Source of the DNA: a bacterium
GTDB taxonomy: Bacteria; SZUA-79; Acidulodesulfobacterales; Acidulodesulfobacteraceae
DNA length: 64,000 nucleotides
NCBI GenBank assembly: GCA_003232385.1
Contig: QIJE01000028.1
Span: forward strand, 155,064-219,063
Reading direction: 5' to 3'
How positions within the stretch are numbered: the stretch's first letter is position 1; every line of letters starts with the position of its first letter. Position numbers and translations under genes: made by a program. Below the pieces are notes generated by a model. It saw only the letters and a program-made list of their open reading frames with translations. It did not search any database and was not told the DNA's origin. Below are positions 1 to 64,000 of the stretch, piece after piece.

Positions 1-2
1 TT

Positions 3-137
3 GTTCCTGGCAAATACGGTATAAGAGGAATACCCACTGTTATTTTATTTAATGACGGAAAGGTTGTCGATCAGATTGTCGGGGCAGCTCCAAAAACCTC
101 TTTTAAACAAATGATAGATAAGGTCGTTACTAATTAA
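3..137 (+). CDS. Thioredoxin, C-terminal part (5' end outside the window)
   Basis: Frame 3 reads VPGKYGIRGIPTVILFNDGKVVDQIVGAAPKTSFKQMIDKVVTN*, with the thioredoxin GIRGIPT cis-Pro region. Confidence 0.9.
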   Translation, partial: VPGKYGIRGIPTVILFNDGKVVDQIVGAAPKTSFKQMIDKVVTN

Positions 138-151
138 ATATCGGCTGTTAA

Positions 152-1411
152 TCAAAAACTTAATGTTACCTCTTTTATTGATTTGTTCGTTGATTTAGAT
201 ATAGTAAAATTAATATTATCTATGGTAAATTTCTCACCCGGAACGGGTATACGTCCGAGTCTGTCCATTATTAAACCGGATATTGTCTCGTAATCTGCTT
301 CCGGGTGGTTTATTACGCTTATATTCAACAACTCCGATAATTCATTTAAGGTTAATCTTGCGTTAATTAGATATGTATTTTTGCCTATTTTTTTGTACAG
401 AGGTTCTTCTTCGTCGGTTTCATCTCTAATTTCTCCCATTATTTCTTCAAGGATGTCTTCAAATGTTATTATACCGGAAGCCCCGCCGTATTCGTCGACT
501 ATGACGACCATTTGCTGTCTGCTTTTCTGCATTTTTATCATTATCTCGGATATCTTGGAGGTTTCCGGTATGAATAATACCGGCCTTGCTATTTCGCCTA
601 CGACTTTATTGGCGTTTTCGGGATTATATATATCAAAGGCAAAGACGATGCCCGATAGATTGTCTATGCGGTCTTTATATGCGGGAATTCTCGAATAGTT
701 AGTTTCTGCGAAAACCTGCCTTGCTTTGTCTGCGTCATCGTTTTCATTTAACGCTATCACGCTGATCAGCGGAATCATAATGTCTTTGGCGATTTTATTG
801 CCGAATTCGAATATTCTTCTTATTATTTTTTTGTCGTATTCTCTGAATTCTTTAACGTTGCTGCTTATAGTAAGGACCTTAATAAGCTCGTCTTTCGTAA
901 GAAAAACATCTTTGGATTTACTTTTAAGAAGTATATTCAACAATTTAGATAGGGCTATAAAAATGATATTAATCGGAAAAAATATAACCGAAAATACGGC
1001 TATTAACGGAATACTTCTCATCATAAGGCTGTTTGCGTGTCGCCTGTATATCATTTTTGGAATTATTTCACCAAAAATTACCATAATCGGAGTGAGGATT
1101 ATTACTACGACAAGCGGGGTATAAGACTTTGCATACTCATATATAAACGTAGTCGCGAGAATGGTTGCCGACGTGTATGCTATATTATTCCCTATCAGTG
1201 ATGTAGAGTAGGTGTTTTCCGGTTTCTTAGTCATTAACAGTAAAAATTTTGCAAGTTTGCTGCCCTTAGATTCTTTATGTTTGACCTTGATTTTATCGTA
1301 ACTGATAATACCTATTTCGGAGCCGGCAAAAAATCCCTCGAAAAATATCGCCAGGACGATAAGAATTATATAAAGATATAAATTATATAAACTGTTAGAT
1401 ATCATATTCAT
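152..1411 (-). CDS. CNNM/CorC (HlyC-type) membrane protein with CBS domains
   Basis: N-terminal DUF21-like TM region with FFAGSEIGIISYDKIKVKHKES, then CBS and CorC_HlyC C-terminal domain (VDEYGGASGIITFEDILEEIMGEI). Confidence 0.88.
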   Translation of the reverse strand: MNMISNSLYNLYLYIILIVLAIFFEGFFAGSEIGIISYDKIKVKHKESKGSKLAKFLLLMTKKPENTYSTSLIGNNIAYTSATILATTFIYEYAKSYTPLVVVIILTPIMVIFGEIIPKMIYRRHANSLMMRSIPLIAVFSVIFFPINIIFIALSKLLNILLKSKSKDVFLTKDELIKVLTISSNVKEFREYDKKIIRRIFEFGNKIAKDIMIPLISVIALNENDDADKARQVFAETNYSRIPAYKDRIDNLSGIVFAFDIYNPENANKVVGEIARPVLFIPETSKISEIMIKMQKSRQQMVVIVDEYGGASGIITFEDILEEIMGEIRDETDEEEPLYKKIGKNTYLINARLTLNELSELLNISVINHPEADYETISGLIMDRLGRIPVPGEKFTIDNINFTISKSTNKSIKEVTLSF

Positions 1412-2363
1412 CCTCTATTTCACCGAAAATTTCTTCCAATAGATCTTCCATAGTCACGATACCCTCCATTTTTCCATGTTTGTCGACCAATACTGCAATA
1501 TGAATTTTTTTCCTTTGGAGTTCCCTGAAAAGTTCCAGGGCGTTTTTCGAAGAAGATATAAAATAAGGCTTTATCAGGAAAGAATTAAGCGTCCTTTTTT
1601 CTTCGCCCTTATTGTAAACCTTTGCTAAAATATTTTTAGCGAGGGTTATCCCTATTATATTATCTTTTTCTTTAAAATATATCGGGATTCTCGAAAAATG
1701 ATTCAACTCTATGAGTTCTATCGCCGTTAAAACAGGCGTATTTATATCTAATTCGAAGATGTCGTCTTTTTTAGTCATAATATTTCCTACTTTTAGATAT
1801 GAGAGCTTTAGAAAATTTTTGATGAATTCATATTCTTTTTCTTTTATTTCTCCTTCATTTTTACCTATTTCTATAATTATTCTCAATTCTTCATTGGAAA
1901 TAGATTCTTCCTTTTTCAGCCGAAGCCGCCTTGTCTTGATTCCCATTTTCTCTAAAAACAATTTCATAAGAAAAGTAGCGGGATAAAATATCTCCGAAAC
2001 AAGTAAAGATAATTCCACAGGTTTCTTAAGCGCTATTATTTTAGGAACTATCTCCGCTAAAATAATGAGTATAAGCGAGATGGATATAATTGAATAGAAA
2101 ACCGGGACGTGATTAAAATATTTATGCAATATCACGGCCCCGAGACTTGCAGTTATCACATTGGCGGTCATATTTCCGACTAAAATTATAACGAGAAATA
2201 TTGAAGAGTTTTTTATTAAAAAGATAACCTTATTTTTTTTTCTTGAGTTTAATTCATCTATATCGGCTTGCTTAATGGAAAAAATAGACGATTCAGAAAT
2301 AGAAAACACTGAAGAAACTACAAGAAACAAAATAAATAAAGTGAGAGGAAGCGTTAGATGCAT
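1395..2363 (-). CDS. CNNM/CorC-type membrane protein with CBS domains (second paralogue)
   Basis: ISESSIFSIKQADIDEL, VDKHGKMEGIVTMEDLLEEIFGEIEDEYDI. Start moved to internal Met (MHLTLPLTLF), which removes the overlap with thiL. Confidence 0.87.
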   Translation of the reverse strand: MHLTLPLTLFILFLVVSSVFSISESSIFSIKQADIDELNSRKKNKVIFLIKNSSIFLVIILVGNMTANVITASLGAVILHKYFNHVPVFYSIISISLILIILAEIVPKIIALKKPVELSLLVSEIFYPATFLMKLFLEKMGIKTRRLRLKKEESISNEELRIIIEIGKNEGEIKEKEYEFIKNFLKLSYLKVGNIMTKKDDIFELDINTPVLTAIELIELNHFSRIPIYFKEKDNIIGITLAKNILAKVYNKGEEKRTLNSFLIKPYFISSSKNALELFRELQRKKIHIAVLVDKHGKMEGIVTMEDLLEEIFGEIEDEYDI

Positions 2364-2367
2364 AGAT

Positions 2368-3405
2368 TTATAAGTGTTTAAACGTAAAGTTTTTCGGGTG
2401 ATACCGCCGTCCGTCTTTAAAAAATCTGGCACCCGTAAATTTGTCCGCGATATATCCTATTTTTTTTATCTTAGTCCCCGTGTTTTTCGATAATTCTAAG
2501 ATTTCTCCTTCTTTATCCGCTCCAGCCGTCCACAAAAGTTCGTAATCTTCCCCAAAAGAAATGGCATTATCAATGAAGTCGTCTATTTTTAAAATATTTG
2601 CAATATATTTTAGATGTTTATTAAAAGGAACTTCGTCTAATTCTATCTTGCCGCCGTGATTCAAATCCAATACATTAAAAATATCCTTGGACAACCCGTC
2701 GCTAATATCAGTTAAAGAATTTGCAAGTTTTTTTGCGGATAACTCCCTTCCAAGCTTTACCCTCGGCTTAGGAAGCTTAAATTTAGCTATAAAATTTTCT
2801 ATAAGTTTTTTATCGGAACTCCTAATGTTCGGATTATTTTCATATATATACTTTTTATTGCTTTGGAGATAATATGCCATCCATGAATTTCCGAGCTCTC
2901 CTGAAACAAATATCTTATCGCCTATTTTAGAACCAAACCTTCTTACAACGTTATCATGCTTGTAATCACCTATTATCGTTACCGATATCGAAAATTCGGA
3001 TGATTTGGATATATTGCCGCCCACAAGCGATACCTTATATTTTCTTGCGGTTTTAATAATGCCGCTGATTGTCTGCCTAATTTCGTTCTCGCTTACATAT
3101 TCGGGTATAGAAAGAGATAGCGTAAACAGTCTGGGAATTCCGCCCATAGCAGCGATATCGCTTATATTCACGAGAAGGGATTTTTCTCCTATTTCAAGAA
3201 AACTATAAGAATCCAGCTTAAAGTGCACGTTCTCGGTTATATTGTCGGAACTGACGAGAATATGATTTTTATCTTTGAAAATGGCACAGTCATCACCGAT
3301 GGAATTAATAATCAAGGATTTATTAAATTTTCCGGTCGCAAGGCTCAGTTGTTTTATTTCCTCTATCAGTCTTGCTTCGTTAAATTTTTTTTCTTTTTTT
3401 ATCAC
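2368..3405 (-). CDS. thiL: Thiamine-monophosphate kinase
   Basis: [39 protein letters not shown] and [12 protein letters not shown] motifs of ThiL. Confidence 0.93.
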
Positions 3406-5917
3406 CCTTATTTTTGCTCAATATATTATTCGGTTTCGGTTTTAACGGTTTATCCGAATAGGTGTCGGATATGCCTATTATTGCATACCTTATAACCTCA
3501 TCCATATGTTTCACCGGTATAATTTTTAAATTTTTCTTAACCAATTGAGAAATTTCTTCCAGATCTTTTTTATTTCTTTCGGGAATCAGCACGGTTTTGA
3601 TCCCCACCCTTAAAGCGGCTAAAGTTTTTTCTTTCAGTCCGCCGATAGGCAACACGTTTCCTCTTAAAGTAATCTCTCCGGTCATAGCAATGTCTTTTCT
3701 AACCGGTTTTTTTAATAGTGCCGAAATTAAAGACGTTGCCATAGTGATTCCCGCAGACGGGCCGTCTTTAGGTATGGCGCCTTCCGGTATATGTATATGT
3801 ATGTCGTTTTTTTCAAACGTATCCGGTTTTATGCCGATTTCATCTACTTTTGACCTCGCATAACTGATAGCGGCATGAGCGGATTCTTTCATTACGTCGC
3901 CGAGTTGACCGGTAAGGGATAATGCCCCTTTTCCTTTAACGATAACCGTTTCGATGTACAAAACTTCTCCGCCAAACGGTGTCCACGCAAGCCCCGTCGA
4001 GACCCCTATTTCATCGGTTTGCCTTCCTTCATCGGGAAGGATTTTAATAGTGCCGAGGTATTTATGTACATTTTTGTCGGTTATAATATATCTTTTAATT
4101 TTATTTTCGGCTATCAGCCTTGCAATCTTTCTGCATATCGTCCCTATTTCCCGCTCTAAGTTTCTTAAGCCTGCCTCCCGCGTATAGCCTGATATGACGG
4201 TTTTAACGGCGCTCGGTTTAAAAACTATATAATCTCCCTTCAGACCGTTCTCTTTAATTTGTCTTGGAACGAGGTATCTTTCGGCTATTTTTTCTTTCTC
4301 TTCCAGGGTATATCCGGATAGGTTTATAATTTCCATTCTATCCCTGAGCGGAGAAGGTATCGCATCCGCGACATTTGCGGTTGCGACGAACATAACGTTA
4401 GACAGATCGAAGGGAACGTTTAAATAATGGTCTGAAAATGAAAAGTTCTGTTCCGGGTCCAATACTTCTAAGAGTGCAGAAGACGGATCTCCTCTAAAAT
4501 CCGTTCCGACCTTATCGATTTCGTCTATCATAAAAACGGGGTTATTTGTTCCGGCCTGCTTTATTCCCTGTATAATTCTTCCGGGTAAAGCTCCCACATA
4601 AGTTCTCCTATGCCCTCTAATTTCCGCCTCATCATGCACCCCTCCGAGAGAAATTCTGATAAATTTTCTATTCATTGCCTTTGCGATAGATTTTCCCAAA
4701 GAGGTTTTGCCGACGCCCGGAGGTCCGATAAAGCAGAGTATCGGCCCCTTCATCTTTTTATTTAATTTTCTAACACTGAGATATTCAAGTATTCTTTCCT
4801 TTATTTTTTCTAAGTCGTAATGATCTTCGTCTAATATCTTCTTGGCGGTCTCTATGTTAAGATTGTCTTTTGTCTTTTTTGACCACGGAATATCGGTAAG
4901 CCATTCCAAATATGTTCTGATAGTAGATGCCTCTGCAGCATCCTGATGCATCGCTTCTAATCTTGAAAGTTGCTTTTCCGCTTCTTTCAAAACATCCGAC
5001 GGCATTTTAGCCGCAAGCATCTTCTCCTTTAATTCGGTAATTTCCTGAGTTTTTTCATCTGTTTCGCCCAGTTCCTGTTTGATTTGTCTTAGTTGTTCTC
5101 TCAGAAAATAATCTTTCTGGGTTTTAGTCATTTCTTCCTTTGCCTGAGATTGAATCTTAGCTTGCATAGAAAGAATTTCTATCTCCCTTGCCAATATATC
5201 GTTCACTCTTTTAAGCCTTTCTATTTGGTTGGTTTCTTCAAGTATTTTCTGCGATTCGTCTACCTTTAACCCCAAGTTTGATGCTACTATGTCGGCCAGT
5301 CTCCCCGGATTATTTACGTTTTCTAATATTATCAATATATCCTGAGAAGGGAGCCTGCCTAAGGAGACATATTTCTCCAACTGTTCCTTTACGTTTCTCA
5401 TGAGGGCATCCACTTCAGGAGTGATTTCGGTTATATTTTCCTCCTTTATTTTGGATACGTTTACGAGGTAGAACGGCTTTATTTGAACGTAAGTTTCTAT
5501 TTTGGCTTTTAATAAACCCTGTACTAATATTTTAACTCTTCCGTCGGGAAGCTTTAGCATTTTCATAATCATTGCGGCAACTCCCACGTCATATATATCG
5601 TTTTGCAAGGGTTCTTCAACGATTATATCTTTCTGAGCCGATAAAAGTATTAATCTATCCTTGGAAAGGGCTTCGTCTACGGCCTTAATAGAGGCTTCTC
5701 TGCCTACAAAAAGAGGAATTATCATGAAAGGAAAAAGCACAATATCCCTGACGGGTAAAAGCGGAATAACCTCCGGCATTTGTATTTCTTCCGGTAAATC
5801 CTGCTGTTCCACATCATCCCCTTTTCCTATGATAATATCGCCTATACTGTTATTGTTACCGGTGCTGCCGGTTAACTCTTCAAAACCATCCATGCCGCGC
5901 ATATTGAACCTGTTCAT
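3380..5917 (-). CDS. lon: ATP-dependent protease La (Lon)
   Basis: [15 protein letters not shown]-type N-domain, [18 protein letters not shown] Walker A, and the catalytic region [23 protein letters not shown]. Confidence 0.97.
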
Positions 5918-6005
5918 ATTGTATTCCCCTGTTAATTATGTACATTGTATGTATTTATTATCGGCACTATATAATAATATAATATATAAGTAGATCTCAT
6001 GCCTG

Positions 6006-6464
6006 TTATGCTTTCGTTATAGGTATAACCGCTTCTGCATTTACAAAAAGATCCCCTATTTCAAAATTTATGCTTAAAACCCCGTTGGATAAAACAGCGC
6101 TTATATTGTCTTTGGCGGGAGCGATAGGTAATAAAATAAATTTTTCGAATCTGTCAAATTTTCTTTCTAAGCAAAAAAAATTAACGTTTGTTTTTATTTT
6201 TGGTTCCAGTCTCCATCTTATTGCAAGAATATTGCCGTGAACCCCTATCGAAATATTTTCTATGGGGGTTCCGGGCAGCTCTATTTCTACCGTTAATTTA
6301 TTTTTATTCATATAAATGTCGATAGGCGAGGAATTAGCCTTGAAAGAATAGGGTAAATCCTCCGATGAAAAAGGACCAAAATGGTAATAAAAAAGCCTCT
6401 CTACTGCTTTTTTAAATTTTGTCATCTTTTTACTGAAACTTGCGTTTTCATCAAAAAATTCCAT
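6006..6464 (-). CDS. Hsp20/alpha-crystallin family small heat-shock protein
   Basis: Alpha-crystallin domain pattern (VEIELPGTPIENISIGVHGNILAIRWRLE... ERKFDRFEKFILLP). Confidence 0.8.
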   Translation of the reverse strand: MEFFDENASFSKKMTKFKKAVERLFYYHFGPFSSEDLPYSFKANSSPIDIYMNKNKLTVEIELPGTPIENISIGVHGNILAIRWRLEPKIKTNVNFFCLERKFDRFEKFILLPIAPAKDNISAVLSNGVLSINFEIGDLFVNAEAVIPITKA

Positions 6465-6468
6465 AATT

Positions 6469-7344
6469 CTAATCTATACACCATTTCGATTTTTTTATAA
6501 ATTCCATTAAACCGCTTTTAGTTTCATGATTTTTAAGTCCGTAAACTATTTGCGCTTTAAGCAAATCTAATTTGTCTCCTCCGTCGTACCTATCTCCTTT
6601 GAATTCAAGGGCATAAATCGGTTGAACCGAAAGGAGAGAACGGATAGCGTCGGTAAGTTGAATTTCGCCGCCTTTTCCGGGCTTTATATCCTTCAGAAAA
6701 TCAAAGATATTTGGGGTTAAAATATATCTTCCTACTATAGCAAGATTGGAAGGCGCATCTTTAAGTTCCGGTTTTTCTACAAGGTCTTCAATTTGATATA
6801 ACCCGTCTTTAATCTCTTTTCCTTGTATTATTCCATATTTTGAGACATCTTTGTCTTCGACTCTCTGGACAGCCAGGACGGAATACCCGTAATTTTTGTA
6901 TACGTCTATCATTTGTTTCATAACAGGAATATCGGAATCTATAATATCATCGCTTAAAACTACTGCGAACGGTTCTTCTCCGACCATATTCTGAGCACAT
7001 AAAACTGCATGCCCTAAACCCAGTGCTTCTTTTTGCCTCGTATATGTAAGGCTGATACGGTCTGATATATCGTCTACCGATTTTAGCAAATGATGCTTCC
7101 CTTTTTCTTTTAATAAAATTTCGTGTTCTATCGATCTGTCGAAATAATTCTCTATGGCGGTCTTACCCCTGCCGGTAATAATAATAATATCGGTAATTTT
7201 TGCACTCAAACATTCTTCCACTCCATACTGTATGAGCGGTTTGTCTACCAGCACAAGCATTTCTTTCGGGATTGATTTAGTTATCGGTAAGAGTCTTGTT
7301 CCGAGACCGGCAGCCGGAAACACTGCCTTGTTAATCCTCATCAA
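6469..7344 (-). CDS. galU: UTP--glucose-1-phosphate uridylyltransferase
   Basis: NKAVFPAAGLGTRLLPITKSIPKEMLVLVDKPLIQYGVEE and FKGDRYDGGDKLDLLKA. Confidence 0.95.
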   Translation of the reverse strand: MMRINKAVFPAAGLGTRLLPITKSIPKEMLVLVDKPLIQYGVEECLSAKITDIIIITGRGKTAIENYFDRSIEHEILLKEKGKHHLLKSVDDISDRISLTYTRQKEALGLGHAVLCAQNMVGEEPFAVVLSDDIIDSDIPVMKQMIDVYKNYGYSVLAVQRVEDKDVSKYGIIQGKEIKDGLYQIEDLVEKPELKDAPSNLAIVGRYILTPNIFDFLKDIKPGKGGEIQLTDAIRSLLSVQPIYALEFKGDRYDGGDKLDLLKAQIVYGLKNHETKSGLMEFIKKSKWCID

Positions 7345-7604
7345 AGTTAAAAACCCCCCGTATATTTTGAAGCAATTATAAAAATCAGTTTTATGTTTTC
7401 ATTTAATATATCATAAATTAAAAATTTTTTAAAATTATTTATTGAGCAAATAAGCGATTATTTTTTTGATAATGTTTTAACTTTATGATAAAATACTTAG
7501 CATTACGTAAAGTAAAAGATGTTATGAACATAATCGCTTAAATAATATAAAAATATATAACGATATCTAATGTAATTTTGAGATATTCGTATAGTTTATA
7601 AAAC

Positions 7605-7696
7605 GGAGAGATGGCCGAGTCCGGTTGAAGGCGATTGACTCGAAATCAATTGTAGGTGCAAGCTTACCGGGGGTTCGAATCCCTCTCTCTCCGCCA
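7605..7696 (+). tRNA. tRNA-Ser (anticodon CGA)
   Basis: Acceptor GGAGAGA/TCTCTCC, anticodon arm ATTGA-CTCGAAA-TCAAT, long variable arm, T arm GGGGGTTCGAATCCCTC, encoded CCA; 92 nt. Confidence 0.95.
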
Positions 7697-7753
7697 GTTA
7701 AAAGTAATACATTCGATTCCTGATGTAAGTTTTGTAACGGTACTGTCAAGGCT

Positions 7754-8089
7754 ATGAAATTTAAATACGATATGGAATACGTCTTAAAGATCACCGGGCT
7801 GAGTAAGGAAAATATATCGGAATTACTTAAATATTTTAACGAACTCCCTTTGGTCGCTAAACTTGAGGCCTTTTATATAAGCAAGCTTATAGAGGAAGAG
7901 GATGAATTTGCGTTTCTTCAGCATCATTTTGATAAACAAAAAATAGGCGAGTATGGGTTTTCACTATTCATTCTTGCGGTTAACAGGTTGTATAATTTAG
8001 AAACTAAGGATGCTGCCGATAAGAATCTTTCTTCATACATGCTTAATACTATTGCGAAGATGAAAATGCTCAGGAATCAGGATGAATAA
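7754..8089 (+). CDS. Hypothetical protein of 111 aa, overlapping the dsrN start
   Basis: Intact ORF, co-directional, 8-nt overlap with dsrN. No family recognised. Confidence 0.65.
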   Translation: MKFKYDMEYVLKITGLSKENISELLKYFNELPLVAKLEAFYISKLIEEEDEFAFLQHHFDKQKIGEYGFSLFILAVNRLYNLETKDAADKNLSSYMLNTIAKMKMLRNQDE

Positions 8090-9560
8090 TATTAAAAGCG
8101 GCGTTAAGCATGATAATGAAAGGAATGGGGCTGTTAATGGCATTTATATAGCCGCCGCTAAAAGGAATTCCGGTAAAACTACCGTTTCTATCGCGTTATC
8201 CCGCATATTTAAAAATAGAGGTTTATCCGTTCAGCCGTTTAAGAAAGGCCCCGATTTTATAGATTCGATGTGGCTCAGTATTGCGTCCGGTAAAAAAATT
8301 TATAATTTAGATTTTTATTTTATGCCCAGAAATAAAATAAAAGCACATTTTTTGGCGCATTCTTTGGGTTCGGATATCAGTATCGTCGAAGGAAATCACG
8401 GATTGCACGATTCCTTGGATATGCGCGGAAGGTCTTCCAACGCCGAAATGGCAAAATTATTGGGTCTTCCTGTGATTTTCCTGATAGACGTCGGAGAGCT
8501 GAACAGGGGAGTGGTTCCGCTTATAAGGGGTTTTCAGCAATTTGACAGGGACGTGAATATAAAGGGAATAATTCTCAATAAAGTCCATAGCAAGAGGCAT
8601 GAAAAAAATTTAATAAGAGCAATTCATTATTATACCGATTTAAAAATCGTGGGCAATATTCCGAATAATTTGGAATATTCCATAAAACAAAGACATCTCG
8701 GTCTCTTATCCACTCTTTCTTCCGAAGAAAGAGAAAATTTCGTTGCAGATATGTCCTCTAAGATTTCAGATTTTATAGATACGGACAGTATTGTAAAGAT
8801 TTCTAAAATATCGAAAAAATCTTGTTCCGGCGTTAAAGATTTAACGGTTTTGCCACTGAACAAAAACAAGAGAATTACTCGGAATACCGTTAAAATAGGC
8901 ATTGCTTATGACAATGCATTTAATTTTTATTACAACGAAAATATCGAAGCCCTTGAGAGATTAGGATGCGAAATAATAAAATTTTCTCCGCTCAAAGATG
9001 CGTTTCTTCCCGACGTAGATGCATTTTATATAGGCGGTGGGTTTCCGGAAATTTTTTCCGGTGAGCTTCAAGCAAATATAAATATAAGAAAGGAAATGAA
9101 ACGAAGAATAGAGGAGGGTATTCCGGTTTATGCGGAATGCGGGGGGCTCATGTATCTATGCAAAAGCATATCTTACGAAAATAATTTTCATGAAATGGTC
9201 GGGGCGATAGATGCAGACGTGAAATTCACAAAAAAACCCAAGGGACACGGTTATACGAAACTCAGCCCTTTTTTTTACGATAGGAAAGAAGGATTATGGT
9301 TTAATAAAATTAAGTCAATAAAGGGGCATGAATTTCATCATTCGTTCATAGATATGCCTTCCGGTATTATCGGCGACTTAGTTTTTGACGTAAAAAAGGG
9401 TTTTGGGGTTAACGGTACGGGGGACGGTATTGCGTATAAGAATGTCCTCGCGGGATATACCCATATCTATTCGGCTTCTTCTTCCGGATGGTTTAAAAAT
9501 TGGGTAGCCTTCATAAAAAAAACTAAAACCGTTTCGCAAAAAGGCGAGTTTTTAACATAA
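8082..9560 (+). CDS. dsrN: Cobyrinate a,c-diamide synthase family protein (DsrN, presumed siroheme amidase)
   Basis: IAAAKRNSGKTTVSIAL P-loop, FPEIFSGELQAN, YAECGGLMYL glutamine amidotransferase motif; adjacent to dsrAB. Confidence 0.9.
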   Translation: MNNIKSGVKHDNERNGAVNGIYIAAAKRNSGKTTVSIALSRIFKNRGLSVQPFKKGPDFIDSMWLSIASGKKIYNLDFYFMPRNKIKAHFLAHSLGSDISIVEGNHGLHDSLDMRGRSSNAEMAKLLGLPVIFLIDVGELNRGVVPLIRGFQQFDRDVNIKGIILNKVHSKRHEKNLIRAIHYYTDLKIVGNIPNNLEYSIKQRHLGLLSTLSSEERENFVADMSSKISDFIDTDSIVKISKISKKSCSGVKDLTVLPLNKNKRITRNTVKIGIAYDNAFNFYYNENIEALERLGCEIIKFSPLKDAFLPDVDAFYIGGGFPEIFSGELQANINIRKEMKRRIEEGIPVYAECGGLMYLCKSISYENNFHEMVGAIDADVKFTKKPKGHGYTKLSPFFYDRKEGLWFNKIKSIKGHEFHHSFIDMPSGIIGDLVFDVKKGFGVNGTGDGIAYKNVLAGYTHIYSASSSGWFKNWVAFIKKTKTVSQKGEFLT

Positions 9561-9650
9561 TCTTATATAATTTTAATCGGATTTTTTGTTTCAATGCAGT
9601 TTTCGATAGAATAAAATGCCGGTCATTTTTCTTACAAAATTATTTTTTTC

Positions 9651-9680
9651 TTGACAAAAGTTGTATGAAAGATTTATAAA
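9651..9680 (+). promoter_or_regulatory. Candidate sigma70-type promoter upstream of dsrA
   Basis: TTGACA (9651-9656), 18-nt spacer, TATAAA (9675-9680). Confidence 0.55.
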
Positions 9681-9730
9681 TATAAAAAGTGTGATTATCA
9701 TTCTAAACCGTTCAATCTTAACAAATACAT

Positions 9731-9804
9731 CATACATGTGTATGTATCGGTGGTTTTTTTGTGCGCTATTATGCATGTATTAATGTGTGTCATATATGTG
9801 CATG
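9731..9804. promoter_or_regulatory. Pair of 14-bp palindrome-like sites in the dsrA leader
   Basis: CATACA-TG-TGTATG (9731-9744, perfect inverted halves) and CATATA-TG-TGCATG (9791-9804), identical at 12/14 positions and 60 bp apart. Confidence 0.4.
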
Positions 9805-9902
9805 CGTCGTTTTGATCGGTTAATTTTTGTGGGTCTTAATATCATACTTTTACATATTTTCGTATTAATTATAAATAAATTTATTCGAGGAGGTTTTTTA
9901 TT

Positions 9903-11096
9903 ATGGGTAAAAAACATGAAACCCCGCTTCTTGACGAACTAAAAAAGGGAAAGTGGGTCAGTTTTGTCAGGGAAATCGAAAGAGCGGCTGAGAAAAGCGA
10001 AAGAACTGAAGACCTTTTAGGTCAGGTTGAGCAATCTTACAGGGATAAAGTTACTCACTGGAAACATGGAGGCATGGCAGGTGTAAAGGGATACGGAGCC
10101 GGAATGGTCGGCAGATTTACCGAATTTCCAGATAAATATCCCGGCGTTAAAGAGTGTCATTCAATGAGAATTAACCAAGTGTCGGGCTTTTTTTACAACT
10201 CGGATGTTCTCAGAAAGATTGCAGGTATCGCTGAGAAACATGGTGGAGGGCTTTTGAATTTACACGGTTCCACCGGAGATATTCAAATTTTAGGTCTTAG
10301 ACAGGATGAAGCAGAAGAAGCTTTTCAGGCATATGCAGAATTAGGATTTGATTTAGGCGGAGGCGGTTCCGATCTGAGGACTCCTTCCTGCTGCCTAGGC
10401 CAGGCAAGATGCGAGTTCGCTAATTATGATACCCTTAAGATTTGCTATGATTTAACGCAAGCGTATCAGGACGAAATGCATAGGCCGCTTTTTAATTATA
10501 AATTCAAATTTAAATTTTCCGGCTGCGCAAATGACTGTGTTGCATCGGCTTCGAGGTCGGATATGGCTTTTATCGGGACGTGGAAGGATAGCATAAAAAT
10601 AAATCAGGATGAAGTAAAAAATTACGTAAAGAAATTGAATGTCCAGAAGTATGTTATTGATAAATGTCCTACAAAATGCATGTGGTTCGAAGAAGATAAT
10701 CTCGTCATAGATGATCCTAACTGTGTTAAATGTATGCATTGTATAAATGAAATGCCTAAGGCATTGAGGCCGGGAGATGAAAAAGGCGCATCTATTTTAT
10801 TAGGCGCTAAAGCACCGTTAGTTACCGGTCCCAGGATGGGCATGATGTTCATTCCGTTTTACGATGTTTTGGAAGACAGCAAAAATAATTATGAATGGTT
10901 GAAGCAGTTAATAAGCAATATATGGGATTTCTGGGATGAATACGGCGTTACGAGAGAGAGAATAGGAGAACTTATGCAGAGGGTCGGAGTCGTAACTTTC
11001 TTGGAAGGGATAGGATTAGAACCTATACCGGAGATGGTCGACCATCCGAGAAGCAATCCGTTTATTAAATTTGAGGACGAGGAAGAAAACGATTGA
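9903..11096 (+). CDS. dsrA: Dissimilatory sulfite reductase alpha subunit
   Basis: TPSCCLGQARCEFANYDTLKICYDLTQAYQDEMHRPLFNYKFKFKFSGCANDCV and a ferredoxin insert CPTKCMW...CVKCMHCINEMP. Confidence 0.97.
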   Translation: MGKKHETPLLDELKKGKWVSFVREIERAAEKSERTEDLLGQVEQSYRDKVTHWKHGGMAGVKGYGAGMVGRFTEFPDKYPGVKECHSMRINQVSGFFYNSDVLRKIAGIAEKHGGGLLNLHGSTGDIQILGLRQDEAEEAFQAYAELGFDLGGGGSDLRTPSCCLGQARCEFANYDTLKICYDLTQAYQDEMHRPLFNYKFKFKFSGCANDCVASASRSDMAFIGTWKDSIKINQDEVKNYVKKLNVQKYVIDKCPTKCMWFEEDNLVIDDPNCVKCMHCINEMPKALRPGDEKGASILLGAKAPLVTGPRMGMMFIPFYDVLEDSKNNYEWLKQLISNIWDFWDEYGVTRERIGELMQRVGVVTFLEGIGLEPIPEMVDHPRSNPFIKFEDEEEND

Positions 11097-11171
11097 TTTC
11101 ACTGATGCAGGATATAATTATTTAATTTTTGTTTAATTAAAATTGTCATATATAAATATTTGGAGGTTGTT

Positions 11172-12257
11172 ATGCCGGAAGAGGCTAAAAATAAAAGATT
11201 GACGGACATTGGTCCACATGACTTTCATGATTATTTACCACCTGTTATCAAAAAAAATTACGGCAAATGGGCATATCACGAAATCTTAGATGCCGGAAGC
11301 ATGGTACATGTTGCGGAAAGCGGCGATAAATTATATACGGTAAGAGTCGGTTCTCCAAGATTGGTAAGCGGTAGCTTTGTTAGAGATTTGTGTGATTTAG
11401 CGGATAAATATTGCAGCGGCTACTTAAGGTTCACTACAAGAAACAATGTTGAGTTTTTACTTGAAGATGAAAAAAATATTGAACCCCTTAAACAGGATAT
11501 CGCCAAATTAGGCTTAGCCGCAGGGGGTATTGGAAATGTAGTTGCAAATATCGTTCATACACAGGGCTGGGTTCACTGTCATACTTCTGCCAGTGATGCA
11601 TCCGGTGTCGTAAAATCCGTTATGGATGACTTATATGAATATTTTGTTGAAGAAAAATTGCCGGCAAAAGTCAGAATTGCTTTTGCGTGTTGCCTTAATA
11701 TGTGCGGTTCGGTCGCTTCGTCAGATATTGCCATACTCGGAACGCACAGAAAGCCGCCTAGAATAAATCAGGAGAGGCTTTTAAATTTATGTGAAATACC
11801 GAGTACTATTGCGGCATGCCCGACTAACTCCATAAGACCCGATACTCAGGACGGTAAACAGACCTTAAGGATTAACGAGGAAACCTGTGTATTTTGCGGA
11901 AGTTGTTATACGGTTTGTCCCGCGATGCCTATTGCGGACCCTGCCACTGACGGGCTTTCCATATGGGTTGGAGGTAAAGTGTCCAATGCGAGAACAAAGC
12001 CTACATTTTCGAAATTAGTTATTCCGTTCATTCCTAACGACCCGCCTAGATGGCCTAAGGTAGTTGAAGCGGTAAAGACGATATTGGATGCATATAAAGA
12101 GGGAGCGGAGTCCGGGGAAAGGGTTGTCGAATGGATAGAGAGGATCGGCTGGCCGAGGTTCTTTAAAATAACCGGGTTTAAATTTACTAAATATCACGTG
12201 GATGACTTTAGACTTGCCGAAACCACGATGAACTATTCGTCTCATACAAGGCTTTAA
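11172..12257 (+). CDS. dsrB: Dissimilatory sulfite reductase beta subunit
   Basis: [61 protein letters not shown] before the ATG at 11172 favours that start over the upstream TTG at 11160. Confidence 0.97.
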
Positions 12258-12291
12258 TCTATAAATTAAAACAAACTAAGAGGAAAATATT

Positions 12292-12531
12292 ATGACCGAC
12301 GAAACAAAAAAAAGGTTGGAGGATAAAATTATCGGAACCATTAAAGAATATACCGGTAAAAAGAGATTTAAGCCTATAGATATAGTAAAAGAGATGGAAA
12401 AAGAATTTTCCGGAGACGGCTTATCTAAAGCTGAGATTAAGGGAACCTTGAAGGAAATAATGGACGGAGGTAAGTTGGTCTATGGGTATGCCGGAGGGAG
12501 CTATCTGGCCATTCCCGAAGAAGGTAATTAA
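12292..12531 (+). CDS. dsrD: DsrD-like small winged-helix protein
   Basis: 79 aa directly after dsrB; pattern K(R/F)F...L...EIK..LKEIM..GKLVY...GGSYLAIPEE resembles DsrD, but divergent. Confidence 0.75.
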   Translation: MTDETKKRLEDKIIGTIKEYTGKKRFKPIDIVKEMEKEFSGDGLSKAEIKGTLKEIMDGGKLVYGYAGGSYLAIPEEGN

Positions 12532-12584
12532 TCGTAACTTCAATATGTCTCAATATACTTTGGAATTATTATGAGGATAATTTT

Positions 12585-14297
12585 ATGCTTGAATTAAAAA
12601 AGATTAAAAAACCGACGAAGGTGTCGCTGAGTTCGGGAGTAGGGATGGAGCAGTCGCCTTTTAGGCCTAAATATGTCGAAAAAAAGCCCCCCTGCATGGA
12701 TACTTGTCCTAATGGTACGAGAGTCAGGGATTACATACAGTATATAGCGCAGAGCGAATCATACGAGAGACCGTTGGATGAATCGTTGACGGAGGCTTTT
12801 TATCTGCTTACCGAATCTAATCCCCTGCCCTCTACGACCGGAAGGGTATGTCCCCATCCGTGCGAGGATGAATGCAATCGTAAACATAAGGATAAGTCTG
12901 TTGCGATAAACGCGATAGAAATGTTTGTGGGAGATTACGGAATAAAAAATAATTTAAGTTTTAAAAAACTTTCGGATACCCAAAGGAAGGAAAGAATTGC
13001 CGTAGTAGGCGCCGGTCCTGCCGGTCTTTCCTGTGCCTACCATTTATCCATGAGGGGTTACGGGGTTACCATATATGAAAAATTTAAAGAACCGGGCGGA
13101 TACTTAAGATACGGGATACCTTCTTTTAGGCTTCCGCTTGACGTAATAGATGCAGAAGTAAAACGCATTAAGGATTTAGGGGTAGAAATAAAGACCGGGG
13201 TCGATATCGGTTCCGATATCTCTATAGACAAACTTAAATCAGACTATGATGCTGTTTTTGTTGCCATTGGCACACATGAGCCTATCAAGATGAGAATGGA
13301 TGGAGCTGATGCACCTAATGTTTATACGGGTATTGAGTTTCTTCAAAAAGCCGCTTCCGGAGAAATTAAAGATGCCGGCAAAGAAGTAGTCGTTATAGGG
13401 AGCGACAGCGCAATGGACGCCGGTATGGTTGCGAAAAGACTTGGCGCAAACGTAACGTTTATTTATAACAAGGGAACACTGAACGATATTTCCGAGATAG
13501 AAGAAAAAGGCTCTACGGAGGTTAAGGAAGGTCATGCCGAAGGGATTAATTTTGAATTCTTATTCGCTTTGGATAAGATTATCACGGAAAACGGAAAAGC
13601 GACAACGGTACAGTTGAAAAAGATGAAGCTTTCCGAAAAAGACGCTTCAGGAAGGGTTCATCCCGTCATAATAGAGGGCGGCGTGAATCTTGGCCTTAAG
13701 CTTGACACATTGATATATTCTTTTGGACAAAAGCCTGATTACAAAGGATTAGAGGGTTTTACGAAAAACGAAAACAACGAATTTCTCAATGTTAATGATA
13801 AGTATCTGATTGCAAACGAAGATAAGGTTTTTGCAGGGGGAGATATATTAAAATTCGGATTAGTGACGGATGCTATCGGCATGGGCAGGTATGCCGCGTA
13901 CTCTATACATGAAAAGTTGAGCGGGGAACCGGTAAAGAAAGACAAGAGAACGGTTGTCAAGTACGGAGATGCGGTAAACTATGAAGGTAAAAATATGTAT
14001 TTGGCATATTTTCAAGAAGCGGAAAGGCATGAAAGAACGGCAAGAGACGCTTCTGTCAGGATTAACGACTTTGATGGCATATTAAACGATTTAAGCATGG
14101 ATGATTTAATTGCGGAGGCTAAAAGATGTATTAGCTGCGGAATGTGCTTCGATTGCGGCAGCTGTTTTGAATATTGCTCTCAGAGTGCCATTAAAAAATT
14201 ACCTAAAGGACAGCATTTTGAATTTCATCTTGAGACATGTAACGGCTGTAAAAAATGTGCCGAAAGTTGTCCTTGCGGCTATATAGACATGATTTAG
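12585..14297 (+). CDS. dsrL: DsrL-like FAD/iron-sulfur NAD(P)H oxidoreductase (GltD family)
   Basis: PPCMDTCPNGTRVRDYIQ, VVGAGPAGLSCAYHLSMRGY, C-terminal CISCGMCFDCGSCFEYC and CNGCKKCAESCPCG; located between dsrD and dsrC. Confidence 0.88.
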   Translation: MLELKKIKKPTKVSLSSGVGMEQSPFRPKYVEKKPPCMDTCPNGTRVRDYIQYIAQSESYERPLDESLTEAFYLLTESNPLPSTTGRVCPHPCEDECNRKHKDKSVAINAIEMFVGDYGIKNNLSFKKLSDTQRKERIAVVGAGPAGLSCAYHLSMRGYGVTIYEKFKEPGGYLRYGIPSFRLPLDVIDAEVKRIKDLGVEIKTGVDIGSDISIDKLKSDYDAVFVAIGTHEPIKMRMDGADAPNVYTGIEFLQKAASGEIKDAGKEVVVIGSDSAMDAGMVAKRLGANVTFIYNKGTLNDISEIEEKGSTEVKEGHAEGINFEFLFALDKIITENGKATTVQLKKMKLSEKDASGRVHPVIIEGGVNLGLKLDTLIYSFGQKPDYKGLEGFTKNENNEFLNVNDKYLIANEDKVFAGGDILKFGLVTDAIGMGRYAAYSIHEKLSGEPVKKDKRTVVKYGDAVNYEGKNMYLAYFQEAERHERTARDASVRINDFDGILNDLSMDDLIAEAKRCISCGMCFDCGSCFEYCSQSAIKKLPKGQHFEFHLETCNGCKKCAESCPCGYIDMI

Positions 14298-14346
14298 TTT
14301 AATGTTAATTAATATCAAAAAATAAAATTAAAGGAGGATTCACTTT

Positions 14347-14688
14347 ATGGCAAGTTTTGACTATAATGGGAAGACGATTGAAACAGATGACGAGGGGTAT
14401 CTTCAAAATTTAGTTGACTGGGACAAGGGTCTTGCTGAAGTTCTCGCAGAACAGGAAGGCGTGGAACTTACCGACAAACACTGGAAACTTATCGAATGGA
14501 TAAGGGATTATTTTCAAAAGTATCAAGTAGCTCCGGCTATTAAATCTCTTGCAAGAGAGGTTATGAAGCTTGAAAATTTACCGGACAAAAAGGAAGCAAA
14601 CAGGTTTGTTTATGAATTATTTCCGGAAGGTCCGGCTAAACAGCTTGCTAAAATAGCAGGGCTTCCCAAGCCTACAGGCTGCGTTTAA
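14347..14688 (+). CDS. dsrC: DsrC/TusE family protein with only the penultimate cysteine (CysA)
   Basis: FPEGPAKQLAKIAGLPKPTGCV C-terminus; W-rich DsrC core (HWKLIEWIRDYFQKYQVAPAIKSL). Confidence 0.93.
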   Translation: MASFDYNGKTIETDDEGYLQNLVDWDKGLAEVLAEQEGVELTDKHWKLIEWIRDYFQKYQVAPAIKSLAREVMKLENLPDKKEANRFVYELFPEGPAKQLAKIAGLPKPTGCV

Positions 14689-14739
14689 TTGATTTAAATT
14701 ATAATTTTATTTATAAATTTACTTAAAGTTCAAGATATA

Positions 14740-14771
14740 AGGGAAGGGAGGAAAATTATCCGACCTTCCCT
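14740..14771 (+). promoter_or_regulatory. RNA stem-loop between dsrC and dsrM (attenuator, processing or 3'-stabiliser candidate)
   Basis: AGGGAAGG (14740-14747) pairs perfectly with CCTTCCCT (14764-14771); inner GGA/TCC can extend it. No immediate U-run. Confidence 0.6.
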
Positions 14772-14833
14772 GTAGGAAATAGGATTTTTATTAAAATAAT
14801 ATAATTTATCATTATTTATTTAGGGAGGGGAAT

Positions 14834-15595
14834 ATGGTGCCTCTTAATTTAACCACGGCAATATTTTTATTATTAACGTATACGGCGGGTTTAATTTTTG
14901 TAATAGGAGTAGTATTAAGAATATATCAATATGCAACAACTCCTCAGCCTATTAAGATTCCTCTTACGCCGGCTCCGTTAACTTCCGGTGGGGCTTTTAT
15001 TCGAATTTTAGGAGAGGTCTTTTTTTTTAGAAGTCTTTTTAGATCTAATAAATGGACATGGATTTTCGGATATGCTTTCCATGTTGCGTTTTTCATTTTG
15101 ATATTTATGCATTTTTTAAGGCATTTTGTGTACGTAAGTCCTTTACCCTGGTGGTACGGCATATTCGTCGGTATAGGAATAGTCTGCGGTATCGTTATGG
15201 TTTTGGCCCTTTTTCTTCTCTTCTTAAGAAGAATAATCGTAGAGCGCGTTAAGTTTATTTCGTTGTTTGCAGATTATATCATACTGATTCTCTTAATGCT
15301 TATAGCGTTAGCAGGCTTGTTTTTGAATTACGTTATATCCCCGACCGCCTTGACTGTAATAGATAAGCATCTTGGTCCTTACGTAAACGGGATCTTGACC
15401 TTGCAATTCGCAAATATTCCGTCAAGCCCTCTTTTTTTAATTCATTATTCGCTCGTGTTGCTACTCATAGCTTATATTCCATTCAGCAAAATAATGCATT
15501 TTGTGGGGATATTCTTTTCACCTACAAGAATTATGTCTGATAATCCCTTGGAGAAGAGATATTATAAGCCGGGCGCAAAAGACTTGTCGATTTAA
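14834..15595 (+). CDS. dsrM: DsrM, heme-b membrane subunit (NarI-like)
   Basis: Multiple TM helices with His residues in FHVAFFILIFMHFLRHF and LIHYSLV...KIMHF; directly upstream of dsrK. Confidence 0.87.
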   Translation: MVPLNLTTAIFLLLTYTAGLIFVIGVVLRIYQYATTPQPIKIPLTPAPLTSGGAFIRILGEVFFFRSLFRSNKWTWIFGYAFHVAFFILIFMHFLRHFVYVSPLPWWYGIFVGIGIVCGIVMVLALFLLFLRRIIVERVKFISLFADYIILILLMLIALAGLFLNYVISPTALTVIDKHLGPYVNGILTLQFANIPSSPLFLIHYSLVLLLIAYIPFSKIMHFVGIFFSPTRIMSDNPLEKRYYKPGAKDLSI

Positions 15596-15688
15596 AAGAG
15601 GAAAAAAGCACATGTTGTTTGTGATATAGGCGATTTGTGATTTTAATTGTATTAATTTAACGGTTAAAAACGGAGGGATATATATATT

Positions 15689-17176
15689 ATGGCTAAGCCA
15701 AAAGAGAAATATAAGGTTCCTGTTTTAGATGGAAAAATTCCTATACCTAAAATCGTTCCGGGGGCTTTTGCATATGAGCATATGATTGGGGCTCAAGAAG
15801 AAGATATGCGGGCATTAGGTTTTCCGGCTAAACTACAAGACGGTTGGAAGGAAAAGGCCATCGGTGTGTTTAAAGAGATACTCGACCACAATAAAGCGGT
15901 CAGAGATTATATGGATATTTGCGTCAGATGCGGTGCTTGCACGGATAAATGTCAATTCTTTTTAGGGACTGCGGATCCCAACAATATGCCTGTTCAGAGG
16001 CAAGAGCTTATGAGGAAGGTATACAGATATTACTTCACTCCCTCCGGATTTTTTAAGACGCTTTCTAATTCTCAAGAGTTGACCGAAGAAGTTTTGAAAG
16101 ATTGGTACACATATTATTATCAGTGTTCGGAGTGCAGAAGATGTTCCCTTTTTTGTCCTTATGGTATTGATACCGCGGAAATTACTATGGCGGCGAGGCA
16201 TATAATGGATTCAATAGGATTAGGGCATAAGTACGCAACCGAGGTTATTCATAAAGTATATAAAACAGGTAATAATATAGGGATACCGCCGCTTGCTTTG
16301 AGGCGTACGCTTGACGACTTGGAAGAGGAAATGAATGAAGAATCGGGTAAAGACGTCAAGATTCCTATGGATGTGGAGGGTGCCGAGGTTTTATTGGTGC
16401 CGCCTTCTGCGGATTTTTTTGCAATGCCACATATGGAATCGCTCAAGGGGTATGCAAAGGTGTTTCATAAAGCGGGTATAAGCTATACTGTTTCTTCATA
16501 TGCCTCAGAAGCCGGTAATTTCGGTATGTTTTTGGGGAGCTATAAAAATGCCAAAGAAATTAATAAACGAATCTGGGATGACGCCAGGAGATTAAAGGTT
16601 AAGAGAGTTATCATGGGTGAATGCGGGCATGCATGGAGAGCCGCATATAATTATTCTAATACCATGAACGGTCCCTTTGATTTCTTAGATAGTAAATATA
16701 AACAGCCTACGCATATCTGTGATTTTACCTTAGGACTTGTAAAAGACGGGGTTATAAAGCTTGACCCTTCGGCTAACGACGACAAGGTGGTCACATTTCA
16801 TGATTCGTGTATGATAGCGCGGTCATCGAGAATAGGTGATTTTGCCGGTGGTCAGTTTGTCATACCGAGGGAGCTTATTAAAGCGGCAGCTAACAAATTC
16901 GTTGAGTTAAGGGTAGGTACGACTAAAGAAAAGACCTTTTGTTGCGGAGGCGGAGGCAGTTTGCTGGCAGAAGAGGTTATGAACGTTCGTATAGCCGGGG
17001 CTATGCCGAGAATGCAGACGATAAAAGAAGCGGTTGATAATCATGGTGTTAACTTCTGCGCTTGTATCTGTGCAATTTGTAAGACCCAGTTTACGAAAAT
17101 GTTTCCTATTTATGGGTTTGATGCCGAAATGGTTGGAGGAATACATCAGTTAGTCAGTAACGCAATATTAATGTAA
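15689..17176 (+). CDS. dsrK: DsrK, HdrD-like iron-sulfur subunit
   Basis: CVRCGACTDKC, CSECRRCSLFCPYG, FHDSCMIARSSRIGDF and FCCGGGGSLLAEE...CACICAICK. Confidence 0.93.
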   Translation: MAKPKEKYKVPVLDGKIPIPKIVPGAFAYEHMIGAQEEDMRALGFPAKLQDGWKEKAIGVFKEILDHNKAVRDYMDICVRCGACTDKCQFFLGTADPNNMPVQRQELMRKVYRYYFTPSGFFKTLSNSQELTEEVLKDWYTYYYQCSECRRCSLFCPYGIDTAEITMAARHIMDSIGLGHKYATEVIHKVYKTGNNIGIPPLALRRTLDDLEEEMNEESGKDVKIPMDVEGAEVLLVPPSADFFAMPHMESLKGYAKVFHKAGISYTVSSYASEAGNFGMFLGSYKNAKEINKRIWDDARRLKVKRVIMGECGHAWRAAYNYSNTMNGPFDFLDSKYKQPTHICDFTLGLVKDGVIKLDPSANDDKVVTFHDSCMIARSSRIGDFAGGQFVIPRELIKAAANKFVELRVGTTKEKTFCCGGGGSLLAEEVMNVRIAGAMPRMQTIKEAVDNHGVNFCACICAICKTQFTKMFPIYGFDAEMVGGIHQLVSNAILM

Positions 17177-17234
17177 AAAAAATAAAGTAGGCTTTGAATA
17201 CAAACTTATAATTTAAACTGTTAAGGAGGGTTTA

Positions 17235-17585
17235 ATGAAATTCGGTATTCTTGTCAAAGACGGTCCGTACATGCATCAGGCTATGGATACTGCATACAAC
17301 TTTATAGTTGCGGCAATGGAGGCGGGGCATGAGATAACCGGCGTGTTTTTTTATAACGACGGAGTTTATAACAGATGTAGCGCTATGGAACCCCCGCGGG
17401 ATGAAAGAAATATTATGAAAATACTTTCAGAGCTTGAGCTTAAAGGAGTAAAAATGATAGTATGCGTCGCCGCAGGAAAGAGAAGGGGAGTCGTTGATAC
17501 AACGGTTTGCGATGCTAAAGAGATATCCGGTCTCGGACAGCTTTTAGAGCTTTGCATAGTGTCCGACAGGATGATAACATTTTAA
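17235..17585 (+). CDS. dsrE: Sulfurtransferase subunit DsrE
   Basis: KFGILVKDGPYMHQAMDTAYNF...VFFYNDGVYN and MIVCVAAGKRRGV (Cys retained), ISGLGQLLELCIVSDRMITF. Confidence 0.93.
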   Translation: MKFGILVKDGPYMHQAMDTAYNFIVAAMEAGHEITGVFFYNDGVYNRCSAMEPPRDERNIMKILSELELKGVKMIVCVAAGKRRGVVDTTVCDAKEISGLGQLLELCIVSDRMITF

Positions 17586-17652
17586 TATTATTTTTGGCAG
17601 GAATATAATATATATAATTTTGTAAATTATTTTTTATATAGGAGCCGGTAGA

Positions 17653-18027
17653 ATGTCTGAACAAGAAAAAACTAAGGTAATGTTTATTTGCAGGACAGCC
17701 CCGTATGGAGTTGCTTTTGAGCAGGAAGCAATTGAAGCAATGGTTATGTTCGGTGCATACGAGCAGGATGTAAGCGTAGCTTTTTTGGACGATGGGGTTT
17801 TCTCTCTAAAGAAGGGGCAGGATCCTTCTTTACTCGGAAAGAAAAATTTTTCGAAGACATATGAGATCTTAAAGGATGATTTTGATATTTCCAATATCTA
17901 TGTAGAGAAGGAATCACTGGAAGAAAGAGGCTTAAGTGAAGGAGACCTTGCTGCAGAGGTTGAAATTTTGGATAGAAATGCATTGAGACAAAGAATGAAC
18001 GAGATGAAAGCACTTTTATCATTTTAA
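17653..18027 (+). CDS. dsrF: Sulfurtransferase subunit DsrF
   Basis: RTAPYGVAFEQEAIEAMVMFGAYEQDVSVAFLDDGVFSL; between dsrE and dsrH. Confidence 0.93.
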   Translation: MSEQEKTKVMFICRTAPYGVAFEQEAIEAMVMFGAYEQDVSVAFLDDGVFSLKKGQDPSLLGKKNFSKTYEILKDDFDISNIYVEKESLEERGLSEGDLAAEVEILDRNALRQRMNEMKALLSF

Positions 18028-18075
18028 TTCTAACGGGAACGGTAAAAACCTATACGATATCGGGAGGAAATAGAT

Positions 18076-18375
18076 ATGCTTCACATTATTAAAAAGTCGC
18101 CCTATGAAACCAATGCCTTGAATGATTCTATTAATTATTTAATGGAAAATGATATAGTCTTATTAATTGAAGACGCCGTATATACGGTGAAAAAAGGAGG
18201 CAAATTTGAAGATACCGTAAAAGGTATTTTGCAAAACAATAAAGTTTATTGTCTTGAAGCGGATATAAAAGCGAGGGGGATTTCGGAAGGCGAAATCGTA
18301 GAAAACGTCAAATTAATAGATTACAAGGGATTTGTAGAGAAGGTCTGCGAACAAAATCCGGTAACATGGCCGTAA
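18076..18375 (+). CDS. dsrH: DsrH (TusB-like), with the expected cysteine replaced by Ser
   Basis: LHIIKKSPYETNALNDSINYLMENDIVLLIEDAVY...KARGISE; third gene of dsrEFH. Confidence 0.9.
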   Translation: MLHIIKKSPYETNALNDSINYLMENDIVLLIEDAVYTVKKGGKFEDTVKGILQNNKVYCLEADIKARGISEGEIVENVKLIDYKGFVEKVCEQNPVTWP

Positions 18376-18434
18376 AGATATTTGTACGGTTACCCATTTG
18401 CGCTATTTTTATCGGTGCATCTTTAAATTAGTGA

Positions 18435-18463
18435 TTGACATTTCTTTAAAATAATAATAAATA
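18435..18463 (+). promoter_or_regulatory. Candidate sigma70-type promoter upstream of sat
   Basis: TTGACA (18435-18440), 17-nt spacer, TAAATA (18458-18463) in an AT-rich 195-nt gap. Confidence 0.45.
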
Positions 18464-18569
18464 TATTACAATTGTTTTTTAATAGAGGTGATCGATCTAT
18501 ATCTGATTAGTAAGTTAATTAAGACAAATGAAATTAAAATAAATACGAAATTATCGGAGGAATAAATAT

Positions 18570-19793
18570 ATGGCATTAGTCAATCCTCACGGCAAGGAAA
18601 AGAAATTAAAGCCCTTATTACTTTCTGGCCCCGAGCTTGAAGATGCAAAGAGTTATGCGAAAACGTTAAAAAAGCTGTCTATGACGTCAAGAGAAACATC
18701 TGATCTCATTATGATGGGAATAGGGGCGTTTACCCCGTTAGAAGGATTTATGGGCAAGAACGACTGGAAAGGTGTTTGTGATAATTTCACTATGGAAGAC
18801 GGAACGTTTTGGCCTATACCCATAACCCTTTCCATTGACAAGGAAATGGCAGCCGATGTTAAAATAGGTGAAGATATAACATTACTTGACTTGGAAACCT
18901 CTGAAATTATGGGAATAATTACGGTAAGTGAGAAATATTCCATCGACAAGGCATATGAGTGCGAGAAGATATTTAAAACGACCGATACGGAGCATCCCGG
19001 GGTTCGAAAAGTTATGGCCCAGGGAGACATTAATGTAGCCGGAAAAGTTAAGGTTTTAAGCGAAAGCTACTATCCCACTAAATTTAAAGACATATATATG
19101 CGTCCCTTAGAAGTTAGAAAAATATTTGAGGAAAAGGGATGGAGTACGGTAGCTGCTTTTCAAACCAGAAATCCAATGCATCGTTCTCACGAATACCTTG
19201 CAAAGGTGGCGATAGAGACTACGGACGGCGTTTTAATCCATCAACTTATCGGTAAGTTGAAGCCGGGCGATATACCAGCAAACGTGAGGGCAGTTGCCAT
19301 TAATACCCTTATAGACAAATATTTTGTGAAAAATACTATCGTGCAGGCAGGCTACCCTATGGAAATGAGATATGCCGGACCGAGAGAAGCGTTACTTCAT
19401 GCGGTTTTCAGGCAAAATTACGGTTGTTCTCACTTGATTGTCGGCAGGGATCACGCAGGAGTAGGGGATTATTACGGACCGTTTGATGCTCATAAAATAT
19501 TTGATGAAATTCCGAAAAATGCTCTTGAATTAAAACCGTTTAAAATGGATTGGACGTTTTATTGCCGTAAGTGCGACGGTATGGCATCGACAAGGACGTG
19601 TCCTCATCCGAAAGAAGACAGGCTTGTTTTAAGTGGAACTATGCTTAGAAAGCTCTTATCGGAAGGACAGGAAATCCCGGATCATTTTTCAAGGATAGAA
19701 GTATTGGCGATATTAAAAGATTATTATGCTTCCCTTTCTAAAGGCGACAAGGTTGACGTCAAGTTGAATAAGGCATCAAGAGGAGAAATATAA
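18570..19793 (+). CDS. sat: Sulfate adenylyltransferase (ATP sulfurylase)
   Basis: [51 protein letters not shown]. Confidence 0.97.
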
Positions 19794-19848
19794 TATAGAG
19801 CGTCATTTTATTTAATAATAATAATAATATAATTAAGGAGGTATGAAA

Positions 19849-20283
19849 ATGCCAAGTTTTGTAATTGCAGAAAAATGCGACGGTTGCAAGGGGAGAGATA
19901 AGACTGCATGTCAATATATCTGCCCTAACGACCTTATGGTCCTCAATAAGGACATGATGAAGGCTTACAACCAGGAACCCGATCAGTGCTGGGAGTGCTA
20001 TAACTGTGTAAAAATATGTCCCCAGTCTGCTGTTGAGATTAGGGCATATCAGGATTTTGCTCCTATGGGTGCTTCTGTTATTCCAATGCGTGGCTCTGAT
20101 TCGATAATGTGGACTATAAAGTATCGGAACGGCAAGATTAAGAGATTTAAGTTTCCGATCAGAACGACACCGGAGGGTGGCATAGATCCGTATCAGGGAA
20201 TACCGGAAGTAATTAACGAGGATTTAAAGAGTGAAATCTTATGCGATGAAATCGGTCAAACGCTTATCGTTCCAAAAAAATAA
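19849..20283 (+). CDS. aprB: Adenylylsulfate reductase beta subunit
   Basis: CDGCKGRDKTACQYICPNDLM and CWECYNCVKICPQSAVEIR. AAGGAGG spacing favours the second ATG (19849) over the ORF start at 19843. Confidence 0.97.
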   Translation: MPSFVIAEKCDGCKGRDKTACQYICPNDLMVLNKDMMKAYNQEPDQCWECYNCVKICPQSAVEIRAYQDFAPMGASVIPMRGSDSIMWTIKYRNGKIKRFKFPIRTTPEGGIDPYQGIPEVINEDLKSEILCDEIGQTLIVPKK

Positions 20284-20350
20284 TATAGAAAGATTAGGAT
20301 TGATCGAATTGTTTTAAAATTAAATTTATAAAATAAGGGGATGATTTGTT

Positions 20351-22273
20351 ATGGCTGAACTAAAGGGTTCAATGACAAGTGCTGAAGTTTTAAACAACTA
20401 CACTATAGAAGAGATCGATACAGATGTTCTGATTGTAGGCGGAGGTATGGTTGGATGCGGAGCGGCATTTGAAATTAAAAAATGGGCTCCGAAAGATATG
20501 AAAATAACTATGGTCGAAAAGGCTGCGATAGATAGAAGCGGAGCCGTTGCAATGGGTCTTTCGGCAATCAATACGTATCTTGGAGACAATACTCCTGAAG
20601 ATTATGTCAAACATGTTGCTAACGACCTAATGGGAATCGTCAGGGAAGATTTAATATACGATGTAGGCAGACATGTCGATGCTTCGGTTAAGTTATTTGA
20701 AAAATTAGGGCTTCCTATATTTAAAGAAGAAGAGAACGGCAAAAGCATTGAAGAGGGTGGTAAGCCTCTTAGAGCGGGAAGATGGCAGATAATGATACAC
20801 GGAGAGTCTTATAAGGTTCTTGTTGCCGAAGCTGCAAGGAAAGCAATTGGTAATGAAAATATTTATGAAAGGATTTTTATAACAGAACTTCTTATGGACG
20901 AAAAGCATGAAAATAGGGTTGCGGGTGCAATTGGTTTCAGCTTGAGAGAAGCGAAGATTTATATATTTAAAGCGAAATCCGTAATTATGGCTTGCGGCGG
21001 AGCGGTCAATGTTTTTAGGCCGAGGTCTCAGGCGGAAGGAATGGGAAGAACATGGTATGCTATATGGAATGCCGGTTCTACATATGCAATGGGATATGAA
21101 GCCGGAGCGGAAATGACGACTATGGAAAACAGGTTTGTCCCTAATAGGTTCAAAGACGGTTACGGTCCTGTAGGCGCATGGTTTACCCTGTTTAAAGCGA
21201 GGGTCCTAAATGCACACGGTGAGGATTATATGCAAAAGTGGGGAGATATGCTTAAGGATTTCCCTCCGTACGGTCTTGCTAAGGTTCCGGCAACATGCCT
21301 TTGGAACCATGTTATGTTAAAGGATTGGATGGAAGGTAACGGCCCGTTTTATATGAATACGTCGGGAGCCATGAAGGCTCTTTTTGAAACGCTTCCTGAA
21401 AAAAGAAAAAAATCGCTTGAAGCCGATGCATGGGAAGATTTCTTGGATATGACAGTTTCGCAGGCCGGAATTTGGGCTGCAAATGACATTGATCCTGCAG
21501 AGACTAATTCTGAAGTTATGCCGACAGAGCCATATTTTCTCGGTTCGCATTCCGGAGCATGTGGAATGTGGGTTAGCGGACCTGCTGATCTTTCACCGAA
21601 AGAATATCAATGGGGCTATAACCGTATGACAACCGTAAACGGTCTTTTCACCGGCGGAGACGGCGTTGGAGCTTCGGGTCATAAATTTTCATCCGGTTCC
21701 TATGCAGAGGGAAGAATTGCTGCAAAATCTGCCGTAAGGTTTGTTTTGGACGATTCGGGATTTACTCCTACCGTTCATACCGACATTAAGGTTATTGCCG
21801 AAAAGATATACGGGCCTATGATTACGTATGAAAAGTTTAAGGGTTATTCAACCGAGCCGAATATTAATCCGAATTATATTAGGCCGAGACTGTATCTTTT
21901 CAGGTTGAATAAACTTATGGATGAGTATGTTGCCGGTACTTCTACATTCTATAGAACAAGTGAAGCAAATCTTTTGAAAGGATTGGAACTCCTGAATAAA
22001 CTCAAGGAAGATTCATCTAAACTTGCTGCTTCTAATCTGCACGAGTTAATGAGGGCATGGGAAAATTACCATAGGTCTGTTGTCGGAGAGCTCCATTTAA
22101 GGCACGTATTATTTAGGGAAGAAACCAGATACCCCGGCTTCTATTACAGAACGGATCGTCCTAAGTTAGACGAAAAGAACTGGAAATTATTTGTTAATTC
22201 CAAACTTAATAAGACTACGGGACAACCGGAATTATTCAAAAAGCCGTATATTGAGTTAGTTCCTAAGGACTAA
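20351..22273 (+). CDS. aprA: Adenylylsulfate reductase alpha subunit
   Basis: DVLIVGGGMVGCGAAFEIKKW, MENRFVPNRFKDGYGPVGAWF, GSHSGACGMWVSGP...FTGGDGVGASGHKFSSGSYAEGRIAAK. Confidence 0.98.
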   Translation: MAELKGSMTSAEVLNNYTIEEIDTDVLIVGGGMVGCGAAFEIKKWAPKDMKITMVEKAAIDRSGAVAMGLSAINTYLGDNTPEDYVKHVANDLMGIVREDLIYDVGRHVDASVKLFEKLGLPIFKEEENGKSIEEGGKPLRAGRWQIMIHGESYKVLVAEAARKAIGNENIYERIFITELLMDEKHENRVAGAIGFSLREAKIYIFKAKSVIMACGGAVNVFRPRSQAEGMGRTWYAIWNAGSTYAMGYEAGAEMTTMENRFVPNRFKDGYGPVGAWFTLFKARVLNAHGEDYMQKWGDMLKDFPPYGLAKVPATCLWNHVMLKDWMEGNGPFYMNTSGAMKALFETLPEKRKKSLEADAWEDFLDMTVSQAGIWAANDIDPAETNSEVMPTEPYFLGSHSGACGMWVSGPADLSPKEYQWGYNRMTTVNGLFTGGDGVGASGHKFSSGSYAEGRIAAKSAVRFVLDDSGFTPTVHTDIKVIAEKIYGPMITYEKFKGYSTEPNINPNYIRPRLYLFRLNKLMDEYVAGTSTFYRTSEANLLKGLELLNKLKEDSSKLAASNLHELMRAWENYHRSVVGELHLRHVLFREETRYPGFYYRTDRPKLDEKNWKLFVNSKLNKTTGQPELFKKPYIELVPKD

Positions 22274-22316
22274 GTCGGTTTAGCGATAAACTGTTACTAA
22301 TGATACACGATATAGC

Positions 22317-22362
22317 ATTTTCTCTCTCTCCTTCGTTTGTAAAGGGAGAGGGAGAAAAGTTT
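22317..22362 (+). terminator. Intrinsic terminator after aprA
   Basis: TTTTCTCTCTCTCCTT ... AAGGGAGAGGGAGAAAA hairpin (about 16 bp with G-U pairs) followed by GTTTTTT. Confidence 0.85.
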
Positions 22363-22441
22363 TTTAGCCCGTTTCAATAGGGATGTTTAAAAACGGTTAA
22401 AGTTTGTATTTAATTAGAATCTTAGCAATGGAGATTTAAAG

Positions 22442-23746
22442 TTGAGTAAGTCAAATAATGAAAATCCTGTTCTTATAATCGGCGGAGGGCATAGCGGGGT
22501 TTCGACTGCTCTTGAAATTACGGAGGCAGCCAATAAAAAAGTTTATATAGTCGAAAAAAAGCATTACATAGGCGGAAGAGTTTTACAAATGTATAAGTAT
22601 TTTCCTAAGTTGTGTCCGCCGTTTTGTGGATTTGAGATAAACGTTAAACGAATAAAATCTTCAATTTCCGACAATATAGAGTTTTTTGTTTCATCCGTCG
22701 TAGAAGAAATAAATAAGGAAAAAAATGGAAACGGATATACGGTTAAAATTAGACAAAAACCGCAGTATATAAATGATAACTGCACAATTTGCGGGGAATG
22801 CGTCGCGGCATGTCCGGAGAGCAGGCCTAACGATTTTAACTATGATATGGATATGACGAAGGCTATATATCTTCCTAATATATCGGCATTTCCGTCGAAG
22901 TATGCCGTAGATGATGAATACTGCAAATTTTCTTCGTGTAAAAAGTGCGAAGAAGCGTGTAAATATAGTGCGATTGATCTTAATGCGAAAGAGAATACTT
23001 TTGAGATTAATGTTTCGAATATTATTTTTGCTACAGGCTGGAAACCTTACAGCGTTGAGAAATTGAAAAATTTAGGTTTCGGTAAGTTTAAAAATGTCAT
23101 TACAAACGTAATGATGGAAAGACTGGCTGCGGATAGCGGTCCGACGAAAGGTAAAATATTAAGACCGTCGGACAATAAAAATGTTAACAATGTAGTTTTT
23201 ATTCAGTGTGCCGGTTCAAGAAATGAAAAACACCTTCCTTACTGCTCGGCAGTTTGCTGTATGGCTTCTTTAAAACAGGCGCTTTATTTGAGGGATAAAA
23301 ATCCGTCGTCTTCCCCGACTATTTTTTATATAGACTTAAGGACTCCCGGAAGATACGAAAAATTTCTCAACAAAGCCGTATGTGATGAAAATATTAAATT
23401 TAATAAGGGTGTTGTAGGGAAAATATCCGAGGACCATGCGTCCGGCGATCTCATACTTGACGTAGAAGATATACTTTCAGGTAAGAAAATAAAATTTAAG
23501 ACTGAAATGGTGGTTCTGGCTGCAGGGATGTATCCTAACATAAAAGACGATTTAAGCGAGATAAAAATAGGCGACGATGTCAAAATAGATTTAGATGAGA
23601 ACGGGTTTATATTCAACGAAAACTTTGCAGGCGGTATTTTTTCCGCCGGAGTTGCCAAGTTCCCTTTGGATGTCTATATGTCCGGTCAATCGGCAACGTC
23701 AGCGGCACTTTCCGTACTTCAATACGATCATAATATCGATAAATAA
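22442..23746 (+). CDS. qmoA: Quinone-interacting membrane-bound oxidoreductase subunit QmoA (HdrA-like)
   Basis: VLIIGGGHSGVSTALEITEA, GGRVLQMYKYFPKLCPPFCGFEINVKRI, CTICGECVAACPESRPNDF, CAGSRNEKHLPYCSAVCCMASLKQA. TTG start. Confidence 0.94.
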   Translation: MSKSNNENPVLIIGGGHSGVSTALEITEAANKKVYIVEKKHYIGGRVLQMYKYFPKLCPPFCGFEINVKRIKSSISDNIEFFVSSVVEEINKEKNGNGYTVKIRQKPQYINDNCTICGECVAACPESRPNDFNYDMDMTKAIYLPNISAFPSKYAVDDEYCKFSSCKKCEEACKYSAIDLNAKENTFEINVSNIIFATGWKPYSVEKLKNLGFGKFKNVITNVMMERLAADSGPTKGKILRPSDNKNVNNVVFIQCAGSRNEKHLPYCSAVCCMASLKQALYLRDKNPSSSPTIFYIDLRTPGRYEKFLNKAVCDENIKFNKGVVGKISEDHASGDLILDVEDILSGKKIKFKTEMVVLAAGMYPNIKDDLSEIKIGDDVKIDLDENGFIFNENFAGGIFSAGVAKFPLDVYMSGQSATSAALSVLQYDHNIDK

Positions 23747-23824
23747 TATAAGCAAAGTAAAAACAAAGTAGGCGACAGGTAAAAGTAAATAAGGATATAG
23801 ATATAGTTTTAATAAGGAGTGAAA

Positions 23825-26128
23825 ATGGATAATAATGTAGGGGTTTATGTTTGTTCCGGATGTGATATAGGAAAAAGTCTTAACGTGGAAAGACTTATTA
23901 ATACCGCAAATGATGCTAAACCGGCTGTATGTATGAGTCATGAATTTCTTTGCGGAGGAGAAGGCGTAAGCCTCATAAAAAAAGACATTACCGAAAAATC
24001 AATTAACAAGGTGGTAATAGTCGCATGCTCTATGCGCTCAAAGCAGGATGTATTTAATTTCGATCCATTGTCTATATATACCGAAAGAGTTAACATTAGA
24101 GAGCATGTTGTAAGGATAAGTCCTCCCAATAACGACAATACTCAATCCCTTGCCGAAGACTATATAAATATGGGAATTGCCAAGGCTAAGAAGGCCGAAC
24201 CCCCGGTGCCGCTTATTCAGGATCTGAATAAAACGATTCTTGTTGTCGGCGGCGGCGTAACGGGTCTTAACTCGGCAATAAATTCCGCTAAAGCGGGATA
24301 TAATGTCGTATTAGTTGAAAAGAAGCCTAATTTTGGCGGTTTTCCGTATTCAAAGTATAAGAAATGGGAAACCAAACCCCCTTTTGATAAGAATGTTTAC
24401 ATAAAGGAGGGTCTTGACCGGCTTATAGGCGAAGTTGAAGCTTCAAATAATATCAAAATTTATAAAAATTCTAAAATAAGGTCAATATCCGGTGCTCCGG
24501 GAAGATTTAGCGTTGAAATAGAACCGGCGAATGAAAATGATAAGGTCGATGTAGCAAATGAGGATGTCGGGGCTGTTGTCGTTGCGACCGGTTGGAAGCC
24601 TTATGAAGCAAAAAAATTGGATTATTTAGGTTACGGTTTGTCGCCTGATATTTTGACGAACGTGGAGCTTGAAGAACTTTACTCCGACTTATATCAGGAC
24701 GGCAAAAATGAAAATTTTACCGTTAGCAGAAAGTCTAACAATGAGCAGGTTAAGTCTATTGCTTTCATACAATGTGCGGGTTCGAGAGATGAAAATCACC
24801 TGCCTTATTGTTCTACTGTTTGCTGTATGTCTTCCCTTAAGGAAGCCGCTCTGATTAGAAAGAATAATCCGGATGCGAATATTTATATAATATATAGAGA
24901 TATAAGAACTCTTGGAGAATACGAGAATTTTTATAGGAAGATGCAGGACGATGAAAGAATCTTTATGGTTAAAGGGGTTATCTCCGGCGTATCTTACGAT
25001 AAGACAAATAATATTATAGATTTAAATGTAAAGGATACGCTTTTTAAGGGAGATATAACTTTAAATGTCGAAATGGTTGTGCTGGCTGCAGGAATGGTTC
25101 CTAATTCCGGTGAAGTCGCCATTAGCGGAGAGATGAAAGCAGAAGTAAATAACGGTTCCGACGAAACGCAGGGGGCATCTTGCGAAGCGGCAGACCCCGA
25201 CATGTCGGCACAGGTTGCTAAAAGCGGAATATTGAATCTTACATACAGGCAGGGCAAGGAGATGCCGGATCTTGTTTACGGTTTTCCGGATTCTAATTTT
25301 ATATGTTTTCCTTATGAATCAAGGAGAACGGGTATATATTCGGCGGGTTCCGTCAGGGCGCCTATGGATACTGTTTTTTCCGTCGATGATGCAAAGGGTG
25401 CGACCTTGAAAGCGATACAATGCATCGAACAGACCTCAAAGGGCAGAGCGGTGCATCCTCGTTCTAACGATATGACATATCCTTTGTTTGATTTGTCGCG
25501 GTGCACACAGTGTAAAAGGTGTACTGAGGAGTGTCCGTTCGGCGCAATTGACGAAGACGAAAAAGGGACGCCCGAGCCTAATCCGGAAAGATGCAGGAGA
25601 TGCGGAGTTTGTATGGGCGCATGCCCGGTAAGAATAATATCTTTTAAGAATTATTCTCCGGATATTGTAGCGTCTATGATAAAAAGTCTTTATATTCCGG
25701 AAGAAGAGGAGGACGATAATTACAGGATTCTCGTGTTCGCATGTGAAAACGATGCCTATCCTGCGTTTGATGTATTAGGTATTAACAAAATGAATTTATC
25801 GTCTAATATAAGAGTAATACCCGTCAGATGTTTAGGCTCCATAAATAACGTCTGGTATGCCGATGCTCTATCTAAGGGCATAGACGGAATATTATTGCTG
25901 GGTTGCAAATACGGTGATGATTATCAGTGCCATTTTACGAAAGGTTCGGAGCTTGCGTCTTACAGAATGGTAAATCTTAAGGAAACTCTCACAAGGCTTG
26001 TTCTCGAAGAAGAAAGAATAAAACAAATTCAACTTGAATTCTCCGATTACATGAAACTTCCGGAAATAGTGGAAGATTTCGTAAATACGATAAAATCACT
26101 CGGACCTAATCCATATAAAGGTTTTTGA
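23825..26128 (+). CDS. qmoB: QmoB (HdrA-like with C-terminal MvhD-like domain)
   Basis: VYVCSGCDIG, VVGGGVTGLNSAINSAKAGYNVVLVEK, CTQCKRCTEECPFGAI...CRRCGVCMGACPVRII, C-terminal LGCKYGDDYQCHFTKGS. GGAG spacing favours the ATG at 23825 over the ORF start (GTG, 23819). Confidence 0.94.
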   Translation: MDNNVGVYVCSGCDIGKSLNVERLINTANDAKPAVCMSHEFLCGGEGVSLIKKDITEKSINKVVIVACSMRSKQDVFNFDPLSIYTERVNIREHVVRISPPNNDNTQSLAEDYINMGIAKAKKAEPPVPLIQDLNKTILVVGGGVTGLNSAINSAKAGYNVVLVEKKPNFGGFPYSKYKKWETKPPFDKNVYIKEGLDRLIGEVEASNNIKIYKNSKIRSISGAPGRFSVEIEPANENDKVDVANEDVGAVVVATGWKPYEAKKLDYLGYGLSPDILTNVELEELYSDLYQDGKNENFTVSRKSNNEQVKSIAFIQCAGSRDENHLPYCSTVCCMSSLKEAALIRKNNPDANIYIIYRDIRTLGEYENFYRKMQDDERIFMVKGVISGVSYDKTNNIIDLNVKDTLFKGDITLNVEMVVLAAGMVPNSGEVAISGEMKAEVNNGSDETQGASCEAADPDMSAQVAKSGILNLTYRQGKEMPDLVYGFPDSNFICFPYESRRTGIYSAGSVRAPMDTVFSVDDAKGATLKAIQCIEQTSKGRAVHPRSNDMTYPLFDLSRCTQCKRCTEECPFGAIDEDEKGTPEPNPERCRRCGVCMGACPVRIISFKNYSPDIVASMIKSLYIPEEEEDDNYRILVFACENDAYPAFDVLGINKMNLSSNIRVIPVRCLGSINNVWYADALSKGIDGILLLGCKYGDDYQCHFTKGSELASYRMVNLKETLTRLVLEEERIKQIQLEFSDYMKLPEIVEDFVNTIKSLGPNPYKGF

Positions 26129-26140
26129 TAGGAGGTTAAA

Positions 26141-27316
26141 TTGGAAAATATTATTATAAAGACCGATAATAGCTTAGTAAGTTATATAAAAAACGTTGGC
26201 GAAAGCAATTTCAAGAAATGTTTCCAGTGCGGAACATGTTCGGCGGTTTGCCCATTGTCTACGGAAGACAACCCCTTTCCTCGGAAAGAGATGATATGGG
26301 CAGGGTGGGGGTTGAAAGAGAAATTGACAAGCGATTTGGATCCGTGGTTATGTTATTATTGCGGTGAGTGTTCAAAAAATTGCCCGAGAAACGCCGAGCC
26401 CGGAGAATTAATGATGTCGCTTCGTCGCTTTCTTGTGGGCGCTTATGACTGGACCGGAATATCAAGGCTTTTATACGGCTCCAAATATGCGGAATATATT
26501 GCACTATTTATAGTGGCACTCATTGTTTTTATCGAATGGGCCATCCTTTTCGGATTATCACCCGCTGCGGGGCTTACGATAAACCAAGCGGTATCTCCGG
26601 ATAAGGTAGATTATTTTTTTGACTGGCCGATGACCGTATTTTTAGGGGCTATGCTCACGTCGTTTATTTACAATATGTACCGCAAAACCGTTTTAAGCGA
26701 TAGCAGCGTTAAGATTCCTTTCAAGCTTTATTTTACGGAAGGGTGGTCGCTGATGTTTAATTTCTTTACACAATACAGGTATGCAAAATGCGACGACGGA
26801 GAAGAATCTTTCTTTAAAAAACTTGCGGACGGAAAGTATAATTTCTGGCTTACGCATCTGTTTCTTATGATAAGTTACGTTGCATTATTTATCGGTATTG
26901 TCTTCTTTTTGAACTGGTTCCAAGAGGAGAACAGCTTTCCGTTTCTCCATATAATTCTATTCGATTATTTTGCAAGCATCGGACTCATATTCGGAACCGT
27001 TTATTTCGTGATTAAAAGGTTTACTAAAAAAATAGAGAGGAGCAAGTTTTCTCACCATACGGATTGGATGTTTATAATACTTCTTTTTTTGACTGCTCTT
27101 ACCGGAATTATACTGCGGGCGGTTATAGTTTATAAATTTCCTACTGCGTTAATATTTTACGTATATTTAGTTCATTTACTGATTTTATTGCCAATGTTGG
27201 TTATAGAAGTGCCGTTTTCCAAGTGGTCTCATTTAGCATACAGACCCGTAGCCGTATACTTTGCTAATTTAAAAGAGAAGGCCAAGAATTTGGGCAATGT
27301 CGAAACAACCGATTAG
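26141..27316 (+). CDS. qmoC: QmoC (HdrC/HdrE-like, heme-b membrane subunit)
   Basis: CFQCGTCSAVCPLSTEDNPFPRKEMIWAGWG, CYYCGECSKNCPRNAEPGELMMSLRR, then TM domain. TTG start after AGGAGG. Confidence 0.94.
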   Translation: MENIIIKTDNSLVSYIKNVGESNFKKCFQCGTCSAVCPLSTEDNPFPRKEMIWAGWGLKEKLTSDLDPWLCYYCGECSKNCPRNAEPGELMMSLRRFLVGAYDWTGISRLLYGSKYAEYIALFIVALIVFIEWAILFGLSPAAGLTINQAVSPDKVDYFFDWPMTVFLGAMLTSFIYNMYRKTVLSDSSVKIPFKLYFTEGWSLMFNFFTQYRYAKCDDGEESFFKKLADGKYNFWLTHLFLMISYVALFIGIVFFLNWFQEENSFPFLHIILFDYFASIGLIFGTVYFVIKRFTKKIERSKFSHHTDWMFIILLFLTALTGIILRAVIVYKFPTALIFYVYLVHLLILLPMLVIEVPFSKWSHLAYRPVAVYFANLKEKAKNLGNVETTD

Positions 27317-27379
27317 CGTTAGTAATTATTAATAATTTAATATGATTGATTCATTTAAATCTTAATTAGGAGGATGGTT

Positions 27380-29449
27380 ATGAACGTTTTTGACGGCACC
27401 ATGATTTTTGGAATCATTGCCGGTTTAATCGCCGTTATTTACAGTGTGACGGTAACGATATGGGCAATGAAACACGAAGAGGGTTCCGAAAAAATGAAGC
27501 AGATTGCGAGGGCTATCCAAGAGGGTGCGACGGCTTTTCTTAACAGGCAGTATAAAACTGTTGCAATTGTGGGAATTATTATTTTTGCGTTAATATGGTT
27601 AGGCGGAATTTGGATTCAGCAGTTTGGAATCTTAACGGCGTCCGGTTTCTTGCTCGGTGCTATTTTATCCGCTTTGGCTGGATATTTAGGAATGTTTAAT
27701 GCCGTAAGGGCCAATGTAAGAACTGCCCAAATAGCACATAAGGGTATAAGAGCTGCATTGCAGTTTGCGTTTAAAGGCGGTTCTGTTACCGGTTTAATGG
27801 TACTCGGCCTCGGAGTTTTGGGAATATCTCTCTTTTCGCTTGTAGCATATTCTATCGGCGGTATAGACGTAGTTATGGATTCATTAATAGGCTATGCCTT
27901 CGGTTGCAGCCTTATAAGCGTTTTTGCAAGGTTGGGCGGCGGAATTTATACTAAAGCAGCGGATGTAGGCGCAGACCTTGTCGGCAAAGTAGAGGCGGGA
28001 ATACCGGAAGACGATCCGAGAAACCCTGCCGTTATAGCCGATCAGGTTGGTGATAACGTGGGTGATTGCGCCGGAATGGCTGCGGATATTTTTGAAACAT
28101 TTGCTGTTACAATAATAGCGGCTATGCTGTTAGCCTTTACTATTTTTCATAATAGCGGTACTCATGATTTATTGAGGGCGATTCTTTATCCGTTAATACT
28201 TGGCGGTATCGCCGTGTTTTCTTCTATAATAGGAGTGTTTTTCGTAAGTGCCCCCACAAAAGAAAAAATTATGCAGGGGTTGTACAAGGGAATAATTGTT
28301 ACGGGTATAATTTCAGCCGTCTTTTATTACTTCTTTACAATGATTTTCATGAAAGGCGTAGGGCATTATCCTACTATTAATTATTTTTATTCGGCCATGG
28401 TAGGGCTTGTTCTTACGGGTCTTATAATTGTTATTACCGATTATTTCACATCAACGAGTTTTTCTCCCGTTAAATCGATCGCAAAGGCATCGACTACAGG
28501 GCATGCTACTAATATTATATCAGGGCTTGCCGTCGGGCAAATGTCTACGGCCCTCCCGGTTATCGCAATCGTATTCAGTATTCTTGTCTCTTATATCTTT
28601 GCGGGCTTTTACGGGATTGCGATTGCCGCGGCCAGTATGCTTTCAATGGCCGGAATGATTATAGCGGTAGATTCTTTTGGTCCTATTACCGATAATGCGG
28701 GCGGTATTGCCGAGATGTGCAATCTTTCCGAGGACGTTAGAGAAACTACCGATGCACTTGATGCCGTAGGTAATACTACTAAAGCGGTAACTAAGGGTTA
28801 TGCAATTAGTTCCGCCGCTATTGCCGCAATAGTGCTTTTCGGCGAATATTCAAAATTAATAGGGGGCGGTTTGGTACATTATTCGTTTTCTATTTCCGAG
28901 CCCAGAGTTTTAATAGGGCTTTTATTGGGAGCAATGCTTCCGTTTCTTTTCGCATCGCTTGCCATGAAAGCAGTCGGAAGCGCTGCCGGCGATATAGTCG
29001 ATGAAGTTAGAAGGCAGTTTAAAGAGATGCCGGGCATTATGAAAGGAACGACTAAGCCCGAATATGGAAAATGCGTAGATATAGTTACAAAATCTTCATT
29101 AAAACAGATGGTTCTGCCTGCGTTTATACCTATTGCGGGTCCGATAATTTTCGGCTTGTTGCTTGGGCCTCAGGTGCTCGGCGGGTTATTGTTGGGAACC
29201 ATCATATCAGGGCTTTTCGTAGCTATTTCAATGACAAGTGGCGGTGCGGCATGGGATAACGCAAAAAAACTTATTGAGACCGGATTATACGGCGGTAAGG
29301 GCAGCGAGGCTCATAAGGCCGCGATTACGGGAGACACCGTCGGCGATCCATATAAGGATACGGCGGGACCGGCTATAAATCCCATGATAAAGGTCGTAAA
29401 TATCTTTACTATCTTAATAATTCCGATAGTCTTGCTTTTGTGGCATTAA
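27380..29449 (+). CDS. hppA: Membrane-bound proton-translocating pyrophosphatase, K+-independent signature
   Basis: IPEDDPRNPAVIADQVGDNVGDCAGMAADIFE, DNAGGIAEM, GNTTKAVTKG, GDTVGDPYKDTAGPAINPMIKV. Confidence 0.97.
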   Translation: MNVFDGTMIFGIIAGLIAVIYSVTVTIWAMKHEEGSEKMKQIARAIQEGATAFLNRQYKTVAIVGIIIFALIWLGGIWIQQFGILTASGFLLGAILSALAGYLGMFNAVRANVRTAQIAHKGIRAALQFAFKGGSVTGLMVLGLGVLGISLFSLVAYSIGGIDVVMDSLIGYAFGCSLISVFARLGGGIYTKAADVGADLVGKVEAGIPEDDPRNPAVIADQVGDNVGDCAGMAADIFETFAVTIIAAMLLAFTIFHNSGTHDLLRAILYPLILGGIAVFSSIIGVFFVSAPTKEKIMQGLYKGIIVTGIISAVFYYFFTMIFMKGVGHYPTINYFYSAMVGLVLTGLIIVITDYFTSTSFSPVKSIAKASTTGHATNIISGLAVGQMSTALPVIAIVFSILVSYIFAGFYGIAIAAASMLSMAGMIIAVDSFGPITDNAGGIAEMCNLSEDVRETTDALDAVGNTTKAVTKGYAISSAAIAAIVLFGEYSKLIGGGLVHYSFSISEPRVLIGLLLGAMLPFLFASLAMKAVGSAAGDIVDEVRRQFKEMPGIMKGTTKPEYGKCVDIVTKSSLKQMVLPAFIPIAGPIIFGLLLGPQVLGGLLLGTIISGLFVAISMTSGGAAWDNAKKLIETGLYGGKGSEAHKAAITGDTVGDPYKDTAGPAINPMIKVVNIFTILIIPIVLLLWH

Positions 29450-29476
29450 TTCAATATCGAATTTTAATATAGATTT

Positions 29477-29506
29477 AAAAGGTGGGATAATATCCCACCT
29501 TTTTTG
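29477..29506 (+). terminator. Intrinsic terminator closing the dsr-sat-apr-qmo-hppA series
   Basis: AAAAGGTGGGATAATATCCCACCTTTTTT: GGTGGGA/TCCCACC stem flanked by A-run and T-run. Confidence 0.93.
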
Positions 29507-29536
29507 TTTTTAGGTTTTTATCAAATAAGATTTATC

Positions 29537-29565
29537 TTGACATACGCATTGTAAAATAGCATACT
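29537..29565 (+). promoter_or_regulatory. Candidate promoter upstream of the Nramp-like gene
   Basis: TTGACA (29537-29542), 17-nt spacer, CATACT; immediately after the hppA terminator. Confidence 0.4.
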
Positions 29566-29802
29566 TTAAACATTATAAAATTTTAATTTGGGGTTAATTT
29601 ATGCAAAGTGAACCTGACAGTAGCAGTTACAACAATTGTTTCAAAAAACCGAGGGCGATTTTAGCGCGTCATTCGGAAGTTAAATGTTAAATGATGTAAG
29701 TTTATTATAGACACTCGTTGGCTTTGCCCGCTTATTTATTTAATCTTTTAATATTTGCCTCTTTCCGATAAACGTTAAAACTGCTTATTAAGGAGGTAGA
29801 AA

Positions 29803-31149
29803 TTGAAAGATTACAAGGACAAGCTTGACAATCTCCCCGTAGATATAAAACTCAGAGCGGCAGATAGGCTTAAGATCCATCTTATGAGACAAAAATATGG
29901 CTATTTTTCTCGTCTTTGTCTTTTAATAGCGCTGATAGGTCCCGGAATACTCGTTATGATAGCAGATAATGATGCCGGCGGAGTTATAACATATGCGCAA
30001 ACAGGTTCCATATTTGGAATAGGTTTTTTTATTCCTTTTATGATAGTTATGCTTCCGGTTGCATATATAGTTCAGGAGATGACGGTCAGATTAGGCGCAG
30101 TAACGCATAGGGGCCATGCGGAAATGATATGGAAACGATACGGAAAATTTTGGGGTGCGTTTTCCTTAATAGACCTTATTGTTGCAAATATATTAACCTT
30201 AATAACCGAATTCATAGGCATAACCCTCGGGATGCAGGTTTTCGGGGTGTCCCCTATCATTTCTTCAGTAGCGGCAATAATAATTATTGCATCTATTCAG
30301 CTCTTTTTGCGTTATTTTGCATGGGAATGGATTAGCTTAAGCATCGCATTATTTAATTTGATATTTATTCCTTTAGTGTTTTTCGTTCCGCATCTTCATT
30401 GGGATTCGGTAGCAAGAAGTTTTGTTTCATGGCATATACCGGGCGGGGTACATACGCTTTTTATATATGTGGTGCTGGCTAATTTAGGAACTACAATAGC
30501 CCCGTGGATGCTATTTTTTCAGCAGTCTTCGGTTGTCGATAAAGGGCTTACCGTAAAAGATATTAGGGACGGACAGATAGATACCTTTATAGGCTCGGTT
30601 TTTATGGTGATCGTAGCTATCGCAATTATCTTGATAACCGGTGCAACAGTTTACGGTTTTACGAGTACACCTAATTTGGGTATACAGACAATACTTTCGA
30701 TTATATCCGCAAAGATGGGGTGGGTGGCCATGAGGCTTTTTGCACTCGGTCTTATAGAAGCGGGACTCATAGCGGCTATCGCAATTTCCGCAAGTACTTC
30801 CTGGGCAATGGGCGAGGCGTTTGGATGGCCGAAGAGTATCAACATGCCGCCACTACAGGGCTGGAAGTTTTATCTACCCGGCATTATAAGCCTATTCATT
30901 GCGGGAGGGATTGTTTTAATTCCGAATGCGCCGCTCGGATTTTTAAATTTGACCGTTCAAGTAATAGCCACGATTTTTATGCCTGCGGCGATGATGTTCT
31001 TGCTACTCCTTTTAAACGATAAAGAAATAATGGGAGACTATACGAATAGACCGTGGCAAAATATATCCGCGTTTGCTATTGTAGGTTTTTTGATAGTTAT
31101 GGATGGGATATATGGGTTAATAGTGGTTTTTCCGCATATATTCACATAA
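29803..31149 (+). CDS. Nramp-superfamily (COG1914-like) metal transporter with atypical metal-site motifs
   Basis: LIGPGILVMIADNDAGGVITYAQTGSIFG (TM1), TTIAPWMLFFQQSSVVDKG (TM6); many TM segments. TTG start after AAGGAGG. Confidence 0.85.
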   Translation: MKDYKDKLDNLPVDIKLRAADRLKIHLMRQKYGYFSRLCLLIALIGPGILVMIADNDAGGVITYAQTGSIFGIGFFIPFMIVMLPVAYIVQEMTVRLGAVTHRGHAEMIWKRYGKFWGAFSLIDLIVANILTLITEFIGITLGMQVFGVSPIISSVAAIIIIASIQLFLRYFAWEWISLSIALFNLIFIPLVFFVPHLHWDSVARSFVSWHIPGGVHTLFIYVVLANLGTTIAPWMLFFQQSSVVDKGLTVKDIRDGQIDTFIGSVFMVIVAIAIILITGATVYGFTSTPNLGIQTILSIISAKMGWVAMRLFALGLIEAGLIAAIAISASTSWAMGEAFGWPKSINMPPLQGWKFYLPGIISLFIAGGIVLIPNAPLGFLNLTVQVIATIFMPAAMMFLLLLLNDKEIMGDYTNRPWQNISAFAIVGFLIVMDGIYGLIVVFPHIFT

Positions 31150-31206
31150 TAAAACCCTACTTTTAGTTTAAGTATTTGATTATAAATTTACTCAAGAGGT
31201 ATAAAA

Positions 31207-31416
31207 ATGGATTCGGACGATAAGACTTCCAAAGAAAATGATTTAGACAACGATTGGGAAAATTTTATAAAAGAAGAAGGCTTGGTGAACTATAACAAGA
31301 TTCCGATAGAAAGGGCGGAGATTAAGGGATGGGTCAAGATAGCATTTTGGTTTTTAAGGATATATATAATTATCATGGTAGTATTAGTGATTATAGGATT
31401 TTATAGGGTTCACTAA
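31207..31416 (+). CDS. Small protein (69 aa) with one C-terminal TM helix
   Basis: Acidic N-terminus, then WVKIAFWFLRIYIIIMVVLVIIGFY; RBS-like AAGAGG upstream; downstream of the Nramp-like gene. Confidence 0.6.
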   Translation: MDSDDKTSKENDLDNDWENFIKEEGLVNYNKIPIERAEIKGWVKIAFWFLRIYIIIMVVLVIIGFYRVH

Positions 31417-31880
31417 ATTTTCATAGGTACTCGGCTCTTATTTCTTTTGGATTGGAAAAATGTTTTAAGTAATACTTCCGATTCTTTTTTCATGACTCCG
31501 GATACGACTTCTATTCTACCGTCAATAATAGGCAATGCCATACCGCCCTTATAGTCCTTTGTTCCGTAAACCAATCTCGTTATTCTTGATAAAACGATCG
31601 CGCCGCAGCACATGATGCAAGGTTCAAGAGTGACATATAACGTACACCCCTCAAGCCTCCAATTTTCAAGCTTTTTTTGGGCATCCATGATTGCTTTGAT
31701 TTCTGCATGCATTATGCTGGATTTATCCTTTTCTACTGTATTAAAAGACGAAGCTAGTATTTTACCGGTTTTTTTGACGATAATTGCGCCTACAGGCACT
31801 TCGTCTGCTTCCAGTGCTTTCTCGGCCTCATTTATGGCTGATTTCATAAAATCGATATCTTCGCAATTATAGTCCGTCAT
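31413..31880 (-). CDS. tadA: tRNA-specific adenosine deaminase
   Basis: MHAEIKAIMDAQ and TLEPCIMCCGAIVLSRI zinc-deaminase motifs. Start set at the internal Met (MTDYNCEDIDFM). Confidence 0.92.
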   Translation of the reverse strand: MTDYNCEDIDFMKSAINEAEKALEADEVPVGAIIVKKTGKILASSFNTVEKDKSSIMHAEIKAIMDAQKKLENWRLEGCTLYVTLEPCIMCCGAIVLSRITRLVYGTKDYKGGMALPIIDGRIEVVSGVMKKESEVLLKTFFQSKRNKSRVPMKI

Positions 31881-32003
31881 GATTATGATTAGTAAATAAT
31901 TATTGAAATTTATACATATATTGTGATATAAACAAAAAGGCACATATTAATTATATTTTTTGTTTAGAAATAAATCAACAGATTCCATAGGTATTTTTAT
32001 AGA

Positions 32004-32918
32004 GTGGACAATAAGAGACTCCCCGAATATTTAAGAAAAGAGATATTAAAGATCAAGACGAGGAAGGATATTTTTGAAACGGCTAAAGTTATTCGAGAGA
32101 AAGAACTCAACACTGTTTGTTCGTCATCAAGGTGTCCCAATCTTAATCTGTGTTATTCAAATAAAACCGCTACATTTCTCATGCTTGGAGATAAATGCAC
32201 GAGGAAATGCCCTTTTTGCAATATAGATTACATAGATTATCAGAGTTATGTCAACACAATTTCTACTGTAGACGTTTTTGAACCGCAAAAAATAGCCTAT
32301 GCGGTAAAATCGCTTGATTTAAGGCATGCCGTGATTACGATGGTTACGAGAGACGATTTGGAAGACGGAGGGGCCGGGGTTTTGGTCAGAGCGGTTAAAG
32401 AAATTAGAGAAAAAACAGATTGTAAAATTGTTGAAGTTTTAACATCGGATTTTAACGGCAACGAAAAATCCGTTACGGATGTATCCGGCAGCAGCATAAA
32501 TATCTTTGGACACAATATGGAGACGGTCGAGAGGCTTTATGAAACAGTAAGGCCGTTAAGTTCGTATCGTCGTTCTCTGTATTTGTTAAAAAAAGTGAAA
32601 AAAGAAAGCCCGGATGTTGCGCTGAAATCGGGTATTATGGTCGGTCTAGGAGAGGACGATTCAGAGGTTTTTCAAACCATAGACGACCTTATAAATATTG
32701 GAGTAGATTTTATGACTATAGGTCAGTATTTAAGGCCTTCGTTGAAAAATATTCCGGTTCATAGATTTGTGGATTTAGAGAGGTTTATAGCTTATAAGAA
32801 TTATGCGGAAAAGGGTGGAATTAGAAATGTATTTTCTGCTCCGCTTGTTAGGAGTTCCTTTGGGGCGGAAAAATTTTTTAAGCATTCTTATACAACAAAT
32901 AGAGGCATGCCGTTATGA
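32004..32918 (+). CDS. lipA: Lipoyl synthase
   Basis: [12 protein letters not shown] auxiliary cluster, CTRKCPFC radical SAM motif, [21 protein letters not shown] start. Confidence 0.94.
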
Positions 32919-34126
32919 TAGAAGATTTTGAGACGATAAAAAGACTTCCGCCCTATGTTTTTGCCGAGGTAAACAAGATTAAAATGGAGGCTAGAAAACG
33001 GGGTGACGATATTATAGACCTGGGAATGGGTAACCCGGATTCCCCGACCCCCGGTTATATAATAGAAAAATTAGTCAAGGCATCTAAAAACCCGAAAAAC
33101 CATAGATATTCGGTATCGCGCGGTTTATATAAACTCAGACTTGCTGTTGCCGATATGTATAAAAGGCATTACGGCGTAGATATCGATCCTGACGGCGAAG
33201 CTATCGTTACTATGGGTATAAAAGAAGGGTTAAGCCACTTAATGCTTGCAATTATCAACAAAGGAGACGTTGCTCTCGTACCTAATCCTACTTATCCGAT
33301 ACATGCTTACAGCGTTGTTATTGCCGGGGGTGATGTAAGGAGTATACCCTTGGTTCAGGGTGAGGATTTTTTTAAAAATATCATGACGGCATTGAGGCAG
33401 ACGTGGCCTAAACCGAAGGTTATAATATTGAATTTCCCGCATAATCCTACAACTGTTACCGTTGAGCCTGATTTTTTTGAAAAGTTGGTTGATTTTGCAA
33501 AGGAGAACAATATGTACGTAATTCATGACAACGCATATGCCGATTTAACGTTTGACGGCTATAAGGCCCCGAGTTTTTTGCAGGTTAAAGGGGCGAAAGA
33601 TGTCGGAGTGGAGTTTTTTTCCATGTCTAAAAGTTATAGTATGGCGGGTTTTAGGGTAGGATATGCCGTAGGAAACAGGGTTCTGATAAATGCCCTTTCG
33701 AGAATCAAGAGTTATCTTGACTACGGGATGTTTCAACCCATTCAAATAGCTTCCATCATTGCCTTAAACGAAGAGGCGGAGCATAACGCCGTTTCGGAAA
33801 TGGTTTTGCATTATAAAAAAAGACGCGATATTTTAATTGAAAGTTTTAAAATGGCGGGGTGGAATATTGAAAAGCCTAAGGCAACTATGTTCGTTTGGGG
33901 AAAAATACCGGAGAGGTTCTTAAGCGCGGGAATTAAATCGCTTGAGTTCTCCAAATTGTTACTTGATAAGGCAAAGGTCGCAGTGTCTCCCGGTGTGGGT
34001 TTCGGAAATTACGGCGATGAATACGTGCGTTTTGCGTTAGTAGAAAACGAAATGCGCATAAGACAGGCATCAAGAGGAATAAAGCATTTCATAAATAATG
34101 AAGAATTCTTTAGTAAAGTGGTCTAA
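32915..34126 (+). CDS. PLP-dependent class I/II aminotransferase (AlaC/LL-DAP aminotransferase-like)
   Basis: [50 protein letters not shown]. Confidence 0.9.
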
Positions 34127-34156
34127 CGGGTATAGAAAGGGAGTAAAACTTTAGAT

Positions 34157-35455
34157 ATGAAAAAAGAAATCAACATCGGCCTTTTGGGATTCGGAACGGT
34201 AGCGTCAAGCTTTTACCATATATTTAACGAGAGAAAAAAAGAGATAAATTCTTTTCTCTCGGTTCCGGTAAATATTAAAAAAATATTTGCACGCGGAGGC
34301 AGTCATCCCGTTCCCGAAAATATAAAGAAATTTTTAGTTAGAAATCCGGATGAAATACTTGAGGATAAGGGAATAGATATCATTATAGAACTTATCGGCG
34401 GGATTTCTTCGGCTAAAGAATTTATAAATCGGGCTATAGATAGCGGAAAAAGCGTAATTACGGCGAACAAGGCTCTTCTAGCCGAGCACGGCGAGGAAAT
34501 ATTTAGAAAATGCATAGATAAAAAAACACATATAGGTTTCGAAGCGGCCGTAGGCGGAGGAATTCCTATTCTGAGGGCTATAAAGAACGGGCTTGTAGGG
34601 GATAACATAAGATCGATTTATTCCATAATTAACGGAACATCCAATTTTATACTTTCAAAAATGGCGGAAGACGGCGGAAAATTTGAAGAAGTCCTAAAAA
34701 AAGCCCAGGAAAAAGGATATGCCGAAGCTGACCCTTCATTGGATATTAACGGAACCGACAGCGCGCATAAGCTTGTAATTCTTGGAAGGTTGGCTTTTTC
34801 CACAAGTTTATCTACAAAAGATGTTATAATAGAAGGAATAGAAGACATAAACCAGTTGGATATAGGTTTTGCTAAAGAGTTGGGGTATGCCGTAAAACTG
34901 CTTGGAATACTTAAAAACGAAGATTCTAAAATAGAAATAAGGGTACATCCTACTTTAATACCTTCTTCTTGCCTTTTATCGAAAATAGACGGGGTGTTTA
35001 ACGCATTTTTAGTAAATGCGGAATATGCGGGGCCGTTAAGTTTGACCGGCTACGGCGCAGGCGGCAATCCTACAGCCGGCGCGGTTATGGGCGATTTAAT
35101 GGAAATAGCTTCCAAAATAATAAATAACGACAATCATCATGATTTTATTATCTCTAAGAACATAGATAAACTGAAAGTTAAAATTAAAAAAGAGATAATT
35201 TCAAAGTATTACCTAAGGTTTTCCGTTATGGATAGGCCGGGCGTTCTTGCAAAAATATCCGGAATTCTCGGTGAAAATTGTATAAGCATAAGCTCTATGA
35301 TTCAAAAGGGTAGAAAGGTTGAAGGCTCCGTCTCAATAGTTATTATGACTCATGAGTCCGGAGAGGAGGAATTATTCAGAAGTATTGCATTATGCGACAG
35401 GCTTGATGTCGTTTCGGCAAAAACAACCGTTTTAAGAATTGAGGATGATATATGA
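34157..35455 (+). CDS. hom: Homoserine dehydrogenase with ACT domain
   Basis: GLLGFGTVASSF, ELIGG, VITANKALLAEHG, FEAAVGGGIPILRAI, NGTSNFILSKM, C-terminal ACT domain. Confidence 0.95.
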   Translation: MKKEINIGLLGFGTVASSFYHIFNERKKEINSFLSVPVNIKKIFARGGSHPVPENIKKFLVRNPDEILEDKGIDIIIELIGGISSAKEFINRAIDSGKSVITANKALLAEHGEEIFRKCIDKKTHIGFEAAVGGGIPILRAIKNGLVGDNIRSIYSIINGTSNFILSKMAEDGGKFEEVLKKAQEKGYAEADPSLDINGTDSAHKLVILGRLAFSTSLSTKDVIIEGIEDINQLDIGFAKELGYAVKLLGILKNEDSKIEIRVHPTLIPSSCLLSKIDGVFNAFLVNAEYAGPLSLTGYGAGGNPTAGAVMGDLMEIASKIINNDNHHDFIISKNIDKLKVKIKKEIISKYYLRFSVMDRPGVLAKISGILGENCISISSMIQKGRKVEGSVSIVIMTHESGEEELFRSIALCDRLDVVSAKTTVLRIEDDI

Positions 35456-35525
35456 TTAATAATAAACGTAAAGAAGAAAACGCTGAGAAATTGCAGGAAG
35501 ATAGGCGCAGGGGGGAGATTATAAG

Positions 35526-36593
35526 TTGATACTTACTAAATACGGCGGTGTAATAAGGAGATATCGGGAGTTTTTGCCCGAGATAGACGATAAGCATGTT
35601 ATTACACTCTTAGAGGGCAATACTCCTCTAATAAAATCGATAAATATAAATAAAATTATAAATCGGGATATCGAAATATATTTTAAATATGAAGGACTGA
35701 ATCCGACCTGTTCATTCAAAGACAGGGGCATGACTATGGCGGTATCGAAAGCGGTATCAAGCGGGTCGAAAGCCGTGATTTGCGCTTCGACCGGAAATAC
35801 CTCTGCTTCCGCCTCCGCCTACGCCGCAAGGGCGGGAATAAAGTCGTTCGTTTTAATTCCTGAAGGAAAGATTGCCTCCGGAAAACTTTCTCAGGCATTG
35901 GCTCACGGCGCAACGGTAATGCAGATACGGGGAAACTTCGATGATGCCTTGGTTATTACGAGAGAAATCGCGAAAGACTATGAAGTGACGCTTGTTAATT
36001 CCGTAAACCCTTATAGATTAGAAGGACAAAAGACCGCAAGTTTTGAGATTGTTGATGAACTCGGTGCCGCCCCGACTCACCATATTCTTCCGGTTGGAAA
36101 TGCCGGCAATATAACTGCATACTGGGAGGGATACAAGGAATATTTTGATGTCGGAAAAATAGACAGACTGCCTAAAATGCTTGGTTTTCAAGCAGAAGGG
36201 TCTGCCCCGATAGTTTTAAATCATATAGTGAAAGAGCCGCATACCGTTGCGACTGCTATCAGAATAGGCAACCCCGCAAGCTGGCAAAAAGCGGTTTTGG
36301 CAAGGGATGAATCCGATGGTTTAATAGATTCGGTAAGCGACGAGGATATATTAGAGGCATATTCCATGCTCGCCTCAAGGGAAGGTATATTCTGCGAACC
36401 GGCTTCGGCAATCACGCTTGCCGGATTAATCAAATTGAATAAACGGGGATTTTTTAAAAAAGGAGACGTCTGTGTCCTTACCCTTACGGGGCATGGGCTT
36501 AAAGACCCGAGCAATGCCCTAAAAGTCTCGAAAGAGCCGGTTGTTGTTCCGTGTGATAAGCATTCCGTTCTAATGGTTATGGGGTTAGCGTAA
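35526..36593 (+). CDS. thrC: Threonine synthase
   Basis: EGLNPTCSFKDRGMTMAVSKA, STGNTSASASAYAARAG, GNAGNITAYWEGYKEY, TGHGLKDP. Confidence 0.95.
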   Translation: MILTKYGGVIRRYREFLPEIDDKHVITLLEGNTPLIKSININKIINRDIEIYFKYEGLNPTCSFKDRGMTMAVSKAVSSGSKAVICASTGNTSASASAYAARAGIKSFVLIPEGKIASGKLSQALAHGATVMQIRGNFDDALVITREIAKDYEVTLVNSVNPYRLEGQKTASFEIVDELGAAPTHHILPVGNAGNITAYWEGYKEYFDVGKIDRLPKMLGFQAEGSAPIVLNHIVKEPHTVATAIRIGNPASWQKAVLARDESDGLIDSVSDEDILEAYSMLASREGIFCEPASAITLAGLIKLNKRGFFKKGDVCVLTLTGHGLKDPSNALKVSKEPVVVPCDKHSVLMVMGLA

Positions 36594-36634
36594 TTTAATC
36601 TAATAATGTTTTATCAGGAGGATTAATAGCAAGT

Positions 36635-37873
36635 ATGTCAAACCGTAAATATGTTATTTTATGTCCCGACGGCATGGCAGATTTTCCTTTAGGGGAGCTT
36701 GGAGGAAAAACGCCGTTAGAATATGCTGATACTCCTAATATGGATAATATTGCAAATAAGGGTATCACCGGTTTAATAAAAACTATTCCGGACGGGTGTA
36801 TTCCCGGAAGCGATATCGGCTCTATGTCGATATTAGGATATGACCCGGTCAAATATTATACGGGCAGGTCTCCCTTGGAGGCTGCGAGTATGGGTGTTGA
36901 GCTTGGGACGAAGGATGTTGCGTTCAGGCTTAATTTTGTCAATATATTAGGAGAAAACGGAAAAAGATTTATGCATGATTATTCGGGCGGGCATATTACT
37001 ACCGGAGAAGCGATGAAAATAATAGAGACCTTTCAAAAAGAATTAGGCAGTCGACATTTTCGATTCTATACGGGAGTGAGTTATAGGCATCTTATGGTTA
37101 CCGATGATATCGGCATAAACGGCCTTCAAACCGTTCCGCCGCACGATATACCGGATATGCAGATAGACGAATTTTTGCCTCACGGAGGAGCTTCAAGCGA
37201 CAGAATATTAGACATAATGAAAAAGGCGGAGATAATACTGAAAGATCACGATGTAAACAAAAAAAGAATTGCGTCAGGGAAGCTTCCGGCAAATTCCATT
37301 TGGCTCTGGGGGCAGGGCTATAAGCCTTCCCTGCCTACAATGAAAGAAGAATATGGTATCGGGGGTTCGGTCATTTCCGCAGTAGATTTAGTAAAGGGTA
37401 TCGGAAAATATGCAGGGCTTCGCGTTATAAATGTTCCGGGGGCCACCGGATATTTAGACACCGATTATAAAGGCAAAACCGATTACGGTATGGAATCTTT
37501 GAATTCCAGCGATTTTGTTTATATTCACGTAGAAGCCTCCGACGAAGCCTCGCACGAGGGAAGTGTTAAGGATAAGATAAAAGCCATAGAAGATTTTGAC
37601 AGGTTTATTGTAGGCAGAGTCATGGAAGGTCTTAAAAAATATAATGAATTTACGATAATGATTTTACCTGACCATTACAATCCGGTCAAACTTAAAAAAC
37701 ACACGCCGGAACCTGTCCCTTTCTGCGGTTTTTCCACAAAGATGGAAAATACTGACAGCAGGTATCGTTCCGATCATTATTCTGAAATTTCGGCTAAAGA
37801 CGGTGGCTTATTTTTTAATTCAGGGTCGCTATTATTTAAGGCTTTTTTAGATTCATTTGAGCGTTTTACTTAA
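36635..37873 (+). CDS. apgM: Cofactor-independent phosphoglycerate mutase, ApgM type
   Basis: YVILCPDGMADFPL, GCIPGSDIGSMSILGYDPVKYYTGRSPLEAAS, HVEASDEASHEG, DHYNPVKLKKHTPEPVPF. Confidence 0.93.
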   Translation: MSNRKYVILCPDGMADFPLGELGGKTPLEYADTPNMDNIANKGITGLIKTIPDGCIPGSDIGSMSILGYDPVKYYTGRSPLEAASMGVELGTKDVAFRLNFVNILGENGKRFMHDYSGGHITTGEAMKIIETFQKELGSRHFRFYTGVSYRHLMVTDDIGINGLQTVPPHDIPDMQIDEFLPHGGASSDRILDIMKKAEIILKDHDVNKKRIASGKLPANSIWLWGQGYKPSLPTMKEEYGIGGSVISAVDLVKGIGKYAGLRVINVPGATGYLDTDYKGKTDYGMESLNSSDFVYIHVEASDEASHEGSVKDKIKAIEDFDRFIVGRVMEGLKKYNEFTIMILPDHYNPVKLKKHTPEPVPFCGFSTKMENTDSRYRSDHYSEISAKDGGLFFNSGSLLFKAFLDSFERFT

Positions 37874-37988
37874 TAATATTAATTTTTTACTTGATTTTAA
37901 AAAGATGTTTTATTATAATCCTTTGCAGCTTAAAATTTTATTTTTTTATTATTTTAACTTAATTGATTAGCAGGGAGGTAGTCAATCT

Positions 37989-39233
37989 ATGGCATCATAT
38001 CAAAAGCTTATTGAACCCAAAGAAGGTTCAAAAATTAAGGTATTGGGCCCTAATAAATTTGAAGTCCCCAACGACCCGATTATTCCTTTCATAGAGGGTG
38101 ACGGAATCGGCGCCGATTTAACGAGGGCTATGCATATCGTAATTAATGCGGCTGTTAAAAAGGCATACGACGGTAAAAAAAAGATCAGCTGGCTTGAGAT
38201 TTACGCCGGAGAAAAGGCGGTTGAGAAATATGGAGAAGGACAGTATCTTCCCAAAGATACGATAACAGCCCTTAAAGAATATTCGATAGGTATTAAGGGT
38301 CCGATTACTACACCGGTAGGCGGCGGCTTTAGGTCGTTAAACGTCACTATCAGACAGGTGCTTGACCTTTTTGCATGTGTTAGGCCGGTCAAGTATTACG
38401 AGGGGATACCTTCACCGGTTAAACATCCCGAAAAGGTAGATATGATAATATTTAGGGAAAATACCGAGGATATTTATGCGGGTATTGAGTTCAGGTCCGG
38501 CAGCGAAGAGGCTAAAAAGCTTAGAGATTTTTTGATTTCAATGGATATTAATATTAAGGAAAAAATAAGAGAGGACGCAGGCATCGGGATAAAACCTATG
38601 GGACCTTTTGCCTCAAAAAGACTCATAAAAAAATCGATTCAATATGCTATAGATAACGGCAAAACGAGTGTTACTTTGGTTCATAAAGGCAATATAATGA
38701 AATTTACCGAAGGCGCATTCAGGGATTGGGGCTATGAACTTGCAAAGACCGAGTTTGGCGACAAACTGATTCCGGAAGCCGAGGTTACGGGCTCTACGGA
38801 CAAAATTATTATAAAGGATAGGATAGCAGATTCTATGTTTCAGCAAGGGCTTCTTCGCCCCGACGAGTATTCCGTTCTTGCATTGCCGAATCTTACCGGT
38901 GACTTTATGTCCGATGCTTTAGCCGCACAGGTCGGCGGTCTCGGTATGGCACCCGGGGCAAATATGTCCGATACCATGGCTATTTTCGAAGCAACTCATG
39001 GTTCTGCTCCTAAATATACGAATCAGGATAAGGCGAACCCCGGTTCTTTAATCCTGTCGGCGGTTATGATGCTTGTACATATGGGATGGAAGGAAGCAGC
39101 GGATCTCGTGGAAAAGGGGATTAAAGAAACGATAAAACAGAAATACGTAACATATGACCTTGCAAGGCAAATGACGGGAGTTGCCGAAGTTAAATGCTCT
39201 CAGTTTGCCGAAAGAATTGCCGAAAATATGTAA
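37989..39233 (+). CDS. icd: Isocitrate dehydrogenase, NADP-type
   Basis: [66 protein letters not shown] (Lys-Tyr of NADP-specific enzymes). Confidence 0.95.
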
Positions 39234-39251
39234 ATTAATATAAATTAAGAC

Positions 39252-39358
39252 GGCATTTCTGCCTTAGCGGATATCTCCGTTTCTGTGCAGTTGTCAAAAT
39301 ATATTCTCTATACATGTCTAAAACAGTGTTTTTTGGCACAGACGGAAATGCCTTTTTT
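39252..39358 (+). promoter_or_regulatory. Attenuator/terminator-like structure in the icd-ccsA gap
   Basis: GGCATTTC (39252-39259) and CCGTTTCTGTGC (39277-39288) are together complementary to GCACAGACGGAAATGCC (39336-39352), followed by TTTTTT (39353-39358). GGCA-TTTC-TGCC can form a competing local hairpin. Confidence 0.6.
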
Positions 39359-39377
39359 AAGTTAAAACGGGGTTTTT

Positions 39378-40619
39378 ATGAAACTTTATGAATACGAAAC
39401 ATACGATACCGTGTTTAAAAAATACGGCGTTCCGACTCCAAGATATATGGTTGTTCAACATTCCGGAGAAAATGTGGTCGATTTTGTAGAACAGAATGGA
39501 GAGGTAGTTATAAAATCTCAGGTTCTTGTCGGAAAAAGGGGAAAAGCCGGGGCGGTTAAATTTGCTAAAACCGGAGACGAGGCAAACGAACATGTTCAAG
39601 CATTAATGGAGACGGAGGTATACGGCGAAAAGCCGGTTAGCGTTATTATCCAGGAAAAGGCGGAAATAGTAAAAGAACTTTACGTAAGTTTTACTTATTC
39701 GTCAAGGCCGAGGAGGCCTGTTTTTGTTATATCGCTTGAAGGCGGAATGGATATAGAGGAGCAGGACCCGTCTAAAATATTCACATACGAAATAAACCCT
39801 CTTGAGGGTCTTTTCCCGTATAAAGTCAGAGAGTATTTAATTAAAATAGGCTTTAATTATAAATCGGAATTAAGGATGCTCTCAGAGGTCATTGCCAATA
39901 TGTATAGGGGGTTTTGGAATTCAGAATCAAGACTTTTAGAAGTTAATCCTCTAATTATTGCCGGCGATAAAGCGAATCCTAAAAAACGAAAGATTTTAGC
40001 GATAGATGCCGTAAATATGATAGATGACGATGCAAGGATTGCTCCCTCTAAAATTTATACCGCAAGGGGAGCTATGGGAAGGCCACTCACCAAAAGAGAG
40101 TCGGCGGCACATTTGATAGACAGAGACGACCACAGAGGAAAAGCGGGTTCTTATGTCGAATTGGACGGCGATATAGGGATGATGACATTCGGAGGCGGCG
40201 GTTCGACTATTACGGCGGAAACAGTTTTTGCGCTGGGAATGAAACCCGCAAATCTTACCGATATCGGCGGAAATCCGCCTGCAGAAAAGATGGTCAAAAT
40301 TTCTAAAATTATTCTTTCGAAGCCGGGACTCAAAGCAATGCTTGTTTGCGGCGGGACGGCAAGCAATACAAGAATAGACGTTACGCTGGGAGAGGGTCTC
40401 GTATCGGCCATAGAAGAAATGAGAAAAGACGGGACATTTCCCGAGGGATTAACATGGGTTGTCAGGAGAAGCGGTCCGGAATATCGGAAGGGATTAAAAA
40501 TGCTTTACGACTGTTTCGTAAAAAACGGTATAGAAGCGGTAATATATGATTCTAAACTTCCCCTCACGGAGGCGCCGCAAAAGTTGTATGAGATTTTAAA
40601 GTCTAAAAATATTATATAA
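39378..40619 (+). CDS. ccsA: Citryl-CoA synthetase large subunit / AclB-like (ATP-grasp)
   Basis: MKLYEYETYDTVFKKYGVPTP, KSQVLVGKRGKAGAVKFA, SLEGGMDIEE, LIDRDDHRGKAGSYVELDGDIGMMTFGGGGSTIT, TDIGGNPPAEKMVKI. Confidence 0.88.
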   Translation: MKLYEYETYDTVFKKYGVPTPRYMVVQHSGENVVDFVEQNGEVVIKSQVLVGKRGKAGAVKFAKTGDEANEHVQALMETEVYGEKPVSVIIQEKAEIVKELYVSFTYSSRPRRPVFVISLEGGMDIEEQDPSKIFTYEINPLEGLFPYKVREYLIKIGFNYKSELRMLSEVIANMYRGFWNSESRLLEVNPLIIAGDKANPKKRKILAIDAVNMIDDDARIAPSKIYTARGAMGRPLTKRESAAHLIDRDDHRGKAGSYVELDGDIGMMTFGGGGSTITAETVFALGMKPANLTDIGGNPPAEKMVKISKIILSKPGLKAMLVCGGTASNTRIDVTLGEGLVSAIEEMRKDGTFPEGLTWVVRRSGPEYRKGLKMLYDCFVKNGIEAVIYDSKLPLTEAPQKLYEILKSKNII

Positions 40620-40639
40620 TATGATAGGAGATTATTTAT

Positions 40640-41638
40640 ATGAAAGGCACTAAATTCTTAAATGACGGTACCGGCGTTATTGTAATCGGTATTACCGGCA
40701 GAGAGGCTTCCCAGGTTGTTGCCGAGTCGGAAAGTATTTATCCCGGCATTGTAAAATGCGGTGTAACGCCCGGAAAGGGCGGAACGGTTTTGATGGATAA
40801 TTGTCCGATTCCCGTTTTTGATACCGTGAAAGAAGCATTAAAGGTTGATGAATTAGGGCAATCTGTGAATACGGGCTTAATATATGTCCCTCCTACTTCT
40901 GTTCTTGATGCGGTTTATGAATTAATCGATAACGGCATTAAGCTTATGTATATCATTACAGAGCATGTTCCTATCAGGGATTCCATAATAATATATGAAC
41001 TTGCAAAGGAAAAGGGAGTCACTATCGTCGGCGGGACGTCTCTCGGATGTTTCGTTCCTTCGGTCGGCAGGATAGGTGCCATAGGCGGTAAGGACCCGAG
41101 TGTCGCATTTCGGGACGGCTCCATCGTCGTTCTTTCGAAAAGCGGAGGGCTTACCGTTACCACGTCGGAAATGCTTAGAAGACGCGGTTTCGGTATCTAT
41201 ATGGCTTTAGCCGTAGGGGGCGATATTATTGCCTGTACGACTTTTGCCGATGTTCTTCCCGAGCTTGAAAAGGACGAAAATGTTAAGGCATGTGTTATAA
41301 TGGGAGAGCCGGGGGGCACATACGAAGAACAGGTTGCAGAGCTGGTAGCTAACGGTGTCTATACTAAGCCTTTAGCCGTTTTTGTTGCAGGCGTGTTTCA
41401 GGAAAATATGCCGGAAGGGGTTTCTTTCGGGCATGCGGGTGCTATTGTGGAAAGAGGCATGGGAAAGGCAACGGATAAGATAGAGAGGCTTGAGGAATTG
41501 GGTAAAAAAACGGGAACGATAAAGGTTGCTAAATTTTACCATGAGCTCGTCAATGCCCTTATCTCCTTAGGGGCGAAAAGGGATTTTGAGGATAGCTCCT
41601 CCGATGATGTGAAGCCGCTTTACAGCACTTTAAAATAA
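40640..41638 (+). CDS. ccsB: Citryl-CoA synthetase small subunit (SucD-like)
   Basis: VIVIGITGREASQVVAES, CGVTPGKGG, LSKSGGLTVTTSEMLRRRGFG, phospho-His motif FGHAGAIVERGMG. Confidence 0.85.
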   Translation: MKGTKFLNDGTGVIVIGITGREASQVVAESESIYPGIVKCGVTPGKGGTVLMDNCPIPVFDTVKEALKVDELGQSVNTGLIYVPPTSVLDAVYELIDNGIKLMYIITEHVPIRDSIIIYELAKEKGVTIVGGTSLGCFVPSVGRIGAIGGKDPSVAFRDGSIVVLSKSGGLTVTTSEMLRRRGFGIYMALAVGGDIIACTTFADVLPELEKDENVKACVIMGEPGGTYEEQVAELVANGVYTKPLAVFVAGVFQENMPEGVSFGHAGAIVERGMGKATDKIERLEELGKKTGTIKVAKFYHELVNALISLGAKRDFEDSSSDDVKPLYSTLK

Positions 41639-41697
41639 GTGATTTTTGTATTTAATAAGTAAATGATAAAAATATAAAGTTAAAGGAGTTTGAGTTT

Positions 41698-42489
41698 ATG
41701 TCTGAAATAAATTCGCAAAAAGAGTGGCGAACGGCCGTTACGTCTAATCAGGACGGAAAGATTCTTATAAGAGGCTATAATCTTGATAATTTAATTGGAA
41801 ATAAATCTTATGCAGAGGTCTGCTTCTTGCTCTTAAAGGGCGAAATGCCTACCGTAAATGAAGCGAAGATGTTAGACGCCATTTTTGTTTCATGCATAGA
41901 TGCAGGTATCGCTACACCTTCGTCCGTTGCCGCAAGAACGGTATTTTCCGGGGGGAATTCACTTAACGCCGCTGTTGCAGGTGGGATTCTTACCCTTGGA
42001 GATGCTCACGGGGGTGCTATTGAAAAGTCGGCAAAGATGTTTCAGGATTATATAAAAGGCAGAGAAGACATTAAAGACGAATATATTAAAGAAACGGCAA
42101 AAGACATGGTCGATGATGCCCTTAAGAATAAAAAAAGACTTCCGGGTTACGGGCATAAACTTCATACTGTTGATCCTCGAACAAAGAGGCTCTTAGATGT
42201 TGCGGGAGATTTAAATTTCGGCGGCAGTTACGTTAATCTTGCCGTAGCAATAGCGGATGAGTTTAAGGTGAAAAAGCCCGAACGAAAACTTCCGCTTAAC
42301 GTAGACGGTTGCATTGCCGCAATAATTTCCGATATGGGATTCGATTATAGACTCGGTAAGGGTTTCTTTATAATCGCCCGCTCCTGCGGACTTGTCGGTC
42401 AGGTTTTTGAAGAATGGATGAGGGAAAAACCCTTTAGGAGATTGGCCCCTAATTTGCACGAATATGACGGGATGCCCGAACGCGGATAA
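41698..42489 (+). CDS. ccl: Citryl-CoA lyase (citrate synthase-fold, stand-alone)
   Basis: GILTLGDAHGGAIE, GYGHKLHTVDPRTKRLLDVA, 263 aa; own RBS (AAAGGAG) and separate from ccsB. Confidence 0.82.
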   Translation: MSEINSQKEWRTAVTSNQDGKILIRGYNLDNLIGNKSYAEVCFLLLKGEMPTVNEAKMLDAIFVSCIDAGIATPSSVAARTVFSGGNSLNAAVAGGILTLGDAHGGAIEKSAKMFQDYIKGREDIKDEYIKETAKDMVDDALKNKKRLPGYGHKLHTVDPRTKRLLDVAGDLNFGGSYVNLAVAIADEFKVKKPERKLPLNVDGCIAAIISDMGFDYRLGKGFFIIARSCGLVGQVFEEWMREKPFRRLAPNLHEYDGMPERG

Positions 42490-42518
42490 TCAAATCCGTT
42501 CTTTATTTTTTTAAAATA

Positions 42519-42547
42519 TTGTATTGGTATGCAAGATAGGATATAAT
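42519..42547 (+). promoter_or_regulatory. Candidate sigma70-type promoter for glpX
   Basis: TTGTAT, 17-nt spacer, perfect TATAAT (42542-42547). Confidence 0.55.
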
Positions 42548-42607
42548 ATAAGAATGATTGTGTAACATTGATAAAATAAATATATTGGAATCGGGAGGAG
42601 TACGATT

Positions 42608-43564
42608 ATGGATGATAAATCGTTGACGATTGAGTTTGCCAGGGTTACCGAACACGCCGCTATATCGGTCGCACGGTTTATCGGCAGGGGAGATGAAAAA
42701 GCGGCGGATAGGGCTGCGGTAGAATCCATGAGAGGTTCTCTCGAATATATAGATATCGACGGAACGATAGTTATAGGCGAAGGCGAAAGAGACGAAGCCC
42801 CTATGCTCTACATAGGAGAAAAAGTCGGCAGCGGAAAAGGACAAAAGGTCGACATAGCCGTTGACCCGCTGGAAGGAACTACCTTGGCCGCAACCAGCGC
42901 CCCTAATGCGATTGCCGTTATGGCGATAGGCGATCACGGAAATTTCTTACATGCCCCGGATACGTATATGGAAAAAATAGCCGTAGGTCCTAAAGCAAGA
43001 GGCGTTATCGATATAAAGCTGTCTCCGACTGAAAACCTTCAGAGAATTGCGGAGGCATTAAACCGATATATCGAAGATTTGACCGTCATAATCCTTAAAC
43101 GCGAAAGACATAAGCCCCTAATAGAAGAGGTGAGGAAGGCGGGTGCGAGGATTAGGCTCATACAAGACGGAGACGTTGCCGGCGCGATAGCAACCGCAAA
43201 GGAAGATTCCGGCATAGACGTTCTTATGGGTATAGGCGGCGCCCCTGAAGGTGTACTCGGCGCAGCGGCATTAAGGTGTGTCGGGGGCGGTATGCAGGGC
43301 AGGCTTGTATTTAGGAACGAAGAAGAAAGAAAACGCGCCTCTAAAATGGGGATAAAAGATTTTGATAAAATTTACGGTATTCATGATCTTGCCGCTGGTG
43401 ACGTAATATTTGTCGCAACAGGCGTAACTAACGGGGATTACCTTAACGGCGTTAAATTTTTTCAAAGCGGAGCAAAAACTCATTCGGTTGTTATGAGGTC
43501 TAAGACCGGAACTATCAGATATATAGAGGCCAATCATTATTTTAATTATAAAGAGATAAAATAG
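42608..43564 (+). CDS. glpX: Fructose-1,6-bisphosphatase class II
   Basis: IDGTIVIGEGERDEAPMLYIGEKVG, VDPLEGTTLAA, GIGGAPEGVLGAAALRCVGGGMQGRLVFRNEEE. Confidence 0.95.
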   Translation: MDDKSLTIEFARVTEHAAISVARFIGRGDEKAADRAAVESMRGSLEYIDIDGTIVIGEGERDEAPMLYIGEKVGSGKGQKVDIAVDPLEGTTLAATSAPNAIAVMAIGDHGNFLHAPDTYMEKIAVGPKARGVIDIKLSPTENLQRIAEALNRYIEDLTVIILKRERHKPLIEEVRKAGARIRLIQDGDVAGAIATAKEDSGIDVLMGIGGAPEGVLGAAALRCVGGGMQGRLVFRNEEERKRASKMGIKDFDKIYGIHDLAAGDVIFVATGVTNGDYLNGVKFFQSGAKTHSVVMRSKTGTIRYIEANHYFNYKEIK

Positions 43565-43591
43565 TGCGTGGTTAAAAATAGGGGAAAGCGC

Positions 43592-44509
43592 ATGAGGGTT
43601 TTTATTACGGGAGGAACAGGATTTGTAGGTTCGGTTATTTCCGAAAAGATTAAATCTTCAGGGGCTTCCGTTACTCTTTTAGAGCGTAATAAAAATAAAA
43701 TTCCGAGGTTAAAGGAATTGGGTTTTGAGGTTTTTGAGGGGACGCTTGAGGAAAAGAGTGTTATTGACGGTTTTCTTTCTCTTAATAAATTTGATGCAAT
43801 AGTAAATCTTGTCGGAATAATAAGAAGTACGCCCGGTTTTTCTTTCCGAAAGGTCCACGTAGATTACGTAAATACATTGTTGGAGTCGGCCAAGAAAAAT
43901 GGAATAAACAGGTTTATCCATATGAGCACTCTCGGTGCTTCGGTTAACGATTCTAAATATTTTTCCACAAAATACGAGGGTGAGTCGCTCGTTAAGCATT
44001 CGGGTTTAAAATGGACTGTTTTTGAGCCTTCTTTGATTTTTGGAGATAATGCGGCTTTTTTTGACGACCTTATAAATTTAGTAAAAACAAGGGCTCTTGT
44101 TCCTATAATCGGAACCGGAGAAAATAAGTTTACTCCCATAGATGTATCTTCGGTTGCCAACGCATATAATAATTCTTTGTATAACGATAAAACCATTTAT
44201 AAGTCGTTTCAGTTATGCGGTCCGGATATTTATACTTTTGAAGATATAATAGATTTGATCATGGAGTTTTCACCGCCTAAAAAATTAAAAATTCATACCC
44301 CTTTTTTTGTCGTTGAAAAATCTTTAAGTATCGTTGAAAAACTATCTACGCCGTTCAAAAATATACCGATAACCTCCGACCAGGTTAGAATGTTAAAGTA
44401 TGATAGTGTATGCAGCGGAGATACAAGCGAATTTGACGAACTGTTGAAATTAAAAAAGACGCGCTTAAAAGATTGGCTTAAAAGATATTTATTAAAAGAA
44501 TATAATTAA
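43592..44509 (+). CDS. NAD-dependent epimerase/dehydratase-like protein (complex I NDUFA9-type SDR)
   Basis: MRVFITGGTGFVGSVISEKI, VNLVGIIR, KYFSTKYEGESLVKHSGLKWTVFEPSLIFG. Confidence 0.85.
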   Translation: MRVFITGGTGFVGSVISEKIKSSGASVTLLERNKNKIPRLKELGFEVFEGTLEEKSVIDGFLSLNKFDAIVNLVGIIRSTPGFSFRKVHVDYVNTLLESAKKNGINRFIHMSTLGASVNDSKYFSTKYEGESLVKHSGLKWTVFEPSLIFGDNAAFFDDLINLVKTRALVPIIGTGENKFTPIDVSSVANAYNNSLYNDKTIYKSFQLCGPDIYTFEDIIDLIMEFSPPKKLKIHTPFFVVEKSLSIVEKLSTPFKNIPITSDQVRMLKYDSVCSGDTSEFDELLKLKKTRLKDWLKRYLLKEYN

Positions 44510-44526
44510 ATGCTATATCCGGCAAA

Positions 44527-44901
44527 ATGGAAGACGAAAAAATCTTAATAGTTCAGCTTTCCGATCCCGAAAATGAGCCGGAAAAATGCATAGCAAGTTT
44601 GATATTGGCAAGAACGCTGGCGATAATGGAAAACGATATTCGCATATTCAGCATGGCAAAATCTCCGTTGCTTTATACGAAAAATATATCGGAAAATTCA
44701 CTTATAGATAAAAGATTTAAGGATTTAATAGCTGAAAATGTTATCGATTTGCTAAAAAATTCACCCTCCGTATATATATGTTCTAAGAGTAAAGAACTTC
44801 TCGGATTAGACGAAAGCATGTTTATTCGGCCCTTTCAAATTGCCGGAATGTCAACGTTGCATAGCCTGAAACAAACGGCGGATCAAACCTATTTCTTTTA
44901 A
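44527..44901 (+). CDS. Hypothetical protein with DsrE/TusD-like fold pattern
   Basis: KILIVQLSDPENEPEKCIASLILARTLAIMENDIRIFSM...SVYICSKSKELLGL...IAGMSTLHSLKQTADQTYFF follows the DsrE-family beta-alpha layout with a Cys in the matching strand. Confidence 0.5.
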   Translation: MEDEKILIVQLSDPENEPEKCIASLILARTLAIMENDIRIFSMAKSPLLYTKNISENSLIDKRFKDLIAENVIDLLKNSPSVYICSKSKELLGLDESMFIRPFQIAGMSTLHSLKQTADQTYFF

Positions 44902-44969
44902 TAATTTCTTATCTTTTTTAACGTCTCGCTCCGGCTTATTTTATTTCTAAATATATTTTTTAAATTAAC

Positions 44970-45030
44970 TTGACTTTTACTAAAATCAATAATATTATTT
45001 AAAAGTGGTAAAAAGTGGTAAAAAGTGGTA
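44970..45030 (+). promoter_or_regulatory. dcw promoter with three tandem MraZ-box-like repeats
   Basis: TTGACT (44970-44975), 17-nt spacer, TATTAT (44993-44998), then AAAAGTGGTA x3 (45001-45030). Confidence 0.8.
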
Positions 45031-45102
45031 AGCATTTAATTACGTTGAAAATAACCGTGATATTTGTTGAATAATTTAATTATTTTAACAATCTATTTCT
45101 TT

Positions 45103-45546
45103 ATGTTTAGCGGTAGATATAATCATTCGATAGACGATAAAGGGCGGGTTAAGGTTCCTCAAAAGATTAAGGATTCTCTTGTATCCGTTTACGATAATAC
45201 GGCAATTGTAATTACCAATCTTGATAAATGTTTAGTTGCATATCCCACAGAAGAATGGCGTAAATTAGAAGAAAAAGCCCTTAAACTCCCTTCGATGCAA
45301 AAAAACGTTTTAGAATTTTTAAGATATTTTTTTTCGGGTGCGGAAGAGGTTGAATTTGACAAAATGGATAGGATGCACATTTCTCAATCCCTTAAAATCA
45401 GCGGAAATTTAAATAAGGAAGTGGTATTTGTGGGAATAATAAATAGATTTGAAATATGGGACAGGGATTTGTGGGATGCAAATTTTGAGGGAGCAAAATC
45501 CAATTTTGAATCTATTGCGGCCACTATGTCGCAGGTAGGTTTTTAG
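45103..45546 (+). CDS. mraZ: Transcriptional regulator MraZ
   Basis: MFSGRYNHSIDDKGRVKVPQKIKDSL with a second AbrB-like repeat (KMDRMHISQSL). Start set at the internal ATG. Confidence 0.93.
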   Translation: MFSGRYNHSIDDKGRVKVPQKIKDSLVSVYDNTAIVITNLDKCLVAYPTEEWRKLEEKALKLPSMQKNVLEFLRYFFSGAEEVEFDKMDRMHISQSLKISGNLNKEVVFVGIINRFEIWDRDLWDANFEGAKSNFESIAATMSQVGF

Positions 45547-45547
45547 C

Positions 45548-46486
45548 ATGCCGATATCCGGAACGCTACGGCGACAAAAGACGGGACAACATATACCGGT
45601 ATTGTTAAAAGAGGCTGTAGATATTTTGGAAGTAAAGCCCGAAAATGTTTACATTGACGGTACGCTGGGGGGCGGAGGTTTTTCTGAAGAAATATTAAGA
45701 AGGTTGCTGTCGGAGCATTCGGATCGCGACGGTTTGCTTATAGGAATAGATAGAGATGCCGAAGCCGTCGAAAATGTTCGGACTAAACTTGAAAGTGAGT
45801 TTGGTAAAAAAAATTTTAAGGCGATTCATGCTAATTTTAGCGCAGTTGATGAAATCATGAAGACGGAAGATTTAAAAGGGATAGACGGCATTGTTCTCGA
45901 CCTCGGTATCAGCTCTATTCAGCTTGAAAGCGGTAGAGGGTTTAGTTTTAACGAGGAAGGCATTCTTGATATGCGAATGTGTACGGAAACGGAACTAACC
46001 GCGTATGACGTGATAAACGGCTATACCGAAAAAAATCTTGCCGATACCATATGGAAACTCGGCGACGAAAGGTTCTCAAGGAAGATAGCAAAAAAAATAG
46101 TGGAATACAGGAAGAAAAAACCGATCGAAACACCCTTGGAATTGGCAAATATTATAAGGAGTGCGATTTATAGAGGCTCGGGTAAATCTAAAAGATTCAG
46201 GACCGACCCGGCGACGAAGACATTCATGGCATTGAGGATATTGATAAATAAGGAATACGATTCGCTGATAGAATTTTTAGGGAAACTTAAGTACGTTTTA
46301 AACAACGGGGGTATAGCGGTAATAATATCCTTTCACTCCGGGGAAGACAGGATAGTCAAGAATTTTATCAAAGAAAACCCCGATTTTAAGCCTATAAACA
46401 AAAAACTTATAGTCCCTGGGGATGAAGAAATAAATATGAATCCGAGATCCAGGGGTGCAAAATTGAGGGCTTTTCATCATGTCTAA
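45548..46486 (+). CDS. rsmH: 16S rRNA (cytosine1402-N4)-methyltransferase
   Basis: HIPVLLKEAVDIL, YIDGTLGGGGFSEEIL, LDLGISSIQLESGRGFSF, SFHSGEDRIVKNF. Confidence 0.96.
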   Translation: MPISGTLRRQKTGQHIPVLLKEAVDILEVKPENVYIDGTLGGGGFSEEILRRLLSEHSDRDGLLIGIDRDAEAVENVRTKLESEFGKKNFKAIHANFSAVDEIMKTEDLKGIDGIVLDLGISSIQLESGRGFSFNEEGILDMRMCTETELTAYDVINGYTEKNLADTIWKLGDERFSRKIAKKIVEYRKKKPIETPLELANIIRSAIYRGSGKSKRFRTDPATKTFMALRILINKEYDSLIEFLGKLKYVLNNGGIAVIISFHSGEDRIVKNFIKENPDFKPINKKLIVPGDEEINMNPRSRGAKLRAFHHV

Positions 46487-46745
46487 GATAAAGCCGTACT
46501 TTATTGTTTCCGTAATAATGTTGACTATTTTGGGAATGTTTTACGTATGGACTAAAATGGAAAGCATAAAATTAGGGTATGACATTAATAATCTGAATGT
46601 CATAAAGTTAAAACTTGAGTACAGCCACAAAGAGCTTTTGATCAAAGAAACGGCTTTGAGTTCGCCCTTGAGAATTTATAATATTGCCAAAAAGATGAAT
46701 TTTATTTACCCGAAAGAAGGCGAAATCATAATGGTTCATGATTAG
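46479..46745 (+). CDS. ftsL: Cell division protein FtsL-like
   Basis: Short single-TM protein between rsmH and ftsI. Confidence 0.75.
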   Translation: MSKIKPYFIVSVIMLTILGMFYVWTKMESIKLGYDINNLNVIKLKLEYSHKELLIKETALSSPLRIYNIAKKMNFIYPKEGEIIMVHD

Positions 46746-48699
46746 ACTATGGAAAACAACTTTAAAACTGAGAATGTTGATCGGTTTTATCGCTATAGTA
46801 ATTTTTGGGGGGTTATTAATAGGCAGGGCCTTTTACTTTCAAATGATAGAGGGTGGAAGGTTAAGGCTGCTTGCGCGCGAGCAGTTTCACACGCAAATAT
46901 ATTTTACTCCGGAACGCGGAAACATTTATTCGTCTGACGGGAGCATACTTGCTACGAGTATTGATATGCCGGGTATTGCAGTAGACCCGTTGATGGTAAA
47001 ACATAAGCTTAAAAACGCCGAAAAATTATCCGGTTTGACGGGAATAAGTTTTAAAAAAATAATAGAAATATTAAATAAAAAAGTTCAATTTGCATGGATT
47101 AGCAAGAGGGTTTCGGTAGCTTTAGCGAAAAATGCGGGAAAACTAAGAATTGCCGGCGTCATAATAGTTAAACAGCCGGTAAGATATTATCCGGACGGAA
47201 AATTACTTTCCCATGTTTTAGGTTTTGTAGGAATTAACGATAACGGTTTATCCGGAATCGAGTATAAATACAATAATTTTTTAAAAGGAAATAGACGCGC
47301 ATTAAAGGTTTTACACGACGGTTTGGGGCAGTATATATTCATCAGGGGTTTCGGGCTTAGAAAAGCTACACACGGGGACAATATTTACTTAACCATAAAT
47401 AAGCAACTGCAATTTATTACGCAATATTATTTAGATAGGGAGGCAAAAGCAACACAATCCAAGGGTGCTTTTGCGATACTTATGAATCCTAATACCGGTG
47501 CAATATTGGCGATGGCGGATTACCCCAGTTTTAATCCTAATTATTACTGGAAATATTCCGCAAGATACTGGAGGAATAGGGCCGTTACCGACGACTTCGA
47601 GCCGGGCTCTATTATGAAACCCTTCATAATATCAGGCGCACTGCAGGACGGCATCGTAAAGCCCGATACCATAATAAACGGTTATCACGGTTCTTATCAC
47701 TTCGACGGCATAACCATTCACGACGTAGAAAACAAATTCGGTCGTTTAAATATAAATCAGCTGATCGAATATTCATGCAATGTTTGCGCCTGTCAGGTAG
47801 GTATGAAAATGGGCAAAAAAAGAGTGTGGTACTGGCTTAAAAGATGGGGATTTTTAGACAGGCCTCATGCGGGATTGCTTGGAGAATCTTCGGGAATAAT
47901 CAGGCCGCTCAGCGTATGGTCTAAGGTAGGTCCCTGCGAAGAATCGTTCGGGCAGGGTGCCGCCGTAACGGGGTTGCAAGAGGCAGTTGCGCTTTCCGCC
48001 ATAGCTAACGGCGGTTTTTTGATGAAGCCGTATATAATTAAAAAAATAGTCGATCCTTACGGCAAAGTGCTTTTTAAAGCTAAGCCCAAAGTAATCAGGC
48101 GGGTTATTACTGCAAAGACCGATAAAGAAATTAAATATATGATGAGATTGGTCGTCAAGGGAGGCACGGGAGAGTATGCTAAGTTAATAGACTTTAAAGT
48201 GTCCGGAAAAACAGGGACGGGTCAGGTAATAAATCCGAAAACGGGCAAATATTATAAAAATAAGTACACTGCGTCTTTTATGGCGTTTGTTCCGTATAGA
48301 CATCCGAAATTAGCAATGATAGTCGTTCAGGAAGACCCGTTAAAAATCAGTTACTACGGTGGAGCGGTAAGCGCTCCGGTAGTACGCGACGTGTTTAAAA
48401 ACGCTTTGGATATATTAAACGTGTATCCGAGAGGAGATGCATACGGAGAGCAGTTTAGCCGTGGTAAAAATAACAGTGGGGGGAGTAAGGTTAAAAAAGC
48501 CTTCGTTCGCCGTGGAGTAATGTCGGATTTAAGAGGGGATACTATCTACAAGGCGCTGGAATTTTTTAGCAGATACAATATAAAAGTAAAGATATACGGC
48601 AGCGGATTTTTATATTATCAAAGTGTTAGGCCGGGGTCCGATTTAAATAATAAAAGAACCGTCATACTTAAATTTAAGCCAAGGGACAGGTCATCATAA
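46738..48699 (+). CDS. ftsI: Penicillin-binding protein FtsI/PBP3-type with C-terminal PASTA-like domain
   Basis: FEPGSIMKPF (SxxK), YSCNVCACQVG (SxN-like), VSGKTGTGQV (KTG). Confidence 0.94.
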   Translation: MIRLWKTTLKLRMLIGFIAIVIFGGLLIGRAFYFQMIEGGRLRLLAREQFHTQIYFTPERGNIYSSDGSILATSIDMPGIAVDPLMVKHKLKNAEKLSGLTGISFKKIIEILNKKVQFAWISKRVSVALAKNAGKLRIAGVIIVKQPVRYYPDGKLLSHVLGFVGINDNGLSGIEYKYNNFLKGNRRALKVLHDGLGQYIFIRGFGLRKATHGDNIYLTINKQLQFITQYYLDREAKATQSKGAFAILMNPNTGAILAMADYPSFNPNYYWKYSARYWRNRAVTDDFEPGSIMKPFIISGALQDGIVKPDTIINGYHGSYHFDGITIHDVENKFGRLNINQLIEYSCNVCACQVGMKMGKKRVWYWLKRWGFLDRPHAGLLGESSGIIRPLSVWSKVGPCEESFGQGAAVTGLQEAVALSAIANGGFLMKPYIIKKIVDPYGKVLFKAKPKVIRRVITAKTDKEIKYMMRLVVKGGTGEYAKLIDFKVSGKTGTGQVINPKTGKYYKNKYTASFMAFVPYRHPKLAMIVVQEDPLKISYYGGAVSAPVVRDVFKNALDILNVYPRGDAYGEQFSRGKNNSGGSKVKKAFVRRGVMSDLRGDTIYKALEFFSRYNIKVKIYGSGFLYYQSVRPGSDLNNKRTVILKFKPRDRSS

Positions 48700-48712
48700 A
48701 GGGTTTAGGATT

Positions 48713-50308
48713 ATGAAGCTTAAACATATTCTAAGTTATAAAGACGATAGTGATTTAAATGCCGTCGTATACGGCAGCTCCGATATCGATATTGTCGGAA
48801 TATCCAATGATTCCCGCAATATAAGAAGGGGTTATATATTTGCCGCAAGGAAAGGGGTAAAAGTGGATTCCAATATTTACATAGAGGAAGCTATATCTAA
48901 AGGTGCCTCGGCAATATTAACGGATAACGGCGAAACGGCAAAAAGGCTTATAGGTAGAAACGTGGCGGTGGTAGTCGTCAGGGATGCTTTAAAGGCATAT
49001 GCCGTCGCTTCTAAAAACTTTTTTAACAATCCGGCGGATAAGATAAATGTCATAGGCGTAACGGGAACGAACGGCAAAACGACGACAACATTTTTAATAA
49101 AATCTATTTTGGAGGATTCAGGACGTCGAACAGGATTAATAGGAACGATAGATTATAGAATAGGATGTGATATTGCCTACTCCAAAAATACTACGCCCGA
49201 TGTCTATGAGCTGAATGAAATGCTTGACGATGCGGTTAGATCGGACATCGGTTATTGCGTAATGGAGGTCTCTTCCCATGGTTTAACACAAGATAGGGTT
49301 TACGGTATTTCTTATGATGCCGCCGTTTTTACTAATTTAACGCGGGATCATCTTGATTACCATGGGGATATGGAAAAATATTATGCCGCAAAAAAGAAGT
49401 TTTTTTTAGAAATACTTTTGAAAAGCGCTAAAAAGCAAAAATTTGCCTTAATAAATAATGACGATACTTACGGAAAAAGGCTCATACTGGAATTAAAGAA
49501 AGAAAAAGATGAGTTTAACGATAATAAGAGCAAGGTTACTTTAATTACTTACGGTTTAAATAAAGATAGCGATATATCTGCACAAAATATAGTCTTTAGT
49601 AAGGACGGATTAAAATTAGATATAATATTGCCCGATGAAAAGGAAATTATGGGAATTTCTTCTAAGCTTATAGGGAGCTATAATGTCTATAATATACTTG
49701 CCGCCGCTTCTGTCGCTTATGCCCTTTCTATTCCGGGACGGCATATAGCCGCCGGCATACAGTCGTTAAAAAGTGTCCCCGGAAGAGTCGAAAAAGTGAA
49801 TATTGCAAATGCCGAAGCCCCTACGATTTATATAGATTATGCCCATACGGACGATGCGCTTGCAAGAGTTCTGTCGGTATTAAAGTGCATCAACGGCGGT
49901 AGGCTGATAAGCGTTTTCGGTTGCGGAGGCGATAGAGACAAGGGGAAGAGGCCGCTTATGGGCAAGCATTCTTCCAATATAGCGGATATTACTATAATTA
50001 CGTCCGACAATCCCAGAAGCGAGGATCCGTTAAAAATTATAAAGGAAATAAAAAGCGGCATCAAAAATGCGGTGTTTGTCGATATAGACGTAGATAAGAA
50101 TACATTGCAGCTTGAGGGGGGTGATCATGTCTGCGTCATAGTGGAAGATAGGGCAAAGGCAATAGAGCTGGCACTCTCCGTTTCCCGCGTCGGAGATGCC
50201 GTTTTGATCGCAGGTAAGGGACACGAGGATTATATGATAATCAAAAATAATAAATATCATTTCAGTGACAAAGAGGAAGTATTAAAATATTATGAAAATA
50301 GAATATAA
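48713..50308 (+). CDS. murE: UDP-MurNAc-L-Ala-D-Glu ligase MurE
   Basis: VTGTNGKTTTTFLIKSIL, MEVSSHGLTQDRVYG, FGCGGDRDKGKRPLMG, SDNPRSEDP. Confidence 0.95.
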   Translation: MKLKHILSYKDDSDLNAVVYGSSDIDIVGISNDSRNIRRGYIFAARKGVKVDSNIYIEEAISKGASAILTDNGETAKRLIGRNVAVVVVRDALKAYAVASKNFFNNPADKINVIGVTGTNGKTTTTFLIKSILEDSGRRTGLIGTIDYRIGCDIAYSKNTTPDVYELNEMLDDAVRSDIGYCVMEVSSHGLTQDRVYGISYDAAVFTNLTRDHLDYHGDMEKYYAAKKKFFLEILLKSAKKQKFALINNDDTYGKRLILELKKEKDEFNDNKSKVTLITYGLNKDSDISAQNIVFSKDGLKLDIILPDEKEIMGISSKLIGSYNVYNILAAASVAYALSIPGRHIAAGIQSLKSVPGRVEKVNIANAEAPTIYIDYAHTDDALARVLSVLKCINGGRLISVFGCGGDRDKGKRPLMGKHSSNIADITIITSDNPRSEDPLKIIKEIKSGIKNAVFVDIDVDKNTLQLEGGDHVCVIVEDRAKAIELALSVSRVGDAVLIAGKGHEDYMIIKNNKYHFSDKEEVLKYYENRI

Positions 50309-51743
50309 TTTAACTATAGATGAAATCTTGAACTCTACCGGCGGAAGAACCGTAATTGCCGGGGACGGAACCAACCCTCTTGTTTTTAACGAAATAATTA
50401 CCGATTCCCGGGAAGATTTTTCCGATAACAGCATATTCATCGCACTAAAAGGAAAGAATTTTAACGGCGAAGATTTTGTGGATGCGGCATTTAAAAAAGG
50501 GGCGTCCTGTGCTATCGTTTCATGGAATTTTCTCGAAGTTTGCGACATATCTGTATATCCGAGAAAAATCATGATAGCGGTCGAAGATGCCGTTTCGGCA
50601 TTGGGAAGCATTGCCGAGATGTATTTAAGACGGTTTGATTTAAAGAAAAAAATAGCTATAACCGGCTCTTGCGGAAAAACGACGACTAAAGAAATGGTTT
50701 ACCGAATAATTTCCGCAAAATACGGTAAGGAGGAAATTCTCAAGAACAATTATAATTACAACAACTTGATAGGGGTTCCCAAGGCTATTCTCAATTTAAA
50801 CAATAAACATGAGTACATTGTTTTAGAGATAGGAACTAATAAAAAGGGGGAAATAAGGAAACTTTCAGGCATTATATCGCCCGATGTCGGAGCGATAACC
50901 AATATCGGTAAATCCCATCTTGCGGAATTTAAAGATATTAAAGGAGTTTTAAAAGAGAAATCAGACCTTACATTAAGCTTAAAGGATGATTCTTATTTAA
51001 TAATAAATGCAGATGACGAAACATTATCTAAAACATATAATAAATTTTCAGAGACAAATAGGCTTTCGTTTGGATTCGGACTAAAACATTATGGGGTCAT
51101 ACCGGATATTTTGTGTGAAAGCGCCGAGGTAAATAAAAAGACCGGTGGTACAAACTTAAGGCTTTCTTTTAAAGGTAAAGAATATTTCTCCAATATTGGT
51201 TTTCAGGGGATTCATTTAATATATGATCTCCTATGCGCCCTTTTGATTTCATATGTTTGCGGCGTGGATTTAGAGTTCGGATTAAAGGCGATGGAGGATT
51301 TCATTCTTCCGGAGGGAAGAATGAAGGTAATTTCCGGTATTTCCGACGAATATATCTTGATTGACGATACTTATAACTCCAGCCCTGATTCACTTAGAGC
51401 GGCGTTGAATTTTGTAAAAACGTATTATGCGGATAAGAAGAAGATATTAGTTTTGGGAGACATGTTGGAATTGGGAGACTCTTCGGATATCGAACATGTT
51501 AATATCGGACGGGAGATTGCCGATTATGCCGACTATATTTTCTATAAAGGCGATTATATCGATAGTATACGGAGAGGGCTTTTCGAAGTCGGATTTGACG
51601 ATAATAAGCTGTATTTGTTTAGAGATAAGGAAATTTTTAGAGAAAAATTTCAAAAATTAGATAAAAGAAACAGCGTAGTTTTGGTAAAAGGCTCAAGAGA
51701 AATGAAGCTTGAAGAATGTTTTGAGGGTGAAAAGATATGTTAA
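50292..51743 (+). CDS. murF: UDP-MurNAc-tripeptide--D-Ala-D-Ala ligase MurF
   Basis: ITGSCGKTTTKEMV, NYNNLIGVPKAIL, IDDTYNSSPDSLRAAL, VLGDMLELG. Confidence 0.95.
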   Translation: MKIEYNLTIDEILNSTGGRTVIAGDGTNPLVFNEIITDSREDFSDNSIFIALKGKNFNGEDFVDAAFKKGASCAIVSWNFLEVCDISVYPRKIMIAVEDAVSALGSIAEMYLRRFDLKKKIAITGSCGKTTTKEMVYRIISAKYGKEEILKNNYNYNNLIGVPKAILNLNNKHEYIVLEIGTNKKGEIRKLSGIISPDVGAITNIGKSHLAEFKDIKGVLKEKSDLTLSLKDDSYLIINADDETLSKTYNKFSETNRLSFGFGLKHYGVIPDILCESAEVNKKTGGTNLRLSFKGKEYFSNIGFQGIHLIYDLLCALLISYVCGVDLEFGLKAMEDFILPEGRMKVISGISDEYILIDDTYNSSPDSLRAALNFVKTYYADKKKILVLGDMLELGDSSDIEHVNIGREIADYADYIFYKGDYIDSIRRGLFEVGFDDNKLYLFRDKEIFREKFQKLDKRNSVVLVKGSREMKLEECFEGEKIC

Positions 51744-52792
51744 ATTTAAATCTTGATTTTCTTAGATATATTACATTCAGGGCGTCCTATGCAATAATCT
51801 TGTCGTTAATACTGTCCATCATATTCGGAAAGATATTTATTAAAATATTAAAAAGGATGAAGGTAGGGCAGATAGTAAGAGAGGACGGTCCTAAATCCCA
51901 TATAAGCAAAAAAAAAGATATTCCGACTATGGGGGGTTTTTTAATATTATTCAGTGCGGTAATCCCGGTATTATTGCTTGCAAGATTTTACGATTTTTAT
52001 CTCTATATGGGTCTATTTACGCTTCTCGGCTTTGGACTTATAGGCTTTGCCGACGATTTATTGAAACTCAAAGGGCGTTCTTCTAAGGGATTAAGGGGCA
52101 AATATAAATTTACTCTGCAGAGTTTAGCGGCGCTTTTGATTTCCGCCCTGCTGTATTTTCATGATAAATCGTTGGGCGTGATCGTTATCCCGTTTGTTAA
52201 AGACTATTATTTAAATATAGGCCCGTATTTCATTCTATTTGCATCGTTTATTATAGTCGGTTCTTCTAATGCCGTTAATTTGACCGACGGGCTCGACGGT
52301 CTCGCCATAGGTGTGTTTGCCATTTCTATTACGGGTTACCTTATATTTCTATATGCCGCTTCGAATTATGGATTCACAAGTTATTTGTCTATCCCGTATA
52401 TGCAAAATATAGGGGGCGTAGTTATTTTGTGCGCCGCACTGCTTGGATCTTCTATAGGTTTTCTATGGTTTAATTCGTACCCCGCCTCTATTTTTATGGG
52501 GGATATCGGTTCTATATCTTTGGGTGCCATTCTTGGTTATGTGGCAATAATTTCGAAACAGGAAATATTGCTTGTTATAATAGGATTCGTTTTCGTGATG
52601 GAGGCTCTAAGCGTAATATTTCAAGTGGGTTCTTATAAGCTTAGGAAAAAAAGAATATTTAAGATGGCACCCATTCATCATCATTTTGAAATGAAGGGTG
52701 TGCCCGAACCTAAGATAGTGATAAGGCTATGGATTATATCTTTAATATTAACCGTATTTGCTCTTTCCACCTTAAAATTGAGGATTTTTTAA
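51737..52792 (+). CDS. mraY: Phospho-MurNAc-pentapeptide transferase
   Basis: TMGGFLIL, FADDLLKLKGRSSKGLRGKYKF, NLTDGLDGLAIG, FMGDIGSISLG, MAPIHHHFE. Confidence 0.97.
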   Translation: MLNLNLDFLRYITFRASYAIILSLILSIIFGKIFIKILKRMKVGQIVREDGPKSHISKKKDIPTMGGFLILFSAVIPVLLLARFYDFYLYMGLFTLLGFGLIGFADDLLKLKGRSSKGLRGKYKFTLQSLAALLISALLYFHDKSLGVIVIPFVKDYYLNIGPYFILFASFIIVGSSNAVNLTDGLDGLAIGVFAISITGYLIFLYAASNYGFTSYLSIPYMQNIGGVVILCAALLGSSIGFLWFNSYPASIFMGDIGSISLGAILGYVAIISKQEILLVIIGFVFVMEALSVIFQVGSYKLRKKRIFKMAPIHHHFEMKGVPEPKIVIRLWIISLILTVFALSTLKLRIF

Positions 52793-54225
52793 TGAATACG
52801 CTTATATTAGGTTACGGAAAAACAGGAAGAGCTGTTCACGATTATATTGGCGATCAAAGCAATATAATCGTGTATGATGACATTCTGTCGAATGAAGAAA
52901 TTGACGGGTTGATTGAATCGGCAAATTTAAAGGGTGGTAAAGCCCCCGTATTTTTCAATAAAATCAATGAGAAGGTTTTTTTTGGTAAATATTTAAAAGA
53001 TATAACGCAATGCGTTGTAAGTCCGGGGATAGAAAGGAATCACAAGGTAATTTTAGAGCTGAAAAAATATAATATTCCGATTTACGGAGAAATAGAATTT
53101 GCCTATAGGATGCTGAAATTAAAGAAATCGACGTTACCGGCAAAAATCATTGCAATTACCGGAACGAACGGGAAAACTACTGCGACTACTCTTTGCGAGA
53201 GTGCCGTTAAAAAAGCCGGTTTAAGCGAAAAAATATTTGTCGGCGGGAACCTCGGGGTTCCTTTTATTTCCGGAATAAACGATTTTAACGATTTTATTTT
53301 AGAGGTATCGAGTTTTCAGCTTGAATGGATTTATGATTTTAAACCGGATATTGCGGTTTTGCTTAACGTAGAAGACGACCACTTAGACAGGTACGAAAAC
53401 GCAGATGAATACAAACTTACAAAATATAAATTATTTAAGAATTTAAGGTATAACGACGTCGCTATTCTAAACTATGACGATTACGATTCGGCAATTTTAA
53501 AAGATATCGTCGGTTCCAAGGCTATTTTGTTCGGTTTTGACGAAAACAAATGTAATGTTTATTTTAAAGGCGACGCCATCAACCTAAGACTTAAAAATAT
53601 TATAGGCCTTGACGCCGTTATACCGTTGAAAAATATAAAATTAAGGGACAAAAGAAGATTTGTTATTTACGATATGATGGCTGCCGCCTGTTCTTTGGTA
53701 GTGCACGGAATTTCCCCGGATATCGTAACGGCCGCATTCGAGAATTACGAATCCCCGGAGCACAGGGTTGAATACGTAGGGAATGTCGGCGGCATAGAAT
53801 TCTACGATGATTCTAAGGCGACTAATCCCGCTGCAGTAATTAGTGCCCTTAAATCGCTGAGTGAGGATGGAGAAAATAGGGATATAGTCCTTATATTGGG
53901 CGGAAAGGATAAGGGATTCGATTACGAAAGCCTTATCCTTTCCGTAAAGAATAATAATGTAAGAACATGCGTTTTAATAGGAGAGACAAGGGGTATTATA
54001 GGCGATACGCTTAAAGGCAACGTCGAGTTGATTACCGCTGCAGGCAACATGGAAAGTGCAGTAAAAGAGGCTTTTTTTTGCTTAATAAACAATAACGAAA
54101 GAACCGGAACGGGTACCGTTTTGCTTTCGCCCGCATCTTCCAGTTTTGATATGTTTAAGGATTATAACGAAAGAGGCGATATATTCAAAAAATGCTACCT
54201 TAATTTGAAGAATAATTTTATCTGA
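52792..54225 (+). CDS. murD: UDP-MurNAc-L-alanine--D-glutamate ligase
   Basis: ITGTNGKTTATTLCE, EVSSFQLEWI, DDSKATNPAAVISAL, ILGGKDKGFDYESL. Start moved to the ATG overlapping the mraY stop. Confidence 0.95.
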   Translation: MNTLILGYGKTGRAVHDYIGDQSNIIVYDDILSNEEIDGLIESANLKGGKAPVFFNKINEKVFFGKYLKDITQCVVSPGIERNHKVILELKKYNIPIYGEIEFAYRMLKLKKSTLPAKIIAITGTNGKTTATTLCESAVKKAGLSEKIFVGGNLGVPFISGINDFNDFILEVSSFQLEWIYDFKPDIAVLLNVEDDHLDRYENADEYKLTKYKLFKNLRYNDVAILNYDDYDSAILKDIVGSKAILFGFDENKCNVYFKGDAINLRLKNIIGLDAVIPLKNIKLRDKRRFVIYDMMAAACSLVVHGISPDIVTAAFENYESPEHRVEYVGNVGGIEFYDDSKATNPAAVISALKSLSEDGENRDIVLILGGKDKGFDYESLILSVKNNNVRTCVLIGETRGIIGDTLKGNVELITAAGNMESAVKEAFFCLINNNERTGTGTVLLSPASSSFDMFKDYNERGDIFKKCYLNLKNNFI

Positions 54226-54227
54226 TT

Positions 54228-55358
54228 ATGATTAATTACGGAAAGACATTTATAAGAAAATACGATATAACTTTATTTCTGACCGTTATAGTACTTATAG
54301 CCCTCGGCATAGTAATGGTATATTCGACGAGTGCGATGGTTTCCATAGTCAAATACGGCGTGAGTTATCATTTTGTCGCAAGAGAGGTCATATACGTAAT
54401 AATATCCGCATTTTTTATATGGTTTTTAATGAAAAACGATTATCATATATTCAAGTCGTTTTATAAAATTATTTTATTCGGAATAATAATTTCAATGATT
54501 TTATTATTTGTTCCTCATATAGGCACGAGCGTCGGAGGCTCCAAAAGGTGGATAGATTTTAAATTTTTTAGCGTAGAACCGTCGGAATTTTTGAAAATAT
54601 TTTTTGTAGTATATCTCGCTAATTTTTTGGATAAAAAAAGGGATACGCTGAATAATAACCGTTATTCATTAATGTTCATAGCCCCTCTGGTATTTATGGG
54701 ATTTTTAGATATTTTACTCTTAAAAGAACCCAATTTCGGAACGGCGTCTATTCTGTTCTTTATGACGCTTATCATGTTATTTGCCGGCGGAGTATCAATA
54801 CTCTACCTCGTTATCACTACGATTATAGGAAGCATTGCCGCATATTTCCTTATTTTTACCGTAACGTATAGAATGAATAGAATACTTGCATTTCTCCACC
54901 CCTTTCACGATAAAACAGGCATAGGTTTTCAAATCATACAGTCTATGTATGCGTTTGCAAGGGGAGGGTTCTACGGTGTAGGTTTGGGAAACGGAAAGGA
55001 AAAGTTATTTTTTCTTCCTACCCCGTATTCCGATTTTATATTCTCTACCGTAGGAGAAGAACTCGGGTTTATAGGGGTTTTTATAGTTATTTCGCTATAT
55101 TTAATTTTGGGATATAGGGGATTGAAGATTGCCATAAATGCGCCGGACCTTTTTGGAACCTATCTTGCTTACGGTATCACGTTTGTTATTGTTTTAAGCG
55201 CATTTATAAACATAGGCGTTGTTCTTGATTTTTTACCCACCAAAGGACTTGCTTTGCCGTTTATAAGCTATGGAGGAAGTTCTTTGCTGGCGGCATGTAT
55301 AGGCATAGGTATTTTGCTTAATATATCTTCGCAAAGTATAAAGAGGAAAAATATATAA
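54228..55358 (+). CDS. ftsW: Lipid II polymerase FtsW (SEDS family)
   Basis: GSKRWIDFKFFSVEPSEFLKI, LPTPYSDFIFSTVGEELGFIG, LPFISYGGSSLLA. Confidence 0.95.
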   Translation: MINYGKTFIRKYDITLFLTVIVLIALGIVMVYSTSAMVSIVKYGVSYHFVAREVIYVIISAFFIWFLMKNDYHIFKSFYKIILFGIIISMILLFVPHIGTSVGGSKRWIDFKFFSVEPSEFLKIFFVVYLANFLDKKRDTLNNNRYSLMFIAPLVFMGFLDILLLKEPNFGTASILFFMTLIMLFAGGVSILYLVITTIIGSIAAYFLIFTVTYRMNRILAFLHPFHDKTGIGFQIIQSMYAFARGGFYGVGLGNGKEKLFFLPTPYSDFIFSTVGEELGFIGVFIVISLYLILGYRGLKIAINAPDLFGTYLAYGITFVIVLSAFINIGVVLDFLPTKGLALPFISYGGSSLLAACIGIGILLNISSQSIKRKNI

Positions 55359-56453
55359 ATGAACCTTATAATAGCCGGCGGAGGAACCGGCGGGCATTTA
55401 TTTCCGGGCATTGCGGTTTACGAAAAGTTAAAAAGTATTGATGATATAAAAGTTTATTTTATAGGAACCGAAAAAGGAATAGAAAACAGGCTCAAAGACA
55501 ATTATGATTTTGAATTTTTTAAAATAAACGTTAAGGGATTTTCGGGAAAAGGTTTTATGGATAAGGTAGCGTCTTTAAAGGGATTTATTAAGGCGGCAAG
55601 AGATATTGGCGCCCTTTACGGTAAAATAAAGCCGGATTATGTTTTAGGCTTAGGAGGCTATATCTCTCTTATGCCGCTCGTTACGGCAAGGTTCGGCGGT
55701 ATAAGGAGCGGGGTCATGGAGCAAAACGTCGTACCGGGTCTTTCCAACAAAATACTGGCTTTATTAGGGATAACGGTTTTTGCCTCTTTTGAAGAAACGA
55801 AGAAGTATATGACCTTTTCCAAGGTTATCGTCACCGGAAATCCGGTCAGGCAATCTATTTTAGAATCGGTTTCGACGGAAACGAATGGAGAGATAGAATT
55901 TACGGATAAAAATGAGTTGAGGATATTTGTTTTCGGAGGGTCACAAGGCGCTTCTTCTCTCAATAAGGCCGTAATAAATATGCTGTCTCTGTTAGATAAA
56001 GAAATATCCGATCGTTTGATCATTTATCATCAGACCGGTGAGCGCGATTTGGAATCGGTTAAAAGTTTTTACGATGGGAGCAAAATAAATAAATATGATG
56101 TCTTTTCATTTACAGATAATATTAAAAAATACTATTTGTCTAGTGATATGGTCATATGCAGAGCGGGAGCAGGCACTTTGTCGGAATTAATTGCATTGAG
56201 AAAACCTGCGGTTTTAGTGCCTTATCCCTTCGCGGCAAAAAACCATCAGGATAAAAATGCAGCGGTATTTTCGAAAAAAGGCTGCTTTTATAAAATACGA
56301 GACGATGAAAATCTTTCAAAAGAATTATTACAAACAACTTGCAAAATATTTTATAATAGAAAATTATTGAAATACATGTATGATAATTTGAAAACGATAG
56401 AAACGAAAGATTCGGCATTAAAAATAGCGAATGTAATATTAAATAGAGAATAA
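55359..56453 (+). CDS. murG: UDP-GlcNAc transferase MurG
   Basis: IAGGGTGGHLFPGIAV, GGSQGASSLN, ICRAGAGTLSELIALRKPAVLVPYPFAAKNHQ. Confidence 0.95.
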   Translation: MNLIIAGGGTGGHLFPGIAVYEKLKSIDDIKVYFIGTEKGIENRLKDNYDFEFFKINVKGFSGKGFMDKVASLKGFIKAARDIGALYGKIKPDYVLGLGGYISLMPLVTARFGGIRSGVMEQNVVPGLSNKILALLGITVFASFEETKKYMTFSKVIVTGNPVRQSILESVSTETNGEIEFTDKNELRIFVFGGSQGASSLNKAVINMLSLLDKEISDRLIIYHQTGERDLESVKSFYDGSKINKYDVFSFTDNIKKYYLSSDMVICRAGAGTLSELIALRKPAVLVPYPFAAKNHQDKNAAVFSKKGCFYKIRDDENLSKELLQTTCKIFYNRKLLKYMYDNLKTIETKDSALKIANVILNRE

Positions 56454-56491
56454 CGACAAAAAGCGAAATTCTAAATTCAAGGAGCATAATA

Positions 56492-57943
56492 ATGAAAAAC
56501 AGCGCCAAAAGGATTCATCTTATAGGAATCGGTGGTTCCGGTATGAGCGGTATAGCGGAGGTTCTTATAAATTCCGGCTATAGAGTAACGGGTTCGGATA
56601 TAGAATATAGCCGGACTATAAAAAAAATAGAATCCATCGGCGGCAAAGTTTTTATCGGACACAGCCCCGATAATCTTAAGGGGGCTGAAATCGTAGTATA
56701 TTCTACGGCTATTCGAGAAAACAACACGGAACTTATGGAGGCGAGAGACAGAAACCTATCGGTATTGAGGCGGGCGGAGATGCTTTCGGAGCTGTTATCT
56801 CTAAAAAAAGGCATTGCTATAGCCGGTTCGCACGGTAAAACAACTGCTACATCTATGATAGCGTCTATATTCGGGGAGGCGGGCGGAGACCCTACTTTTG
56901 TCGTGGGCGGAAAGGTTTTCGGTTTGGATATGCACTCTAAGGTAGGCAAGGGAGACTTTATGGTTGTCGAAGCGGATGAGAGCGACGGCTCTTTTTTGAA
57001 GCTTAAGCCGGATTATTGTGTAGTTACGAATATTGATTACGAGCATCTTTCCTATTACGACGGTATGGAAAATTTAAAAACGGCATTTGTAGATTTCATA
57101 AATAATATTTCTCTTTTAGGCCTTGCCGTTTTATGTGTCGATAATCCTATATTAAGGTCGTTATTTCCAAAAATAAACAAAAAATATTTTACTTACGGTA
57201 TAGAACAAAAAGCCGATTATTATGCTTTAAATATAGCGTTGGAGAGAGATTCATCTTCTTTTGATGCATATCACGGTGGGAAATTAATAGGAAAGTTTAA
57301 CTTATTTGTTCCCGGTATTCATAATGTTTTAAATGCTCTTTCGGCTATTGCCTTGAGTTTGGAGTTGGGGATAAAAACCAAGTTTATCCAAGAGGCGCTT
57401 AGGTGTTTCCATGGCGTGGAAAGAAGGTTTCAAATTAAAAAATCAGACGATAGGCTCATAATAGTAGACGACTATGCGCACCATCCCGTTGAGATAACGG
57501 CTACGCTTAAGGCTGCAAAAAACTGGAATAGGCATATTATAGCCGTTTTTCAACCGCATCGATATTCCAGAATGAAAGATTTGATGGAAGGATTTGTAAA
57601 CTCTCTCAAGCTTGCCGACTCCGTTATAATCACAGATATTTATTCTGCCGGGGAATTAGAAATAGACGGGGTTTCGTCTATGGCATTATCTGAAAGAATG
57701 AGGCGGGAAGGCTATAAAAACGTCTATTACGTTCCGGACAAGAAAGATATAAAGTCTAATTTAAGAAATATATTAAAGGGTGGCGAAATGGTAATATTTC
57801 TTGGGGCGGGGGATATAACCAAGAGCTGCGATGATTTCGTCCATAGCAGGGCTAAGAGCGAAAAAACATCGGAAGCATATTATAAAGAGGTGGACGCCGT
57901 AAACGGTAAAGCGGTTTGCGGCAGGATAGTTTCTTTGAAATAA
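56492..57943 (+). CDS. murC: UDP-MurNAc--L-alanine ligase
   Basis: IHLIGIGGSGMSGIAEVL, AGSHGKTTATSMIASI, EADESDGSFL, VDDYAHHPVEI. Confidence 0.96.
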   Translation: MKNSAKRIHLIGIGGSGMSGIAEVLINSGYRVTGSDIEYSRTIKKIESIGGKVFIGHSPDNLKGAEIVVYSTAIRENNTELMEARDRNLSVLRRAEMLSELLSLKKGIAIAGSHGKTTATSMIASIFGEAGGDPTFVVGGKVFGLDMHSKVGKGDFMVVEADESDGSFLKLKPDYCVVTNIDYEHLSYYDGMENLKTAFVDFINNISLLGLAVLCVDNPILRSLFPKINKKYFTYGIEQKADYYALNIALERDSSSFDAYHGGKLIGKFNLFVPGIHNVLNALSAIALSLELGIKTKFIQEALRCFHGVERRFQIKKSDDRLIIVDDYAHHPVEITATLKAAKNWNRHIIAVFQPHRYSRMKDLMEGFVNSLKLADSVIITDIYSAGELEIDGVSSMALSERMRREGYKNVYYVPDKKDIKSNLRNILKGGEMVIFLGAGDITKSCDDFVHSRAKSEKTSEAYYKEVDAVNGKAVCGRIVSLK

Positions 57944-57974
57944 TGACTACTTTTTATTTTATTATGAAAATAAT

Positions 57975-58901
57975 ATGGATAAAAATAAACGGGCTGATTT
58001 AATAAACGAACTGAGGACGGCGCAAATAGAGTTCCTCGAAAATGAATGTATGTCGTCCTATTCTTCCATTAAGATAGGGGGTGCGGCAGAACTGATCGTT
58101 TTTCCGAAGAATGAACGTGAATTGCTTTTTTTAACGGGCATATTCAGGGTTTATGCATGCGGTTATTATGTTATCGGCAGGGGAACAAATACCCTGTTCA
58201 AAGATAAAAATATTTGTCTGCCGGTTATCTCTTTTAAACAATTTGAAGCAACCTATTCGGAGAGCAGGAAAAGCGGATCGGAGATAGCTTTAGGGGTCGG
58301 CTCCGGTGCGGTTTTATCAAAAGTTTTAAGGTATGCTATAGAAAATAATTTCAGCGGATGTGAATTTTTTTACGGAATTCCGGGTACGCTGGGGGGCGCC
58401 GTCAGAATGAACGCCGGTTCAAAAGAAAGCGTTATAGGGGATATTGTAGAAAAAATAGATATTATTATGGACGGCGGAGCTAAATTAACCGTAGAAAAGA
58501 GGGATTTAAAATTTTCATACCGTAATTTAAAAATTAGGGACGTAAATAGCGGTTATTTCATAACGAACGTATATTTAACGTTGTTTAAATCATTAGGGGC
58601 TAAGATATCTAATAATATAGAAATTTTTAAAAAACGGAAGTTGTTTCAGCCGTTGAGCGAATATTCTTTGGGCTGCATATTCAAAAATCCGGTGGGATTG
58701 TCTGCCGGAAGAGTTATAGAAGAAATAGGCTTTAAAGGCTTCTCTATCGGAGGAGTACAGGTTTCGGAAAAGCATGCAAATTTTATAGTCAATAAAGGTA
58801 GCGCTAAACCGGACGATATTATGTCTTTAATAAAAATTATTCAGGAAAAGGCATTATCGAGCAGGGGTATAGAATTGAATACGGAAATAAAAATAATTTA
58901 A
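57975..58901 (+). CDS. murB: UDP-N-acetylenolpyruvoylglucosamine reductase
   Basis: SSIKIGGAAELIVFP, GIPGTLGGAVRMNAG, FSYRNL, GCIFKNP. Confidence 0.94.
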   Translation: MDKNKRADLINELRTAQIEFLENECMSSYSSIKIGGAAELIVFPKNERELLFLTGIFRVYACGYYVIGRGTNTLFKDKNICLPVISFKQFEATYSESRKSGSEIALGVGSGAVLSKVLRYAIENNFSGCEFFYGIPGTLGGAVRMNAGSKESVIGDIVEKIDIIMDGGAKLTVEKRDLKFSYRNLKIRDVNSGYFITNVYLTLFKSLGAKISNNIEIFKKRKLFQPLSEYSLGCIFKNPVGLSAGRVIEEIGFKGFSIGGVQVSEKHANFIVNKGSAKPDDIMSLIKIIQEKALSSRGIELNTEIKII

Positions 58902-58925
58902 AATAGGCGGATAAATTAAATTCAT

Positions 58926-59864
58926 ATGAGGGACAGCTTAAAAAACTTGAGGATAGGCATTCTATCCGGCGGAAAATCCGAGGAAAGAGAAATCTCCCTT
59001 AAAACCGGACATGCTGTATTTAATGCCCTTAAAGAAATCGGGTATAACGTTATGTTTTTTGATATAGACGAAAATTTTGTCGACAATTTAAAAAAAATAG
59101 ACGTTTGTTTTATTGCACTCCACGGCACTTACGGGGAAGACGGAAGGGTTCAGGGCGCATTAGATTTGTTCGGCGTTCCGTACACCGGCTCCGGAGTTTC
59201 GGCAAGCGCAATTGCCATGGACAAGATTAGGTCAAAGGTCTTATTAGATTATTATGGACTAAAGACGCCTTCTTTTGTTGCGGTTAAAAAAGGAGAGGAT
59301 ATCGACAGTATTAAAAAAAGGCTTGAAAAGATTGCGCCGCCGTATTTTATTAAGCCTAACTCTTCCGGCTCCAGCATAGGGTGCCGCATAGTTGATTCCT
59401 TAGGCGACGGATTAGCGGATGCATTGAATAATGCCTTTAAATATGACGATGAAGCGCTGATAGAAAAACATATAGAGGGGAGGGAAATACAATTTGCCGT
59501 AGCTTTCGGCATGCCGCTCGGCTGTATTGAGGTCAAACCGAAAGATTTTTTTTATTCTTACGACGCAAAATATACCAAGGGGAAGACGACTTATATATTA
59601 GATCCGGGACTAAAACCGGAAGAATACGAGGCATGTGAATCGGCGGCGATTCGCACCCATGAGATTATAGGGTGCAGCGGTATTTCAAGAACCGACATGA
59701 TGCTTACGGGCAACGGAGATGTTTATATATTGGAAGTTAACACCCTTCCGGGGTTGACCGAGCTGAGCATTGTTCCTATGATTGCAGGCAAAAGAGGTAT
59801 AAGTTTCGGTGAATTGGTTGAAAATATAATCGAAGATGGGATTTTTAAAAAAAAGGACGAATAG
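58926..59864 (+). CDS. ddl: D-alanine--D-alanine ligase
   Basis: ILSGGKSEEREISLKTG, LHGTYGEDGRVQGAL, KPNSSGSSIG, ILEVNTLPGLTELSIVP. Confidence 0.95.
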   Translation: MRDSLKNLRIGILSGGKSEEREISLKTGHAVFNALKEIGYNVMFFDIDENFVDNLKKIDVCFIALHGTYGEDGRVQGALDLFGVPYTGSGVSASAIAMDKIRSKVLLDYYGLKTPSFVAVKKGEDIDSIKKRLEKIAPPYFIKPNSSGSSIGCRIVDSLGDGLADALNNAFKYDDEALIEKHIEGREIQFAVAFGMPLGCIEVKPKDFFYSYDAKYTKGKTTYILDPGLKPEEYEACESAAIRTHEIIGCSGISRTDMMLTGNGDVYILEVNTLPGLTELSIVPMIAGKRGISFGELVENIIEDGIFKKKDE

Positions 59865-60666
59865 AAAACTTAATTATTTTATATATTTAATTTATGTAAC
59901 GGGTGCGGTTGCGTCTATCTCGGTTATCGGGTTTTTTGGATACACAACCTATAATTATTTTCTTTTTCAAAAAAAAATATTTACTCTTAATAAAATAATT
60001 ATATTGGATAGGAATATGAGCCTCAAAGAAAAAAATAAAATTATCGGAATATCCGGGCTGAGTAAGGGGGATAACTTAGTGGGCATTAATACGAAAAGGG
60101 TTTCGAGACTAATTGCTTCGGACATGTGGGTTAAGGATGTGACTGTTTACAAAAAATATCCGGACAAAATTATTATTATTTTAAAGCAAAGAAATATTTT
60201 TGCGATGATAGCAAACAACGGAAATCTTTATTATATAAACCGGGACGGGTATGTTCTGGGAAGGGCGGATTATGGAAAAGGTTACGGTTATCCGATCGTT
60301 ACGGGTTTAAATGCCGACAATGCAGGCAGTTATTTTGATAGATTAAAAAAGGTTTTATATTTTTTAAAGATTTCAAAATTCTCCGTTATTTATAATCTTA
60401 TAGGTGAGATAAACATAGAAAGAGATGGCGGAATAGCGGTTTACACCGATAATGGTTTATACATAAAATTCGGAATAAATAATTATAAAAATAAGCTGAA
60501 AACGCTTAAAAAACTGTTTTACGAAATTAATAAAATCCATATTAAATATAAAAATTACATAAATTTAGAATATAAAAACGAAGCGGTTATTGAAGTAAAT
60601 TCCGGCTCAAGAGTGCTGCCGGCAAAGTATAAAAATCTATTTATAAGACCGGATGTTTATAAATAG
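59836..60666 (+). CDS. ftsQ: Cell division protein FtsQ
   Basis: N-terminal TM, POTRA-like and FtsQ domain (WVKDVTVYKKYPDKIIIILKQRNIFAMI); position between ddl and ftsA. Confidence 0.88.
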   Translation: MGFLKKRTNRKLNYFIYLIYVTGAVASISVIGFFGYTTYNYFLFQKKIFTLNKIIILDRNMSLKEKNKIIGISGLSKGDNLVGINTKRVSRLIASDMWVKDVTVYKKYPDKIIIILKQRNIFAMIANNGNLYYINRDGYVLGRADYGKGYGYPIVTGLNADNAGSYFDRLKKVLYFLKISKFSVIYNLIGEINIERDGGIAVYTDNGLYIKFGINNYKNKLKTLKKLFYEINKIHIKYKNYINLEYKNEAVIEVNSGSRVLPAKYKNLFIRPDVYK

Positions 60667-60745
60667 AAATAAGTTTTTACATATAACAAGGATATGTTTT
60701 GTAAACATTGAGCATTGAAAGCGAAGAGAGAATTAAGGGGCTAAA

Positions 60746-61984
60746 TTGGAAAAGAACAGTGATATTTTTGTGGGATTAGACATTGGAACGACTAAGGTAT
60801 GTGCAATAGTTGCCGAAGCCAAGGGTCTTTCGATAGAGATAATAGGGGTAGGCACAAGCAGCGCAGCCGGGCTTAAAAACGGGGTTGTCGTGAATATAGA
60901 AAATACCGTAGATTCCATTACTAAAGCGGTAGAGGATGCTGAGCTTATGGCGGGATATCAGGTTCAAGAGGCCGTTATAGGTATCGCCGGTTCTCATATA
61001 CGCGGTTTTAACTCACACGGTATAGTGACGGTAAAGAGTAGAGAGGTAACGCAACAAGACATAGACAGAGTAATATCTGCGGCTAAAGCCGTAGCCGTGC
61101 CGATAGACCATGAGGTTATTCATGTTATTCCTCAAGGATTTTCGGTTGACGATCAGGATGATATTAAGAATCCGATAGGAATGAGCGGATTAAGGTTAGA
61201 GGCAAGCGTTCATATGGTTACGGCTTCGAGTATAGCGGCACAAAATATTGTAAAGTGTGCAAATAAATCGGGGATCGGCGTTTCCGAAATAGTTTTAGAA
61301 CAGATCGCCTCAAGCGAGGCGGTTTTAACGGAAGATGAAAAAGAATTGGGTGTTGCACTTATAGATATCGGCGGAGGAACCACTGATGTCGCTATATTTT
61401 ACGGCGGGAACATTATACATACCTTCGTTATTCCAAAGGGAGGACAGAGCGTAACGAGCGATGTATCTAAGGGGACTACGACCGTTCCGCAGGAAGCCGA
61501 AAAGATTAAGATAAAATTTGGTATAGCGAAGGAATCGCTTGCCGGAAAGGATGAAATAATTGAAATTCCCGGATTCGGTGGCAGGCCGCCAAGACCCATT
61601 TCCAGACAGCTTCTCGGAAATATTATAGAACAAAGAATGGCAGAAATTTTTACATGGATTAGAAAAAATATTGAAAAGAACGGATTGGAAAATAAAATTA
61701 TTTCCGGTTACGTAATTACAGGTGGGGCAGCCCTTATAGACGGTTCCACCGATCTTGCGGTAGAAATCTTTAATGCTCCGGTAAGAATAGGCTATCCTCT
61801 GAGCGTAGGAGGATTAACCGACGTTATAAACTCCCCTATATATTCTACAGGGGTAGGTCTTGTTAAATATGCGCATAGCAATAGAAACGTTAAAAATAAA
61901 AGTTCTCTTCATTCTAAAGGTGAAATTAATCTGTTTGTTGCACTGAAGAGCTGGTTTTCTAAAATATTGGAAGATTTTTTTTAA
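60746..61984 (+). CDS. ftsA: Cell division protein FtsA
   Basis: FVGLDIGTTKVCAIVAE, VALIDIGGGTTDVAIFYGG, GYVITGGAALIDG. Confidence 0.96.
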   Translation: MEKNSDIFVGLDIGTTKVCAIVAEAKGLSIEIIGVGTSSAAGLKNGVVVNIENTVDSITKAVEDAELMAGYQVQEAVIGIAGSHIRGFNSHGIVTVKSREVTQQDIDRVISAAKAVAVPIDHEVIHVIPQGFSVDDQDDIKNPIGMSGLRLEASVHMVTASSIAAQNIVKCANKSGIGVSEIVLEQIASSEAVLTEDEKELGVALIDIGGGTTDVAIFYGGNIIHTFVIPKGGQSVTSDVSKGTTTVPQEAEKIKIKFGIAKESLAGKDEIIEIPGFGGRPPRPISRQLLGNIIEQRMAEIFTWIRKNIEKNGLENKIISGYVITGGAALIDGSTDLAVEIFNAPVRIGYPLSVGGLTDVINSPIYSTGVGLVKYAHSNRNVKNKSSLHSKGEINLFVALKSWFSKILEDFF

Positions 61985-62037
61985 TTTAATTTTTTATGAT
62001 GTATCTATAATATACACTATAAAATAGGGAGGTAATC

Positions 62038-63213
62038 ATGTTGGAATTTGCGGAAAATAGTGAATTATCGGCAAAAATAAAGGTTATAGGCGTCGGAGGC
62101 GGAGGCGGCAATGCCGTTAATACCATGATAGCGGCAGGGTTTTCCGGAGCGGATTTTATTGTTGCCAATACCGATGCTCAGGCATTAAAGGCAAGTGCTT
62201 CCAGCATAAAAGTCCAGCTGGGGGAAAAAATCACGAAGGGGCTCGGAGCGGGAGCCAACCCGGAGATAGGAAGAAAATCGGCTATCGAAGACAGGGATAA
62301 AATTAAGGAAATAATAGAGGGCTCCGATATGGTATTCATAACCGCGGGGCTTGGCGGCGGAACCGGAACCGGGGGCGCACCGGTAATTGCCGAGGTAGCT
62401 AAAGAAATCGGCGCATTAACGGTGGCCGTAGTAACGAAGCCTTTTCTTTTTGAGGGCAACAGGAGAATGAAGCAGGCGGAAGACGGTCTTAGGGAACTTA
62501 AGTCCGTAGTAGATACGGTCATTACGATTCCGAATCAAAGATTATTAGCTGTTGCCGGAAAGTCTACATCGTTTTCTGATGCATTCAAAAAGGTTGACGG
62601 AATTCTCTTTCAGGCCGTGAAAGGCATATCAGACTTAATAAACGTGCACGGTATCGTTAATGTTGATTTCGCGGATGTTAAGACTATAATGTCGGAAATG
62701 GGCATGGCTCTCATGGGAACCGGTTTTGCGGAAGGCGAGAATAGGGCGTTGGAAGCGGCTCAAAAGGCTATTGCCAGTCCCCTATTAGAGGATGTAAAGA
62801 TAGAAGGTGCCATGGGGCTTTTGATAAACGTTTCGGGGGGACCGGATATGACGCTTTACGATATAAACGAGGCCGCTGAAAAGATTAAATCGGAGGCTCA
62901 TCCGGATGCTAATATAATATTCGGTGCCGTGATAGACGAGTCTTTAGTAAATAAAATGATGCTGACGGTTATTGCTACCGGGTTTGAATCGGAAAATCGT
63001 TCCGTTTTATTGACCCCGGTTCAGGGCTCCGTTCAAAACAACGATAAAATCATTGCTCCTCTGCTCGACAGTACGAATATTAATACTGATAACAGTAGCG
63101 ATACGGCTAAGGAAGGCAGCGATACGTATATGAATAGATTTAAGGACGAAGATGAGGATTACGAAAACGAGAGATACGATATCCCTACCTTTATGAGAAA
63201 ACAGGCGGATTGA
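62038..63213 (+). CDS. ftsZ: Cell division protein FtsZ
   Basis: [62 protein letters not shown]. Confidence 0.97.
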
Positions 63214-63316
63214 GAGCATTATTGCTGCGCATTGAAAAGCACTTAATATAAATAAGGCATGAAGGTTGGGTTCGGTCTAAAAGAACGGAAGGCCTGTCTT
63301 TGGGAGCGGTATGATA

Positions 63317-64000
63317 TTATATGCATATCCCGCATCTCTTGCATCCCTTAAAACATTGAGATGTTGTTTTAAATTTTTTACTTCTTGAATATTCTTCTAA
63401 AAGGTATTTTTTGGTAACCCCCTGGTCTATTATGTCCCACGGCAATAGCTCGTCCGTATCGAATTTTCTTATAAAATCGTTTATATTGTAATCGGTTGCC
63501 TTTACGGCGTCTTTTAAGCTTACCTTGTTCTTAAAAGAATATATTAAGATATCCAACGACAGCCTTGAGCCCCTTGCAAAAAAGGCTTCCGTAAATGCAT
63601 TTTTAACGGTGTTTATTTTGATATTAAGATTAGGCAGTCTTCTGAGATTATCTAATATATAACTTGCTTTGCGCTTGAGTATATTCGGATCTTCAAAGTT
63701 TTCCCATTGTAAGGGTGTCCACGCTTTAGGCACAAACGGCGAGAAGGAGACGGTAAGCGTGCCTATTTTTTTGTTTATTTTGGACGAAGAAACGAACTCC
63801 TTTTGCATCGCCTTAATAAGTTCTATCGTCTCGTCTATATCCTGTTTCTCTTCGTAGGGTAGCCCGAGCATAAAATACGACTTTATATTTATTATGCCTT
63901 TTCCGACGATATTCTTAAGTACGACTATTATTTCATCGTTGGCAATATCTTTGTTTATAAGCCTTTTAAGCTTAGAGGAGCCCGTCTCTATGCCCAAGGT
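63317..64000 (-). CDS. Radical SAM protein, C-terminal part (5' end beyond the window)
   Basis: GIETGSSKLKRLINKDI...IKSYFMLGLPYEEKQDIDETIELI is the second half of a radical SAM core; C-terminal CFKGCKRCGIC. Confidence 0.8.
   Translation of the reverse strand, partial: TLGIETGSSKLKRLINKDIANDEIIVVLKNIVGKGIINIKSYFMLGLPYEEKQDIDETIELIKAMQKEFVSSSKINKKIGTLTVSFSPFVPKAWTPLQWENFEDPNILKRKASYILDNLRRLPNLNIKINTVKNAFTEAFFARGSRLSLDILIYSFKNKVSLKDAVKATDYNINDFIRKFDTDELLPWDIIDQGVTKKYLLEEYSRSKKFKTTSQCFKGCKRCGICI

Follow-up and report, generated by a model that had tools for sequence, protein, structure and literature searches.

The window, by which we mean the whole 64,000-nucleotide stretch analysed here, carries a dsrC gene (positions 14347..14688, + strand) whose product keeps CysA (C112) and has Ala (A101) at the CysB position, and this CysB-less DsrC is a trait of the window's lineage (Acidulodesulfobacterales/SZUA-79, uncultured bacteria of acid-mine type, hereafter the family), common to Desulfurella, and not a lone oddity. 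In the accepted view, sulfite reduction is coupled to energy conservation through the trisulfide that joins CysA and CysB of DsrC; the presence of CysB also serves to distinguish a real DsrC from TusE. Judging from the sequences compared, we favour the reading that the window protein would be a true dsr-operon DsrC that has lost CysB and serves DsrAB as a persulfide co-substrate with a single thiol, that of CysA; we assign this reading a probability of roughly one half.

A DsrC with a single cysteine

The dsrC gene, with AGGAGG upstream of its ATG, encodes a protein of 113 residues that ends in FPEGPAKQLAKIAGLPKPTGCV before the stop (also given as GPAKQLAKIAGLPKPTGCV). Both TIGR03342 (134.8 bits, cut-off 53.5) and PF04358 (133.8 bits, cut-off 24.9) match the protein over its full length, which together with the penultimate CysA places it in the DsrC/TusE family. 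C112 (tgc, 14680..14682, + strand, read from the sequence) is the only Cys among the 113 residues. A101, encoded by gct at 14647..14649 (+ strand), a codon with synonymous variation in relatives, is the residue 11 before CysA, where the solved two-Cys DsrCs (1yx3, 1sau, 2v4j, 1ji8) have Cys. The original prediction, a DsrC that lacks CysB and keeps CysA, is thus correct, positions included. Of the features of a canonical DsrC, dsrAB and dsrMK are encoded alongside the window gene, whereas the Cys 11 residues before CysA is Ala in the family and Val in Desulfurellales. CysA without CysB is a feature of TusE, and the TusE equivalog model (PRK11508, NCBIfam) gives the window protein 109.3 bits, under its cut-off of 191.

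Two ways of explaining the missing Cys away had been raised at the outset, a two-Cys DsrC encoded elsewhere and an Ala codon produced by an assembly error, and the window's own genome, an assembly of 40 contigs at 95.5% completeness, leaves some room for either. We regard both as extremely unlikely. Within this genome no second PF04358 gene is found, the dsrC gene being single, and a two-Cys DsrC is likewise missing from all other genomes of the family, among them several of 97-100% completeness. Alignment of the related DsrCs gives Ala at position 101 in 25/25 copies from 23 family genomes, encoded by GCT in 8, GCC in 10 and GCA in 7; the residue is thus held while the DNA drifts, which excludes chance or an assembly error. 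C112 is present in every family copy. Outside the family, Desulfurella amilsii (99% complete) has two DsrCs, neither with CysB.

According to Stockdreher 2012 (PMC3397948), the second Cys is strictly conserved in organisms with a sulfur-based energy metabolism; in organisms without DsrAB, members of the protein family nearly always carry Ala, Ser or Thr at the CysB site. In a survey of 393 genomes, a CX10C copy is present in every genome outside the window's family and Desulfurellales whose dsrA passes the cut-off and whose DsrC could be read. TusE-like Ala/Thr forms otherwise occur in genomes without dsrA or in genomes that also encode a two-Cys DsrC, and among the matches listed the closest DsrCs of other named genomes all have CysB. 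Separately, CysB-less copies on outgroup contigs proved to be RspA-like paralogues without CysA, and the same contigs carry a two-Cys DsrC. That a complete dsr series should include a DsrC with CysA only had been called unexpected, and such a protein is indeed a real exception to the 2012 rule. A prior report of a DsrAB-linked DsrC without CysB was not found in the open-licence literature, and the accessible parts of PMC6776010, PMC10504309 and PMC7596348 do not mention that CysB is missing.

Across the family genomes, dsrC, dsrA and dsrE are co-present or co-absent: G001, G012, G015, G017 and G019 have none of the three and G027 has neither dsrC nor dsrA, the only mismatches being G025, whose contig ends within dsrB, and G029, which is 59% complete and has a dsrB match only. 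Due to the homology of DsrEFH and DsrC to TusBCD and TusE, the dsrEFH-dsrC genes might be taken for a tRNA-thiolation set (TusBCD-TusE) sitting by chance in a dsr operon. We consider this very unlikely because MnmA-family genes occur in G001, G012, G015, G017 and G019, all of which lack dsrC and dsrE; the family dsrC tracks dsrA and does not, in the manner of TusE, accompany MnmA-dependent thiolation independently of dsrAB. Moreover, Desulfurellales have this DsrC without DsrE, and the single-Cys DsrC lies apart from the TusE-like proteins in the best tree. As to distribution within genus g2, the same five genomes (90-99% complete) lack dsrA, dsrC and dsrE, while G006 and G009 retain all three.

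Desulfurellales and the descent of the cassette

The second lineage without CysB is in culture. In Desulfurellales, G265, G393, G394 and G407 carry dsrA-B-D-L-C-M, plus dsrK where the contig extends that far, with a DsrC that ends in EGPARQLVRYAGLSKPTGCV and has Val at the CysB position; G393 is the D. amilsii TR1 assembly and G265 is probably Desulfurella acetivorans A63. Three Desulfurella-like genomes have a second DsrC, ending in KKAAKIAGIKKPVGCV, from which CysB is also missing, so that the D. amilsii assembly contains no two-Cys DsrC at all. A DsrE gene is absent from the Desulfurellales genomes carrying the Val-type DsrC. D. amilsii respires thiosulfate, supposedly via DsrAB, DsrC and DsrMK (PMC5317093), and its proteomics is said to show no Dsr protein link to sulfur disproportionation (PMC12998232), in which case the in vivo role in D. 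amilsii would rest on thiosulfate/sulfite reduction. At locus L133 of G265, frame breaks interrupt both dsrL and dsrK in this assembly, unlike in G393 and G394; the published annotation for the probable D. acetivorans A63 gives DsrC and DsrMK as absent, and dsrC is intact at this locus.

In the best DsrC tree, the single-Cys dsr-operon DsrCs form one clade (100/100) that lies among two-Cys oxidative-type DsrCs and apart from two separate TusE-like groups. The clade persists when the C-terminal arm is removed (SH-aLRT 99). On the arm-removed alignment, which at 93 columns is too short, an AU test fails to reject the grouping of this clade with TusE-like proteins (p 0.24-0.29). The DsrAs of both lineages also form one clade (100), in this case within the reductive type, and the Desulfurellales sequences branch from among those of the family. 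The best reading of these trees is a single chimeric cassette that would combine reductive DsrABD with oxidative-type DsrC-MK, would have lost CysB once and would have moved between phyla.

Two divergent dsrABDL types are present within the family, their DsrAs having ~83-88% vs 68-69% identity to that of the window. Both types occur in G018 (L205, L230), the other loci being L227, L226, L207 and L211, and the downstream dsrMKEFH is sometimes closely similar between the two, which suggests an exchange of blocks. The DsrL motif reads YNK in 9 sequences and YRR in 8; YNK is reported as unique to Ca. Acidulodesulfobacterium/Acididesulfobacter (PMC7596348). Together with the gene set and the isolated single-family grouping, the YNK of the window accords with Ca. 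Acidulodesulfobacterales (PMC6776010).

Partner proteins and a putative one-thiol route

The window order is dsrN-like-dsrA-dsrB-dsrD-like-dsrL-dsrC-dsrM-dsrK-dsrE-dsrF-dsrH-sat-aprB-aprA-qmoA-qmoB-qmoC, all on the + strand. A dsrN-like gene of the CobB/CbiA family (8082..9560, TIGR00379) is followed by dsrA (9903..11096), which has the KFKFK motif and encodes A110 in place of the W (or F) of others and N198 in place of their P, by dsrB (11160..12257, profile match), and by a dsrD-like small ORF of 79 aa (12292..12531), which has no match in the profile library and is assigned by its position, size and similarity to ORFs in the same place of other dsr operons (30-82% identity). The neighbours of dsrC are dsrL (12585..14297), with type 2 features (R27; YNK at 294-296), and dsrM (14834..15595), which is short (253 aa) and has an extra His97. 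Further downstream lie dsrK (15689..17176), its Fe-S and CCG cysteines intact, dsrE (TusD; 17235..17585), its active Cys77 present, dsrF (TusC; 17653..18027), with a family-specific Cys13, and dsrH (TusB; 18076..18375), with Ser at the site of the Cys20 equivalent that most others carry. The genes sat (18570..19793), aprB (19843-20283) and aprA (20351-22273) are assigned by profile match, and qmoA, qmoB and qmoC (22442..27316) are HdrA-like, the qmoC model scoring below its cut-off. Position 13 of DsrF is Cys in 16/16 family sequences and Asn in nearly all others (MF[VI]CRTA vs MFVNRKA). Directly after qmoABC, a gene for a membrane-bound ion-translocating pyrophosphatase (27374-29449) fits the use of pyrophosphate from sulfate activation. 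No NrfD-family gene (PF03916, DsrP) is found in the window's own genome or in G004, G005 and G006 (98-100% complete); DsrP is thus absent from these genomes, which have DsrMK alone, without JOP.

With CysB missing, the intramolecular CysA-S-S-S-CysB trisulfide presumably cannot form. Another molecule could supply the second thiol, whether through two DsrCs that share a trisulfide via their CysAs or through a small cellular thiol in place of CysB. The presence of C112 in every copy is in line with such sharing, and DsrK, whose catalytic cysteines are unchanged, might still accept a substrate resembling a disulfide or trisulfide. We nevertheless hold this reading to be rather unlikely: no new Cys common and specific to both lineages is found in DsrA, B, D, L, M or K, which argues that no fixed protein partner replaces CysB. 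Candidate replacements such as C85 and C181 of DsrA or C118 of DsrM were set aside, as they are not common to both groups.

Changes of another kind are found in DsrA. Position 110 is W (rarely F) in all CysB-plus sequences and A, G, S or C in 22/22 distinct sequences of the single-Cys clade, and position 198, elsewhere a Pro that immediately precedes the KxKxK sulfite motif, reads Asn in 22/22; the two changes occur in 0/82 other sequences, 2 of which read V or L only via a one-residue alignment shift. By alignment to 3mm5, these positions are alpha-Trp119 and alpha-Pro209 of A. fulgidus (numbering of PMC10229431). The DsrA changes in exactly the clade with single-Cys DsrC would fall near the sulfite pocket, and a distribution of 22/22 against 0/82 is what would be expected if the DsrAB-DsrC chemistry had been retuned. 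A tryptophan has been described as blocking the second siroheme, and it may be alpha-Trp119. In DsrM, His97, four residues after the conserved H93, is present in all family and Desulfurellales sequences and in 0/76 others. Since a single clade accounts for both the loss of CysB and the DsrA changes, their association amounts to one event and not to repeated covariation, and the DsrA and DsrM changes would best be read as single-lineage correlations with CysB loss, not as proof.

Taken at face value, the CysA-only arm, which is like that of TusE, the adjacency of dsrL in the operons and the changed DsrA residues near the sulfite pocket might also indicate that DsrC is a mere TusE-like sulfur ferry and no redox co-substrate, DsrAB and DsrL alone reducing sulfite to sulfide. 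This seems unlikely to us, as dsrMK is retained beside dsrC with its catalytic cysteines intact although a lone-acting DsrAB needs no DsrMK, as the Desulfurellales with such a DsrC lack DsrE, the usual loader, and as Desulfurella has a separate TusE-like paralogue.

We instead prefer the persulfide co-substrate reading; the persulfide-carrier role suggested at the outset is plausible and compatible with all of the evidence. As a plausible mechanism, Acidulodesulfobacterales-like bacteria and Desulfurella may reduce sulfite, or run this dissimilatory pathway in reverse, without a DsrC trisulfide, through a persulfide intermediate on one-Cys DsrC, with DsrA retuned around the sulfite pocket and DsrL carrying electrons that DsrMK carries elsewhere; this wider scheme is tentative, and we put it slightly below an even chance. 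For sulfite reduction, DsrL would supply DsrAB with the electrons needed to reach the S(0) level; DsrAB would then pass the sulfur on as DsrC-CysA-SSH, from which the HDR-like DsrK would set sulfide free by means of two electrons. The electrons would thus be split into ~4 at DsrABL and 2 at DsrMK, in place of 2 and 4, as reasoned from the published trisulfide model. The oxidative direction would be open only to bacteria with DsrEFH, which the window encodes: DsrEFH would place sulfur on CysA, and DsrAB would then oxidise it. We deem the persulfide route, in which the DsrC persulfide would be made by DsrAB and either reduced or made by DsrMK, the most economical because CysA alone can be persulfidated and loaded, as in A. 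vinosum, where CysA alone binds sulfur and takes sulfur from DsrEFH and Cys100 (CysB) is dispensable for this (PMC3397948), and because DsrL, present in every cassette of this clade, would always be at hand as electron donor.

Implications and comparison with known systems

A full operon without CysB in one clade across two phyla means that the trisulfide step, as accepted, may not hold for all lineages, and with D. amilsii in culture the essentiality of the trisulfide becomes testable in a natural system. Annotation rules that require CX10C would wrongly drop real dsr-linked DsrCs.

The window DsrC is 50% identical to the oxidative-type DsrC of A. vinosum (1yx3), to whose length class it belongs, and has the same GPAKQ...AGLPKPTGCV arm with CysA penultimate and a place beside dsrMK and, in the window, dsrEFH; unlike the A. 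vinosum protein, whose CysB is Cys100, it has Ala, preceded by Leu and not by Ala. Like TusE, which has Ala, Ser or Thr at the CysB site, it carries CysA only; unlike TusE, described where DsrAB is absent (PMC3397948), it is encoded inside dsrABDLCMK and tracks dsrA. With the DsrC of Desulfurellales (D. amilsii TR1) it shares the cassette, the 113-aa form, the absence of CysB and the clade, the differences being Ala in the window vs Val, and dsrE in the window vs genomes without DsrE. Finally, the window resembles the published dsr operon of Acidulodesulfobacterales (Tan 2019, PMC6776010; PMC10504309), which has dsrAB, dsrD, dsrL and dsrEFH together, DsrMK only, a DsrC that is basal on the oxidative side and a DsrL with YNK (PMC7596348).
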